Of a stretch of 43,617 bases of DNA, positions 1 through 43,617 are shown in pieces; the stretch's first letter is position 1; each line of letters begins with the position of its first letter. Under the pieces are notes generated by a model. The model was given only the letters and a program-made list of their open reading frames with translations. It did no database searches and was not told where the DNA came from. Source of the DNA: Spirochaetae bacterium HGW-Spirochaetae-3 (GTDB taxonomy: Bacteria > Spirochaetota > Spirochaetia > Treponematales > UBA12059); NCBI GenBank assembly GCA_002839315.1, contig PGXV01000008.1, positions 1 through 43,617 of the forward strand, read 5' to 3'. The position numbers were made by a program, and so were the translations under genes.

Positions 1-28
1 CTGACTCAGGTTGAAGAGCGAGTTAAGC
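1..28 (-). repeat. attC recombination site, partial, of cassette 3
   Basis: Read on the minus strand, bases 28-22 give a perfect R'' box GCTTAAC (consensus RYYYAAC). An L'' box with the extra C (TTCAACC) follows, and then the window ends. Bases 1-16 are identical to bases 596-611 in the next complete attC. The rest of the site lies outside the window. Pairing with the start of cassette 3 (GTTACGC at 154-148) has one mismatch. Confidence 0.75.
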
Positions 29-154
29 CCTGCCCGGCCGCACAGCGGCCTACAGAATTCCTTTGCCGATCATATCAACGTCTTCATCTTCATAATAATA
101 TTGTCTTCTATCTTATGTGTTACAAGACCTCTAAATGGCGGGCATGGGCGTAAC
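1..154 (-). mobile_element. Integron cassette 3, partial
   Basis: The cassette starts at the crossover point in GTTACGC (154-148) and runs to the partial attC at the left edge. Only about 125 bp lie between the two recombination sites. Reading the minus strand I find only very short frames (for example a 7-codon ORF) and nothing that looks like a gene. The content is unknown. It may be a non-coding cassette or a remnant. Confidence 0.6.
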
Positions 155-277
155 ATAAGCTTAACCGGTAGCGCGTTAATTGGCGCGGTTTGTGCCACTG
201 ATACAAGGCTTCTTAATCTCATACCAAGCTGCACAAACCGTGACAATAGCGCTATCCGGTTGAAGCAATTGTTAGGA
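148..277 (-). repeat. attC recombination site of cassette 2
   Basis: Minus-strand order is R'' TCCTAAC (277-271), L'' GCTTCAACCGG (266-256), a long imperfect inverted repeat, L' CCGGTTAAGC (168-159) and R' GTTACGC (154-148). L'' carries one extra base (C) compared with L', the feature that sets attC orientation, and it places the cassettes on the minus strand. The block aattggcgcg near 178-187 is shared with the other complete attC (near 529-538), so the two sites belong to one family. Confidence 0.85.
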
Positions 278-505
278 CAAACCAGCTTGCTTTCAAGAGT
301 GACTTTCCGAATCCATAAAGTAGCTATAGAGAGTATTCAGCCTATTGAAGCCACAAGTTAGTGGCCCGGCCTCAACGCTATGAAATTTCGTGAAAGGTAT
401 CTTTTCTTCGGGCCACTAATTTGTGGTCCTCTGATTACCGTAAATATTATATGCCGCCGTGAGGCGGCTCCCTTATTTTCCTAAGCCTGCCGCAGGCCAT
501 CCTAA
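155..505 (-). mobile_element. Integron cassette 2, no evident ORF
   Basis: The cassette begins at GTTAGGA (506-500) and ends with the attC at 148-277. On the minus strand the longest frame from an ATG near the cassette start (499) is 17 codons. The 116-codon plus-strand frame here runs straight through the attC and has no ribosome binding site, so I do not call it. The main structure is an 18-bp inverted repeat at 351-426. A GC hairpin (gccgccgtgaggcggc) lies near 452-467 and a short palindrome (gcctgccgcaggc) near 485-497. The cassette may encode an RNA or nothing. Confidence 0.7.
351..426. repeat. 18-bp inverted repeat inside cassette 2
   Basis: The arms 351-368 and 409-426 are reverse complements over 18 bp with one difference (a G/A change that still allows a G-U pair on one strand). 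The loop is 40 bp. The boxes do not match attC R or L sites and there is no T-run, so it is neither a second attC nor a simple terminator. A structured RNA is possible but unproven. Confidence 0.7.
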
Positions 506-622
506 CATACGCTTAACCTGGGAAGCGGAATTGGCGCGTATTTTGCCGAGCTAAGCGTACTCGCGAGGCGAAGAGCAAAATGCGTGACAAACCGCTGACT
601 CAGGTTGAAGCGATTGTTACAA
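500..622 (-). repeat. attC recombination site of cassette 1
   Basis: Minus-strand order is R'' TTGTAAC (622-616), L'' GCTTCAACCTG (612-602), about 80 bp of imperfect inverted repeat, L' CAGGTTAAGC (520-511) and R' GTTAGGA (506-500). L'' has the extra C that marks orientation. R'' is the exact reverse complement of the start of cassette 1 at 1173-1167, as expected if the cassette was once a circle closed at this site. Confidence 0.87.
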
Positions 623-1172
623 ATCTCTTCCTCGCGAGCTTGGCGAGCGATCTTAAATTCAAACTGTATATTTTTTTTTGAACTATCTAAGAAATATATA
701 TTTTCTCTTAGATATATTTACTACTTACTTATTTTCTATTATTGCTAGACTCTAATTTCTGGTAATATTAAATACATTGAACCAAATAATAATCCAAGTG
801 AAACAAATATTAATAAACTTGATATTTTATTATTAAATCCTTCATAATCTGGTTTTGCATACTTACTAATAGAAGTAAATACGGTCATAACTCGATCATG
901 CTCATTTGTACTTTGATAACTAAAGTAACCAATAATTAAATAAAACACTCCAACAATGAAAAAGTTCGTCCTAATACTATTAGTAAATATCCAAATATTA
1001 TAATGCCCTAAAATACTTAGAACTGTTGCAACAATTATTCCTATTATTATGCAAATAATTAATTGTATTATTAGTCTTTTCATAACAACTCCTATTTTTT
1101 TTATACTATTTTTGATTTGATAAACCTATACACGGCTCTTTCTTTTTCCTACTGCCCGGAGGGCCTTTGTAA
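507..1172 (-). mobile_element. Integron cassette 1 (first cassette after attI)
   Basis: The borders are the crossover points in GTTACAA (1173-1167) and GTTAGGA (506-500). The cassette carries one gene on the minus strand (745-1083) followed by its attC, the standard cassette plan. Its coding part is strongly AT-rich, unlike the GC-rich chromosomal genes to the right, which supports recent acquisition from another genome. Confidence 0.82.
745..1083 (-). CDS. Cassette-borne small membrane protein, unknown function
   Basis: This is a 112-aa protein that I cannot assign to a family. It has three likely membrane segments: about residues 3-25 (long Ile-rich stretch), 38-55 and 88-108. Between the second and third lies a charged loop (about 56-86). 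It has no signal-peptidase site. The ATG at 1083 is preceded by AGGAG five bases upstream, so the start is well supported. The gene sits alone in the first integron cassette and reads away from attI, so it would be the cassette best placed for expression. Its base composition is far more AT-rich than any other gene here. Small hydrophobic proteins of unknown role are common in integron cassettes. Confidence 0.75.
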   Translation of the reverse strand: MKRLIIQLIICIIIGIIVATVLSILGHYNIWIFTNSIRTNFFIVGVFYLIIGYFSYQSTNEHDRVMTVFTSISKYAKPDYEGFNNKISSLLIFVSLGLLFGSMYLILPEIRV

Positions 1173-1333
1173 CAATTATTCGCCTGTTCCGTCATAAATA
1201 TGTTCTACTGTAGCTTTGTCAGTCTTTTAGTTCGTAGATACTTATAAAATTGTATTGCAGTTGCTGTTAGGATAAAGATTAACGAGGCAGGTACTTCAGT
1301 ACCTCCATGATGTTATACGGACAAGTATAGCTA
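1173..1333 (-). other. attI region between intI and the first cassette
   Basis: This 160-bp stretch lies between the intI stop and the start of cassette 1. The crossover with cassette 1 is at the GTTACAA box (1173-1167). It also holds a perfect 16-bp palindrome (aggtacttcagtacct, 1289-1304). By position it should contain attI. The exact integrase-binding boxes cannot be fixed from one sequence. Confidence 0.65.
1195..1222 (-). promoter_or_regulatory. Possible cassette promoter (Pc)
   Basis: The minus strand has CTGACA (1222-1217), a 16-bp spacer and TATTTA (1200-1195), just upstream of the first cassette border. The match is weak and the region is AT-rich, so chance is a real possibility. 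Position is the main argument. Confidence 0.25.
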
Positions 1334-2632
1334 CTATAGTAAGTCCAATGGGCTTCGAACTCCGCTTGGTCCTTTATTCAGAACATGGGTATAAACCATG
1401 GTAGTACGGATATCGCTATGGCCTAGGAGTTCCTGGACGGTCCTTATGTCGTATCCGTTTTCCAGGAGCTGGGTGGCGAACGAATGCCGTAAGGTATGGC
1501 AACTAGCGTGTTTCGTTATGCCCGCCTGCATGACGGCCTCATGCACGGCTCTCTGGACTACGGATGCGTCGATATGGAAACGGCCTTCATGTTTAGCCGC
1601 GGCATCGTGCCAGCGACGTTTCTGAGGGAAAACCCATTGCCAACGCCACTCGGTAGCGGCGTTTGGGAATTTCTTTGATAGGGAGGCAGGTAGGTATACT
1701 TCGCCCCAACCTTCCTTCAAGTCGGTGTTGTGGATTTCGGCGACTCGAGCCAAATGGTCGGCAAGCGGCTTTGCTAGTGAGGCGGGTAGCATGGTGACGC
1801 GATCCTTGCTGCCTTTCCCGTCATGGACGGTGATCGAGTTACGGTTGAAGTCGATATCCTGTACGCGCAAGCTTATGCATTCGTTAAGCCGAAGGCCGGT
1901 TCCGTATAGGACCGATGCTATGAGCTTCATATCATCGTTCATTCGTGAAAGCATGGATTTTACTTCGTCCCGCGTCATTACGATGGGAATACGAATTGGC
2001 CGTTTAGCTCGGATGATATCGTCGATACGTCCGACTTCCGTTCCAAGCACGTGCCGATAAAGGAAAAGAATCGCCGCCAGTGCCTGGTTCTGGGTCGAGG
2101 CGCTTACGTTATCCTTGACGGCTAGTTTGGTTACGAATGCGTTGATACGCGATTCGGCAGGCTCGCCGGGTCGGGGGATACGGCCTTCCTTGGCAAACAG
2201 CTCCACCCAGTGGGAATAGGCGCGAATAGTCATCTCACTGTAATGCGCCGCCTTGATGCGCTGCTGGAAGCGTTCTAGAAGCCGGCCTATCGCGCCAGGC
2301 TCGTCAGGCCGAAAATCCAGAACGGAACCGCTTGATTCAACGGCGGCGGCTTGGGGTTTCCTCTCTTTTCCGTCAGGCACGAAGATATCGACATGGGGTG
2401 CGATTATGGCTGGCAGGCTTTTTATTGGGGGTTTCCATGCGAAAAGCCCCGTAGACCATAGCGAGGCCAGGAACCCTTCGATACTGGACCCGAATTCCGG
2501 CATGATCCAGTGCAGACCGTCACCGGTATAGCGAATTCCCGGTATAGCCCATACGGCCTGCGCTATTCGCGTGTCATATTCGAACGAGACGGAAAGCCAC
2601 CCGCTCGAAATTCCGCTGATCGTTATATCCAT
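1334..2632 (-). CDS. intI: Integron integrase IntI (tyrosine recombinase)
   Basis: It catalyses site-specific insertion and excision of cassettes at attI and attC. The tyrosine recombinase signature is complete: first Arg in GTGLRLNECISLRV, then HTLRHSFATQLLENGYD, ELLGHSDIRTTMVYTH with the catalytic Tyr, and a conserved end. The IntI-only insertion before the H-x-x-R box is clear (KKFPNAATEWRWQWVFPQ, then FHIDASVVQRAVHEAV). That separates it from XerC/D and phage integrases. An extra N-terminal part of about 100 residues precedes the core-binding domain. I chose the ATG at 2632 (432 aa) because GGGAGG lies eight bases upstream. The frame stays open to 2839, but that extension has no ribosome site. 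The gene appears intact and transcribes toward the cassette array. Confidence 0.93.
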   Translation of the reverse strand: MDITISGISSGWLSVSFEYDTRIAQAVWAIPGIRYTGDGLHWIMPEFGSSIEGFLASLWSTGLFAWKPPIKSLPAIIAPHVDIFVPDGKERKPQAAAVESSGSVLDFRPDEPGAIGRLLERFQQRIKAAHYSEMTIRAYSHWVELFAKEGRIPRPGEPAESRINAFVTKLAVKDNVSASTQNQALAAILFLYRHVLGTEVGRIDDIIRAKRPIRIPIVMTRDEVKSMLSRMNDDMKLIASVLYGTGLRLNECISLRVQDIDFNRNSITVHDGKGSKDRVTMLPASLAKPLADHLARVAEIHNTDLKEGWGEVYLPASLSKKFPNAATEWRWQWVFPQKRRWHDAAAKHEGRFHIDASVVQRAVHEAVMQAGITKHASCHTLRHSFATQLLENGYDIRTVQELLGHSDIRTTMVYTHVLNKGPSGVRSPLDLL

Positions 2633-3060
2633 GGCCATCGCCTCCCGACTGCTCGCGAGATTTCGATACAAAGGATACGAGAAAGGAATCCGGCTGGTAC
2701 GGAAACGATAGCAGATCAACGATGCCGCGCTGAAGGAGCCTGGGCGTAAAAACACTAAGAAACCCATAGCGGTTTTTGCAGAGGAAAAGGCGCATAGAAA
2801 ACAAAATTGATTATTATTAACTAAGCGCCATATTTTCATCCAAGATGCCGCCGAAACAGGCTATCCCGGACCTATATGCGCTTGAGTGTACAACCCAACG
2901 AATCATTTGTCTATAAATATTATTTATATAGCATATATCTATATATATAATATAGATTTATAAATTCAATGTGCAGAGGAAAAACTGATTCCTCAAAAAC
3001 AGGCAACCACCAGCATCACGCGCGCGAATTCGAAGCGTTGTACTGGACGGTTGCCGGGGC
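2633..3060. other. Intergenic region upstream of intI
   Basis: No gene is supported here. The intI frame stays open to 2839 without a usable start. An AT-rich block (about 2880-2970, runs of TA) may hold the intI promoter, but no -35/-10 pair stands out. A short inverted repeat (gaggaa/ttcctc, 2976-2994) lies downstream of the PLP-enzyme gene. It could be a weak terminator for that gene. Confidence 0.5.
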
Positions 3061-4032
3061 TCAGCCCAGGAGATACGTCTGGTATGCCTCGGCGAAAAGA
3101 GCCGGCTGACCGCCGGTATTCCAGAACAAGACGGTTTCGTCCCTTCCGAAGGAGCCTTTCCGTATCAGGTCGATGAGGCCTGCCGCGGCCCTGCCCGTAT
3201 ACACAGGGTCGAGCAGGATGCCTTCGTACTTCGCGAACAGGCTCACGGCCTCGCGCTCTGCCGCCGTGAGTACGCCGTAGCCCGCCTTGCAGTACGAATC
3301 GTCGGCTAGGACATCGGCGGGGGTGAACTCTATCCGATCCCCGAGCAATTCGCTCGAATCGCTGGCGAGCGCGGACACATGTGACTTGAGCGCGTCCGCG
3401 GGCTCGTCGATGCTGATGCCCAGGATCTTCCCCCGATAGCCGAACAACCGTTGCCCGAGCGTCAGCCCTGCGTGCGTGCCACCGCTCGACGTGCCGAATA
3501 CCATCCAGCCGGCATCTATTCCCTGCCCCATGAATTCCTCGACGGCGAAGGCGTAACCGAGGGCTCCTACGGGGCTTGAGCCGCCGTAGGGTATGTAGTA
3601 CGGCCGGCCGCCTTCCGCGGCTGACAGCTCGAACGCCTCCCTGAACGACCGCTCGCGGTCCGCCCTCTCGGCGACGAGCACGACGCGGGCGCCGAATAGC
3701 ACGTCAAGCAGATAGTTGCCGGTCGGAGCGCCGGTACCGTCGCCGTTAAGCACGAGCACGCAATCCAGCCCGAAACGCGCGGCCGCGGCGGCGACCTGGC
3801 GACAATGGTTCGACTGGAGCGCGCCGGCCGATACGAGGGTCCTCGCGCCTTTTTCCATCGCGTCGGCGACCAGGAACTCGAGCTTACGCGTCTTGTTGCC
3901 GCCGAGGGCGAGGCCCGTCTGATCGTCACGCTTTATGAGCAAGCGGGGACCGCGCAGGAATTCCGACAGCCGGGGCATCGCCTCGACCGGCGTCGGCAGG
4001 TGGGCGAAGCGCATGCGGGGGACCTGGTTCAT
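3061..4032 (-). CDS. PLP-dependent D-cysteine desulfhydrase / ACC deaminase family protein
   Basis: A 323-aa fold-type II PLP enzyme of the family that includes D-cysteine desulfhydrase (D-cysteine to pyruvate, sulfide and ammonia) and 1-aminocyclopropane-1-carboxylate deaminase. The Schiff-base lysine sits in LALGGNKTRKLEFL (about residues 43-56), followed by the substrate loop SAGALQSNHCRQ. A conserved FGTSSGGTHAG phosphate-binding loop and a C-terminal NTGGQPALF complete the fold. I chose the ATG at 4032 because GAGAGGAG precedes it by about six bases. The longer frame to 4089 has no ribosome site. Sequence alone does not separate the two activities. Desulfhydrase is more likely in an anaerobe-like setting, as inference. 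Confidence 0.85.
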   Translation of the reverse strand: MNQVPRMRFAHLPTPVEAMPRLSEFLRGPRLLIKRDDQTGLALGGNKTRKLEFLVADAMEKGARTLVSAGALQSNHCRQVAAAAARFGLDCVLVLNGDGTGAPTGNYLLDVLFGARVVLVAERADRERSFREAFELSAAEGGRPYYIPYGGSSPVGALGYAFAVEEFMGQGIDAGWMVFGTSSGGTHAGLTLGQRLFGYRGKILGISIDEPADALKSHVSALASDSSELLGDRIEFTPADVLADDSYCKAGYGVLTAAEREAVSLFAKYEGILLDPVYTGRAAAGLIDLIRKGSFGRDETVLFWNTGGQPALFAEAYQTYLLG

Positions 4033-4140
4033 TCGATGCTCCTCTCGTGCCGGGGATCGCTGCATCCCCGTATACGCCATTCTACTCAACGTGGCGGCGA
4101 GCGCAAGCGAAATGGGTAGAGCGATTCCAGCGCTTTTCTC

Positions 4141-4169
4141 TTGAAATCAGCCGGCGGCCTCCTTACACT
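4141..4169 (+). promoter_or_regulatory. Sigma-70-type promoter for the 57-aa gene
   Basis: TTGAAA (4141-4146), a 17-bp spacer and TACACT (4164-4169). Transcription should begin near 4176, giving a leader of about 20 nt with a GGGAGG ribosome site before the ATG at 4196. Box quality and spacing are good. Confidence 0.6.
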
Positions 4170-4195
4170 TAAAGAGTAACAGGGAGGGTAACGCG

Positions 4196-4369
4196 ATGAT
4201 TGATCCTATCGGTTCAGCTCCGTCCGTTATCAGCGTCTACGGCTCGGGTCGTCAAATCGATATGATATCGGCCCAGCGCGTCCAGGATGGCGAGGCCACG
4301 GAGTCCAAGGCGGCGGAGAAGGCGCCTCTTCCGGCCTTCGAGGGTACCATGATCGACGTGGAAGCCTGA
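4196..4369 (+). CDS. Small protein of 57 aa, unknown function
   Basis: The frame starts at an ATG seven bases after GGGAGGG and ends with TGA at 4367. The protein begins MIDPIGSAPSVISVYG. It has a polar, charged middle (about residues 22-45, rich in Glu, Lys, Ala) and ends in GTMIDVEA. There is no membrane segment or signal peptide. It is a complete transcription unit, with a promoter at 4141-4169 and a strong terminator at 4408-4438, which is better evidence than ORF length alone. I do not recognise the family. The short N-terminal part recalls small spirochaete and Firmicute proteins of unknown role, but the likeness is too weak to name. Confidence 0.7.
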   Translation: MIDPIGSAPSVISVYGSGRQIDMISAQRVQDGEATESKAAEKAPLPAFEGTMIDVEA

Positions 4370-4407
4370 GGGCCCGATAGCCCAGGCTTACGGGAAAGAC
4401 ACTACGC

Positions 4408-4438
4408 GGGGGACGATCGGAAGTCGTCCCCCGTTTTT
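4408..4438 (+). terminator. Intrinsic terminator after the 57-aa gene
   Basis: A perfect 9-bp stem, gggggacga (4408-4416) with tcgtccccc (4424-4432), a 7-nt loop, then gttttt (4433-4438). It ends transcription of the plus-strand 57-aa unit and lies 20 bp from the stop of the convergent acetyltransferase gene. Confidence 0.9.
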
Positions 4439-4458
4439 ATGTACCCGGGCGTTCCCGG

Positions 4459-5004
4459 TCAGGCAGGTCCGGACGCCGCGTAGAAATCGTCGGCGACGAT
4501 ATCCATGTAGACGATATCGTGGGCCGCGAGATTCCTCATGATGGCGTCGCGTCGGCGCCCGATGGTCCTGAAGCCGACCTTCTCGTAGCAGGCGATGCCG
4601 CGGGGATTATAGGCGTAGACCCGGAGCATGACGTTATGGAGGTTGAGGTAGCGGAACGCGTAATCGAGGAGCAGGCTCAGCGCCTCCGCGCCGTAGCCCT
4701 TGCCCCAGTACGCCTTGTCGCCGAGGACGATGCCTATCTCGGCACTCCGGTTGAGGAAATCGATATCCATGAGACCGCAGCTGCCTATCAGCGCGTCGGT
4801 GGCGGCGTCTACGATGCCGTAGTTATGCTCCTTGCCGATGGACGCGAGGATATCGCGCTCCTTGTCGACCGACAGCGACTTGTCGGCTATCTGCGTGAAG
4901 ACCGCGACTTCGAGGTCGTTGAGCCACGCCGCGTACTTCGGGGCGTCGGACTGCTCCATCGGCGACAGATAGCACTTCGTACCGATTAATTTCTTGATAT
5001 ACAT
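4459..5004 (-). CDS. GNAT-family N-acetyltransferase (RimJ/RimL-like)
   Basis: A 181-aa acetyl-CoA-dependent acetyltransferase. The acetyl-CoA loop is seen in DKAYWGKGYGAEALSLLLDYAF (the Q/R-x-x-G-x-G/A type, here WGKGYGAEA). It is followed by the typical NLHNVMLRVYAYNPRGIACYEKVGF segment, with Asn and Tyr positioned as in RimL relatives. The N-terminal part (LIGTKCYLSPMEQSD) matches the family. The ATG at 5004 is used because GCAGGAGA lies six bases upstream. An in-frame start at 5025 is less likely. The substrate is unknown: family members act on ribosomal protein N-termini, on small molecules or on antibiotics. It is a single gene without operon partners. Confidence 0.85.
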   Translation of the reverse strand: MYIKKLIGTKCYLSPMEQSDAPKYAAWLNDLEVAVFTQIADKSLSVDKERDILASIGKEHNYGIVDAATDALIGSCGLMDIDFLNRSAEIGIVLGDKAYWGKGYGAEALSLLLDYAFRYLNLHNVMLRVYAYNPRGIACYEKVGFRTIGRRRDAIMRNLAAHDIVYMDIVADDFYAASGPA

Positions 5005-5127
5005 GTAGTATCTCCTGCTCGCCATACGGTAGCAAAATATCGCGGTTTCGTCTCCTGTCCGCCCGCAGCCGACGTATTATCGTCACAAAAACCGCTATGC
5101 GCAGTCTAACGAGGCATGGAGGTCTCT

Positions 5128-5469
5128 ATGGATACCGTAGTCTTGGGTTTTGGATTGGGATTGGCCGCCGCTATCGTCGATGTCGCGCCGATGCTGGTAC
5201 GACGATTGCCGGCTTCGGCGACGGCATCGGCGATCGCGCAATGGCTGGTAATGGGCGTCGTCATATCGAACTGCGATCTGGGCCTGCCGGGTTGGGCTAC
5301 CGGCATGATCGTAGGCTTCGCGTCGGCCCTGCCTATCGTCATAGTCGTCGCCGGGAACGCGGCGCTCGTAAAGCCTGGGGAGGAGGCGAAGACGGTCGCT
5401 ATCATGCTCGTCAACGCCGTCGTACTGGGAGGAGGCATAGGCCTGGCGTCCAGGATGATCGCACGATAG
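5128..5469 (+). CDS. Small hydrophobic membrane protein, unknown
   Basis: A 113-aa protein that is mostly hydrophobic, with three or four membrane helices at about residues 3-24, 35-50, 58-78 and 88-108. Ala, Val and Gly dominate, and there is no recognisable active-site motif. The ATG at 5128 has GGAGG five bases upstream. The earlier in-frame ATG at 5116 overlaps that ribosome site and is rejected. The gene is monocistronic, convergent with the VOC-sigma fusion 21 bp downstream. Similar short Ala/Gly-rich membrane proteins of unknown role exist in many spirochaetes. I do not assign a function. Confidence 0.7.
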   Translation: MDTVVLGFGLGLAAAIVDVAPMLVRRLPASATASAIAQWLVMGVVISNCDLGLPGWATGMIVGFASALPIVIVVAGNAALVKPGEEAKTVAIMLVNAVVLGGGIGLASRMIAR

Positions 5470-5490
5470 GCGTATACGACGGCCGGGGGT

Positions 5491-6807
5491 TCAGGCGTCG
5501 ACGATGGCCGGCGCCGCTCCGGCGATAATGCGCCGCACGTCCGCAGGGCCGTCGGGATGGCGGAAATCGGGACCGCCGCGGAAGACGGCGCTCGCGGCAT
5601 CGAGCCGTTCCATGGACTCGGTCAAGGCGGCGGCGGCGCGAGCCTCCGCGTGAGTCGAGAAGAACAGCCGCTCCCGCCCGATCCGGCCCTGCCTAAGGGC
5701 GTGCCCGACCCTGTCGCGGCACCTGCACGCCGCGCCTTCCGAGGCGAGGCCGTAGACGCCGGTCATGAACGATGCCATGGTCTTCCTGGTACGCGACAGC
5801 CTTTGCCGGTAGGCCGCCGGTCCTAGCCCGCATATTAGGCCGCCGTCCGCGCTGGAAACCCTGAAGAAGGCGTACAGCACATAGACGAGACGATCGGTAC
5901 GGCCCAGGCATTGAAGCATGCCGAGGCTACACGAGTGCTTGAGCTCATCGGTCAGCAAGCCTTCGTCGGGACCGGCGTACGGACTCGCCGGAACGGCGCC
6001 GGCCTCGGCTTCGTACGCCTCGAACGATACGCCCATCGACTCCATGCGGCTCTTCTTCACGGTCTTCAGGTGGTTCGCGGCTATCGCTAGTACCCATGTG
6101 GAGAAAAGCGCGTCGCCGCGGAAGCTCCCGAGCCCTTTCCAGGCCTTCAGGCATATATCCTGGCATGCGTCCCTGGCGTCCTCGGGGTTCCCGAGATAGC
6201 GTAAGGCCAGGTTGAAGACGCGGGACTGGACGCCGAGGAGCAGTTCCTCGGCGGCCGACGCGTCGCCCGCCAGGGCCCGAGCCGCCAATTCGCGATCGGA
6301 GTCCGCGAGGGGGTATGAGACGGCGTCGACCCGGGGGCGGCTCGAGTATTCGGCTATGGCCCGCAGCGCGGCGGGACGGGACAGGTAGGTAACGCGGCAG
6401 ATATCGTCGAGGTTAAGGCCTTCGTCCGATAGCCTGTAGGCGACGTGCTCAAGGCGCTCGCCTACCTCGACGATATGGCCGTCGGGGTCGTAGAAGCGCG
6501 TTACGAGCTGGCGCCATGGCTGCTCGCGGGGACCATGGAGGAATTCGACGCCGTCCGCGGCGAGCCGCCCGGCCAAGCCGTTCACGTCGTCGTGCTCGAA
6601 GTACAGTTCGGCGTCGTTGGCCTTCGAGCCGATCTCGCGGCCGTCCAGCAAGCCCTGGAAATGGTCTTTCTGATGTATGGCGAACCCGCCCTTGAACGCG
6701 ACGTTCTCGCCGAAGTCCGATTCGACCACCTGACCGAGCGTTCCCTCGTAGAAGCGCCTCGCGCGGGCGACGTCATCGACCGTTATAAGGGCGCAAACGT
6801 ATTTCAT
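5491..6807 (-). CDS. Glyoxalase (VOC) domain fused to ECF-type sigma factor
   Basis: A 438-aa protein with two parts in one frame. Residues 1-125 are a vicinal-oxygen-chelate domain (MKYVCALITVDDVARARRFY ... FYDPDGHIVEVGE), with a C-terminal tail (about 126-165) common in stand-alone VOC proteins. Residues about 175-380 are an ECF sigma factor. Region 2 shows NLALRYLGNPEDARDACQD and FSTWVLAIAANHLK, and a weaker region 4 lies near SAAYRQRLSR-like residues. The end carries a CRCRDRVGHALRQGR motif found at the C terminus of some ECF relatives. There is no ATG, GTG or TTG between the parts that would restart translation. GAGGAG lies five bases before the chosen ATG. The VOC part may sense a small molecule and gate the sigma domain, as inference. 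Confidence 0.82.
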   Translation of the reverse strand: MKYVCALITVDDVARARRFYEGTLGQVVESDFGENVAFKGGFAIHQKDHFQGLLDGREIGSKANDAELYFEHDDVNGLAGRLAADGVEFLHGPREQPWRQLVTRFYDPDGHIVEVGERLEHVAYRLSDEGLNLDDICRVTYLSRPAALRAIAEYSSRPRVDAVSYPLADSDRELAARALAGDASAAEELLLGVQSRVFNLALRYLGNPEDARDACQDICLKAWKGLGSFRGDALFSTWVLAIAANHLKTVKKSRMESMGVSFEAYEAEAGAVPASPYAGPDEGLLTDELKHSCSLGMLQCLGRTDRLVYVLYAFFRVSSADGGLICGLGPAAYRQRLSRTRKTMASFMTGVYGLASEGAACRCRDRVGHALRQGRIGRERLFFSTHAEARAAAALTESMERLDAASAVFRGGPDFRHPDGPADVRRIIAGAAPAIVDA

Positions 6808-6919
6808 GCCGACTCCTCGCGCCGGGAGTATATCATGCCGCAGCCCACGGTACGCGGGCCTCTTGGATATACTCGGACTGTCCCTTTCCGGCGCAGTCGG
6901 AGCGAAGTAGTATTTCTCT

Positions 6920-8221
6920 ATGAGCGAAAAGCCGAGACTATCCCCGCTACGACTCCTCAAGCGTTCCATGGCCCCCTACCTCGGCCTTCCGCGAAGCGTC
7001 TATACGCTGTTCGTCGCGACGGTCGTCAACGGGGCCGGCATCTTCGTATTCCCCTTCATGGCGCTGATACTGACGAGGCGCTTCGGGTTATCGGAGAAGG
7101 AGACCGGCGACATCGTGTTCTTGACGACGGTAGCCTATGTTCCCGGGACGCTGCTCGGGGGCCGGCTCGCGGACCGCTTCGGCCGCAAGCGGGTTCAGAT
7201 GATTTCGCAGTTCCTCTGCGGCGCCCTGTTCATACCCTGCGGGTTCCTTAACGACCCGTACCTGATAGCGGGATTCATCATAGCCTCGGTATTCTTCGAT
7301 GGGGTCACCGATCCGGCGCGCACGGCGATGAGCATGGACGTGACGACCCCCGAGAACAGGCAGGGAGCGTTCAGCCTCATATACCTCGGCCACAACCTGG
7401 GCTTCGCCATAGGCCAGATGATAGCGGGGTTCCTGTTCGCGTCGGCGCCGTCGTGGATGTTCTGGGGCAACGCCATAGCCGTAGGGGCCTCGCTGCTGCT
7501 CGTCGGGCTGTTCCTGCCCGAGTCCAGGCCGAGCGCCGAGGAAGAGAAGGCGAGCCTCGAGACAGACTCGGCCGAGAAGGCGCACGAGGGCAATCTATGG
7601 TCGGCGCTTCGTTCCAGGCCTATACTGCTCGTCTTCGCCGTCCTGACGACCTTCTACGGCTTCTCGTACGCCCAGCACCGATTCTCGATGCCGTTGCAGG
7701 CCATGAACCTGTTCGGCGATTCGGGAGCCAAGCTCTACGGCTTCATGATGACGCTGAACGCGGTCTGCGTGATCGCGTTCACGACGCCGATAGTAGCCTT
7801 CGCCAAGCGCTTCAGGCCTATATCCAACGTCGCGTTCGCCGGCGTTCTGTATTCGATCGGATTCGGCGTCCTCGCGTTCGCGCGGTCTCCATGGCTGTTC
7901 TTCGCGTCGACGTTCGTCTGGAGCCTCGGCGAGATCGTCCAGGCGACGAACGAGAGCGTATTCGTATCCAACCATACGCCGATGTCGCACAGAGGCCGCT
8001 TCAACGCGGTGTTGCCGCTGATTTCAGGGCTTGGATTCTCGTTCTCGACGCCTATCGCCGGGCGCATCACCGAGCGCTGGGGGATTCCGACGGTCTGGTT
8101 CGTCGTCGCGGCGTCGGCCGGGGTAGCGGCGCTGGGCCTATGGACGCTGGGCCGCTACGAGAACGGGGGAAAGCGGCGCGCGGACGGTTCCGAGGCGGGC
8201 ATCGACGAGGCAAGCGCCTAG
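6920..8221 (+). CDS. Major facilitator superfamily transporter
   Basis: A 433-aa permease with about 12 predicted helices in two sets of six. The MFS motif A lies after helix 2 (GGRLADRFGRKR, about residues 74-85). A charged cytoplasmic loop near residues 198-220 (EEEKASLETDSAEKAHEG) joins the halves. The YLGHNLGFAIGQMIAG segment resembles the drug-efflux (DHA1-like) branch, so a multidrug or metabolite exporter is likely, with unknown substrate. No ribosome site precedes the ATG. Instead TAGTAT ends six bases upstream, which suggests a leaderless message. It is divergent from the VOC-sigma gene, which could regulate it. The stop overlaps the convergent HD gene by 4 bp. Confidence 0.9.
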   Translation: MSEKPRLSPLRLLKRSMAPYLGLPRSVYTLFVATVVNGAGIFVFPFMALILTRRFGLSEKETGDIVFLTTVAYVPGTLLGGRLADRFGRKRVQMISQFLCGALFIPCGFLNDPYLIAGFIIASVFFDGVTDPARTAMSMDVTTPENRQGAFSLIYLGHNLGFAIGQMIAGFLFASAPSWMFWGNAIAVGASLLLVGLFLPESRPSAEEEKASLETDSAEKAHEGNLWSALRSRPILLVFAVLTTFYGFSYAQHRFSMPLQAMNLFGDSGAKLYGFMMTLNAVCVIAFTTPIVAFAKRFRPISNVAFAGVLYSIGFGVLAFARSPWLFFASTFVWSLGEIVQATNESVFVSNHTPMSHRGRFNAVLPLISGLGFSFSTPIAGRITERWGIPTVWFVVAASAGVAALGLWTLGRYENGGKRRADGSEAGIDEASA

Positions 8222-8727
8222 CCGAGGGCGGCTCCCAGCCTCGACACGACCAACCAGGCGAAGGCGGCCAGGCCGCGCGCGAACAGGACGGTCACCTCCT
8301 TGGTCGACACGTACTTGTCGACGAGGCTGACGAGAGCGGATTCGCGATACGAATAGAACGGCTTCCCTATGGGCCACATATGGGTGACGATGATGTCCTC
8401 TTCCACGGGATTGAGGCTGAAGCGGGCCCGGGCGTTGGCGAGAGCAACGCGCGCGTGGGCGGTGGGGTGGTGCGAATTCTCGACCTCGCGCCAATCGTAG
8501 AGGAAGAAGTCGTGCAGGAGAGCCCCGCGAGCGACGGATACGGCATCGAGGCGAAGGCGCTTGGCGACAGCGTACGCCTTGGTCGATACGGCCAGCGAAT
8601 GGGTAAGCGCGGTGCGGTCATGGTGGCGGAAGCCGTCCATACTGCGCACGTCGCTATGATCCAGGAGCGGCGCGACTATCGCCGCGTACTCGGGATCCAG
8701 ACCGTCTATGCCATGCTTATATTCCAA
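8218..8727 (-). CDS. HD-domain hydrolase
   Basis: A 169-aa protein with an HD metal-binding core: THSLAVSTKAYAVAKRL (first His), then ARGALLHDFFLYDW (HD pair), then the His of NSHHPTAHARVAL and a final Asp in SLVDKYVS. Such proteins are usually small phosphohydrolases acting on nucleotides or nucleoside phosphates. The substrate here is unknown. The start is a TTG at 8727 with AAAGGA nine bases upstream, inside the 3' end of the pentapeptide gene. No ATG occurs in the first 30 codons. The 5-bp gap to the upstream gene shows the two are co-transcribed. Confidence 0.82.
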   Translation of the reverse strand: MEYKHGIDGLDPEYAAIVAPLLDHSDVRSMDGFRHHDRTALTHSLAVSTKAYAVAKRLRLDAVSVARGALLHDFFLYDWREVENSHHPTAHARVALANARARFSLNPVEEDIIVTHMWPIGKPFYSYRESALVSLVDKYVSTKEVTVLFARGLAAFAWLVVSRLGAALG

Positions 8728-8732
8728 CTATA

Positions 8733-9311
8733 CTAGTCCTTTATCTTGATATCGAGCCCGCAAAGGAGCCCGACGACGTGCGGCATGCTGAACGTAGCGC
8801 GCTTCACGTCATTCGTCTGGGGATTTATCTCATAGCCGAACGCCCCGGTAAAATCGGCCTTCTTGAGGTCTACCTTATGGAACACGCAACCGGAAAACTC
8901 CGTATCGCGGAAATCCGCTGCCTGGAAGTCGGCGTCGGCGAAGTCGCAGTCGGTAACGACGCACTTGGACAAGACGCTCTTTTTCGATTTGATATCGGAG
9001 AAATTGCAGTTCAAGATCCTGCACTCGCGGGCGACGAAGCCGAAGACCAGTTGATCGAGCCTGTAGAAGGCCAGCCCGGCGAGCTTGCAGCCGGAGAAGG
9101 TCGGATCCAGGAAACGGCAACCGGAAAACGACGTGTTGCTGAAGTTGCATTCGGAAAACACGCAGTCGGTGAACTCGGAGCCGGCCAGGACGGCCTGCGA
9201 GAAATCGCAGGAACGGAACGAGCACCGGGAAAATTCCTTGCCGCCCATGGGTATATCAAGGAAATGGACGCCGTCTATCTCGATTCCGTCCACGATGTCT
9301 TCTTCGAACAC
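8733..9311 (-). CDS. Pentapeptide-repeat protein
   Basis: A 192-aa protein made largely of A(D/N)LXX-type five-residue repeats (about residues 24-155: CSFRSCDFSQAVLAGSEF, ADADFQAADFRDTEF and so on). These fold as a right-handed quadrilateral beta-helix. It ends with a non-repeat tail (NPQTNDVKRATFSMPHVVG, about 165-183) shared with other free-standing pentapeptide proteins. The Qnr/MfpA group in this superfamily protects DNA gyrase, but that role cannot be read from the sequence. The start is a GTG at 9311 with no ribosome site. A TTGCCC-18-TATTAT promoter ends six bases before it, so the message is probably leaderless. First gene of a pair with the HD hydrolase. Confidence 0.83.
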   Translation of the reverse strand: MFEEDIVDGIEIDGVHFLDIPMGGKEFSRCSFRSCDFSQAVLAGSEFTDCVFSECNFSNTSFSGCRFLDPTFSGCKLAGLAFYRLDQLVFGFVARECRILNCNFSDIKSKKSVLSKCVVTDCDFADADFQAADFRDTEFSGCVFHKVDLKKADFTGAFGYEINPQTNDVKRATFSMPHVVGLLCGLDIKIKD

Positions 9312-9317
9312 GTCTAT

Positions 9318-9347
9318 ATAATACCGCTATCGGCGCCTCGTGGGCAA
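9318..9347 (-). promoter_or_regulatory. Promoter of the pentapeptide-HD operon
   Basis: The minus strand reads TTGCCC (9347-9342), an 18-bp spacer and TATTAT (9323-9318). The -10 box ends six bases before the GTG start, so transcription would begin at or next to the start codon. Confidence 0.5.
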
Positions 9348-9463
9348 TACGCCCGCGAAACGATCCCGGCGTCGCGAGTTGACCATCCGAGTCGCCCCGT
9401 GCTTTCATATTCGCTCTCCGTGCGGGCGCATCGGGCCCGGACCATCGACCCAAGGAGGACACG

Positions 9464-10753
9464 ATGTACGGCATAGATTTCGGCACCTCTAACACCGTGG
9501 TCACGGTGCGCGAAGGCGGAGGCTCGAGGATCCTCGACCTGGGCTCCGGCGCGGTCGTGCCGTCGCTGATGTACTTCGAGCGCGACCGGCGCCCCTCCAT
9601 AGGCGACGAGGCCATCGCCGACTATACCGAGGCGCGCGGCCGGTTCGGCGGCAAGGCCAACCTGTACAACAGCTACCGCTTCTTCCAGGCGCTCAAGCTG
9701 GCGCTCAAGGATACGAGCTTCAAGGGGACGACGATATTCGGCGGTTTCTGGCCGGCCGAGTCGCTGGCGGGCCTGTACCTGCGCGAGGTCAAGCGCCGAG
9801 CCGACCGTGCCGCGGGGACGGAATGCCGCTCGGCGGTCGTCGGCAGGCCCGTCGTGCTGTCGGGCAAGGCCGGCCTCGTCGGTGCTGGCCGCTCGGCTCT
9901 GGACGTGGAGGACGCCGTGGTAGAGCGCTACCGCAAGGCCTGCGCGTTCGCCGGCTTCGAGGAGGTGCGCTTCGTGCCGGAGCCCGTGGCCGCGGCCGCC
10001 GGCATGGTCAGCGAGATATCGGGGACGGTCCTCGTGTTCGACTTCGGCGGCGGCACGCTCGACGTCGCGGTGGCGAGGATAGGCGACGGCGGCATAGAGA
10101 TCCTGTCCAGCTCGGGCCGGGACCTCGGCGGATACCTCCTCAACGAGGACGTATCGCGGGCCAGGATAATCAGGCACTTCGGTTCCGAGGGCAAGATACG
10201 CACGATGAAGGGTACGTACCTGGACATGCCGCGCTGGATAACGGACCAGGTCGCGTCGTTCTACGCGCTACCCCTCTCCGACGTAGCGGCGACCAGGCGC
10301 GTCATAAAGGAACTGATATACGACGCCCGCCCTATCGACAAGCCGAGCCTCCGGGGCCTCGCCGAGTTCCTGGACCGCAACCTTACGTTCGACCTCTTCG
10401 GCGCCATAGACGACGCCAAGATAGCGCTATCGTCGGGCCTGGAGTCAGAGATAGCCTTCGCGCTGCCGCCGCACCTGTCGTTCAGGGAGAGGATATCGAG
10501 GACGGAATTCGAGGCGATCGCCAAGCCTCGCGTAGGCGAGGCGCGCGCGGTGGTCATGGAGGCGCTCCACTCGGCCGGGAAGGAACCCGGCGACGTTGCG
10601 GCCGTCGTCCGCGTCGGCGGATCGTCGCGGATACCGGCCTTCGTCGCCATGCTGGAGGAGTCGTTCCCCGGCAAGGTCAGGGAAGGCCAGGTATTCACGA
10701 GCATCGCGTCGGGACTGATCGCTGCCCGCGACTCGGGGCTGTCGGCGGCCTAG
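9464..10753 (+). CDS. Hsp70-family ATPase without substrate-binding domain (YegD-like)
   Basis: A 429-aa protein that matches only the actin-like ATPase domain of Hsp70. The phosphate-1 loop GIDFGTSNTVV is at residues 3-13, the phosphate-2 loop VFDFGGGTLDVAV at about 192-204, and the adenosine motif VVRVGGSSRIPAF at about 383-395. FVPEPVAAAAGM is the connect-1 segment. The C-terminal peptide-binding domain of DnaK (about 240 residues) is absent, as in E. coli YegD. A role as a specialised chaperone or ATP-driven switch is likely, with unknown client. AAGGAGGACACG precedes the ATG, an excellent ribosome site. The stop codon abuts that of the convergent radical SAM gene with no gap. Confidence 0.88.
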   Translation: MYGIDFGTSNTVVTVREGGGSRILDLGSGAVVPSLMYFERDRRPSIGDEAIADYTEARGRFGGKANLYNSYRFFQALKLALKDTSFKGTTIFGGFWPAESLAGLYLREVKRRADRAAGTECRSAVVGRPVVLSGKAGLVGAGRSALDVEDAVVERYRKACAFAGFEEVRFVPEPVAAAAGMVSEISGTVLVFDFGGGTLDVAVARIGDGGIEILSSSGRDLGGYLLNEDVSRARIIRHFGSEGKIRTMKGTYLDMPRWITDQVASFYALPLSDVAATRRVIKELIYDARPIDKPSLRGLAEFLDRNLTFDLFGAIDDAKIALSSGLESEIAFALPPHLSFRERISRTEFEAIAKPRVGEARAVVMEALHSAGKEPGDVAAVVRVGGSSRIPAFVAMLEESFPGKVREGQVFTSIASGLIAARDSGLSAA

Positions 10754-13261
10754 TTATCCCGCGGCCCGGCCGTCATCGGCCAGGGCCGCGCGCAGATCGA
10801 ACGCGAGCCGGCGCTTGGCGACCGCGGCTATCAGCATCGAGACATCGTACTTGCGGCCGCAGACCAGACCGACGACCGCGCCGTCGTCGCCCAGTGCGAC
10901 GCGCGCCTCGAGCACGTTGCCCTTCTTCCGGCCCTTGTCCGAGACGACGAACGCCGAGCCGCTCGCTTCCTTCCTTAAGGTATGCGGGATAGCCGACGCG
11001 TTGAGGAAATCGGCTACGAGCCGGACGGCCTCGGCGATGCTGGCGCCGGGCAGTCGTAATTCCAGGAACAGCCGCTCGGGGACGGGCGCCGATTCCAGTA
11101 CGACGTAGCCCGCCGCTTCCAGGACGGAAGTGGCTATCGGGGCCGATGACAGGACGCGGTACACGGTATCGCCCCAGGCGCCGGGCAGGCGCTCGAGGCC
11201 GGCCTTGGATTTCAGGAAGGCGTCCTCGGCCGTCCACACCGTATCGACGAGCGCCGGGACTGCGGCGTACAGGGCCTTGCGGAACGAGGCCGCGGCGTAG
11301 GCCGGGGGAGCGCAGGCGGCCTCGCGGGACAGGGCGGCGCCGACCCAGGCCTCGTACGGCTTGCGCTTGGCGGCGACGACGGCCTCGAGCTCGCGCAGGT
11401 CGCGCTCCGACGCCTCGTCAAGCCTATGGGCGGCGAGGAAGGCCCGCTCGCTGACGCCGCTGACGTCGGCGTCGCTACAGGCGCCGCAACCGGCGCAGTC
11501 GCCGCCGAGGCAGGTCGTCCGCTCCCGCGATTCCTTTACGTCGAGGAAGCGCCGATATACGTGCTCGCGCGACGCGACGGGCGTAAGGAACGGATACGGG
11601 AACGGATAGTCGCGCGGCTTCTCGCCCATGAAGGCGCCGCTCAGGATTCCGCGCTCGTCCAGCCAGGCGCGGGCGAATTCCCACGCGCCGCGCGACAGGG
11701 CGCGGTCGTAGACGTAGCCGCGCGCGGCCATCGCCAGGAGCAGCCCGTAGGATCCCGGCGGCGCTAGCGCGAGCACCTGGGACAGGCAGTACTCGTCGAA
11801 GCGCTCGGGCGCGCGCGACTCGAAGCCGGCGCCCGCGACCGCGGCGTCGAAACGGGCGCGCACGACGGCGAACGGCGCCTCGTCGAGGATCAGCGACTCG
11901 TAGGCAAGCGGCGTGAACGGCATGCGTATAAGCTCGCCCGCCGAGAACATCACCCGCGGCGGACTGGGCAGGGCGCCCAGGAGCGCGCGTAGCCACCCTA
12001 CGAAGGCCGAGAACTCGGCCATGTCGCCCGCGTCCTCGAAGCCGGACAGAATATAGAAGAGCTTTATCTCGCGCGCGCCCTCGCGGACTATGCGCTCTAG
12101 CACGGCGCGAAGGTCCGCCTCTGCCAGCTCCTTGCTGAAGTAGGCGCGGGCGCGGGCGGAGACGCCCTCCACGCCTACCGTGAACGATCGCTTGCCCGCT
12201 GCGACCTCGTAGCGGACGAGCCCGGGCGAGCGCGCCAGGATATCGACGCGCTGGCTCTGGAAGCTCACCGCCCAGAACGCCTTGTGCAGCTCGCGGATGA
12301 CGGCGACGACGTCGGAATGCGCGTTGAAGTTATAGCTCGCCAGCTCGACGGTATCCGCCCCTGTCCCGGCTTTGAGGCGTAGCGCCTCGGCGATAACGTC
12401 TCCCAGGGGCCGCTCCCGGAACGGCTTGCGTTCCCAGCCTTCGAAGCAGAAGGAACAGAAGCTCGGGCACCCGCGAGTGATCTCCAAGCGGGACGTACCC
12501 GCCTCCTCGCCGGCTATGACGGGCGGCGCTCCGACGGGATACGCGTCCGGCCGGGCCTTGGCCTGCGCGACCGTAAGCCGTATCGCCGTAGGCCAGAACC
12601 CGACGACCTCCCGCGTCAGCGACGCGAGCCCGGCGAGCCTTCCGTCCGCCCCCTCCCTCGAAGCCGACGCCAGCCCGGCGACGAGCCGTCCGACGGAACC
12701 CTCGCCCTCGCCGAAATACACGGCGTCGACGAGCGAGTCCCCGGAGGCGTCGTCATACGCGGCGGCGCTCGCCATGGCGTTGGAACCGCCCAGGACGATC
12801 AGGGGATACCGGGCCGAACCGTCCGAGGCCGACCGATCGCGCTCCGATCGGGACGGCGGCAACCCGGAGGCCGCGAGGAACGGCGCGAGGTTGACGAGCT
12901 CGAGCGTATACGAATTGGAGACGAGGACGACGTCGAAGTCGACGGCGCCGCGGCGGGAGGCGACGCCGTGCATCCAAGGGACGCCCGCGCGCCCGAGGAC
13001 GGAACGGTCGCGGAGGGTCGGGAAGAAGCTGAAATCGAGGTAGGCGCCGGGCATCGCCGCGCGCGCCTCCCGGAAGAGGAACTCGTGGGGCGTCGAGCGC
13101 TCCACGTCGCGGAAGGGCGATAGCCTGACGATCAGGACGCGGGATACGGCGCCCTCCCAGGCGGGATTCGCGAACCCGCGCTCGCCGTGCGCCGCGTACA
13201 GCGCGTCCAACGAGAGCGGATCGCGGGACGTCAGCTTGAGGAAATCGGTATGATCGGGCAC
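10754..13261 (-). CDS. Radical SAM protein with B12-type N-terminal domain
   Basis: An 835-aa enzyme. The N-terminal 200 residues look like a cobalamin-binding-type Rossmann domain (DFDVVLVSNSYTLELVN and YPLIVLGGSNAMAS). The radical SAM core follows with the cluster motif RGCPSFCSFCFEGWE (C-x3-C-x2-C), which binds the 4Fe-4S cluster that cleaves SAM. A second cysteine group, CLGGDCAGCGACSD, lies about 290 residues further on and may hold another cluster. The last 190 residues resemble the DUF2344-type tail of fused radical SAM proteins. The GTG at 13261 is chosen because TGAGGT lies seven bases upstream, overlapping the stop of the preceding gene. The substrate is unknown. It is co-transcribed with the cyclic-nucleotide-binding gene. 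Confidence 0.83.
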   Translation of the reverse strand: MPDHTDFLKLTSRDPLSLDALYAAHGERGFANPAWEGAVSRVLIVRLSPFRDVERSTPHEFLFREARAAMPGAYLDFSFFPTLRDRSVLGRAGVPWMHGVASRRGAVDFDVVLVSNSYTLELVNLAPFLAASGLPPSRSERDRSASDGSARYPLIVLGGSNAMASAAAYDDASGDSLVDAVYFGEGEGSVGRLVAGLASASREGADGRLAGLASLTREVVGFWPTAIRLTVAQAKARPDAYPVGAPPVIAGEEAGTSRLEITRGCPSFCSFCFEGWERKPFRERPLGDVIAEALRLKAGTGADTVELASYNFNAHSDVVAVIRELHKAFWAVSFQSQRVDILARSPGLVRYEVAAGKRSFTVGVEGVSARARAYFSKELAEADLRAVLERIVREGAREIKLFYILSGFEDAGDMAEFSAFVGWLRALLGALPSPPRVMFSAGELIRMPFTPLAYESLILDEAPFAVVRARFDAAVAGAGFESRAPERFDEYCLSQVLALAPPGSYGLLLAMAARGYVYDRALSRGAWEFARAWLDERGILSGAFMGEKPRDYPFPYPFLTPVASREHVYRRFLDVKESRERTTCLGGDCAGCGACSDADVSGVSERAFLAAHRLDEASERDLRELEAVVAAKRKPYEAWVGAALSREAACAPPAYAAASFRKALYAAVPALVDTVWTAEDAFLKSKAGLERLPGAWGDTVYRVLSSAPIATSVLEAAGYVVLESAPVPERLFLELRLPGASIAEAVRLVADFLNASAIPHTLRKEASGSAFVVSDKGRKKGNVLEARVALGDDGAVVGLVCGRKYDVSMLIAAVAKRRLAFDLRAALADDGRAAG

Positions 13262-13271
13262 GGTTACGACC

Positions 13272-13736
13272 TCAGCCCGCGGATTCGGCGGACCGGTCGC
13301 TGGCCTTCGCGGCGTCGCAAGCCAGCTCGTCCATGCGCCTGAGCCTCCGCGAAAGGTCGCGCGCAAGGTTCATCATGACGATGCCGAACACCTTGGGATC
13401 GCGCGAGTATACGGCGCGGACGCAGCGGTTCGATATGGTCACGACCCTGACGGGAACGACGGCGGTCACGGTGGCGACCGACGGCATCACGTCGAGCAGT
13501 TCCATCTCGCCGAAGGTCTGGCCCTCCGGCAGCTCCACGATCGCGACGCCGCGCCTGGAGACGCCGACGCGTCCCTCTATGATGAAGTATATCGAGTCAT
13601 TGGGTTTACCTTCGGCGATGATGATCTCGCCGGCCTCGAAGATGGCGGCGCCCATCAAGGGGCGAATGAGGCCGATCTGCTCGGCGCTGAGTCCGCCGAA
13701 CAACGAGTAGGCCTGTAATGCCGCCGTATCTACCAT
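13272..13736 (-). CDS. Cyclic-nucleotide-binding (CRP-fold) domain protein
   Basis: A 154-aa protein made of one cNMP-binding domain: FEAGEIIIAEGKPNDSIYFI, then the phosphate-binding cassette GQTFGEMELLDVMPSVATV (the Gly-Glu pair is present, but the usual Arg is replaced by Val-Ala). An alpha helix follows, ending in SRRLRRMDELACDAA. There is no DNA-binding helix-turn-helix, so it is not a CRP-type regulator. It would act as a ligand sensor or binding subunit. The loss of the Arg may mean altered or lost cAMP binding. No ribosome site precedes the ATG at 13736, and a promoter ends about nine bases upstream. It lies directly before the radical SAM gene (10-bp gap). Confidence 0.82.
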   Translation of the reverse strand: MVDTAALQAYSLFGGLSAEQIGLIRPLMGAAIFEAGEIIIAEGKPNDSIYFIIEGRVGVSRRGVAIVELPEGQTFGEMELLDVMPSVATVTAVVPVRVVTISNRCVRAVYSRDPKVFGIVMMNLARDLSRRLRRMDELACDAAKASDRSAESAG

Positions 13737-13745
13737 ATATTGTAT

Positions 13746-13774
13746 AAGATAGCACACTCGAAGCTCCGTGACAA
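13746..13774 (-). promoter_or_regulatory. Promoter of the cNMP-binding/radical SAM operon
   Basis: The minus strand has TTGTCA (13774-13769), a 17-bp spacer and TATCTT (13751-13746). The predicted start point is only a few bases from the ATG at 13736. Its -35 box overlaps the -35 box of the divergent promoter on the other strand. Confidence 0.45.
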
Positions 13775-13796
13775 TGATCCGATTTTCTCGTATAGT
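13768..13796 (+). promoter_or_regulatory. Promoter of the sensor diguanylate cyclase
   Basis: GTGACA (13768-13773), a 17-bp spacer and TATAGT (13791-13796). The -10 box ends seven bases before the ATG at 13804, which has no ribosome site, so the message is probably leaderless. The -35 box shares five bases with the divergent promoter. Confidence 0.5.
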
Positions 13797-13803
13797 TATC
13801 GCG

Positions 13804-15201
13804 ATGCGATATAAACTGACGATGCAGACCGAAGCCTCGAAAGTTCGCCGAGTATATTACTACATCAGCCTCGTCCTCGTCGTATTCGTCTTCATCGTAT
13901 TCGCGAGCTCGCACTTCGCCGCCCTCAAGCGCCAAGAGGATGAGACCGTCGCTCGGCTCGAGGCGACCGTCCTCAATACTACCAAGGCGTACCTGAAGGA
14001 CGCGGTAGACAGGACCATATCCGAGATCGACCTCGAGCGCCGCCTCGTAAGGGAAGAGATGGGCGTAACGCCCGGGGACGCGGAAGCCGAGCGACGGGCG
14101 GATGAGATCGTACGCTCGCGGATGATCGTGAGGATACGAGAGACACGGCTCAAGGATAACGGATACCTTTGGGTCAACGAGGTCGTCGACTTCGCGGGCG
14201 GCCCCCGCTACGCCCGGCGCCTCGTGCACGGGTTCCTTCCCGAGACCGAGGGCATGATGCTATCGACCGAGGTCATTGAAAACGGCTCCAATCCGTACCT
14301 GGCGGAACTGGAAGGCGTCGTCAGGGACGGCGAGACATACACCTCGTATTACTTCGCCAAGCCCGGAGAGCAGATCCCGTCCCCCAAGCTAAGCTATGCC
14401 CGGCTATACCCCGACTTCTCGTGGATAGTTGCGACGGGCGCGTATCTGGACGACCTGGACAAGGTCGTGGCGATAGAGAGGAAGCTGGCCGAGGCGAACC
14501 ACAACGAGCGGGCCGCCTCGAGCGTGTTCAGCCTGCTCCTCGCGCTTCTCTCCGTGGTCGTCCTCGTCATAGTCGTGGATCAGGTCACGTCGAAGACGAT
14601 CGCGGCCAGCTATAAGCGTATACTCGCGACCGAGAAGGCGCTACGGGAAGAGAAGCACAAGGTAGAAGAGGCCTATTCCCTTATGAAGGAACTCGCCGAG
14701 CGGGACGAGCTGACCGGGCTCCGTAACAGGCGATCGGGCATGAACAGGCTCATGATAGAGGCCGCGAGGGCGAATCGCTCGGCTTCTCCGTTCTGCGTCG
14801 CGATAGGGGATATAGACCTATTCAAGGCCTTCAACGATACGTACGGGCATGGTAGCGGGGATAAGGTCCTCAAGAAAGCCGCGGCGACGATGGAAAACAA
14901 GCTACGGCTCGAGGATATGGCCGCGCGCTGGGGCGGCGAGGAATTCCTGCTGCTTCTTTCCGGTGACGACCTGTCCGCCGCGATGGAGGCGACCGATCGT
15001 ATAAGGCTGGCGGTATCGACCGAGTACCTAGAAGCGAAGGGCGCCAAGATCCGTATATCAATGACATTCGGCGTAGCCGAATACGTCAAGGACGAGCGGC
15101 CGGAGGACTTGATAGCGAGGGCCGACGCGGCCATGTATAGAGGAAAGGCGGCCGGCCGCGACGTCGTCGTCGCGGCCGAGCCGCCCATGCCGACGTCATG
15201 A
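13804..15201 (+). CDS. Membrane sensor diguanylate cyclase (Cache-GGDEF)
   Basis: A 465-aa protein. A first membrane helix lies at about residues 18-36. A periplasmic Cache-type sensor domain follows (about 40-225: RDNGYLWVNE-like block DNGYLWVNEVVDFAGG and YPDFSWIVATGAYLDD). A second helix is at about 240-262, a short coiled linker at about 268-300, then GGDEF at about 303-460. The active site RWGGEEFLLLL is intact (GGEEF, residues 377-381), with DELTGLRNRRS and GDIDLFKAFNDTYGH also conserved, so c-di-GMP synthesis is expected. No inhibitory RxxD site stands out. The ATG at 13804 is preferred because a promoter ends seven bases upstream. ATG 13822 and GTG 13768 are possible. It overlaps the convergent CD3324 gene by 6 bp. 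Confidence 0.88.
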   Translation: MRYKLTMQTEASKVRRVYYYISLVLVVFVFIVFASSHFAALKRQEDETVARLEATVLNTTKAYLKDAVDRTISEIDLERRLVREEMGVTPGDAEAERRADEIVRSRMIVRIRETRLKDNGYLWVNEVVDFAGGPRYARRLVHGFLPETEGMMLSTEVIENGSNPYLAELEGVVRDGETYTSYYFAKPGEQIPSPKLSYARLYPDFSWIVATGAYLDDLDKVVAIERKLAEANHNERAASSVFSLLLALLSVVVLVIVVDQVTSKTIAASYKRILATEKALREEKHKVEEAYSLMKELAERDELTGLRNRRSGMNRLMIEAARANRSASPFCVAIGDIDLFKAFNDTYGHGSGDKVLKKAAATMENKLRLEDMAARWGGEEFLLLLSGDDLSAAMEATDRIRLAVSTEYLEAKGAKIRISMTFGVAEYVKDERPEDLIARADAAMYRGKAAGRDVVVAAEPPMPTS

Positions 15202-15471
15202 AGCGCGCCGGTTGCAGTATAGTATCTTACGTATGCCGTCGGCTGACAGGCAATACTCGTCTGCCAGCTCGTCTATAGTACGCCCGCAGGCCTTCGCCTC
15301 GCGGATGGTGGCGTTCCGCCTGTCCAGCTCGTCCCTGGTTCCGTTCTTTTGTCCCCAGCCGAGACGCTCGGGGCCTTGCCTTGGTACGTAGACCAAGGCG
15401 CCCTGTACGTACTTCTGAATCTCACTTAGTAATTCGGGAGGCAATACGCCGTCCGCATTTAAATATGGCAT
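15196..15471 (-). CDS. CD3324-family small protein
   Basis: A 91-aa protein matching the CD3324 family of small proteins, mainly from Clostridia. It starts with an MPYLNADGVLPPELLSEIQK block, then GALVYVPRQ, the conserved GWGQKNGTRDELDRRN segment, and a C-terminal helix-turn-helix-like LADEYCLSADGIRKIL. The last part suggests DNA binding, but the family's function is not established. The ATG at 15471 is supported by GAGGAA seven bases upstream. A longer frame to 15570 has no ribosome site. It is monocistronic and its stop overlaps the end of the diguanylate cyclase gene. Confidence 0.82.
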   Translation of the reverse strand: MPYLNADGVLPPELLSEIQKYVQGALVYVPRQGPERLGWGQKNGTRDELDRRNATIREAKACGRTIDELADEYCLSADGIRKILYCNRRAS

Positions 15472-15830
15472 GATCGTTCCTCGATGGATGTATGTTACAT
15501 CCGCCATTGACCGCGAGGAGGAACGAGCTTTTTCAGGCTTGTTCTCTTCGCTACGCCTTGGCGGCGCCATGGGTCCGGAGTTTATCGGGGCTGGTATAAA
15601 TCATCATTATGCTACCTCCAAGTTTCACGAAGATGGGCTAGAGTATGCCACAAGCCCATGGGCTTGTAAACGCCCTGAATCCGTATAATCAATTAGTATA
15701 CTCGGGCTCCGCGAGGAAAGGAAACGTATACCCGTTCTATAGCTTTCGCCGTATTCGCCTCCGTGCCATAGTAACCGGGCCGGCAGAATCCAGATCCAGG
15801 CGCGCGAGCGTCAGGGAAAGGAGGTGATCG
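15472..15830. other. Intergenic region before the possible leader peptide
   Basis: No gene is supported here. A 60-codon plus-strand frame (15645-15827) has no ribosome site and ends inside the strong Shine-Dalgarno sequence at 15818-15828. I reject it. The region holds a perfect 18-bp palindrome (acaagcccatgggcttgt, 15650-15667), a TATAAT at 15684-15689 and a TATACT at 15697-15702, both without convincing -35 boxes. Confidence 0.5.
15650..15667. promoter_or_regulatory. Perfect 18-bp palindrome, possible operator
   Basis: The sequence acaagcccatgggcttgt is its own reverse complement over all 18 bases. It lies 17 bp upstream of a TATAAT box. The symmetry suits binding of a dimeric regulator. 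No T-run follows, so it is not a terminator. Confidence 0.35.
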
Positions 15831-15866
15831 ATGATCGACTTTGCGCGGAGGGCTACGGCCCTCTGA
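15831..15866 (+). CDS. Possible 11-aa leader peptide
   Basis: The peptide MIDFARRATAL follows an unusually strong Shine-Dalgarno stretch, AAAGGAGGTGATCG, which is complementary to the 3' end of 16S rRNA over about 12 bases. A strong terminator starts eight bases after the stop. The metallophosphoesterase gene begins 100 bp after the peptide's ATG. This layout (leader peptide, terminator, gene) resembles an attenuator. The peptide has two adjacent Arg codons (CGG AGG), which could act as a sensor. It could also be chance, since the frame is only 12 codons. Confidence 0.35.
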   Translation: MIDFARRATAL

Positions 15867-15873
15867 ACGAGTC

Positions 15874-15907
15874 AGCGGCCGCCCCTCTCGGGGCGGCCGC
15901 TCTTTTC
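15874..15907 (+). terminator. Intrinsic terminator between leader peptide and metallophosphoesterase
   Basis: A perfect 12-bp stem (agcggccgcccc, 15874-15885, with ggggcggccgct, 15890-15901), a 4-nt loop and the tract cttttcc. It lies 60 bp before the ATG at 15966. So it either ends an upstream transcript or acts as an attenuator. Confidence 0.85.
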
Positions 15908-15965
15908 CTCGCCACGGCTTGACCGCGCCGGCGCTCCGTCGTACGCTGGACGCCGGAGGATCGCC

Positions 15966-17153
15966 ATGCAATCCAGCAAGAACCCTTTCTCGCTTATCGT
16001 CGCGTCGTCGGCTTTCGCCGCGATGGCCGCGTTCATGATATGGGCTTTCGCGCAGGCCGGAACTCTGGGCATGTACCGCTGGGGAGGCACCCGTGGCATG
16101 ATACTGGCGCTCTGCGCCGTCGGCGTCTTTCCGCTCGTCGCCACCATCGCCACGCGAGCCCTGTTCAGTACCGAAGGCAAGGCATTCGCCATAGCGAACG
16201 CGATATGCGTCGCCGTATCGACGCTGTCCTTGCTCGTCACCATAGGCGTATCGCTCTTCGTTCTCACGAACGCATACGGCGACGCGGCGTCCGCCGACAG
16301 GCCCGCGACCGTCGACCCGGCACAGGGCTTTCCGCTACGTAAGGGAATCGACGGTTCGCCCACCTTCAGGATAGCCTTGTCGTCCGATCCACACTACGGC
16401 CGCGAGGCTTCCGACTCGCCCGCGAGGAGCGCGATACTACGCCTTTCGCAGGCCGAATACGAGAACGGGACCCTCGACGCGTTCTTCGACCTCGGGGACA
16501 CCGTCGAGATGGGCATGGCCGCGGCGGGTTGGAAGGAAGCGATCGAGTCGATACGGCGCGACGCGCCCGCACTACCCTTCGTTGCGCTGCTAGGCAACCA
16601 CGATTCAATAATCGGAGGCATAACACGCTGGAAGACGGCGTTCGCGTTAGAGCCGTCATGGCGCATGGACGAGGGGCCGGTCCACTTCATAGCGCTGGAC
16701 CTTCTATGGGGCCCCGAAGGCTTCGGCGCCGCCAAGAAGGCCTGGCTTAAGGCCCAGCTCGATTCCATACCGGTTACCGACTACATCGTCGTACTGTCCC
16801 ATTGCTTCTTCTATTCGTCCGGATACGTCGACGAAGGAACCGGCATGCCTTGGTACGACCACGCCGACATGCTCCGCGAGGTGGCTCCGCTGATCGCCGG
16901 CAAGGCCGACCTCGTCGTATCGGGGCATAACCACTATATGGAATGGATAGAAGCGGACGGTAGCGCGTGGGCGGTCGTCGGCGCGATGGGCGGCAAGCCC
17001 GACCCGGTACCGAGTTACGTCTCCCCGGGCTCGGTATGGTTTAGCCGGGGCGTATTCGGCCGCCTGATCATCGAATTGCGTCCGGAAGGACTGGCGTGCG
17101 AGTTCCAGGACCAAACAGGGAAGGCGCTATTCCAGAAGACCTTGTCTAAATAG
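15966..17153 (+). CDS. Membrane-anchored metallophosphoesterase
   Basis: A 395-aa protein. Three membrane helices lie at about residues 9-30, 40-62 and 75-100. A calcineurin-like phosphoesterase domain follows (about 135-385). All metal-binding motifs are present: SSDPHYG (D-x-H), FDLGDTVEMG (GD), LLGNHDSIIGG (GNHD), SHCFFYS (His) and VSGHNHYMEW (GHxH). The enzyme should hydrolyse phosphomonoesters or diesters on the membrane surface. Which side the domain faces and the substrate are unknown. GGAGGATCGCC precedes the ATG, a strong start. The following AEC transporter remnant starts within 10 bp of the stop, so the two were probably once one operon. Confidence 0.88.
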   Translation: MQSSKNPFSLIVASSAFAAMAAFMIWAFAQAGTLGMYRWGGTRGMILALCAVGVFPLVATIATRALFSTEGKAFAIANAICVAVSTLSLLVTIGVSLFVLTNAYGDAASADRPATVDPAQGFPLRKGIDGSPTFRIALSSDPHYGREASDSPARSAILRLSQAEYENGTLDAFFDLGDTVEMGMAAAGWKEAIESIRRDAPALPFVALLGNHDSIIGGITRWKTAFALEPSWRMDEGPVHFIALDLLWGPEGFGAAKKAWLKAQLDSIPVTDYIVVLSHCFFYSSGYVDEGTGMPWYDHADMLREVAPLIAGKADLVVSGHNHYMEWIEADGSAWAVVGAMGGKPDPVPSYVSPGSVWFSRGVFGRLIIELRPEGLACEFQDQTGKALFQKTLSK

Positions 17154-17158
17154 GCAGG

Positions 17159-17752
17159 CTTGAGCGACATCGAGTATTTCCGGTAGTACTCGCCTTACTG
17201 AATGCGTTTGGTAGCGTCCTTTCCGTCCTCTTGATGATAGCCGTAGGCGTCGCAGTTGGCGGGGCCAACTGCGGCCCAGGAAACGGCAGCACCGCCGGCG
17301 ATGGCGGCCGCCTCATATCGAGGCTGGTCATAACGGTTTCCCTGTCGGCCTACATGATCGCCAACCTGACGGGCGGCTACGACCGCGCCAGGCTCGTGTC
17401 GATGCCGCCCGGATTGCCGACCCCGTTGTCTATGCTGTTCATCGGTATCGTTATATCGCGGGTCGAATGGCGCAGGCTCCGCCTCGATCGAGACTTCGCG
17501 CTCGTCCTCATGGGCCGATTCGTCCAGTCCCCGGCGATCCTCGTGCTCCTGATACGATGGACCGACCTGCCGACGCTTATTAAGCAGGTATTCCTCGTCC
17601 AGGCAATGATGCCGGCGATAACCCAGACACCCATCCTCGCCGACGCCTACGGCGCCGACACCGAGTACGCGGGCATAGCCACGTCCTTTTCGACGATCAT
17701 GAGCCTCGCGGTCATCCCCGTATGCCTCGCCGTATCGGGGATCGTTCTGTAG
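17159..17752 (+). pseudogene. AEC-family (auxin efflux carrier-like) transporter remnant
   Basis: The C-terminal half is clear: PTPLSMLFIGIVISRVEW, VLMGRFVQSPAIL and QAMMPAITQTPILADAYG match the last five helices of AEC permeases. The N-terminal part has helix 1 (VFPVVLALLNAFGSVL, then LLMIAVGVAVGG) and helix 2 (ISRLVITVSLSAYMIANLTGG). The middle is missing: about 100 residues (helices 3-5) are absent between ANLTGG and VSMPPGLPTPLS. There is also a frameshift near 17180: a start TTG at 17160 reads SDIEYF and then stops, while the first helix continues in the +1 frame without a usable start. An AEC permease normally has about 310 residues and 10 helices. It looks inactive. Confidence 0.8.
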
Positions 17753-17910
17753 GAGCCATGAACAGGCCCGAGGAATGATAGCCACCAAGAACCAGCATTA
17801 CCGTTTCGCTTCTAGAAAAGCGCCTACAATTCCCGCTTTATGGTCGGGATTCTGCCATGAATATGCATCGTAGACCGAGCGCATTATCGTTTCCAAATTA
17901 AAAAGGATAA
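17753..17910. other. Short intergenic region after the pseudogene
   Basis: No gene is seen. Near its right end, cgtttccaa (17888-17896) is the inverse of the ttggaaacg core of the repeats that begin at 17911, so it may mark the other border of the same element. Confidence 0.4.
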
Positions 17911-18041
17911 CTGATCAAGTTGGAAACGAAAGCTGATCAACTTGGAAACGAAGACTGATCAAGTTGGAAACGGAAAGCTGATCAAGTTGGAAACGGGAAG
18001 CTGACCAACTTGGAAACGGGAAGCTGATCAACTTGGAAACG
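17911..18041 (+). repeat. Six tandem 18-bp direct repeats
   Basis: Copies of ctgatcaasttggaaacg (s = c or g) start at 17911, 17933, 17955, 17978, 18001 and 18024. They are 22-23 bp apart, about two turns of DNA. The only variation is C or G at the centre of the caasttg core plus one T-to-C change in copy 5. Spacers are just 4-5 bp, so this is not CRISPR. The regular spacing suits iterons or the multiple terminal repeats of IS21-family elements. No transposase or replication gene is next to it. Confidence 0.88.
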
Positions 18042-18113
18042 GATTATCAACCGACTTGAGTATCAAAAACGCATTGGAATAGTCGCAGAACGCTATGCAA
18101 CGCTCGCCGACCG

Positions 18114-18256
18114 AAGCCGACCGGCGAGCGCAGCGAACTCGGTCGCTACTATAAAGCCCCGCACCGCAAAGCCGACCGGCGAGCGCAGCGAACTCGGTCG
18201 CTACCAACGAGCCCCACATCGCAAAGCCGACCGGCGAGCGCAGCGAACTCGGTCGC
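18114..18256. repeat. Three 33-36-bp repeats with 55-bp period
   Basis: The unit aagccgaccggcgagcgcag, continuing with cgaactcggtcgctac, occurs at 18114-18149, 18169-18204 and 18224-18256. The last copy is shortened. The spacers are partly conserved too (agcccc, cgcaa). Each copy can fold as an imperfect hairpin (cgac/gtcg outside, cgag/ctcg inside). Together with the larger hairpins at 18275-18354 it makes a highly structured non-coding stretch. Confidence 0.85.
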
Positions 18257-18274
18257 CGCCTATCTCTAAAAAGC

Positions 18275-18354
18275 GCCGCGGAGATGACCTGCGAACGAAG
18301 TGAGTCAGGTCGATTCCGCGGCGGTTAACGCCGCGCGAAGCGTCGGCGTTAACC
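18275..18354 (-). terminator. Structured region after the ABC permease stop
   Basis: Directly after the stop on the minus strand comes a perfect 11-bp stem (18344-18354 with 18323-18333, arm ggttaacgccg, 10-nt loop). It is followed by a second, larger hairpin with arms cgccgcgg...gacctg and caggtc...ccgcggcg (about 18276-18325, three mismatches). There is no U-run. It probably ends or stabilises the nucleoside-transporter mRNA. Confidence 0.5.
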
Positions 18355-19307
18355 TAGCGTTTTCCCTGGTCGTATATCTCGCCGGCGGCCTTGGGGCCCA
18401 CGGACTTGCCCGCGAACACGACGAGGGCGACGATCGTCAGGACATACGGCAGGGCGTAGAACATCTCCTGCGGCAGCGATGACAGGAACGGGATATCCTT
18501 GGCGTAGAACGATAGAACCTGCGAGAAGCCGAAGAACATACCGGCGCCGAGGACGCCCCAGGGGTTCCATTTCCCGAACACGAGCGAGGCCATGGCGATG
18601 AAGCCCGTACCGTGGATAGACGTCAGCGTATACTGGATATCCTGGGTAAGAACCATAGTGGCTCCGGCGAGCCCGGCCAACGCGCCCGAGAGTACGACGC
18701 CCGCGTAGCGCATGGCGTAGACGTTGATGCCCATGGACGCGGCGGCCTGGGGATGCTCGCCGCAGGATCGTAGCCGCAGGCCGAACGGCGTCTTGAAAAC
18801 CACGAACCATGTCAGTACGACGAGGACTATCGCGACGTAGAACGTCGGATACATCTCGTAGAACAGCATCGGCCCGATGATAGGAATCTTCTCGAGGCCG
18901 GGCACGGTGATCTTGCGAAGACCGTAGCTGAACGCGCGCGTCCTCTGCTGAGTAAAGAGGATCTGGCATAGATAGACGGTCAGGCCGCCCGCCAGTATAT
19001 TCAGCGCGGTAGCGGATATGACCTGGTCCGCCTTCAGGTGAATGCTCGTAAAGGCGTGTATCATCGAGAATAGCATTCCCGATACGATACCGGTCAGGAG
19101 GCCGAACCACGGCGCCATCGGCGTCAGGGGCTCGAGAACGACGGTTACCGACGCGCCAGCGAACGCGCCGACCATCATGATGCCCTCAAGGGCGATATTG
19201 GAAACGCCTGAGCGCTCGCTGAATAGCCCCCCGAGCGCGGCCATCACGATCGGCGCGCCGAACATCAGCGCTATCGGGAACATCTGTAGTACCATGCCGA
19301 GGCTCAT
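18354..19307 (-). CDS. ABC transporter permease, nucleoside (BmpA/PnrA type), second subunit
   Basis: A 317-aa inner-membrane permease of the branched-chain-amino-acid/ribose-like type (BPD_transp_2), with about 8-9 helices. Diagnostic stretches are GGLFSERSGVSNIALEGIMMVGAF near the N terminus, GLRLRSCGEHPQAAASMGINV (EAA-like loop contacting the ATPase, about residues 198-218) and FIAMASLVFGKWNPWG near the C terminus. Paralogues pair with a longer permease in Treponema and Bacillus nucleoside importers. GGAGG lies seven bases before the ATG. The ATG overlaps the stop of the other permease by 4 bp, so the subunits are translationally coupled. Confidence 0.9.
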   Translation of the reverse strand: MSLGMVLQMFPIALMFGAPIVMAALGGLFSERSGVSNIALEGIMMVGAFAGASVTVVLEPLTPMAPWFGLLTGIVSGMLFSMIHAFTSIHLKADQVISATALNILAGGLTVYLCQILFTQQRTRAFSYGLRKITVPGLEKIPIIGPMLFYEMYPTFYVAIVLVVLTWFVVFKTPFGLRLRSCGEHPQAAASMGINVYAMRYAGVVLSGALAGLAGATMVLTQDIQYTLTSIHGTGFIAMASLVFGKWNPWGVLGAGMFFGFSQVLSFYAKDIPFLSSLPQEMFYALPYVLTIVALVVFAGKSVGPKAAGEIYDQGKR

Positions 19308-20440
19308 ACGCCCGCCTCCTCAGTCTCGGTCGGGAGCGCGAGCCCCTTCGTACGCCTCAACTTCACTATCGTTACGATACGCTCTATGCCGTACTTCATA
19401 GCGACGAACAGCACGATCGACGCCATGATGATGCCGCCGATCTCCTTCGGGATGCCGTTCGACTGCATCAACGGCCCGGCGGCCTTGAGCATGCCGAACA
19501 GAAGCCCCGCGAGCAGTATTCCTGACGCCTGACAGGCTCCGACGAGCGCCACCGCGAGACCGTCGAACCCGTAGCCCTCGGCGGCCGACAGCGCTCGGCC
19601 GAAGCTGAAGGTTCCGGTCGTTATGATGGCGCCGGCTAGCCCGGCGAACGCGCCGGCTATCATCATCGAGACGACGATATTCCTGTTCACCTTCATGCCC
19701 GCGTACTTAGCGCCGTCCTTGTTGTAGCCTACCGCGCGGAGGCCGAAACCGAACGTCGTCTTCTCGAGTATGAACCAGTACGCGACTATGGCGATCAGGA
19801 CGGGAACGAAGCCCCAGTTGAGCCTCGAGCCGTTGGTCAACGATTCCAGCCAAGGGCTCTTGAGTAACGCGCTTTGAGGGAATTGCGCCGTCTTGACGCG
19901 GTCAACCGAACCGAACACGTTGAGAATCGTCCAGTTATTAAAATGAAGGGCCACGTAATTGAGCATTATCGTGACGACGACCTCGTGGACGTTGAATCGG
20001 GCCTTGAGGAACCCGGGAACGGCGCCCCATAGCGCCCCCGCCATCATGCCGGCCGCCAGTATCATCGGAACGTGGATGAAGGCCGGCGCCTTGACCGTGA
20101 GCGCCACGGCGGTCGCCGCGAGGGATCCGACCATCATCTGACCCTCGGCGCCGATATTGAAAATGCCCGTCCTGGCCGCGAACCCGAAACACAGGCCCGT
20201 CAGGATAATAGGCATAGCCTGGATGACGAGCTCGCCTATATAGCGCGGATTGAACGAGCGCATCGCGATATTGATGCCGGTGACGCCCTGAAGCATGGCA
20301 TTGAACATCAGGAGCGGGCTCTTGCCGGTGAACAGCAGGAAGATCGAGCCGACGAGGAAGCCGAGCAGCACGGCGATGAGCGGGACGAGGACGGCGTCGA
20401 GCCTCCCCGAGCCGTTCTTCTTTTTCTTGCCCATGGTCAT
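19304..20440 (-). CDS. ABC transporter permease, nucleoside (BmpA/PnrA type), first subunit
   Basis: A 378-aa permease with about 9-10 helices and a basic N terminus (MTMGKKKKNGSG). The block GFAARTGIFNIGAEGQMMVGSLAA is the family signature, and the coupling loop GFGLRAVGYNKDGAKYAGMKV (about residues 235-255) contacts the ATPase. SRALSAAEGYGFDGLAVALVGAC-type residues (FGRALSAAEGYGFDGLAVAL) are conserved near the C terminus. It forms the pore together with the next permease. Its ATG at 20440 overlaps the ATPase stop by 4 bp, with AAAGG upstream. The second in-frame ATG at 20434 is also usable. Confidence 0.9.
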   Translation of the reverse strand: MTMGKKKKNGSGRLDAVLVPLIAVLLGFLVGSIFLLFTGKSPLLMFNAMLQGVTGINIAMRSFNPRYIGELVIQAMPIILTGLCFGFAARTGIFNIGAEGQMMVGSLAATAVALTVKAPAFIHVPMILAAGMMAGALWGAVPGFLKARFNVHEVVVTIMLNYVALHFNNWTILNVFGSVDRVKTAQFPQSALLKSPWLESLTNGSRLNWGFVPVLIAIVAYWFILEKTTFGFGLRAVGYNKDGAKYAGMKVNRNIVVSMMIAGAFAGLAGAIITTGTFSFGRALSAAEGYGFDGLAVALVGACQASGILLAGLLFGMLKAAGPLMQSNGIPKEIGGIIMASIVLFVAMKYGIERIVTIVKLRRTKGLALPTETEEAGV

Positions 20441-21957
20441 CCGACCTTTCTGACGGAGCCGGACATCATCAGCCCGAGCTCGTTCTCGTCGGTCTTGTCC
20501 GCGTCGACGACGCCGACGATCTCGCCGCCGTATATGACGGCGATACGGTCGGATACGTCGAGTATCTCGTCGAGCTCTAGCGAGACGAGCAGGATAGCCT
20601 TGCCCTTGTCGCGTTCGGCTATGATGCGCTTATGGATGTATTCGATGGCGCCGACGTCGAGGCCGCGCGTAGGCTGGGCGATGACGAACGCTATCGGAGA
20701 ACGGTCTATCTCGCGCGCGAGGATGGCCTTCTGCTGGTTGCCTCCGGACATGGACCTGGCCTTGGTAGCGGGCCCCCGGCCCGAGCGCACGTCGAACTCC
20801 TCGATGAGGCGGTCGGCGTTCTTGCGTATCGCCTCGTAATTCAGGATGCCGCGATGCGAGAACGGAGCCTTGCCGTACGAGTGGATGACCATGTTCTCGT
20901 CGAGCCTGAAATCGAGAACGAGGCCATAACGGTGCCTATCCTCGGGGATATGGCCGAGACCGTGGTCGAGCCGCTGCCTGATGGGGAAATCGGTCACGTC
21001 GACGCCCTCGATGGTAATCGATCCTGACTCGATCGGAGCCAGCCCGGTCAGCGCCTGTATCAACTCGGTCTGCCCGTTGCCGTCGATGCCGCACAGGCCG
21101 AGTATCTCGCCCGAGCGAACCGACAGCGACAGGCTCTTGACGCCGAGGAGCCCCTTGGCGTTCTTGACGCACAGATCCTTGACCTGGAGCACGACGTCGC
21201 CCGGCTTAGCCGCCCCCTTGTCGACGGAGAAATTGACTTCCCGGCCGACCATCATCTCCGCCATGCGCGCTTCGCTGGTATCGACGACGGGAACGGTGCC
21301 GATCAGCTTGCCGCGCCGTAGCACGGTGCAGGTATCGGCGACTTCCTTTATCTCTTTAAGCTTGTGCGTTATCAGCAGTATCGTCTTGCCCTCTTCGACG
21401 AGGCGCCTCATGATGCCGATCAGCTCGTGGATCTCCTGCGGAGTCAATACCGCCGTCGGTTCGTCGAATATAAGGATCTCGGCGTCGCGGTAGAGCATCT
21501 TGAGGATCTCCACCCGCTGCTGCATGCTGACGCTGATATCCTCGATCTTTGCGTACGGATCCACATCGAGCCCGTACAGTTTGGACAGCTCGGCGACCTT
21601 TTCCGCTGCGCTCTTTATGTCGAGCACGGGTCCCTTGCGCGGTTCCAGTCCGAGGATGATGTTCTCGGTCACGGTAAAATTGTGCACGAGCTTGAAGTGC
21701 TGGTGCACCATGCCTATGCCCAGCTCGTTGGCTACGTTAGGATCGCTGATGCGAACGTTCTCGCCGCGAATCCTGATGCTACCGCCGTCGGGCGAATACA
21801 GCCCGAAGAGAATGCTCATCAGCGTCGACTTACCGGCACCGTTCTCGCCGAGAAGGGCGTGAATGGAGCCCTTTTCGACCTGAAGCGTCACGTCATCGTT
21901 TGCGCGAATACCCGGGAAGTCTTTGATGATATTGAGCATCTCGATGATGTACGCCAT
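20437..21957 (-). CDS. ABC transporter ATPase, nucleoside import, two ATPase domains
   Basis: A 506-aa protein with two fused nucleotide-binding domains, as in sugar/nucleoside importers of the RbsA/NupO type. The first domain has Walker A GENGAGKSTLMS (about residues 37-48), signature region ISVSMQQRVEILKML and Walker B EILIFDEPTAVLT. The second has a degenerate Walker A region GIDGNGQTELIQ, signature MSGGNQQKAILAREI and a Walker B region IAFVIAQPTRGLD. The signature LSGGQ is changed to VSMQQ in domain 1, and the catalytic Glu of domain 2 is replaced by Gln (AQPTRG), so only one ATP site may be fully active, as is common in this family. It energises uptake for the two permeases. Confidence 0.92.
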   Translation of the reverse strand: MAYIIEMLNIIKDFPGIRANDDVTLQVEKGSIHALLGENGAGKSTLMSILFGLYSPDGGSIRIRGENVRISDPNVANELGIGMVHQHFKLVHNFTVTENIILGLEPRKGPVLDIKSAAEKVAELSKLYGLDVDPYAKIEDISVSMQQRVEILKMLYRDAEILIFDEPTAVLTPQEIHELIGIMRRLVEEGKTILLITHKLKEIKEVADTCTVLRRGKLIGTVPVVDTSEARMAEMMVGREVNFSVDKGAAKPGDVVLQVKDLCVKNAKGLLGVKSLSLSVRSGEILGLCGIDGNGQTELIQALTGLAPIESGSITIEGVDVTDFPIRQRLDHGLGHIPEDRHRYGLVLDFRLDENMVIHSYGKAPFSHRGILNYEAIRKNADRLIEEFDVRSGRGPATKARSMSGGNQQKAILAREIDRSPIAFVIAQPTRGLDVGAIEYIHKRIIAERDKGKAILLVSLELDEILDVSDRIAVIYGGEIVGVVDADKTDENELGLMMSGSVRKVG

Positions 21958-21988
21958 CGCGTGCCCCCAATAGAACTACATGGGATTT

Positions 21989-22018
21989 CCCCGTCGCTGG
22001 CCATTCCGCCCGACGGGG
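21989..22018 (-). promoter_or_regulatory. Hairpin in the leader of the ABC ATPase gene
   Basis: A perfect 8-bp stem (ccccgtcg, 21989-21996, with cgacgggg, 22011-22018) with a 14-nt loop. It lies between the terminator after the BMP gene and the ATPase start at 21957. It could shape read-through or protect the 5' end of the processed ABC mRNA. No function is proven. Confidence 0.4.
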
Positions 22019-22051
22019 TATAACAGAATACAGTATTTTTCCGGATTAGGG

Positions 22052-22081
22052 AAGAAAAAGCCGCCCTCGAGAGGGCGGCTC
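22052..22081 (-). terminator. Intrinsic terminator after the BMP lipoprotein gene
   Basis: The minus strand has a perfect 10-bp stem (agccgccctc, 22080-22071 reverse, with gagggcggct) and a 2-nt loop, followed directly by CTTTTTC. It lies between the binding-protein gene and the ATPase gene, so it should keep the transporter mRNA low compared with the abundant binding protein. Confidence 0.9.
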
Positions 22082-22101
22082 AATCGTCTTGTAGGACGGA
22101 T

Positions 22102-23145
22102 TTACTTAGCGGGAACCTCGGAAACGGTGAGAGCGCCGGAGGCGATCTTGTCTGCGTATTCCTTTACCGTAGCCGCGATGTCGGCGGAGAGGTTGGGATT
22201 CTCGTTCGGGATTCCGACGCCGGCGTTCTTCAGGGAGAACACGAGGGTCTGACCGCCGGGGAACTGGCCGGCCATGGTCATCTTGGCGACTTCGTACGCG
22301 GCGACGTCGACGCGCTTCATCATGGAGGTGAGCACGGCGGACTTGGTGCCGTAGATGCCGTCGGTGTACTGATCCTTGTCGACGCCGATCGCCCAACGGA
22401 CGTCGCCCTTCTCGGAGCGTTCCTTGGCTTCCTTGATCATACCGTTTCCGGTACCGCCCGCGGCGTGGAAGATGATGTAGGCGCCGGCGTTGAACTGCTT
22501 CTGCGCGAGAGCCTGTCCCTTATCGGGAGCGCCGAAGTCTCCGGCGTAGTCGACGAGCACCTTGGCTTCGGGATATACGGCCTTAACGCCCTGCTCGAAA
22601 CCGGCCTGGAAGCGCTCGATGAGCGGGAACTGCATGCCGCCGATGAATCCGACGACGTTCTTGCCGTCGGCCTTGGCCTTGAGGCCGGCCGCGACGCCGA
22701 CGAGGAACGAACCCTCGTGCTCGGCGAATACCGCGCTCACGACATTGGGCTTAGTGACCACGGTGTCGATCACGAGGAGGTTCTGGGTCGGATACTTGTC
22801 GGCGACCTCGCCCATGGCCTTCTCGAAGAGGAAGCCGGGCGCGACGATCAGGTTAAGCTTCTCGTCGGCGAAGGTGCTGAGGTTCGGTACGTAGTCGGCC
22901 TCGGCGGCGGACTGCAGGTACTTGGTGTCGGTTCCCTTGACGAGACCGTTCTCCTCGCCGAAGCGGACGATGCCTTCCCAGGTTCCCTGGTTGAAGGACT
23001 TATCATCTATTCCGCCGAGGTCGGTAACGAGACCGACCTTGAAGGCGGGCTTCGCAGGCACCGGGGCGGCTTTCTCGGCCTTGGCGCAGCCGGTGAAGGC
23101 GAGCGCGACAACGAGAAGCGTAGCGAAGAACGTTCGATACTTCAT
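22102..23145 (-). CDS. BMP-family nucleoside-binding lipoprotein (PnrA/TmpC-like)
   Basis: A 347-aa substrate-binding lipoprotein of the basic membrane protein family. It resembles Treponema pallidum PnrA (TmpC), which binds purine nucleosides for ABC import. The lipobox LAFTGC places the lipid-modified Cys at residue 20. The mature domain begins FKVGLVTDLGGIDDKSFNQG, a family signature. NLIVAPGFLFEKAM, EHEGSFLVGVAAGL, VGFIGGMQFPLIERFQAG and GGTGNGMIKEA are also typical, as are the nucleoside-contacting Asp and Phe residues of that fold. AAAGGAGAGATAT precedes the ATG, and a strong promoter lies 50-75 bp upstream. It is first in the transporter gene set. Confidence 0.93.
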   Translation of the reverse strand: MKYRTFFATLLVVALAFTGCAKAEKAAPVPAKPAFKVGLVTDLGGIDDKSFNQGTWEGIVRFGEENGLVKGTDTKYLQSAAEADYVPNLSTFADEKLNLIVAPGFLFEKAMGEVADKYPTQNLLVIDTVVTKPNVVSAVFAEHEGSFLVGVAAGLKAKADGKNVVGFIGGMQFPLIERFQAGFEQGVKAVYPEAKVLVDYAGDFGAPDKGQALAQKQFNAGAYIIFHAAGGTGNGMIKEAKERSEKGDVRWAIGVDKDQYTDGIYGTKSAVLTSMMKRVDVAAYEVAKMTMAGQFPGGQTLVFSLKNAGVGIPNENPNLSADIAATVKEYADKIASGALTVSEVPAK

Positions 23146-23192
23146 ATATCTCTCCTTTACTTTTCCGCATTGATGCGAAAACGTGGATCTTG

Positions 23193-23221
23193 ATAGTAAA
23201 CCTTTACATCATTCATGGCAA
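23193..23221 (-). promoter_or_regulatory. Promoter of the BMP/nucleoside ABC operon
   Basis: On the minus strand TTGCCA (23221-23216), a 17-bp spacer and TACTAT (23198-23193). The 5' UTR would be about 45 nt and includes a small hairpin (cgcat/atgcg). Placed after the second BMP gene, it lets the transporter be transcribed independently of valS-deoC. Confidence 0.65.
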
Positions 23222-23234
23222 GATGATTTTTTCC

Positions 23235-24389
23235 TCAACGGAGCATCGCGATGAAATCGGCAAGCGCTTGATCGTCGGCAGGAACAGAAATATCACCCGA
23301 GCTGACGCGCCTCGCGAGATCCGAGAGCAGGGTAACGGCATCGTCCGGCAGGCCGGCCGCGACATAGCCGACGCCGCCCTCGGCCAGGCCGAACGTACGG
23401 TAGCCGCCGGCTATCGGAATGCCCGAGACGAGTTCCTGCCCCAGCGCGTAGATCGCCCGGTCGACGCGCTTGAGCATCGACGTAACGATCACCTTGGACA
23501 GCACGGCGTCGGACTGGGCGTCCGAGGCCGCGAGTATCGCCGCCTGGTCGGAGTCGACGCCGATAGCCTTGGCGCCGAACCTGGTCGCCGCGTCGAACAC
23601 GCCGCGGCCCGACGCTCCGGCCGCGTGGTAGACGACGGCGGACTTCACGCGGAAAAGCATCGACGCCATCTCGGCTCCCCTCGCCGGATCGTCGAATCCG
23701 CTCGCGTCGCGGGCCACGAAGGCGGACACGACGCGACCGGGGGCCCTGAGGGCGGGATTGGCGTAGGCGGCGCCCGCGGCGTAGCCGGACAGGAACCGTC
23801 GTATGAGCGGCGTGTCCATGCCGCCGACGAATCCGACCTTCGCGTCGGGGCCGGCGGCCGCGGCGATCAGCCCCGCGTAGGCGCCTACGAGGAACGACCC
23901 CTCGTTCTCGGCGAAACCGACGCAGGTGACGGTAGACCCGGCGTCGAGATCGGGCACGGTTCCGTCTATAAGGGCGAAGTGCGTCCGGGGATAGTCCTTG
24001 GCTACGGAACTGATGGAATCGGCGAAGAGGAATCCGACCGCTATGACCAGATCCCGGCCTTCCTCGGCCAGGCTACGGAGCAACTGCTCCCGATCGGCGC
24101 CGCGATGCTTCGACTCGAGGACCCGTATATCGAGCTTGAATCCGAAATCGGCGTCGGCGTCGTCGCGGATATAGCCGTTCACGTCGCGCGCGAGCATGAC
24201 GAGGCCGTCATACGCCGATCGGTTGAACGACGCGTCGTCGCGACCGCCGACGTCGAAAACGAGCCCGATCGATGGTATGTCCACGGGCGAGGCCGGCCTT
24301 CGCTCGGCTTCCCGCGGGGCGCGAGATCCGCACGACGCGAGCGAGAGTATGCAGGCTAGCGCGGCGGCGAGCGGTCGAATATGCTGCAT
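23235..24389 (-). CDS. Second BMP-family lipoprotein, divergent paralogue
   Basis: A 384-aa lipoprotein of the same family as its neighbour but clearly diverged. The lipobox LSLASC gives a lipidated Cys at residue 20, followed by an Arg/Pro-rich linker. The fold signature IPSIGLVFDVGGRDDASFNR is kept, as are FAENEGSFLVGAYAGL, VGFVGGMDTPLIRRFL and GASGRGVFDAA. An extra region (about residues 80-105, RDDADADFGFKLDI) is absent in the other BMP protein. GGAGG precedes the ATG at 24389, which is why I reject the frame opening at 24437. It follows deoC by 61 bp. It may bind a different nucleoside or serve as a sensor. Confidence 0.9.
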   Translation of the reverse strand: MQHIRPLAAALACILSLASCGSRAPREAERRPASPVDIPSIGLVFDVGGRDDASFNRSAYDGLVMLARDVNGYIRDDADADFGFKLDIRVLESKHRGADREQLLRSLAEEGRDLVIAVGFLFADSISSVAKDYPRTHFALIDGTVPDLDAGSTVTCVGFAENEGSFLVGAYAGLIAAAAGPDAKVGFVGGMDTPLIRRFLSGYAAGAAYANPALRAPGRVVSAFVARDASGFDDPARGAEMASMLFRVKSAVVYHAAGASGRGVFDAATRFGAKAIGVDSDQAAILAASDAQSDAVLSKVIVTSMLKRVDRAIYALGQELVSGIPIAGGYRTFGLAEGGVGYVAAGLPDDAVTLLSDLARRVSSGDISVPADDQALADFIAMLR

Positions 24390-24450
24390 GGCGATCCTCC
24401 GCCCCCAGTATAACCCGGTATAAGCCCGGCCGCGCAAGGAAAAACCCGGC

Positions 24451-25122
24451 CTATTCGGGTAGTTCGCTGACTATTGCCACGCCGCTCGACGCTCCGAGCC
24501 TGTCGGCGCCGGCGTCGAGCATCTGGATGGCGTCGTGGTAGCTACGGATACCGCCCGAGGCCTTGACCTTGAGCCTGTCGCCTACGGTCTGTTTCATCAG
24601 CTTTACGTCGTCGGCGGTCGCTCCGCCCGTGCCGAAGCCGGTACTCGTCTTGACGAAGTGCGCGCCCGCCTTGGCGGCCGCCTCGCAGGCGCGTACCTTC
24701 TCGGCGTCGGTCAGGTAGCAGGTCTCGATGATCACCTTGACGGTCGCGTTGCCGGCGGCCTTGACGACCTGCCGTATATCGTCCTCGACGATCTTCCAGT
24801 CGCCCGCCTTGGCGGCGCCCAGGTTGATCACCATGTCCACCTCGTCGGCGCCCTGCTTGACGGCGAGCGCGGCCTCCGCGGCCTTCGTCTCCGACGCGTT
24901 GGCGCCGAGGGGGAACCCGATGACCGTGCAGACGAGGACCTTGGAGCTCTGGAGCTCGCGCGCGCAGAGCGGTACCCAGCAGGGATTGACGCAGACGCTC
25001 GCGAAGCCGTTGGCCTTGGCCTCCACGCACAGTTCCCGTACCTGCTGCTCCGTCGCGATGGCCTTCAGGATCGTATGGTCGATTGTCTTGGCGATACTCG
25101 CCTTGGTCCACTCTTTGTTCAT
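24451..25122 (-). CDS. deoC: Deoxyribose-phosphate aldolase
   Basis: A 223-aa class I aldolase that splits 2-deoxyribose-5-phosphate into glyceraldehyde-3-phosphate and acetaldehyde. The Schiff-base lysine is in [15 protein letters not shown], the second catalytic lysine in [12 protein letters not shown], and the acidic residue in [21 protein letters not shown] at the N terminus is also conserved. Length is normal for the family. AAGGAG lies eight bases before the ATG. It sits directly after the HD-domain gene (16-bp gap) and before a nucleoside-binding lipoprotein. So the cluster couples nucleoside uptake with breakdown of the deoxyribose part. Confidence 0.95.
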
Positions 25123-25138
25123 GGTACTGGCTCCTTGT

Positions 25139-25750
25139 TCATATCTCGAAACGACGCGCGAGGAATTCCCTGCGCGTGGCGACGAGCTCGACGAGCTCGG
25201 CGAGCATATCCTTGTTGACCTTCTCGGCGATCGGGTAGATGAAACGTTCCGTCTCGTCCGAATAGCGCCGGATGAAGGCGATATCCGTCGTATACCCGAG
25301 CGAAATCATGTTGCTTATCCTGTCGGCGCTCTTGAGGACCAGGGCCTTCTGGCTGCCGTACTCCAGTATGCGCGACAGGAACGCCTCCTTCGTCTCTACG
25401 GGGCGCCTCGTCACCTCGAGGACGAGCTGGTAGACGGCCTGGCTCTCCTCGTCTATCTCGAGGATGCGCTCCCTATCCAGTTCGGGCACGTCCTCGACGA
25501 GGTCGTGTATCACGGCGGCCTTCAGGAGCACCGAATCGATATAGCCGTAGTCCATCAGGATACCGAAGGTATCGATCTGGTGCCGGAACATGTTGCCGCC
25601 CGAGCGGCGGCGCTTGCCTATAAGGACGGTAGCGAGCTGGATATACGGGGCCAGGTGCATGTTCTTGAGGCGTATCATCTCCTCCTCGGCCATCGTCTCG
25701 GCCCGCGGAGGTTCCGCCGCGGGGCGAAGCGGACGCCCCTTCCTGTCCAT
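25139..25750 (-). CDS. RelA/SpoT-type HD-domain protein
   Basis: A 203-aa single-domain protein resembling the hydrolase half of RelA/SpoT and the small alarmone hydrolases. The motifs are [20 protein letters not shown] (first His), [15 protein letters not shown] (HD pair with the ED that binds Mn2+) and [14 protein letters not shown] (the last conserved Asp). This suggests hydrolysis of (p)ppGpp or a related nucleotide 3'-pyrophosphate, as inference from the family. The synthetase domain is absent. The start at 25750 follows a GGGGGCGGC stretch, a weak ribosome site. It begins 9 bp after valS and is clearly in the same operon. Confidence 0.82.
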
Positions 25751-25758
25751 GCCGCCCC

Positions 25759-28404
25759 CTACGCCAGGTCCGCGAGATACTTCTCGAGCTTGGCCGCGCG
25801 TACCTCCGCGTCCTTGAGCTTCTGCCGCTCCTTTTCCACTACGTCGGCCGGCGCGCTGGCGACGAAGGCCTCGTTGCCCAGCTTGGCCTGGGTACGCGTC
25901 ACGTACTGGCGCTCCTTCTCGACCTCCTTGGAGAACCGGGCGGCGAGCTGCGAGGCATCGACCGCCTCCCTGGCGAAGACGTAGGCCTCGAAGCCCCTGC
26001 CGGCGAGGGCGAGGGCCCCGGACGGTTTCGCCGCGGCGAATTCCACCCCGGAAGCGCCCGCGAGCAGGGCGACGAGCCCGGCGTTACGGGCGAAGAACTC
26101 GGCGCCGCCGAAGCCGTCGTCGAAGCGCACCGCGACGCGGAGCTTCTTCTCCGGCGCTATGCCGAACTCGCTACGGAGGCTACGCACTATCGTGACCAGC
26201 TCCTTGAGCGCGACGAAATCGGCGTCCAGCGCGAGGTCGCGGCGCGAGGCCAGGTCCTCGGGATAGGGCCTGGCGATCAGCCGGCCGCTCGCGTTGGGCA
26301 GCTTGCCGTATATCTCCTCGGTGACGAAGGGCAGGAACGGATGGAGCAGGGCCAGCGATTCCTCGAGCACGGACAGGAGCACGGTGACGGCCCGATCCTT
26401 CTCGGCGGCGTCGTCGGAGCGCGTAGAGAGCTTGGTGGCCTCCACGTACCAGTCGCAGAAATCGTTCCAGAAATACTCGTAGGCGGCGCCGGCGGCGTCG
26501 TTGAAACGATACGAAGCCAGGGCTTCGCGTATCTGTACGGCGGCCGAGTTGAGCCGCTGGTATATCCAGCGGTCGACGTCGTTAAGCGCCGGTTCGGCGA
26601 CGAACTCGCGCCCCTCGAGGTTCATCAGGATGTAGCGGCTGGCGTTCCACACCTTGTTGGCGAACTTGGAGCCTAGCTTGAAGTCATCCTTGTTGATAAG
26701 GATGTCCTGGGTCGAGGTGTAGAGGAACGCGAGCGTGAACTTGAGCGCGTCCGCGCCGAACTCGTCGACGATTTCCAGGGGGTCGAGCCCGTTGCCCAGC
26801 GACTTGGACATCTTGCGGCCCTGCTTGTCGCGGACCAGGGTCGTCATGCAGACGTCGCGGAACGGCACCTGGCCGGTGAACTCGAGCCCTGCCATGATCA
26901 TCCTGGCCACCCAGAAGAAGATGATGTCGAAGCCGGTAAGGAGCGTCGTCGTCGGGTAGAATTTCCTGAAGTCGGCGGTTTCCGAGGGCCATCCGAGGGT
27001 GCTGAACGGCCACAGCCAGCTACTGAACCAGGTATCGAGCACGTCCTCGTCCTGCGTCAGCTCCGTCGACTTGCAGAAGGGGCACTCGAGGGGATCCTCC
27101 CTCGCGACGACGGTCTTGCCGCAATGCGCGCAGTGCCACGCGGGGATGCGGTGGCCCCACCACAGCTGCCGGCTGATGCACCAGTCGCGTATGTTCGTAA
27201 GCCAGTTCTCGTAGGTGTTCTCCCAGCGCTGAGGGTAGAACCGTATCTCCCCGGCGCGCCAGGCGGCGAGCGCCTTGTCGGCGAGCGGTCGCATCTTGAC
27301 GAACCACTGCTTGGACAGGAACGGCTCGACCACCGTATGGCAGCGGTAGCAGTGCCCGACCGCGTGGGTGATCGCTTCTTTCTTTATGAACAGGCCGAGC
27401 GCCTCCAGGTCCTCGACGACGAGGCCGCGCGCGTCCTTGGCCTTGAGGCCGCGGTACTTCGCGGGACAGTTGTCGTTCATCGTACCGTCGGGGTTGAGGA
27501 TATTGACGCGCGGCAGGTCGTGCCTCCGGCCGACCTCGAAGTCGTTGGGATCGTGCGCGGGCGTTATCTTGACGAGGCCGGTGCCGAACGCGCGGTCGAC
27601 GTACGCGTCGGCTATCATCGGTATGGTACGGTCGGTCAGCGGCAGGCGGAGCATGGCCCCCGCCAGGGACGTATAGCGCTCGTCGTCGGGATGATAGGCG
27701 ACGGCGGTATCGCCCAACAGGGTCTCGGGCCGCGTCGTCGCTATCTCTATGTACTTGGGCCCCCCGGCGGGCGGGTCGACGATCTCGTAGCGGATATGGT
27801 ACATGGCGCCGGCCTCGTCGGCGTGCTCCACCTCGTCGTCGGACAGCGCGGTGCCGCAGGACGGGCACCAGTTTACCAGGTACTCGCCCTTATAGACGAG
27901 GCCTCGCTCGTACAGCGTCACGAAGACGTCGCGGACGGCCTTGGACAGGCCGTCGTCGAGGGTAAAACGCTCGCGGCTCCAGTCGCAGGACGAGCCTATC
28001 TTCTCCAGCTGTTTCTTGATGATGTCGTGGTGCTCGTTCGCGACCTTCCAGGTCTCTTCCACGAACTTCTCGCGGCCCAGCTCGCGGCGGTCTATACCCT
28101 TGGCGCGCAGCTTCTTCTCGACGACGTGCTGGGTCGCGATGCCGGCGTGGTCGGTTCCGGGCACCCAGAGCGTCGGCTCGCCGCACATGCGATGGAAACG
28201 CATCAGGATATCGGGCATCGCGTTGTTGAGTCCGTGGCCCATGTGCAGGACGCCGGTGACGTTAGGAGGGGGCATTACCATGACGAAGGGCTTCTTCCCG
28301 TTAGGCGCTACGGGCGCGAAATGCCCCTCCGCCTGCCAGGCCGCGTACACGCGGTCCTCGAATTCCTTTGGGTCGTAAGCCTTGGCCAGTTCGACGGCTT
28401 TCAT
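25759..28404 (-). CDS. valS: Valyl-tRNA synthetase
   Basis: An 881-aa class I synthetase that charges tRNA-Val. It has the HIGH-type motif PPPNVTGVLHMGHGLNN near residue 45, the editing CP1 domain in the middle (TTRPETLLGDTAVAYHPDDE), a zinc-binding-type pair in WHCAHCGKTVVAREDPLECPFC, and the KMSKSLGNGLDPLE signature near residue 527. The C-terminal coiled arm (about residues 820-881, rich in Lys and Glu) is typical of bacterial ValRS. Length is normal. GGAGG lies nine bases before the ATG. The gene leads an operon with the HD-domain gene, deoC and the second BMP gene. Confidence 0.97.
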   Translation of the reverse strand: MKAVELAKAYDPKEFEDRVYAAWQAEGHFAPVAPNGKKPFVMVMPPPNVTGVLHMGHGLNNAMPDILMRFHRMCGEPTLWVPGTDHAGIATQHVVEKKLRAKGIDRRELGREKFVEETWKVANEHHDIIKKQLEKIGSSCDWSRERFTLDDGLSKAVRDVFVTLYERGLVYKGEYLVNWCPSCGTALSDDEVEHADEAGAMYHIRYEIVDPPAGGPKYIEIATTRPETLLGDTAVAYHPDDERYTSLAGAMLRLPLTDRTIPMIADAYVDRAFGTGLVKITPAHDPNDFEVGRRHDLPRVNILNPDGTMNDNCPAKYRGLKAKDARGLVVEDLEALGLFIKKEAITHAVGHCYRCHTVVEPFLSKQWFVKMRPLADKALAAWRAGEIRFYPQRWENTYENWLTNIRDWCISRQLWWGHRIPAWHCAHCGKTVVAREDPLECPFCKSTELTQDEDVLDTWFSSWLWPFSTLGWPSETADFRKFYPTTTLLTGFDIIFFWVARMIMAGLEFTGQVPFRDVCMTTLVRDKQGRKMSKSLGNGLDPLEIVDEFGADALKFTLAFLYTSTQDILINKDDFKLGSKFANKVWNASRYILMNLEGREFVAEPALNDVDRWIYQRLNSAAVQIREALASYRFNDAAGAAYEYFWNDFCDWYVEATKLSTRSDDAAEKDRAVTVLLSVLEESLALLHPFLPFVTEEIYGKLPNASGRLIARPYPEDLASRRDLALDADFVALKELVTIVRSLRSEFGIAPEKKLRVAVRFDDGFGGAEFFARNAGLVALLAGASGVEFAAAKPSGALALAGRGFEAYVFAREAVDASQLAARFSKEVEKERQYVTRTQAKLGNEAFVASAPADVVEKERQKLKDAEVRAAKLEKYLADLA

Positions 28405-28437
28405 GGGTAGGTTCCTCCGATGCTTCTCGTATCGAAC

Positions 28438-28466
28438 ACTGTACCAAAAAGCCTACGGCTGTGCAA
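28438..28466 (-). promoter_or_regulatory. Promoter of the valS operon
   Basis: The minus strand reads TTGCAC (28466-28461), a 17-bp spacer and TACAGT (28443-28438). The 5' UTR is about 27 nt and contains the GGAGG ribosome site of valS. Confidence 0.55.
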
Positions 28467-28519
28467 AGGGCCGGACCGTGGTATGGTATGCTCCGTTCCG
28501 CAAGCCAAAGGAGGCCCCC

Positions 28520-29746
28520 TTGAATCGCATGGAGAACTACGCCCGGCTCCTCGTCCGGGTAGGAATCAACCTTCAGAAGAGCCAGACGCTCGTCATCGCG
28601 TCGCCGATCGACTGCGCGGAGTTCGCGCGCGTGGCCCAGGCAGAGGCCTACCGGGCCGGCGCCCGCGAGGTAGTCATGCGCTGGATCGACGAGAAGTCGG
28701 CCAAGATAACCTACGACATGGCGCCTGACGCCATCTTCGACGAATTCCCGTCATGGGCCAAAGAATTCTTCAATGGATACGCCGACTCGGGCGCCGCGTT
28801 CCTGACTATCCACGCGTCGGATCCCGAGCTTATGAAGGACGTCGACCCCAAGCGTATCAGCCGCCTCTCCAAGGCGCGCAACATCGCCCTCGAACGCTTC
28901 CGCATGCTGCAGATGAGCAACAAATCCGTCTGGTGCGTAGCGTCGGTCCCGACGCCGGCATGGGCTACGAAGGTCTTCCCCGGCGTACCCGCGGCACAGG
29001 CCGTAGACGCGTTGTGGGACGCCATCTACAAGGCCGTCCGGGTCGATCGGGACGATCCCGTCCAGGCGTGGCGCGACCATCAGGCCGCCCTCGACCTCAG
29101 GCTCGCGTTCCTCAACGGCCACGCCTTCTCCGCCCTGCGCTACAAGAACGGCCGTGGCACCGACCTGACGGTAGCCCTGCCCAAGGGCCACGTCTGGTGG
29201 GGCGGCGGCGACCGTTACGAGGAAGGCGGATACGTCTTCGTGCCCAACATGCCGACCGAGGAAGTCTTCACGATGCCCCGCCGCGACGGCGCCAACGGCA
29301 GGATCGTCGCCTCCATGCCGCTCAACCATAACGGCAACCTGATAGAGGACTTCTGGTTCCGCCTCGAGGACGGCCTCGTCGTCGACTTCGGAGCGGGCAA
29401 GGGCGCGGACACCCTCAAGGAGCTGCTGGACACCGACGAGGGCGCCAGGCGCCTGGGAGAGGTCGCGCTCGTCCCCTTCGACTCGCCGATATCGAACCTG
29501 GGCATACTGTTCTACAACACCCTGTTCGACGAGAACGCGTCATGCCATTTCGCCCTCGGCAAGGCCTACCCCACGTGCCTTTCGGGCGGCACCGACATGG
29601 ACGAGAAGGCCCTGCTGGCCGCCGGAGTCAACGACTCGCTGACCCACGTGGACTTCATGGTCGGCAGCGCCGACCTCGAGATAACGGGCATAGGGCCTGA
29701 CGGCGCCGAAGTGCCCGTCTTCAGGAACGGGAACTTCGCGTTCTAG
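28520..29746 (+). CDS. M29-family aminopeptidase
   Basis: A 408-aa metallo-aminopeptidase of the thermophilic (AmpS/PepS) family that removes N-terminal residues using two metal ions. Typical blocks are NHNGNLIEDFWFRLEDGLVVDF (metal-ligand Glu, about residues 270-290), LFDENASCHFALGKAYPTCL (His and Tyr) and GVNDSLTHVDFMVGSADLEI (His and Asp). I chose a TTG at 28520 because AAAGGAGG lies just five bases upstream. The ATG at 28529 would be 14 bases away. The frame opens far upstream at 28382 but overlaps the divergent valS 5' end. The gene is monocistronic, and no signal peptide is present, so it acts in the cytoplasm. Confidence 0.88.
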   Translation: MNRMENYARLLVRVGINLQKSQTLVIASPIDCAEFARVAQAEAYRAGAREVVMRWIDEKSAKITYDMAPDAIFDEFPSWAKEFFNGYADSGAAFLTIHASDPELMKDVDPKRISRLSKARNIALERFRMLQMSNKSVWCVASVPTPAWATKVFPGVPAAQAVDALWDAIYKAVRVDRDDPVQAWRDHQAALDLRLAFLNGHAFSALRYKNGRGTDLTVALPKGHVWWGGGDRYEEGGYVFVPNMPTEEVFTMPRRDGANGRIVASMPLNHNGNLIEDFWFRLEDGLVVDFGAGKGADTLKELLDTDEGARRLGEVALVPFDSPISNLGILFYNTLFDENASCHFALGKAYPTCLSGGTDMDEKALLAAGVNDSLTHVDFMVGSADLEITGIGPDGAEVPVFRNGNFAF

Positions 29747-29751
29747 CGCGG

Positions 29752-29785
29752 CGCGCGGCGGGCCCCGGCAGGGAAACGCCGCGCG
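29752..29785 (+). terminator. Possible terminator hairpin after the aminopeptidase gene
   Basis: A 9-bp stem (cgcgcggcg, 29752-29760, with cgccgcgcg, 29777-29785) and a 16-nt loop directly after the stop. There is no U-run, so the call is weak. Confidence 0.35.
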
Positions 29786-29802
29786 GGTATCAGGCCGGGA
29801 AT

Positions 29803-29830
29803 TTGCATTGCTCGGTCTCCGCATTATACT
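29803..29830 (+). promoter_or_regulatory. Promoter of the exported protein gene, leaderless type
   Basis: TTGCAT (29803-29808), a 16-bp spacer and TATACT (29825-29830). The -10 box ends six bases before the ATG at 29837. GGAGG occurs between them but only one base from the ATG, too close to work as a ribosome site. Confidence 0.5.
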
Positions 29831-29836
29831 GGAGGC

Positions 29837-30622
29837 ATGAAACCGAGAACGATCGCGATCGCCACGCTCGCCGTCCTGTTCGCCGCGAAGGCTACCGCCG
29901 CCTACGGGCAGGGGCGATTCCGCAACATAAGTTCTGTCGAATTCGACTATTACAGCGACGAGCGCTACGGCCTGGTCTGGGAGGACGTGTTCATCAGCCC
30001 GCTGCCGTCGGGGTTCTACCTCCTCACCGCGGCCGAGGGCACCAATACCAGTTTCTCCGACGCGACCGGCGCCCGCCTCGGGCTGGCGTTCGACCTGCCC
30101 GGGGACTTCTACGGCGAGGGCTCCTACACCCTCGAATACGACTGGGGCGAGGAGAGCCTCCTGCATACGGCGCTCCTCTCCGCGACCTACGAGTCGGGGT
30201 CGGCGATGGCCGGCTTGTCCCTGACGGGAGAGTTCACCGATTCGAGCGCGGGAGGGATCGTATCCCCTTCGCTACGGTACGCCCTGATGCCCAGGCTCGC
30301 CATCGGGACGACGGTGTTCATGGCCTTCCACCACTACGTCCCGGACGGTAACTACTTCAACTTCGCGATGCTCGGAACCGGCGAGTACGCCCTGGCGCCG
30401 AAGATATGGGCATCGCTCGGGGGTACCTTCAGCACGGTCTACGAGCCGGAGAACCAGTTCGAGAAATGGTCCGTCCTCGGCGGGATCACCGTAAGGCCGA
30501 CGGCCGCCGTATCGGTCAAGTCCCAGGTCGAATACACCAACGCGATGCGCGCGGAGGTCAATCCCCACGAGATCGTATCCATGCTGCTCGTGCTGGACAT
30601 CAAGTTACGCCGCGGTGAATGA
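29837..30622 (+). CDS. Exported protein, probable outer-membrane beta-barrel
   Basis: A 261-aa protein with a clear signal peptide (about residues 1-22, MKPRTIAIATLAVLFAAKATA, cleavage after Ala-x-Ala). The rest alternates polar and aromatic/hydrophobic residues (GFYLLTAAEGTNTSF, SYTLEYDW, YALAPKIWASLGGTFS), as in transmembrane beta-strands. The last residues, MLLVLDIKLRRGE, are not a classic C-terminal Phe signature, so barrel assembly by BAM is uncertain. I do not recognise a family. Similar small exported proteins are frequent in spirochaetes. It is monocistronic, between the aminopeptidase and the partner-switch operon. Confidence 0.7.
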   Translation: MKPRTIAIATLAVLFAAKATAAYGQGRFRNISSVEFDYYSDERYGLVWEDVFISPLPSGFYLLTAAEGTNTSFSDATGARLGLAFDLPGDFYGEGSYTLEYDWGEESLLHTALLSATYESGSAMAGLSLTGEFTDSSAGGIVSPSLRYALMPRLAIGTTVFMAFHHYVPDGNYFNFAMLGTGEYALAPKIWASLGGTFSTVYEPENQFEKWSVLGGITVRPTAAVSVKSQVEYTNAMRAEVNPHEIVSMLLVLDIKLRRGE

Positions 30623-30749
30623 GCGGCGCCGCGGCGGAACCGAGGCTCCGGAATGACGCTATTTAATGACAGCGCTTCTACTCCCCGTATAGTATACTGG
30701 TAACGGCCGCGGGGCCCAGGCCGGCCCCATCCTTCGTACGGGAGGTACC

Positions 30750-31082
30750 ATGACCGCAGAGACGATAAGCGGCGCGCTCGTCATGACGCCGGGGATCAAG
30801 CATCTCGACACCCTGAGCGCCAGGGAATTCTCGGTAGAATACGGCCCGGCCGCCGCCGGGTCGGAAATCGTCATACTTGACTTGAAGCTCGTGCAGTTCG
30901 TAGACAGCACGGGCCTCGGAGCCATCCTCGATCTCGTCCGGGACACCATAGCCCGAGACGCGAGGATAGCCATATGCGGCGCCCAGCCGTCGGTCAAGGT
31001 ACTGTTCAGGATGGTCCAGCTCGCCAAGCTCGTGACGATATTCGATACGCGGGATATGGCCCTGGCCTGGGCGGGTAGCTGA
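30750..31082 (+). CDS. STAS-domain anti-sigma factor antagonist
   Basis: A 110-aa protein made of one STAS domain, the fold of SpoIIAA/RsbV. The phosphorylatable serine lies in QFVDSTGLGAILDLV (Ser-52), with the DS/TGLG pattern intact. In such switches the unphosphorylated form captures a kinase/anti-sigma partner, and phosphorylation frees it. The GGAGG-type site GGGAGGTACC precedes the ATG. It is the first gene of the operon with the phosphatase/kinase and the HEAT-glycosyltransferase. TATAGTATACT near 30688-30698 may be its -10 box. No good -35 box was found. Confidence 0.9.
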   Translation: MTAETISGALVMTPGIKHLDTLSAREFSVEYGPAAAGSEIVILDLKLVQFVDSTGLGAILDLVRDTIARDARIAICGAQPSVKVLFRMVQLAKLVTIFDTRDMALAWAGS

Positions 31083-31095
31083 TGCCGTCGGTACC

Positions 31096-32763
31096 GTGAC
31101 TCTATCCGCGATCATCCTTCCGGCCGTAGCCGGCGCGTCGCTGGCGCTCCTGTGCATGACGGCCGTCCGCTTCCCGCGCCGCGGATCCGTCCTGCCCCTG
31201 GACGATCCGGGATTCCGGGGGTTCGCCGGATCACTCGCGGTGACCATAATCGTTATCACGGCGGACCTCGGACGAGTCCTCTACGCCAGCCCCGGTTTTC
31301 GCGCCGTATTCGGGGCGGACCCCTCCGAGGTCGATTTCCGGGAACTGAAGGACCGCGTCCACGAGGAAGACGCGGAGAGCCTCGAATCCGCGCTGAGATC
31401 CGGCGGCGAGTCACCCTTCGCTATCGAATTCCGCTTACTCAGCGGCGGCGAGACCCACTGGATACACATGAGGGGCTTCCCCGTGCCGGGCCGCCGGAAG
31501 GACGCCCGTATCGCCCTGTGGCTGGAGGACAGGTCGATACGCAAGGGCGAGGAGCTGGCGCTCGCGCAGGCGAGGGACTACGACGTCGCCATCGGCGCCC
31601 GTATCCAGCGGGCGCTCCTCCTCGGGGAGCCGGAGCGCGAGTATTCCACGTTCGAACTCGCTTCCATGACCCTGCCCTCGCAGAAGATCGACGGCGACTT
31701 CATCGACTTCTTCGATTGCGGCGGCGAGATACTCGATCTCATGATCGGCGACGTGATGGGCAAGGGCATCCCGGCGGCGCTGACCGGCGCCGCGGCCAGG
31801 AACGCCTTCGCACGCGCCCGCATGTCGCAGCATGAAGAGCCGGGGGAGGCGCTGCTCCCGGTCAAGCGCATCGTCGAGGCCGCGGAGAAGCGCATGGCGG
31901 GCAAGCTCATGGAGGTGAGGACGTTCTTCACCCTGGTGTACGGACGGATAGACGGGAACGCCGGACTCTTCCGCTTCGTCGACTGCGGGCACACCAGCGT
32001 CATCCATTACGAGAAGAGGAGCGGGCGATGCTGGAGGCTCAAGGGCGCAAACGCGCCGATGGGTTTCCTGCCCGAGCAGGACTACGTCGAATACGCCGTA
32101 CCCATCGACCGGGGCGACCTGCTGTTCCTCTATTCCGACGGGATCACCGAGGCGACGGACTCCGAGGGCGAGCAGTTCGGAGAAGGCAGGCTGCTCAAGC
32201 TGATACGCTCCAGCGCGGGACTCGGCGCGTCCGAGCTACTCGAGAAGATCAAGCAGATAACGTTCAGCTACGCGGCCGGGAAATTCAGCGACGACGTCAC
32301 CGGCATCTCTATCAGAATGCTCGCGAAGCCCCGGAACCTCGGCGCCGCGTCGCGTACGTTCCCGCAATCCCTCGATTCCCTGCACGCGATCAGGGAATAC
32401 TTCGCCCGCTGCATAGACGCGAGGCTCTCCGCGTCCATCTCTGTGGAGACGAGGGAAGCCGTGCTCATAGCGATAGGGGAAGCCGCGTCTAATATATTCA
32501 AGCACAATACGCCGGACGAGGATCGGACCTGCGCCGCCGCCTTCAGGATGACGGATTCCTGGGCCTCCTTCAGCCTGTACTACCGCGGCGTCGATTACGA
32601 TTGGCAGGAATGGCACGTCCCGAGCGTCGAGAATTTCCAGACGAGCGGCTACGGGCTCTACCTGATCGGAGAGTCTATGGATTCAGTGACCGTCTCGGCG
32701 GGCGACGACGGCTATATTCGCCTCTGCATGCTGCTCTACCTGCCCGCGGGACGCCGAGCATGA
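31096..32763 (+). CDS. PAS-PP2C (SpoIIE/RsbU-like) phosphatase fused to HATPase kinase domain
   Basis: A 555-aa protein. An N-terminal membrane helix is at about residues 1-21. A PAS-type domain spans about 50-150 (ADLGRVLYASPGFRAVFG, ETHWIHMRGF). A PP2C phosphatase domain spans about 170-415 with its metal ligands: QKIDGDFIDFFD, LMIGDVMGKGIPAAL, YSDGITEATDSEG and KFSDDVTGISI. A GHKL-type ATPase domain spans about 420-555, with the N box EAASNIFKHNTPDE and the G box TSGYGLYLIGESM. One protein thus carries both the phosphatase and the kinase/anti-sigma parts of a partner switch. The start is a GTG at 31096, 13 bp after the STAS stop. No strong ribosome site is present, so translation is probably coupled. 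Confidence 0.9.
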   Translation: MTLSAIILPAVAGASLALLCMTAVRFPRRGSVLPLDDPGFRGFAGSLAVTIIVITADLGRVLYASPGFRAVFGADPSEVDFRELKDRVHEEDAESLESALRSGGESPFAIEFRLLSGGETHWIHMRGFPVPGRRKDARIALWLEDRSIRKGEELALAQARDYDVAIGARIQRALLLGEPEREYSTFELASMTLPSQKIDGDFIDFFDCGGEILDLMIGDVMGKGIPAALTGAAARNAFARARMSQHEEPGEALLPVKRIVEAAEKRMAGKLMEVRTFFTLVYGRIDGNAGLFRFVDCGHTSVIHYEKRSGRCWRLKGANAPMGFLPEQDYVEYAVPIDRGDLLFLYSDGITEATDSEGEQFGEGRLLKLIRSSAGLGASELLEKIKQITFSYAAGKFSDDVTGISIRMLAKPRNLGAASRTFPQSLDSLHAIREYFARCIDARLSASISVETREAVLIAIGEAASNIFKHNTPDEDRTCAAAFRMTDSWASFSLYYRGVDYDWQEWHVPSVENFQTSGYGLYLIGESMDSVTVSAGDDGYIRLCMLLYLPAGRRA

Positions 32764-34439
32764 AAGGCATACGCGATCTCGGCGAAGGCGTGTTCCGCAT
32801 CGACGCTACCGGGCTGACGCATCCGTATCCACGCTACGCGTACCTCGTGCTGGAGGGCGAACGCGGCGCGCTCGTAGATCCGGGACCGCTGGAGGATTTC
32901 CCTTCGACCCTCGCTATCCTCCGGACGGTCCTGCCCCTCGAGCGCGTATCGCTCATCGTGCTCACCGGAGAGACGCCTGACGCCTGCTCGAGCCTGCTTG
33001 CGCTGAGACGGGAGGGCTTCGACGGAATAGTCCTGGCCCATCGGAGGGCGGAAGCGCTCGCCCTTTCGTACGGCGAGGTTCCATTCAAGGCTATAGAGTC
33101 CGGGGACGAATCGATAGCGCTAGGGGGAGGCAGGACCCTGCGGCTCGTCAACGTACCGGGAATCCCGACCGCGGGTTCGCTCTTCTGCTTCGACGAACGG
33201 TCGGGCAGCCTGTTTACCGGGAAGCTGTTCGGCTCGGTCGGAGCGGAAGGAAGCGCGGAGGACGAGGAAACCCCCGGACGGCTCGAGTCCTTCCACGACC
33301 TCGTGTTCCCCCGCCTGGGCGACAGGGCGGATATCGGAGAGATCCTCCGGTCGCTGAAGCCGTTACGGGCGCTTCCCCGCAACGGCCCCCCGGTGGAAAG
33401 CCGGCTACCGTTCGCGGTATCGATGCTCGCGAAGGCCGACGCCGGCGGGAGAGACCTCCTGAGCGAGGTCGCCAGGCTCAAGGCCGAGAACCTCGAGCTG
33501 CAGAAATCCATCATCCAGGCGAGCGACGACCAGCTCAAGGATCCCGTGACCGGATTCTACAACGAGGTGTTCTTCGAGGAGTACATCGACTCCCTGCTCC
33601 CGCGAGAAGAAGGATCGATCCTGCCCGAAGACTCGGTGGCCTTCATACGGCTGGACAGGATCCAACGCCTGAACCAGCGCTTCGGAGCCAAGGCCGGCGA
33701 TTCGACGCTGAAGGGGCTGGGACGATTGCTCCTCGAGCATAAGCCGCCGGAAGCGATCTTCTTCCGCATGAACGGCCCCCTGTTCGCGTGCTACCTCCAG
33801 GGTACCGACAAGGCGAAGGCGGTCGCGTTCGCCGGCGAGCTCAAGGGCCTGGTCGAGGACTCGGATGGCTTCGTCGACAAGATCACCGTTTCCAGCGCCA
33901 TCGTCGAGTTCACCGAGATCGGCAGCGATCGCGTCGATTCGGGGCGGCTCCACAGCGGTTTATTGAAAGTGGGGAAAGAACGCCTGCGTTTGCTCGACAA
34001 GCTCGGCCCCGGCTCGATCTGCGCCGATTCCGAGATCACGCTGCGGCGGAGCAGCGGCACCGTCCTGCTCATAGAGAACAACGCCTTCGAGGCCGACCTC
34101 CTGAGGCGGGTCCTCGAGAGGCATGGATTCGAGACGCACGTCGTTACGCGCGGAAGCGAGGCCCTGATGCAGGCGGACCTCTACCGGCCCGAGGTGATCG
34201 TATCGGAGATATTCATCCCGCAGATGGACGGCTTCCAGATACGCCAGCGGCTGATGGCGTCCACGGACCTCAGGAACGTACCGTTCATCCTCATATCCCG
34301 GGACAAGAGCGAGTCGTCCGTCCAGAGGGCGCAGAGCCTGGGCATCCGGCACTTCTTCAGGAAGCCCTTCCTGGCGGGAGAGCTGGCCGGTATCATCAAG
34401 CTGCTTATAAGCGATCCCGCGGCGGAACGCCGCCCATGA
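32760..34439 (+). CDS. Pseudo-enzyme signalling protein: metallo-beta-lactamase-like, GGDEF-like and receiver-like domains
   Basis: A 559-aa protein with three recognisable but altered domains. Residues about 1-225 look like an oxygen-sensing flavodiiron-type metallo-beta-lactamase fold, but the H-x-E-x-D-H metal motif has become LTGETPDAC. The later His residues are gone too (NVPGIPTAGS, LFTGKLFGS). Residues about 260-420 are GGDEF-like (DPVTGFYNEVFFEEY) without the GGDEF/GGEEF signature. Residues about 432-553 are a receiver-like domain whose phospho-accepting Asp is replaced by Glu-483 (VIVSEIFIPQMDGF). A coiled coil (about 235-258) links the first two. It should act as a scaffold or constitutive output, not an enzyme. 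ATG overlaps the previous stop by 4 bp, so it is coupled. Confidence 0.85.
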   Translation: MKGIRDLGEGVFRIDATGLTHPYPRYAYLVLEGERGALVDPGPLEDFPSTLAILRTVLPLERVSLIVLTGETPDACSSLLALRREGFDGIVLAHRRAEALALSYGEVPFKAIESGDESIALGGGRTLRLVNVPGIPTAGSLFCFDERSGSLFTGKLFGSVGAEGSAEDEETPGRLESFHDLVFPRLGDRADIGEILRSLKPLRALPRNGPPVESRLPFAVSMLAKADAGGRDLLSEVARLKAENLELQKSIIQASDDQLKDPVTGFYNEVFFEEYIDSLLPREEGSILPEDSVAFIRLDRIQRLNQRFGAKAGDSTLKGLGRLLLEHKPPEAIFFRMNGPLFACYLQGTDKAKAVAFAGELKGLVEDSDGFVDKITVSSAIVEFTEIGSDRVDSGRLHSGLLKVGKERLRLLDKLGPGSICADSEITLRRSSGTVLLIENNAFEADLLRRVLERHGFETHVVTRGSEALMQADLYRPEVIVSEIFIPQMDGFQIRQRLMASTDLRNVPFILISRDKSESSVQRAQSLGIRHFFRKPFLAGELAGIIKLLISDPAAERRP

Positions 34440-37282
34440 TTATCCCGCTGGCAGTATTCGGCTTCTTCCTGGCCGCCAACGTCGTCGCGCTCCTGAGCCT
34501 GTTCGCCAACAAGCATCGGGGGCGAACATCCTTCTTAAACGCCCAGAGAATACGAGGGGCCCTCTCAGACGCCGTCCTCGACGGCGACTTCGGGGGGCTC
34601 GAACGGCTACTCCGGAAAAACCCCGAGGAAGCCCTCATGCTGTGGAGGGATCTCAGGACGGCCATAACCTTCAGCGCGGCGGAGATAGAGCCCATCCAGG
34701 AATTATTCCGCTCGACGGGCATAGAGAGGATGATCTTGCGACGGCTCCGTTCCGGAAACGCGCGTAAGCGTTACGGGGCGACCCACATGATCCGGCCGCT
34801 CGTGTCGCCATCGAACATCGGCTCCGTCATCGAGGCGCTACGGCGGGAGAAGAAGGAATTCATACGCCTCTCGCTCGTGAAGGATCTTCTCGCGTCAGGC
34901 GACAAGACCGGCTTCGACGGCATCGCGGAGAGCCTCGACGGCTGCAGCATGGGCTATTTCAAGTCCGTGCGCGCCATGATGGCCTCCTCGGGGCACCGAT
35001 TCATAGGCTGGGCGCATAATAACCTGGGCACGGACGATCCCGGGCGCGTCATCCTCATACTATCAGGCGCGATGACGCACGTGACCGTATGGCTCAAGGA
35101 TTACGTACAGACTCACCTTGGACACGACGATCCCATGGTCAGGAGCACCGCGATAGAGACGGCCGAGGCTATATACCCCGATCTGCTCGCGGAGCAGGCC
35201 GACGACCCCGATACGGATATCGTCACGCGGCGCGTCTCGATACGCTGCCTCGCCCAGACGGCCTATCCGCTCGACCTCGACCGCTTCGTGGGGTTCTTCT
35301 CGGACCCCACGGTCCAGGACGTGGCGACCGCGGCCCTTACCGGCTACGTCTCCCGCTATCCCGAGGAGGTCGAACGGATAGTCTCGCGCCTCCGCGGAAT
35401 CGGAGACCCCGCTACGCGACGCTCGATAGCGTCCTGCCTCGCGGGCAGGCTCCCGTTCCTCCTCGTCTCCGGCGACGACCCGGCGCGATGCCGGCCGATC
35501 GTCGAGGGCATGCTGGAGGCGGGCAAGAGCGCGGGACTGATAGCCTTCCTCAACTACAATCGCGACCCCGATATAGAGGACGAGATCCTCGGCTGGATCG
35601 AGCCGTACCTCGGGACGGGATCCGCCTTCCGCAAGGAATGCGCGGCGTACCTGGAACCGAGGCTACGCGCGGAACTCGGCATAGAGCCCTACGAGACACC
35701 CAAGAGCAGCCGGAAGATCCCCCTCAGCAAGTCGAACAGGATAGCCCTGGCGGCTATCCTCGGCCTGATCATCCTCTTCCCGATAGCGGCCATCGCGGCC
35801 GGACTGTCCGGCGCCACCATCGGGAGGAGCTGGATCGTGGCCCGGGAGGCGTTCCGCCGGTTTACCTGGGGTTTCGGATTCTACGCCGTCGCGCTTAACT
35901 GCATATACCTCGCGCTCATCTACCTCGCCAGAATCAACCTGCTGTCGCAGGCGGAATACTGGAAGCTCCTCGACAGGGAGTATCTCTTCACTCCGGGCCT
36001 GTTACCATCCATATCCATCCTTGCCCCCGCCTATAACGAGGCGAAGACCGTCGTACAGAGCGTCCAGTCGCTCCTGACCCTCGCGTACCCCGACTTCCAG
36101 GTCATCGTGATCAATGACGGTTCCTCCGACGACACCATGGGCGTCCTCTCCGAGGAGTTCGCGCTCGAACGGATAGACCCGACGACGAGCGGAACCCTGC
36201 CCACCGCCCCCGTGCGCGGCGTATACCGCTCGCCAGGGTATGCGAAGCTGCTCGTCATCGACAAGGAGAACGGCGGCAAGGCGGACGCGCTCAACGCCGG
36301 GATAGACCTCGCGTCCTGCGAATACATCTGCAGCATAGACGCCGACTCCCTACTGGAGCCGGACGCGCTCCTGCGGATGACGGCGCAGGTCCTGACGTCG
36401 GACGTAGAGACCGTCGCCGTCGGCGGCAACATCCTGCCGGTCAACGGCTGCGCCGTCGAGAGGGGCATGCTCCAATCCATCGCCCTGCCGGAGAACAGGT
36501 ACGCCAGGCTACAGACCATCGAGTATCTGCGTTCGTTCATCGCGGGTCGCCTCGGCTGGTCCCAGTTGAACGCGCTGCTCATAATATCCGGCGCCTTCGG
36601 GCTTTTCCGCCGCGACCGGGTCCTCGAGATCGGCGGCTACATGACCGGACGGGGAGAATTCAACCGCGATACGGTAGGGGAGGATATGGAGCTCGTCGTA
36701 CGCCTCGTAAAACGGATGGGCGAGGCTCGAAAGAAGTACCGCGTGCGGTACGCGTCGAGCGCCAACTGCTGGACCGAGGTCCCCGAGGACCTCGGGAGCC
36801 TGTTCAAGCAACGGGATCGGTGGCACCGCGGCCTCATCGAGATCATGACGTGGCACAGGGAGATGCTGTTCAATCCCAAGTACGGGACGGCGGGGCTCCT
36901 GGCCTTTCCGTATTTCCTGATCTTCGAGGTAATAGGACCGTTCTACGAATTCGCCGGATATCCGCTCCTGTTCATCGGTTTCGCTACGGGCGCCCTCCAC
37001 TGGCACATCTTCGCGATCATGTTCAGCGCCGTCCTCCTGTTCGGGCTCCTCATATCCACCGTATCGCTCATGCTGTCCGAGCGGGGCGTCGTCTACTTCC
37101 GCCGCCGGGAGCTGGCCGCGCTGCTCGGCTATTCCGTTATCGAGAACTTCGGCTTCAGGCAGCTGATGGGATGGGTACGCGTATTCTCCTCCGTGAGCAT
37201 GCTCGTCAAGAACAAGGGCTGGCAGAAACTGGAAAGGAAGGGTTTCTCGTCCGGACCGGCGGCGGCCGCCGCCAAGCCGTGA
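34436..37282 (+). CDS. HEAT-repeat protein fused to family 2 glycosyltransferase (polysaccharide synthase)
   Basis: A 948-aa membrane protein. A first helix (about residues 1-21) anchors it. Residues about 35-405 are alpha-helical repeats of HEAT type (for example LERLLRKNPEEALML and FDGIAESLDGCSMGYF). Two helices follow (about 435-460 and 475-498). The glycosyltransferase-2 domain (about 510-800) has SILAPAYNEAKTV, VIVINDGSSDDTM, the DxD-type SIDADSLLEPDAL, VGEDMELVVRL (catalytic Asp) and KQRDRWHRG (QxxRW). Four C-terminal helices (about 815-925) suit an export channel. The set resembles PgaC/IcaA and cellulose-synthase-like enzymes that polymerise a UDP-sugar and move the chain out. The HEAT part may host a regulator. 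ATG overlaps the previous stop by 4 bp. Confidence 0.88.
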   Translation: MIIPLAVFGFFLAANVVALLSLFANKHRGRTSFLNAQRIRGALSDAVLDGDFGGLERLLRKNPEEALMLWRDLRTAITFSAAEIEPIQELFRSTGIERMILRRLRSGNARKRYGATHMIRPLVSPSNIGSVIEALRREKKEFIRLSLVKDLLASGDKTGFDGIAESLDGCSMGYFKSVRAMMASSGHRFIGWAHNNLGTDDPGRVILILSGAMTHVTVWLKDYVQTHLGHDDPMVRSTAIETAEAIYPDLLAEQADDPDTDIVTRRVSIRCLAQTAYPLDLDRFVGFFSDPTVQDVATAALTGYVSRYPEEVERIVSRLRGIGDPATRRSIASCLAGRLPFLLVSGDDPARCRPIVEGMLEAGKSAGLIAFLNYNRDPDIEDEILGWIEPYLGTGSAFRKECAAYLEPRLRAELGIEPYETPKSSRKIPLSKSNRIALAAILGLIILFPIAAIAAGLSGATIGRSWIVAREAFRRFTWGFGFYAVALNCIYLALIYLARINLLSQAEYWKLLDREYLFTPGLLPSISILAPAYNEAKTVVQSVQSLLTLAYPDFQVIVINDGSSDDTMGVLSEEFALERIDPTTSGTLPTAPVRGVYRSPGYAKLLVIDKENGGKADALNAGIDLASCEYICSIDADSLLEPDALLRMTAQVLTSDVETVAVGGNILPVNGCAVERGMLQSIALPENRYARLQTIEYLRSFIAGRLGWSQLNALLIISGAFGLFRRDRVLEIGGYMTGRGEFNRDTVGEDMELVVRLVKRMGEARKKYRVRYASSANCWTEVPEDLGSLFKQRDRWHRGLIEIMTWHREMLFNPKYGTAGLLAFPYFLIFEVIGPFYEFAGYPLLFIGFATGALHWHIFAIMFSAVLLFGLLISTVSLMLSERGVVYFRRRELAALLGYSVIENFGFRQLMGWVRVFSSVSMLVKNKGWQKLERKGFSSGPAAAAAKP

Positions 37283-37289
37283 GGTAGCG

Positions 37290-39200
37290 CTACTCCAGCG
37301 GAAACTCGGTCGTCCCGGCCGGCACGTCCAGTACGTAAAGCCCCCCGACGCGACGAGTCCCGGACCCGGCCGCGGGAACCGCGTTATCCGGAAGCCTCAG
37401 CCCCAGCCCGAGGACCGGCGACGAGGAAGATAGCCGCGCGTAGCGGACTCCGTCCCGCGAGACGATATCGGCCTCCACCAGGTCGCGCGCCGTCCACCAT
37501 TCCCCGAACTCGGCGAGCGTCCCCCACCACGCGCGGTCCCGGAGGCGGGAGGTGAATTCCCGCAGGAACCGCAGTTTCTCGTCGGTCACGTTCGGATGGA
37601 TCAGCACGACGAAGAGCCCGCCGTACCTCGACAGGCGCTCGGCCAGCTCGACGGCCTCGTCGACGCGGCCGTCCATGGGGGGATCCTTCTCGTCCTCGAC
37701 CGTTACGGGGAATTCGAAGATAGCCGTCTCGGCGCCGTACAGCCTGTCATAGGCCTGCCGGTACGGCAGGTGGGTCATGACGTCGTTGGCCGCCACGGTG
37801 GACGAATAGCGGTAGCCGGAGGATTCGAGCGATTGCGGGAGAGAGAACGGATTCGCGAGGAAGCCCGGGCGGAACGACGTCACCGTCGAACGTGATTGCC
37901 GTTCTATCAGGTATTTGCTTACCCTCAGCTCGCCCATGATCGTCGCGTCCCTCGTATAGAAGAACTCTATGATGCGGGGCTGGTAGTCCGGATACGCTTC
38001 CCTGTAGGTTCCCTGCGGGAGGCGGGCGAACATATCGGAATGGCATACCGAATGGCTACCCAGTTCCATGCCCAGGCCTTCCAGCGTCGCCAACAGTCGC
38101 GGAGTGCGTTCGTCGAAGAACACCTCGTCGAAATAGTCCTTGAAGTACTTGGTCTGCAGGAAGTACGTCGCGCCGTATCCCATGCTACGCTCGTATTCGG
38201 CATAGGACACGCTATTGGCGAGCGAACCGGCGTAATCGACGTCGTGGGATACGATTATCGAAAGCGGGTAGCCGTCGGGCGCGGGATGGAGCGACAGCGC
38301 GTCGCTCTCATAGGCCCGGTAGACCTCGCCTATGAACCGGAGCACCGTATCGACCGACGGCTCGAAGCCGTTCACGTAGGTCCGGTTGGCTTCTTCGTCA
38401 CGATTGCCCTGCGCCGTCAATATATATCGCCCGACGTCGAACCCGAACGCTATCGCCGTTCCGGCGCCGCTATCCCGCCGCACGATAGCCGCGCTCCCGT
38501 CATTATAGCGGGCCAGTATCTCCCGAGGCTCCCGTAAGGCCCAGGTCCACATCCGCGACCGCGGCCGATCCGGGTTGCCGAGCCTGATCGTCCGTTCCTC
38601 GGGATATATAAAACCGGAGGCGAACGGCGAGTCGGCGTATTCGAGTTCGAAACGCTTCCTGCTCCGGCTCGCGGAGCCGAAGCCGAAGATCCCGGCGAAG
38701 CCGCGGGCGGGAACGGCTGATACGGCCGACATGAGGGCCCCGCCGCGGACGACGTGCGTCTCAAGCCTCCCGAGGCTTTCTTCGCTGACCGTGCCCGCCC
38801 GATACCCCGGATAGACGAGGATGACGTCGTGGCCTAGCGCCGCGTCGAGGGAATCGGTGATCGTGAACGGAATGCCGAACGACTTGAGGCCATGGACCAA
38901 CCCGAGCCAGGGCGAATCGGGATCCGTCAGCAGTATCGCGAGCCGCGACGGCGATCCGGTACCGTATACCCGCCAATCCGCCCGAACGGCCCTCGGTCTC
39001 GGCGATTCGGCCAAGGGACCCTCGACATCGGGAAGCGCGACGTATTCTTCCTGGGCCCGCCTGACCAGGGGGGATTCGGGGGCTAAGCCCTTGAGCCCCG
39101 GCACTTCGTAGCTCCCGCTCGCTCCCGAGCCGCAAGCGGCGACGAGCGAGCAGGCGCACGCGACCTTTAATACCGAGGACCAGCTCGACGACCGACTCAT
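37290..39200 (-). CDS. Polysaccharide deacetylase (NodB-like) lipoprotein
   Basis: A 636-aa lipoprotein. The lipobox LVAAC places the lipidated Cys near residue 22. The first 280 residues form a separate domain rich in beta structure. A carbohydrate esterase 4 (NodB) domain starts near residue 312, with motif 1 as SHDVDYAGS (TFDDG in classical members), motif 2 as SHSVCHSDMF (H-x3-H) and motif 3 as SFRPGFLANPF. EFPVTVEDE and VLIHPNV fit the later motifs. It probably removes acetyl groups from an extracellular amino-sugar polymer. The ATG at 39200 lies seven bases after TATACT, without ribosome site. It converges with the glycosyltransferase gene (7-bp gap). That suits PNAG-like polymer processing, as inference. 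Confidence 0.83.
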   Translation of the reverse strand: MSRSSSWSSVLKVACACSLVAACGSGASGSYEVPGLKGLAPESPLVRRAQEEYVALPDVEGPLAESPRPRAVRADWRVYGTGSPSRLAILLTDPDSPWLGLVHGLKSFGIPFTITDSLDAALGHDVILVYPGYRAGTVSEESLGRLETHVVRGGALMSAVSAVPARGFAGIFGFGSASRSRKRFELEYADSPFASGFIYPEERTIRLGNPDRPRSRMWTWALREPREILARYNDGSAAIVRRDSGAGTAIAFGFDVGRYILTAQGNRDEEANRTYVNGFEPSVDTVLRFIGEVYRAYESDALSLHPAPDGYPLSIIVSHDVDYAGSLANSVSYAEYERSMGYGATYFLQTKYFKDYFDEVFFDERTPRLLATLEGLGMELGSHSVCHSDMFARLPQGTYREAYPDYQPRIIEFFYTRDATIMGELRVSKYLIERQSRSTVTSFRPGFLANPFSLPQSLESSGYRYSSTVAANDVMTHLPYRQAYDRLYGAETAIFEFPVTVEDEKDPPMDGRVDEAVELAERLSRYGGLFVVLIHPNVTDEKLRFLREFTSRLRDRAWWGTLAEFGEWWTARDLVEADIVSRDGVRYARLSSSSPVLGLGLRLPDNAVPAAGSGTRRVGGLYVLDVPAGTTEFPLE

Positions 39201-39250
39201 ACCGCTCAGTATACTCTCCGGCGAGGCTTTTCGCGAATCCCCCGGATGCG

Positions 39251-41377
39251 TCAGTCCTCGCGGCAGCCAGCCTCGGCCGCGTGCCGCTCTACCGAGCTCA
39301 AGTAGCGCAGGGTCGCGCAATCGCCGGGTAGCTCGGCCAGTACCCGGGCGAACAGGGTTCGCGCGTCGTCGTAGCGCTTCCGGTAATACGCGTCCACTCC
39401 CCGCTCGAAGGCGGCGCGGGCGCGGTCCTTGCTGGAACGAGACTCGGGCGGATCTCCCTCGTAGATATCGAATACCGATACCGGATCGGCCTTTCCCTTG
39501 ACCTTGACCTTGCCGATGAAGCGCATGCGGAACAGCGTCGGGTCGGGGAGGTCGGCGACGATGCGCTCGCTCGCCGCTATGCCGAGGCCGTACTCCTTCG
39601 ACACGCCTTCGAGCCGGCTCGTCACGTTGACCGCGTCGGAGACGACCGTACCGTCCATGCGCTGCGCCTCGCCTATGGTCCCGAGCATCAGGCGCCCCGC
39701 GTGGGCTCCTATGCCGACGCGTATGGCGGCCCGGCCGGAGGCCTCGAGCTCGATATTGTACGCCGCGACGCGCGCCTGTACGTCGAGCGCGCAGAGCAGC
39801 GCGGACTCCGCTCCGCCGGGGAACAGGGCCATGAAGCCGTCGCCCAGGTACTTGTCTATGAATCCGCCGTGGGCCCTGACCGCCGGCCCTACCCTGGCCA
39901 GGTACTCGTTGATATACGCGAACGTCTCTTCCGGCGTCGACGCCTCGGCGAGCGCGGAAAAGGAGCGCAGGTCGACGAACAGCATCGCCATCTCCTCGGC
40001 GCTCGAGTCGCCGAGCTCGATCTCCTCGAGGCTACTACGCTTCAGGAAGCCGAGGAACTGCCGGGGCACGAAGCGCTCAAGCGAGCGGTTCATCCTGACG
40101 AGGTCGCCGGACAGCGCCTCGGCCGTCGTGAACGCGACCGCGAAGCGCCTCGTGAGGATCAGCGAAAGCGCGAACAGGAAGCCGAGCATCCCCACCTGCA
40201 TGACGAACGCGCCTCGCAGCACGCCGGCCGATACGAGGATATCGTACACGGAGGCCGTGAATATCGCGATGAAGCCCAGGCCGAACAACCCGGCGCCGGG
40301 CCGCCCGCGGGCTATCGCCCGTACGATGGCCGCGGCCGTGCCTATCCCGACGACGATGGCCGCGCCCTGGTACCATACGAGTCCCAGCGACGAGAACCGC
40401 GTCGGCGCGACGAGCACGACCGCGGAATACGCGGCCGAGACGGCCCCGGCGACGATAGCCGCCCGTCGCGGGAACTCGTCGGGGAAGGTAGCCCCTACGA
40501 ACGCGGCGAACAGCGCGACCGCCGCGGTAAAGGTCAGGTATCCCAAGTCGTAGAGCAGGCGCCAGGAAGCGCCCGGAGCGAGGCTGAGGATGTAGTACTC
40601 GTCGTAGCATAGAACGCGGACGGCGAGTACCGCGCACAGGAGCCCGAACCACAAGGCAGCCTTCTCGCGGCGCCTGAACGCGTAGAGACCCAGATAATAG
40701 GCGCCCATCGCGCCTATCGCTCCCATCGCGAACAGCTCGTACGCTACCGCCCGTTCCCTGACGGCGGCGACGGCCTCGTAGTCTCCGAAGAGGAGGCCGG
40801 TACGGGTACCGCCCTGCCTGTCGGCGTAGTTAGACGCGTGTATGACTATATCGACGCTTCCGTCGGGGCCTGACTCGACCGGCGACACGGTAGATAGCCA
40901 GCCGGGCGATTCCAGTCCGGCCGTCTTGCCCGGGATCCCGTGCGATACGAGCGGGACGCCGTTCACGTAGACGAGCGCGGCGCTCAGGAACGACGACGCC
41001 TTTAGGCCGTAGCGCCGGCCCGGCTCGAGCCCCGTCAGCCTGAGCCTCCAGGTGCAGTATCCCACGGGGCCGACGCCGGGCAGTCCGTACGCGGTCCATT
41101 CCGACGGGAACGGCTCCAGCGCGTCGTACAACGGCGGCTCTCCCCGAGCGAAGGCGGCCGGGTCTACGAACCTGGCCCAATAGAATTCCCATATCCCGTC
41201 GAGGGCCACGGGACTACGGGGATCGAATCCGGACAGATCCGCCTTGCCGCCTTTGATCCCGCCGGTGATCCCGCCGGAGCCGGCCGCGAACCCTTCCGCC
41301 CTGACCATCGAGCACGATGCGGCGAGCGCGAGCACGGCCGCCATCGCTATCCTGGACGCTATTGTTTTTTCAAGCAT
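39251..41377 (-). CDS. 7TMR-DISM membrane sensor with class III adenylate/guanylate cyclase domain
   Basis: A 708-aa receptor. A signal sequence (about 1-27) leads to a periplasmic beta-sandwich ligand-binding domain (about 50-210, LDGIWEFYWARF, GYCTWRLRLTGLEPGRRYGL). Seven membrane helices follow (about 215-405). A class III cyclase domain spans about 440-640. Both metal-binding Asp residues are present (MLFVDLRSFSALAE and DKYLGDGFMALF), as is the DAVNVTSRLE segment with the transition-state Asn and Arg. The enzyme should make cAMP or cGMP. The substrate-choosing Lys and Asp were not resolved. A C-terminal tail (about 650-708) is TPR-like (FERGVDAYYRKRYDDARTLF). A promoter (TTGCCG-17-TATGCT) ends nine bases before the ATG. 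Confidence 0.88.
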   Translation of the reverse strand: MLEKTIASRIAMAAVLALAASCSMVRAEGFAAGSGGITGGIKGGKADLSGFDPRSPVALDGIWEFYWARFVDPAAFARGEPPLYDALEPFPSEWTAYGLPGVGPVGYCTWRLRLTGLEPGRRYGLKASSFLSAALVYVNGVPLVSHGIPGKTAGLESPGWLSTVSPVESGPDGSVDIVIHASNYADRQGGTRTGLLFGDYEAVAAVRERAVAYELFAMGAIGAMGAYYLGLYAFRRREKAALWFGLLCAVLAVRVLCYDEYYILSLAPGASWRLLYDLGYLTFTAAVALFAAFVGATFPDEFPRRAAIVAGAVSAAYSAVVLVAPTRFSSLGLVWYQGAAIVVGIGTAAAIVRAIARGRPGAGLFGLGFIAIFTASVYDILVSAGVLRGAFVMQVGMLGFLFALSLILTRRFAVAFTTAEALSGDLVRMNRSLERFVPRQFLGFLKRSSLEEIELGDSSAEEMAMLFVDLRSFSALAEASTPEETFAYINEYLARVGPAVRAHGGFIDKYLGDGFMALFPGGAESALLCALDVQARVAAYNIELEASGRAAIRVGIGAHAGRLMLGTIGEAQRMDGTVVSDAVNVTSRLEGVSKEYGLGIAASERIVADLPDPTLFRMRFIGKVKVKGKADPVSVFDIYEGDPPESRSSKDRARAAFERGVDAYYRKRYDDARTLFARVLAELPGDCATLRYLSSVERHAAEAGCRED

Positions 41378-41386
41378 TTCGTAAGG

Positions 41387-41415
41387 AGCATAGCGCGTAA
41401 CGGGAGGCGCGGCAA
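41387..41415 (-). promoter_or_regulatory. Promoter of the nucleotide cyclase gene
   Basis: The minus strand reads TTGCCG (41415-41410), a 17-bp spacer and TATGCT (41392-41387). The -10 box ends nine bases before the ATG at 41377, so the leader would be 2-3 nt at most. Confidence 0.5.
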
Positions 41416-41422
41416 CGTGGTA

Positions 41423-43228
41423 TCAGAGGTCCTGCACCTCGGTAGCGTCCTCGAAACGCTCGGTGATTTCGAGGAAATCGTCGATCCTGCTCAGCAGGAT
41501 ATCTACCAGGCGCGGCTCGAATGCGCCGCCCGATTCGGTCTTGAAGAGTTCCAGCACCTTGTCGAGCGGCCAGGCTTCCTTGTATACGCGCTTCGTGTAC
41601 AGCGCGTCGAAGACGTCGCATATCGATACGATGCGGCCGGAAAGGCTGATATCCGCCCCGGACTTGCCATGCGGGTATCCCTTTCCGTCCCATCGCTCGT
41701 GATGCTCGAGGGCGATGACCGAGGCGGCCCGTAGGAGGGGCCTCATCGACGAGCCGAGGATCTCGTTGCCGATGACGGTATGGCGCTTCATGATCTCCCG
41801 CTCTTCATCGGTCAGCCTGCCCGGCTTGGAGAGGATGGCGTCGGGAACGGCGATCTTGCCTACGTCGTGCATAGGCGCCGCCGCCGTTATCACGTCGACC
41901 TCCTCCTCTGAAAGACCGTAGGCCTGCGACAGCACCCTCGCGTACTCCCCGACGCGGACGACGTGGTAGGCCGTCTCTCGGCTGCGGCTCTCGACGACCT
42001 CCGACAGCGTCCACAGGATCTCCCGCTGGGTCTTGGCCATCTCGTCGTTGAGCTCTCGCAGGCGCTCCTCGGCGAGCGTCCGCTGCGCGACCTCCTGGCG
42101 TAGCGCCGTCGTGCGCTGGCGTACCCAGAATTCCAGCTCCTCGTTGGTAGCGGCCATATCGCGGGCGTCGCTCTTCTGCCCGGAGATGTCGTTGAACACG
42201 AGCAGCTTCCACGCGCCCGAGCGGTCCCTCGCGGAATTGGAGGCCACCGTAATGCGGTAGCTACGCCTGGGGACGCCCTCCCGGTCGGGCAGGTCGAGCT
42301 CGGTCTCCGCCTCGGGGAAGTCGAGCGCCGCGACGACCGACGAAGGCCAATCGGCGAACAGCGCCCGCGCGGACGCTCCCATCGGTTCGCCCGCTCCGGC
42401 GCCGAGCAGGGTCTTCGCGGCCGCGTTATAGTCGACGACGGTCTCGCCTTCGCCAAGGACGAATACCGGATCGAGGAGGGTATCCATCACCGCTCGCCTC
42501 GCCTTGGTCAGCGGCCCGACTATCCTCTCGCCGAACAGCCCGTAGACGAAGAGCGCGTCGCGTATCGACGTCCATATCGGCGACGTCCAGATGGAGCCCG
42601 AAGGCAGGCGGAAGGCGATGACGAGCAACGTCCCGGCCAACTGCACGCCGAATCCTGCCAGCAGCACGGGCGCGCCGTTCATCCGGTTCGCGCCTTCCTC
42701 GAACGCGTGCCTGGCGATAACGACGAGCGCGGCGATAAAAAGGCAATAGCCGTATAGGACCATGCCGTAGGCCAGCGCCGAAGGCTCGAAGACCAGGGGG
42801 GAAAACGGCAGGACCATCCGGCCGATCCGCGCGTACAGAGGCGCCGTGATACCGGCGATAGCCATGGCGGCTACTACGACGGCGATGGCCACGGGCGCGA
42901 CGAGGAGGGTCAGCAGAGTCGGCGAAGACCTATGGTCGCTCGGTTTGACGAATGACCGGGCGAACTGTACGTACAGGACCTGGACGGCGAGGCGGAGAGG
43001 CCGACCTATCGCGTTCCAGAACAGCTTCCGCTCTATCGAGGCGGAGAAGACCTCGAAGATAAACGCTATCGCCAGGATAGCTTCGAGCGCGACGAAGGCG
43101 ATGAAGAGACACACGTCGCGACGACGTCCGCAGGTGAAGAAGGCTCCGACGGCGAGGCCGACGGAAAAAACCGAGGGCGCGACGTAGGGAATAAGCCTGA
43201 CTATATCGGCCGGGATGTAACCTTGCAT
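41423..43228 (-). CDS. Membrane HD-GYP protein, probable c-di-GMP phosphodiesterase
   Basis: A 601-aa protein. Seven membrane helices in the N-terminal 225 residues resemble the 7TM module of some histidine kinases. A PAS-type domain (about 235-345) and a coiled coil (about 350-405) follow, and the HD-GYP domain fills about 405-590. The catalytic pair is in APMHDVGKIAVPD and the GYP signature in LEHHERWDGKGYPHGK, both intact, with the His of KRHTVIGNEIL between them. It should hydrolyse c-di-GMP to pGpG or GMP. This opposes the diguanylate cyclase at 13804. AAGGAT lies eight bases before the ATG at 43228. It is followed by the nucleotide cyclase and deacetylase genes on the same strand. Confidence 0.92.
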   Translation of the reverse strand: MQGYIPADIVRLIPYVAPSVFSVGLAVGAFFTCGRRRDVCLFIAFVALEAILAIAFIFEVFSASIERKLFWNAIGRPLRLAVQVLYVQFARSFVKPSDHRSSPTLLTLLVAPVAIAVVVAAMAIAGITAPLYARIGRMVLPFSPLVFEPSALAYGMVLYGYCLFIAALVVIARHAFEEGANRMNGAPVLLAGFGVQLAGTLLVIAFRLPSGSIWTSPIWTSIRDALFVYGLFGERIVGPLTKARRAVMDTLLDPVFVLGEGETVVDYNAAAKTLLGAGAGEPMGASARALFADWPSSVVAALDFPEAETELDLPDREGVPRRSYRITVASNSARDRSGAWKLLVFNDISGQKSDARDMAATNEELEFWVRQRTTALRQEVAQRTLAEERLRELNDEMAKTQREILWTLSEVVESRSRETAYHVVRVGEYARVLSQAYGLSEEEVDVITAAAPMHDVGKIAVPDAILSKPGRLTDEEREIMKRHTVIGNEILGSSMRPLLRAASVIALEHHERWDGKGYPHGKSGADISLSGRIVSICDVFDALYTKRVYKEAWPLDKVLELFKTESGGAFEPRLVDILLSRIDDFLEITERFEDATEVQDL

Positions 43229-43308
43229 ACGTTCTATCCTTAAGCTAATCCATACCGTCGACATTCGCAAGCATGGCCCGCTCTCCCCTTGGCTCCCCTT
43301 GGCTCCCG

Positions 43309-43337
43309 TTGCCGACCGGAGCGGAGCGAGCTATACT
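43309..43337 (+). promoter_or_regulatory. Promoter of the lysine-rich small protein gene
   Basis: TTGCCG (43309-43314), a 17-bp spacer and TATACT (43332-43337). The transcript would have about 45 nt of leader, with a perfect 8-bp hairpin (cgatcgcc/ggcgatcg, 43352-43371) just before the ribosome site AGGAGG. Confidence 0.6.
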
Positions 43338-43389
43338 ATCCTAAGGCATATCGATCGCCGCCAGGCGATCGCTTCCCAGGAGGATACGT

Positions 43390-43500
43390 ATGGCAGAGAA
43401 GAGCAAACAGGCCAAGGAACCCAAGAAGAAACCCCAGAAAACGATGATGGAGAAGCGTAAGGAGAAGCGGGATAAGGCAGCCACGAAGCACGAAGAATAA
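43390..43500 (+). CDS. Lysine-rich 36-aa protein
   Basis: A tiny basic protein: of 36 residues, 14 are Lys or Arg and there is no hydrophobic segment (it starts MAEKSKQAKEPKKKPQ and ends ATKHEE). The ATG is preceded by AGGAGG with a six-base spacer, and a good promoter and a leader hairpin lie upstream. These signals make it a real gene despite its length. The composition suits a nucleic-acid-binding or ribosome-associated small protein. I do not recognise it. A very long inverted repeat starts eight bases after the stop, probably its terminator. Confidence 0.65.
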   Translation: MAEKSKQAKEPKKKPQKTMMEKRKEKRDKAATKHEE

Positions 43501-43507
43501 CTTTTCT

Positions 43508-43617
43508 TTCGTGGCGGGGCGTCTGCTTCGTTGCTCCGCCGAACGGTACGCTCGACGTACAGGAGTACGCCTTCGCTTCCGTCCGGCGTCGCGCCTCGCA
43601 TCCATCCCCGCCACGAA
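43508..43617. repeat. 110-bp inverted repeat at the right window end
   Basis: The outer arms ttcgtggcgggg (43508-43519) and ccccgccacgaa (43606-43617) pair perfectly. Inside, cgccgaacgg (43537-43546) pairs with ccgtccggcg (43579-43588) with one mismatch, and gtacg/cgtac forms a small central hairpin. The window ends exactly on the last base of the repeat, which suggests an assembly break at a repeat. Confidence 0.85.

Follow-up and report, generated by a model that had tools for sequence, protein, structure and literature searches.

A HEAT-domain GT2 synthase encoded with a degenerate GGDEF protein and, in one spirochaete clade, with a STAS/PP2C pair: a candidate for polysaccharide synthesis gated by protein contact

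We analysed a stretch of 43,617 nucleotides of Spirochaetae bacterium HGW-Spirochaetae-3 (the window), in which four genes follow each other on the forward strand (Table 1). Gene calls and Pfam matches confirm the order given in a preliminary description of this DNA, i.e. STAS, PP2C/HATPase fusion, triple pseudo-enzyme and HEAT/GT2 synthase, and also the convergent deacetylase gene, which lies about 7 nt past the synthase stop codon. The tight coupling by ATGA overlaps that had been described applies to genes 2 and 3 and to genes 3 and 4, but not to the STAS and PP2C genes, which are separated by a gap of 13 nt. The four-gene order is real and recurs beyond chance: about ten further spirochaete loci, belonging to several families, share it, and synthase identities are only 32-51% in the more distant ones. 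The proposed link between a partner-switch pair and a polysaccharide synthase is conserved. One locus, L036, has the STAS gene and lacks the PP2C gene.

Table 1. Genes of the locus in the window, with strand and basis of assignment.
Feature	Position	Strand	Remarks	Basis
Gene 1, STAS	30750-31082	+	110 aa	Pfam STAS, E 1.9e-15
Gene 2, PAS-SpoIIE/PP2C-HATPase_c_2 fusion	31096-32763	+	GTG start, 555 aa	Pfam
Gene 3, ODP-MBL/coiled coil/degenerate GGDEF/REC	32760-34439	+	559 aa	Pfam, motifs, model
Gene 4, HEAT-GT2 synthase	34436-37282	+	948 aa	Pfam, NCBIfam, invariant residues, model
Deacetylase-like gene	37290-39320	-	convergent on synthase	Polysacc_deac_1 E 0.0043, motifs by eye
Signal-peptide protein, possible outer-membrane beta-barrel	29837-30622	+	upstream of STAS	conserved position

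Judged from its sequence and structural model, gene 4 probably encodes a membrane enzyme making a sticky surface polysaccharide. The protein starts with a TM helix followed by a cytoplasmic HEAT solenoid (about residues 55-413), further TM helices, a processive GT2 domain (Glycos_transf_2, E 3e-19) with the motifs DxD, TVGED and QRDRW, and C-terminal TM helices. Across 50 homologues the processive GT2 motifs DxD, (G)ED and QxxRW are invariant, and in an AlphaFold2 model (pLDDT 88) the GT2 domain matches hyaluronan and cellulose synthases. The closest NCBIfam model is PgaC_IcaA with 127.5 bits, which falls short of the equivalog cut-off of 422.3 for PgaC/IcaA poly-GlcNAc synthases; a chain resembling PNAG or hyaluronan is the probable product. 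In Pfam the HEAT match is weak (E 4e-4, below cut-off); it is backed by the confident model, which shows helix pairs over residues 55-413. In addition, profile comparison shows homology to a stand-alone gene scoring well above the Pfam HEAT cut-off. In deep relatives the HEAT repeats form a gene of their own adjoining the GT2 gene, with a receiver gene nearby.

The STAS-only protein carries a residue of the phospho-acceptor type, Ser53 within VDSTG, and alignment shows this Ser kept in all members of the block as DS(S/T)G or NSAG. Gene 2 encodes a protein with a hydrophobic N-terminus and matches to PAS_3 (E 9e-8), SpoIIE (E 1e-39) and HATPase_c_2 (E 6e-11). By motif the PP2C phosphatase is catalytically intact, its metal-binding Asp residues being conserved in the alignment (DGDF, GDVMGKG, SDG and DD motifs). 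The fused HATPase retains the N and G2 boxes; its G1 box DxGxG reads [YF]xGxxYDW with Asp replaced by Tyr or Phe in all block members, so that it does not combine the N, G1 and G2 boxes of an Rsb-type kinase. Most other checked HATPases of the same genome keep the G1-box Asp.

Gene 3 combines matches to ODP (E 3.5e-17), GGDEF (E 5e-11) and Response_reg (E 7e-15). Its N-terminal domain has the lactamase fold of ODP and flavodiiron proteins (Pfam ODP; Foldseek 6r9n, 6qrq), and its model (pLDDT 88) matches ODP, DgcB and SiaD, the latter in the form found in the SiaC complex (7e6g). The term triple pseudo-enzyme was apt as far as motifs can tell: five of six metal ligands are lost (G-T-D-P-K-N versus H-D-D-H-D-H), the GGDEF motif reads NGPLF with no RxxD I-site, and the receiver has Glu483 instead of Asp, leaving this protein without a working enzyme site. 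On these motifs we rejected gene 3 as a diguanylate cyclase or an I-site c-di-GMP receptor, and on the loss of the ligands as an active metal sensor in the window. Among relatives lacking STAS, 44 of 64 have a lactamase domain with all six ligands (H-D-D-H-D-H) as in Treponema ODP, to which the relatives' domain matches with E 1.8e-29. Every PP2C-bearing locus whose lactamase region is readable has lost ligands, and L036 keeps five of six. Ligand loss occurs also in STAS-less loci of Acholeplasmatales and of the Rectinema and Trichococcus types. As STAS is confined to one clade, a statistical comparison of ligand loss with STAS has a single independent pair. The STAS clade is not marked by a shortened linker between the lactamase and GGDEF domains, since the lengths are mixed (51-163 with STAS, 39-171 without).

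Comparison of loci from other genomes identifies the core of the system. A gene-3 homologue lies directly upstream of HEAT-GT2 in all 88 loci with enough upstream sequence, mostly with overlaps of 4 nt or gaps of a few nt. On this gene-order evidence HEAT-GT2 is paired with gene 3 in a two-gene unit that is almost obligatory, and which is ancient and widespread, mostly in anaerobic bacteria (Spirochaetota, Clostridia, Acholeplasmatales, Chloroflexi and others). STAS/PP2C became attached to this unit in a group of uncultured spirochaetes and is ruled out as part of the core. The preliminary description had proposed to check the co-occurrence of all four domains and had named a wide occurrence of HEAT-GT2 without STAS/PP2C as evidence against its proposal; HEAT-GT2 is indeed common without these genes, because they are limited to one spirochaete clade (SH-aLRT 99). 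The two-gene core is testable, as it is found in culturable Acetobacterium, Sphaerochaeta, Trichococcus, Flexilinea and Marispirochaeta. The freely accessible literature searched on ODP with GGDEF, HEAT with GT2 and degenerate GGDEF with oxygen gave no description of the pair.

The deacetylase-like gene encodes a candidate secreted lipoprotein, with HDVD, HSVCH and RPGF motifs and a lipobox (LVAAC) seen by eye; its orthologue in L033 matches Polysacc_deac_1 with E 3.5e-8, and its position is kept in the window's sub-clade (L029, L030, L032, L033, L127, L157). The signal-peptide protein, which we infer to belong to the system, has no Pfam match; an orthologue shows a weak porin match (E 0.02), and the position upstream of STAS is kept in L030, L032, L033 and L127. 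Its assignment to the YaiO or a porin family was dropped as no match was significant. Many loci encode a companion of about 1000 aa, which is not similar to the deacetylase gene of the window and has no Pfam or convincing PDB match, so that it was rejected as a deacetylase; by eye it resembles a TIM-barrel glycosidase.

We propose a model according to which contact between proteins, and not a second messenger, gates the synthase, and STAS acts through gene 3. This reading as a whole falls just short of an even chance in our judgement. Gene 3 would dock on the cytoplasmic HEAT platform and switch chain synthesis on or off, the signal running from receiver/GGDEF via HEAT to GT2. In relatives the lactamase domain with its diiron ligands probably provides an oxygen, redox or iron input; in the clade of the window this input would be dead and STAS would supply one in its stead, probably with gene 3 as its target, much as GGDEF proteins are the targets of SiaC and HsbA. 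The PAS-PP2C protein would dephosphorylate STAS, whose phosphorylation state may decide its binding to the coiled coil/GGDEF part of gene 3, as SiaC binds the SiaD stalk. STAS could be re-phosphorylated by a kinase in trans or by the fused HATPase through some atypical activity, and the convergent lipoprotein may deacetylate the polymer product.

The preliminary description had suggested the HEAT domain of the synthase as the STAS target. Unphosphorylated STAS would then bind HEAT directly and gene 3 would be a side branch or scaffold, a reading that we consider unlikely even though about ten loci keep all four genes together, solenoids of the HEAT type serve as docking folds for proteins, and in the model a long HEAT solenoid lies beside the synthase. 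HEAT is present throughout the synthase family, unlike STAS with its single clade, and GGDEF proteins are among the known non-sigma targets of STAS-type switches (HsbA-HsbD, BgrV-BgrR, SiaC-SiaD; PMC8457831). Because HEAT-GT2 is so often found without STAS/PP2C but always with gene 3, STAS more likely targets gene 3, and a direct STAS-HEAT contact is less likely.

A conventional partner switch, in which STAS/PP2C merely shares the operon and controls transcription, e.g. of EPS genes, via a sigma or anti-sigma target elsewhere, appears just as improbable. A sigma partner elsewhere had been named in the preliminary description as evidence against its proposal, and the genome would offer candidates, with 12 sigma70_r2, 9 STAS and 35 HATPase_c_2 domain matches and with two other STAS genes adjoining stand-alone HATPase genes. 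The operon, however, encodes no sigma factor, as had been stated before, and neither it nor the 20 block-neighbour proteins scanned contain a sigma or anti-sigma domain; the lost G1-box Asp of the HATPase in all members and the persistence of STAS/PP2C beside gene 3 and the synthase in deeply diverged loci also argue against this explanation. Very unlikely in our view is a role of gene 3 as a PelD/PssE-like receptor that would activate the synthase on binding c-di-GMP and would be modulated by STAS. Listeria PssE, a degenerate GGDEF protein, does activate an EPS synthase (PMC4125290), and the window has genes for c-di-GMP enzymes close by, but 90 of 91 aligned gene-3 rows, that of the window among them, lack the RxxD I-site by which this class of receptors is defined.

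If gating through gene 3 is true, the locus would be a concrete case in which a STAS partner switch acts on something other than a sigma factor, as has been asked for SypA, HmpV and RbaV (PMC8256260), and would hint at how anaerobes might couple oxygen or redox state to the making of surface polysaccharide. More tentatively still, the two-gene unit may represent an undescribed, widespread class of polysaccharide synthases, mostly of anaerobes, under the direct control of a diiron oxygen/redox sensor inside a dead GGDEF-receiver protein docked on HEAT; in one spirochaete clade the metal sensor would have died and a STAS/PP2C phospho-switch taken over the same contact.

Several known systems share parts of this arrangement. 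PgaABCD/IcaA provides the best-scoring synthase model and likewise has a deacetylase, and deep relatives have genes for a deacetylase and for a protein with TPR and a possible barrel; the score far under cut-off, the HEAT domain and the other regulator set the window locus apart, at which no TPR porin was found. ODP, the oxygen-binding diiron chemotaxis sensor of Treponema denticola and Thermotoga (6qrq, 6qnm), is a homologue of the gene-3 lactamase domain with ligands identical in many relatives. It stands alone and acts on chemotaxis, whereas here the domain is fused to GGDEF and receiver domains beside a synthase and has lost its ligands in the clade of the window. EPS regulators of the PssE/PelD type are also catalytically dead GGDEF proteins encoded with a synthase; gene 3 differs by the absent I-site and by its extra lactamase and receiver domains. 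The Rsb-type partner-switching module shares the STAS phospho-acceptor Ser and the metal-binding Asp residues of PP2C, but its HATPase kinase has the G1-box Asp that is replaced here. The likeness to the Syp system of Vibrio fischeri noted earlier holds loosely: SypA-SypE also ties a STAS protein and a phosphatase/kinase regulator to polysaccharide formation, but SypE has a receiver flanked by a working kinase and a phosphatase domain instead of a PAS-PP2C-HATPase architecture whose ATP box is altered, and the syp locus comprises 18 genes, whereas the system here is synthase-dependent. In SiaABCD and HsbRAD of Pseudomonas and BgrV-BgrR of Sinorhizobium, phosphatase-reversed phosphorylation of a STAS or STAS-like protein controls a GGDEF protein with biofilm output; their GGDEF proteins are active cyclases signalling by c-di-GMP, whereas here the GGDEF domain is dead and the gene that follows encodes the synthase itself.

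Genes 3 and 4, i.e. the lactamase/GGDEF/receiver protein and the HEAT-GT2 synthase, are, by their gene order, the core of the system. Species genomes were scanned with the window synthase and genomes of the window's own phylum were added. The species-genome scan gave 80 synthase loci, found in Spirochaetota, Clostridia, Acholeplasmatales, Chloroflexi, Trichococcus and Fibrobacter-type MAGs. With both sets combined, a gene-3 homologue lies directly upstream in all 88 HEAT-GT2 loci having at least 700 nt of upstream sequence (some genomes entering twice via two collections), most commonly with a 4-nt overlap; the genomes are mostly MAGs and the relatives' genes mechanical ORF calls. HEAT thus belongs with gene 3 and not with STAS, to which the preliminary description had tentatively tied it: HEAT-GT2 is widespread without STAS/PP2C, a pattern that this description had itself named as refuting its reading.

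The window is contig C4 of a 3.9-Mb genome, with spirochaetes as relatives. The tight ATGA coupling described for all four genes holds for the PP2C/gene 3 and gene 3/HEAT-GT2 joints, STAS and PP2C being separated by 13 nt, and the block indeed converges on a deacetylase-like gene. A promoter-like sequence, a consensus match only, precedes STAS. The deacetylase-like, overlapping cyclase and HD-GYP genes share one strand (37290-43270) and possibly form one operon combining second-messenger enzymes with a deacetylase. Elsewhere in the window, the dCache-GGDEF protein is likely, by its sequence, an active diguanylate cyclase, and an ORF with a sigma70 region 2 match lies about 24 kb from the block. 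Two other STAS genes adjoin stand-alone HATPase_c_2 genes on contigs C16 and C18, candidate conventional partner switches of the same genome.

Coordinates of the block, its neighbours and related features
Feature	Locus	Position	Strand	Remark
Promoter-like match	window	30666-30693		
STAS	window	30750-31082	+	
PAS-SpoIIE-HATPase (PP2C)	window	31096-32763	+	
Gene 3, ODP-lactamase/GGDEF/receiver	window	32760-34439	+	
HEAT-GT2 protein	window	34436-37282	+	
Deacetylase-like gene	window	37290-39320	-	convergent with synthase gene
Class III nucleotide cyclase, 7TMR-DISM sensor	window	39251-41377	-	
HD-GYP protein	window	41423-43270	-	
dCache-GGDEF protein	window	13768-15201	+	GGDEF E 9e-39
492-aa ORF	window	5491-6969	-	sigma70 region 2 at 6064-6228
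STAS with HATPase_c_2	C16	about 301.6-302.3 kb		
STAS with HATPase_c_2	C18	about 282.1-282.6 kb		
Polysaccharide deacetylase, 800 aa	L036	4403-6802	-	E 1e-9; divergent from STAS
Companion, roughly 1000 aa	L057	11172-14336		no Pfam or NCBIfam match
Split version, with separate genes for a receiver, a TPR protein that may include a barrel, a membrane-anchored HEAT protein and GT2	L121	5406-9618		
Split version	L122	5979-10327		
Split version	L123			
Split version	L124			

L121-L124, four distant genomes from the same phylum, have a synthase without HEAT. Directly upstream of it lies a separate membrane-anchored HEAT-type gene (Pfam HEAT_2 E 7e-23 in L121), its product being homologous to and collinear with window synthase residues 24-371 (hhalign probability 97.5%, E 7e-12). 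Three of these four loci also carry a receiver gene, with the phospho-acceptor Asp intact in L121, and L121 and L122 a deacetylase homologue. The split HEAT gene beside GT2, its homology and the nearby receiver support a putative signalling axis from receiver via HEAT to GT2. Gene 3 of L148, L155 and L073 consists of coiled coil, GGDEF and receiver only, lacking the lactamase domain.

STAS, PP2C, gene 3 and GT2 occur together in the window, L030, L032, L033 (Candidatus Marispirochaeta associata), L035, L127, L128, L141, L146 and L150. L036 has STAS and lacks PP2C, L029 is cut before STAS, and L157, whose contig ends early, is placed by its synthase. The block loci form one clade of 13 (SH-aLRT 99, 90 rows) on a quick, unrooted maximum-likelihood synthase tree, some of whose branches are long, that of L150 most of all. 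Since clade genomes span several families, with synthase identity to the window as low as about 34-37%, the coupling of STAS/PP2C with the gene 3-synthase pair has been kept over deep divergence.

Alignments show the PP2C Asp motifs (DGDF, GDVMGKG, SDG, DD), the STAS serine and the HATPase N and G2 boxes retained across block members. The fused HATPase is doubtful as a normal kinase, because its G1 box DxGxG reads [YF]xGxxYDW in all members and most other HATPases checked in this genome keep the Asp. In the window, gene 3 has NGPLF for GGDEF, no I-site, Glu483 at the receiver Asp and G-T-D-P-K-N at the metal positions (H-D-D-H-D-H in ODP). Glu occupies the receiver position in 80 of 89 gene-3 rows, the pseudo-receiver therefore being a family trait. 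The GT2 motifs DxD, TVGED and QRDRW are invariant among 50 synthase homologues.

In relatives (Acetobacterium, L057) the lactamase domain matches ODP, the diiron oxygen sensor of T. denticola/Thermotoga (E 1.8e-29), with identical ligands (HQDPD...H...D...PQHG). Among the 75 loci whose domain could be scored, 44 retain all six ligands, and none of these 44 has STAS; several are lost in 10/10 scorable loci with PP2C, and L036 retains five. Twenty loci without STAS have lost ligands too (Acholeplasmatales, Rectinema-type, Trichococcus, others). With STAS confined to one clade, which gives one independent pair, the link of ligand loss to STAS/PP2C is suggestive only.

About 45 loci encode, next to the gene 3/GT2 pair, a conserved exported-looking protein of roughly 1000 aa without Pfam match, and the STAS-clade members L035, L128, L141 and L146 are among them; by eye it resembles a TIM-barrel glycosidase. 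It was not found in the loci of the window's sub-clade, which instead encode a candidate lipoprotein of deacetylase type and, upstream, a protein that may be a barrel. Such gene content fits a putative synthase-dependent exopolysaccharide.

In the AlphaFold2 models, all single chains, helices 55-413 of the synthase form a HEAT-like solenoid between TM helices (pLDDT mostly 80-95); the GT2 part of the synthase is closest to hyaluronan and cellulose synthases, with low full-length TM-scores. The structural matches of gene 3 are flavodiiron proteins and ODP (6r9n, 6qrq), the coiled-coil-GGDEF protein DgcB (6ttr) and SiaD of the SiaC-SiaD complex (7e6g). We infer all functional steps from sequence and models, the most economical reading being that STAS would act on gene 3 and gene 3 in turn on HEAT-GT2. 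STAS or STAS-like proteins act on GGDEF proteins in HsbA-HsbD, BgrV-BgrR and SiaC-SiaD (PMC8457831); the targets of SypA, HmpV and RbaV are unknown (PMC8256260). SiaC binds the helical stalk ahead of the SiaD GGDEF domain, and phosphorylation blocks binding (PMC8457831, PMC6482189). The gene 3 model resembles SiaD in that a helix roughly 30 residues long (231-259) precedes GGDEF, where the SiaC-bound stalk sits.
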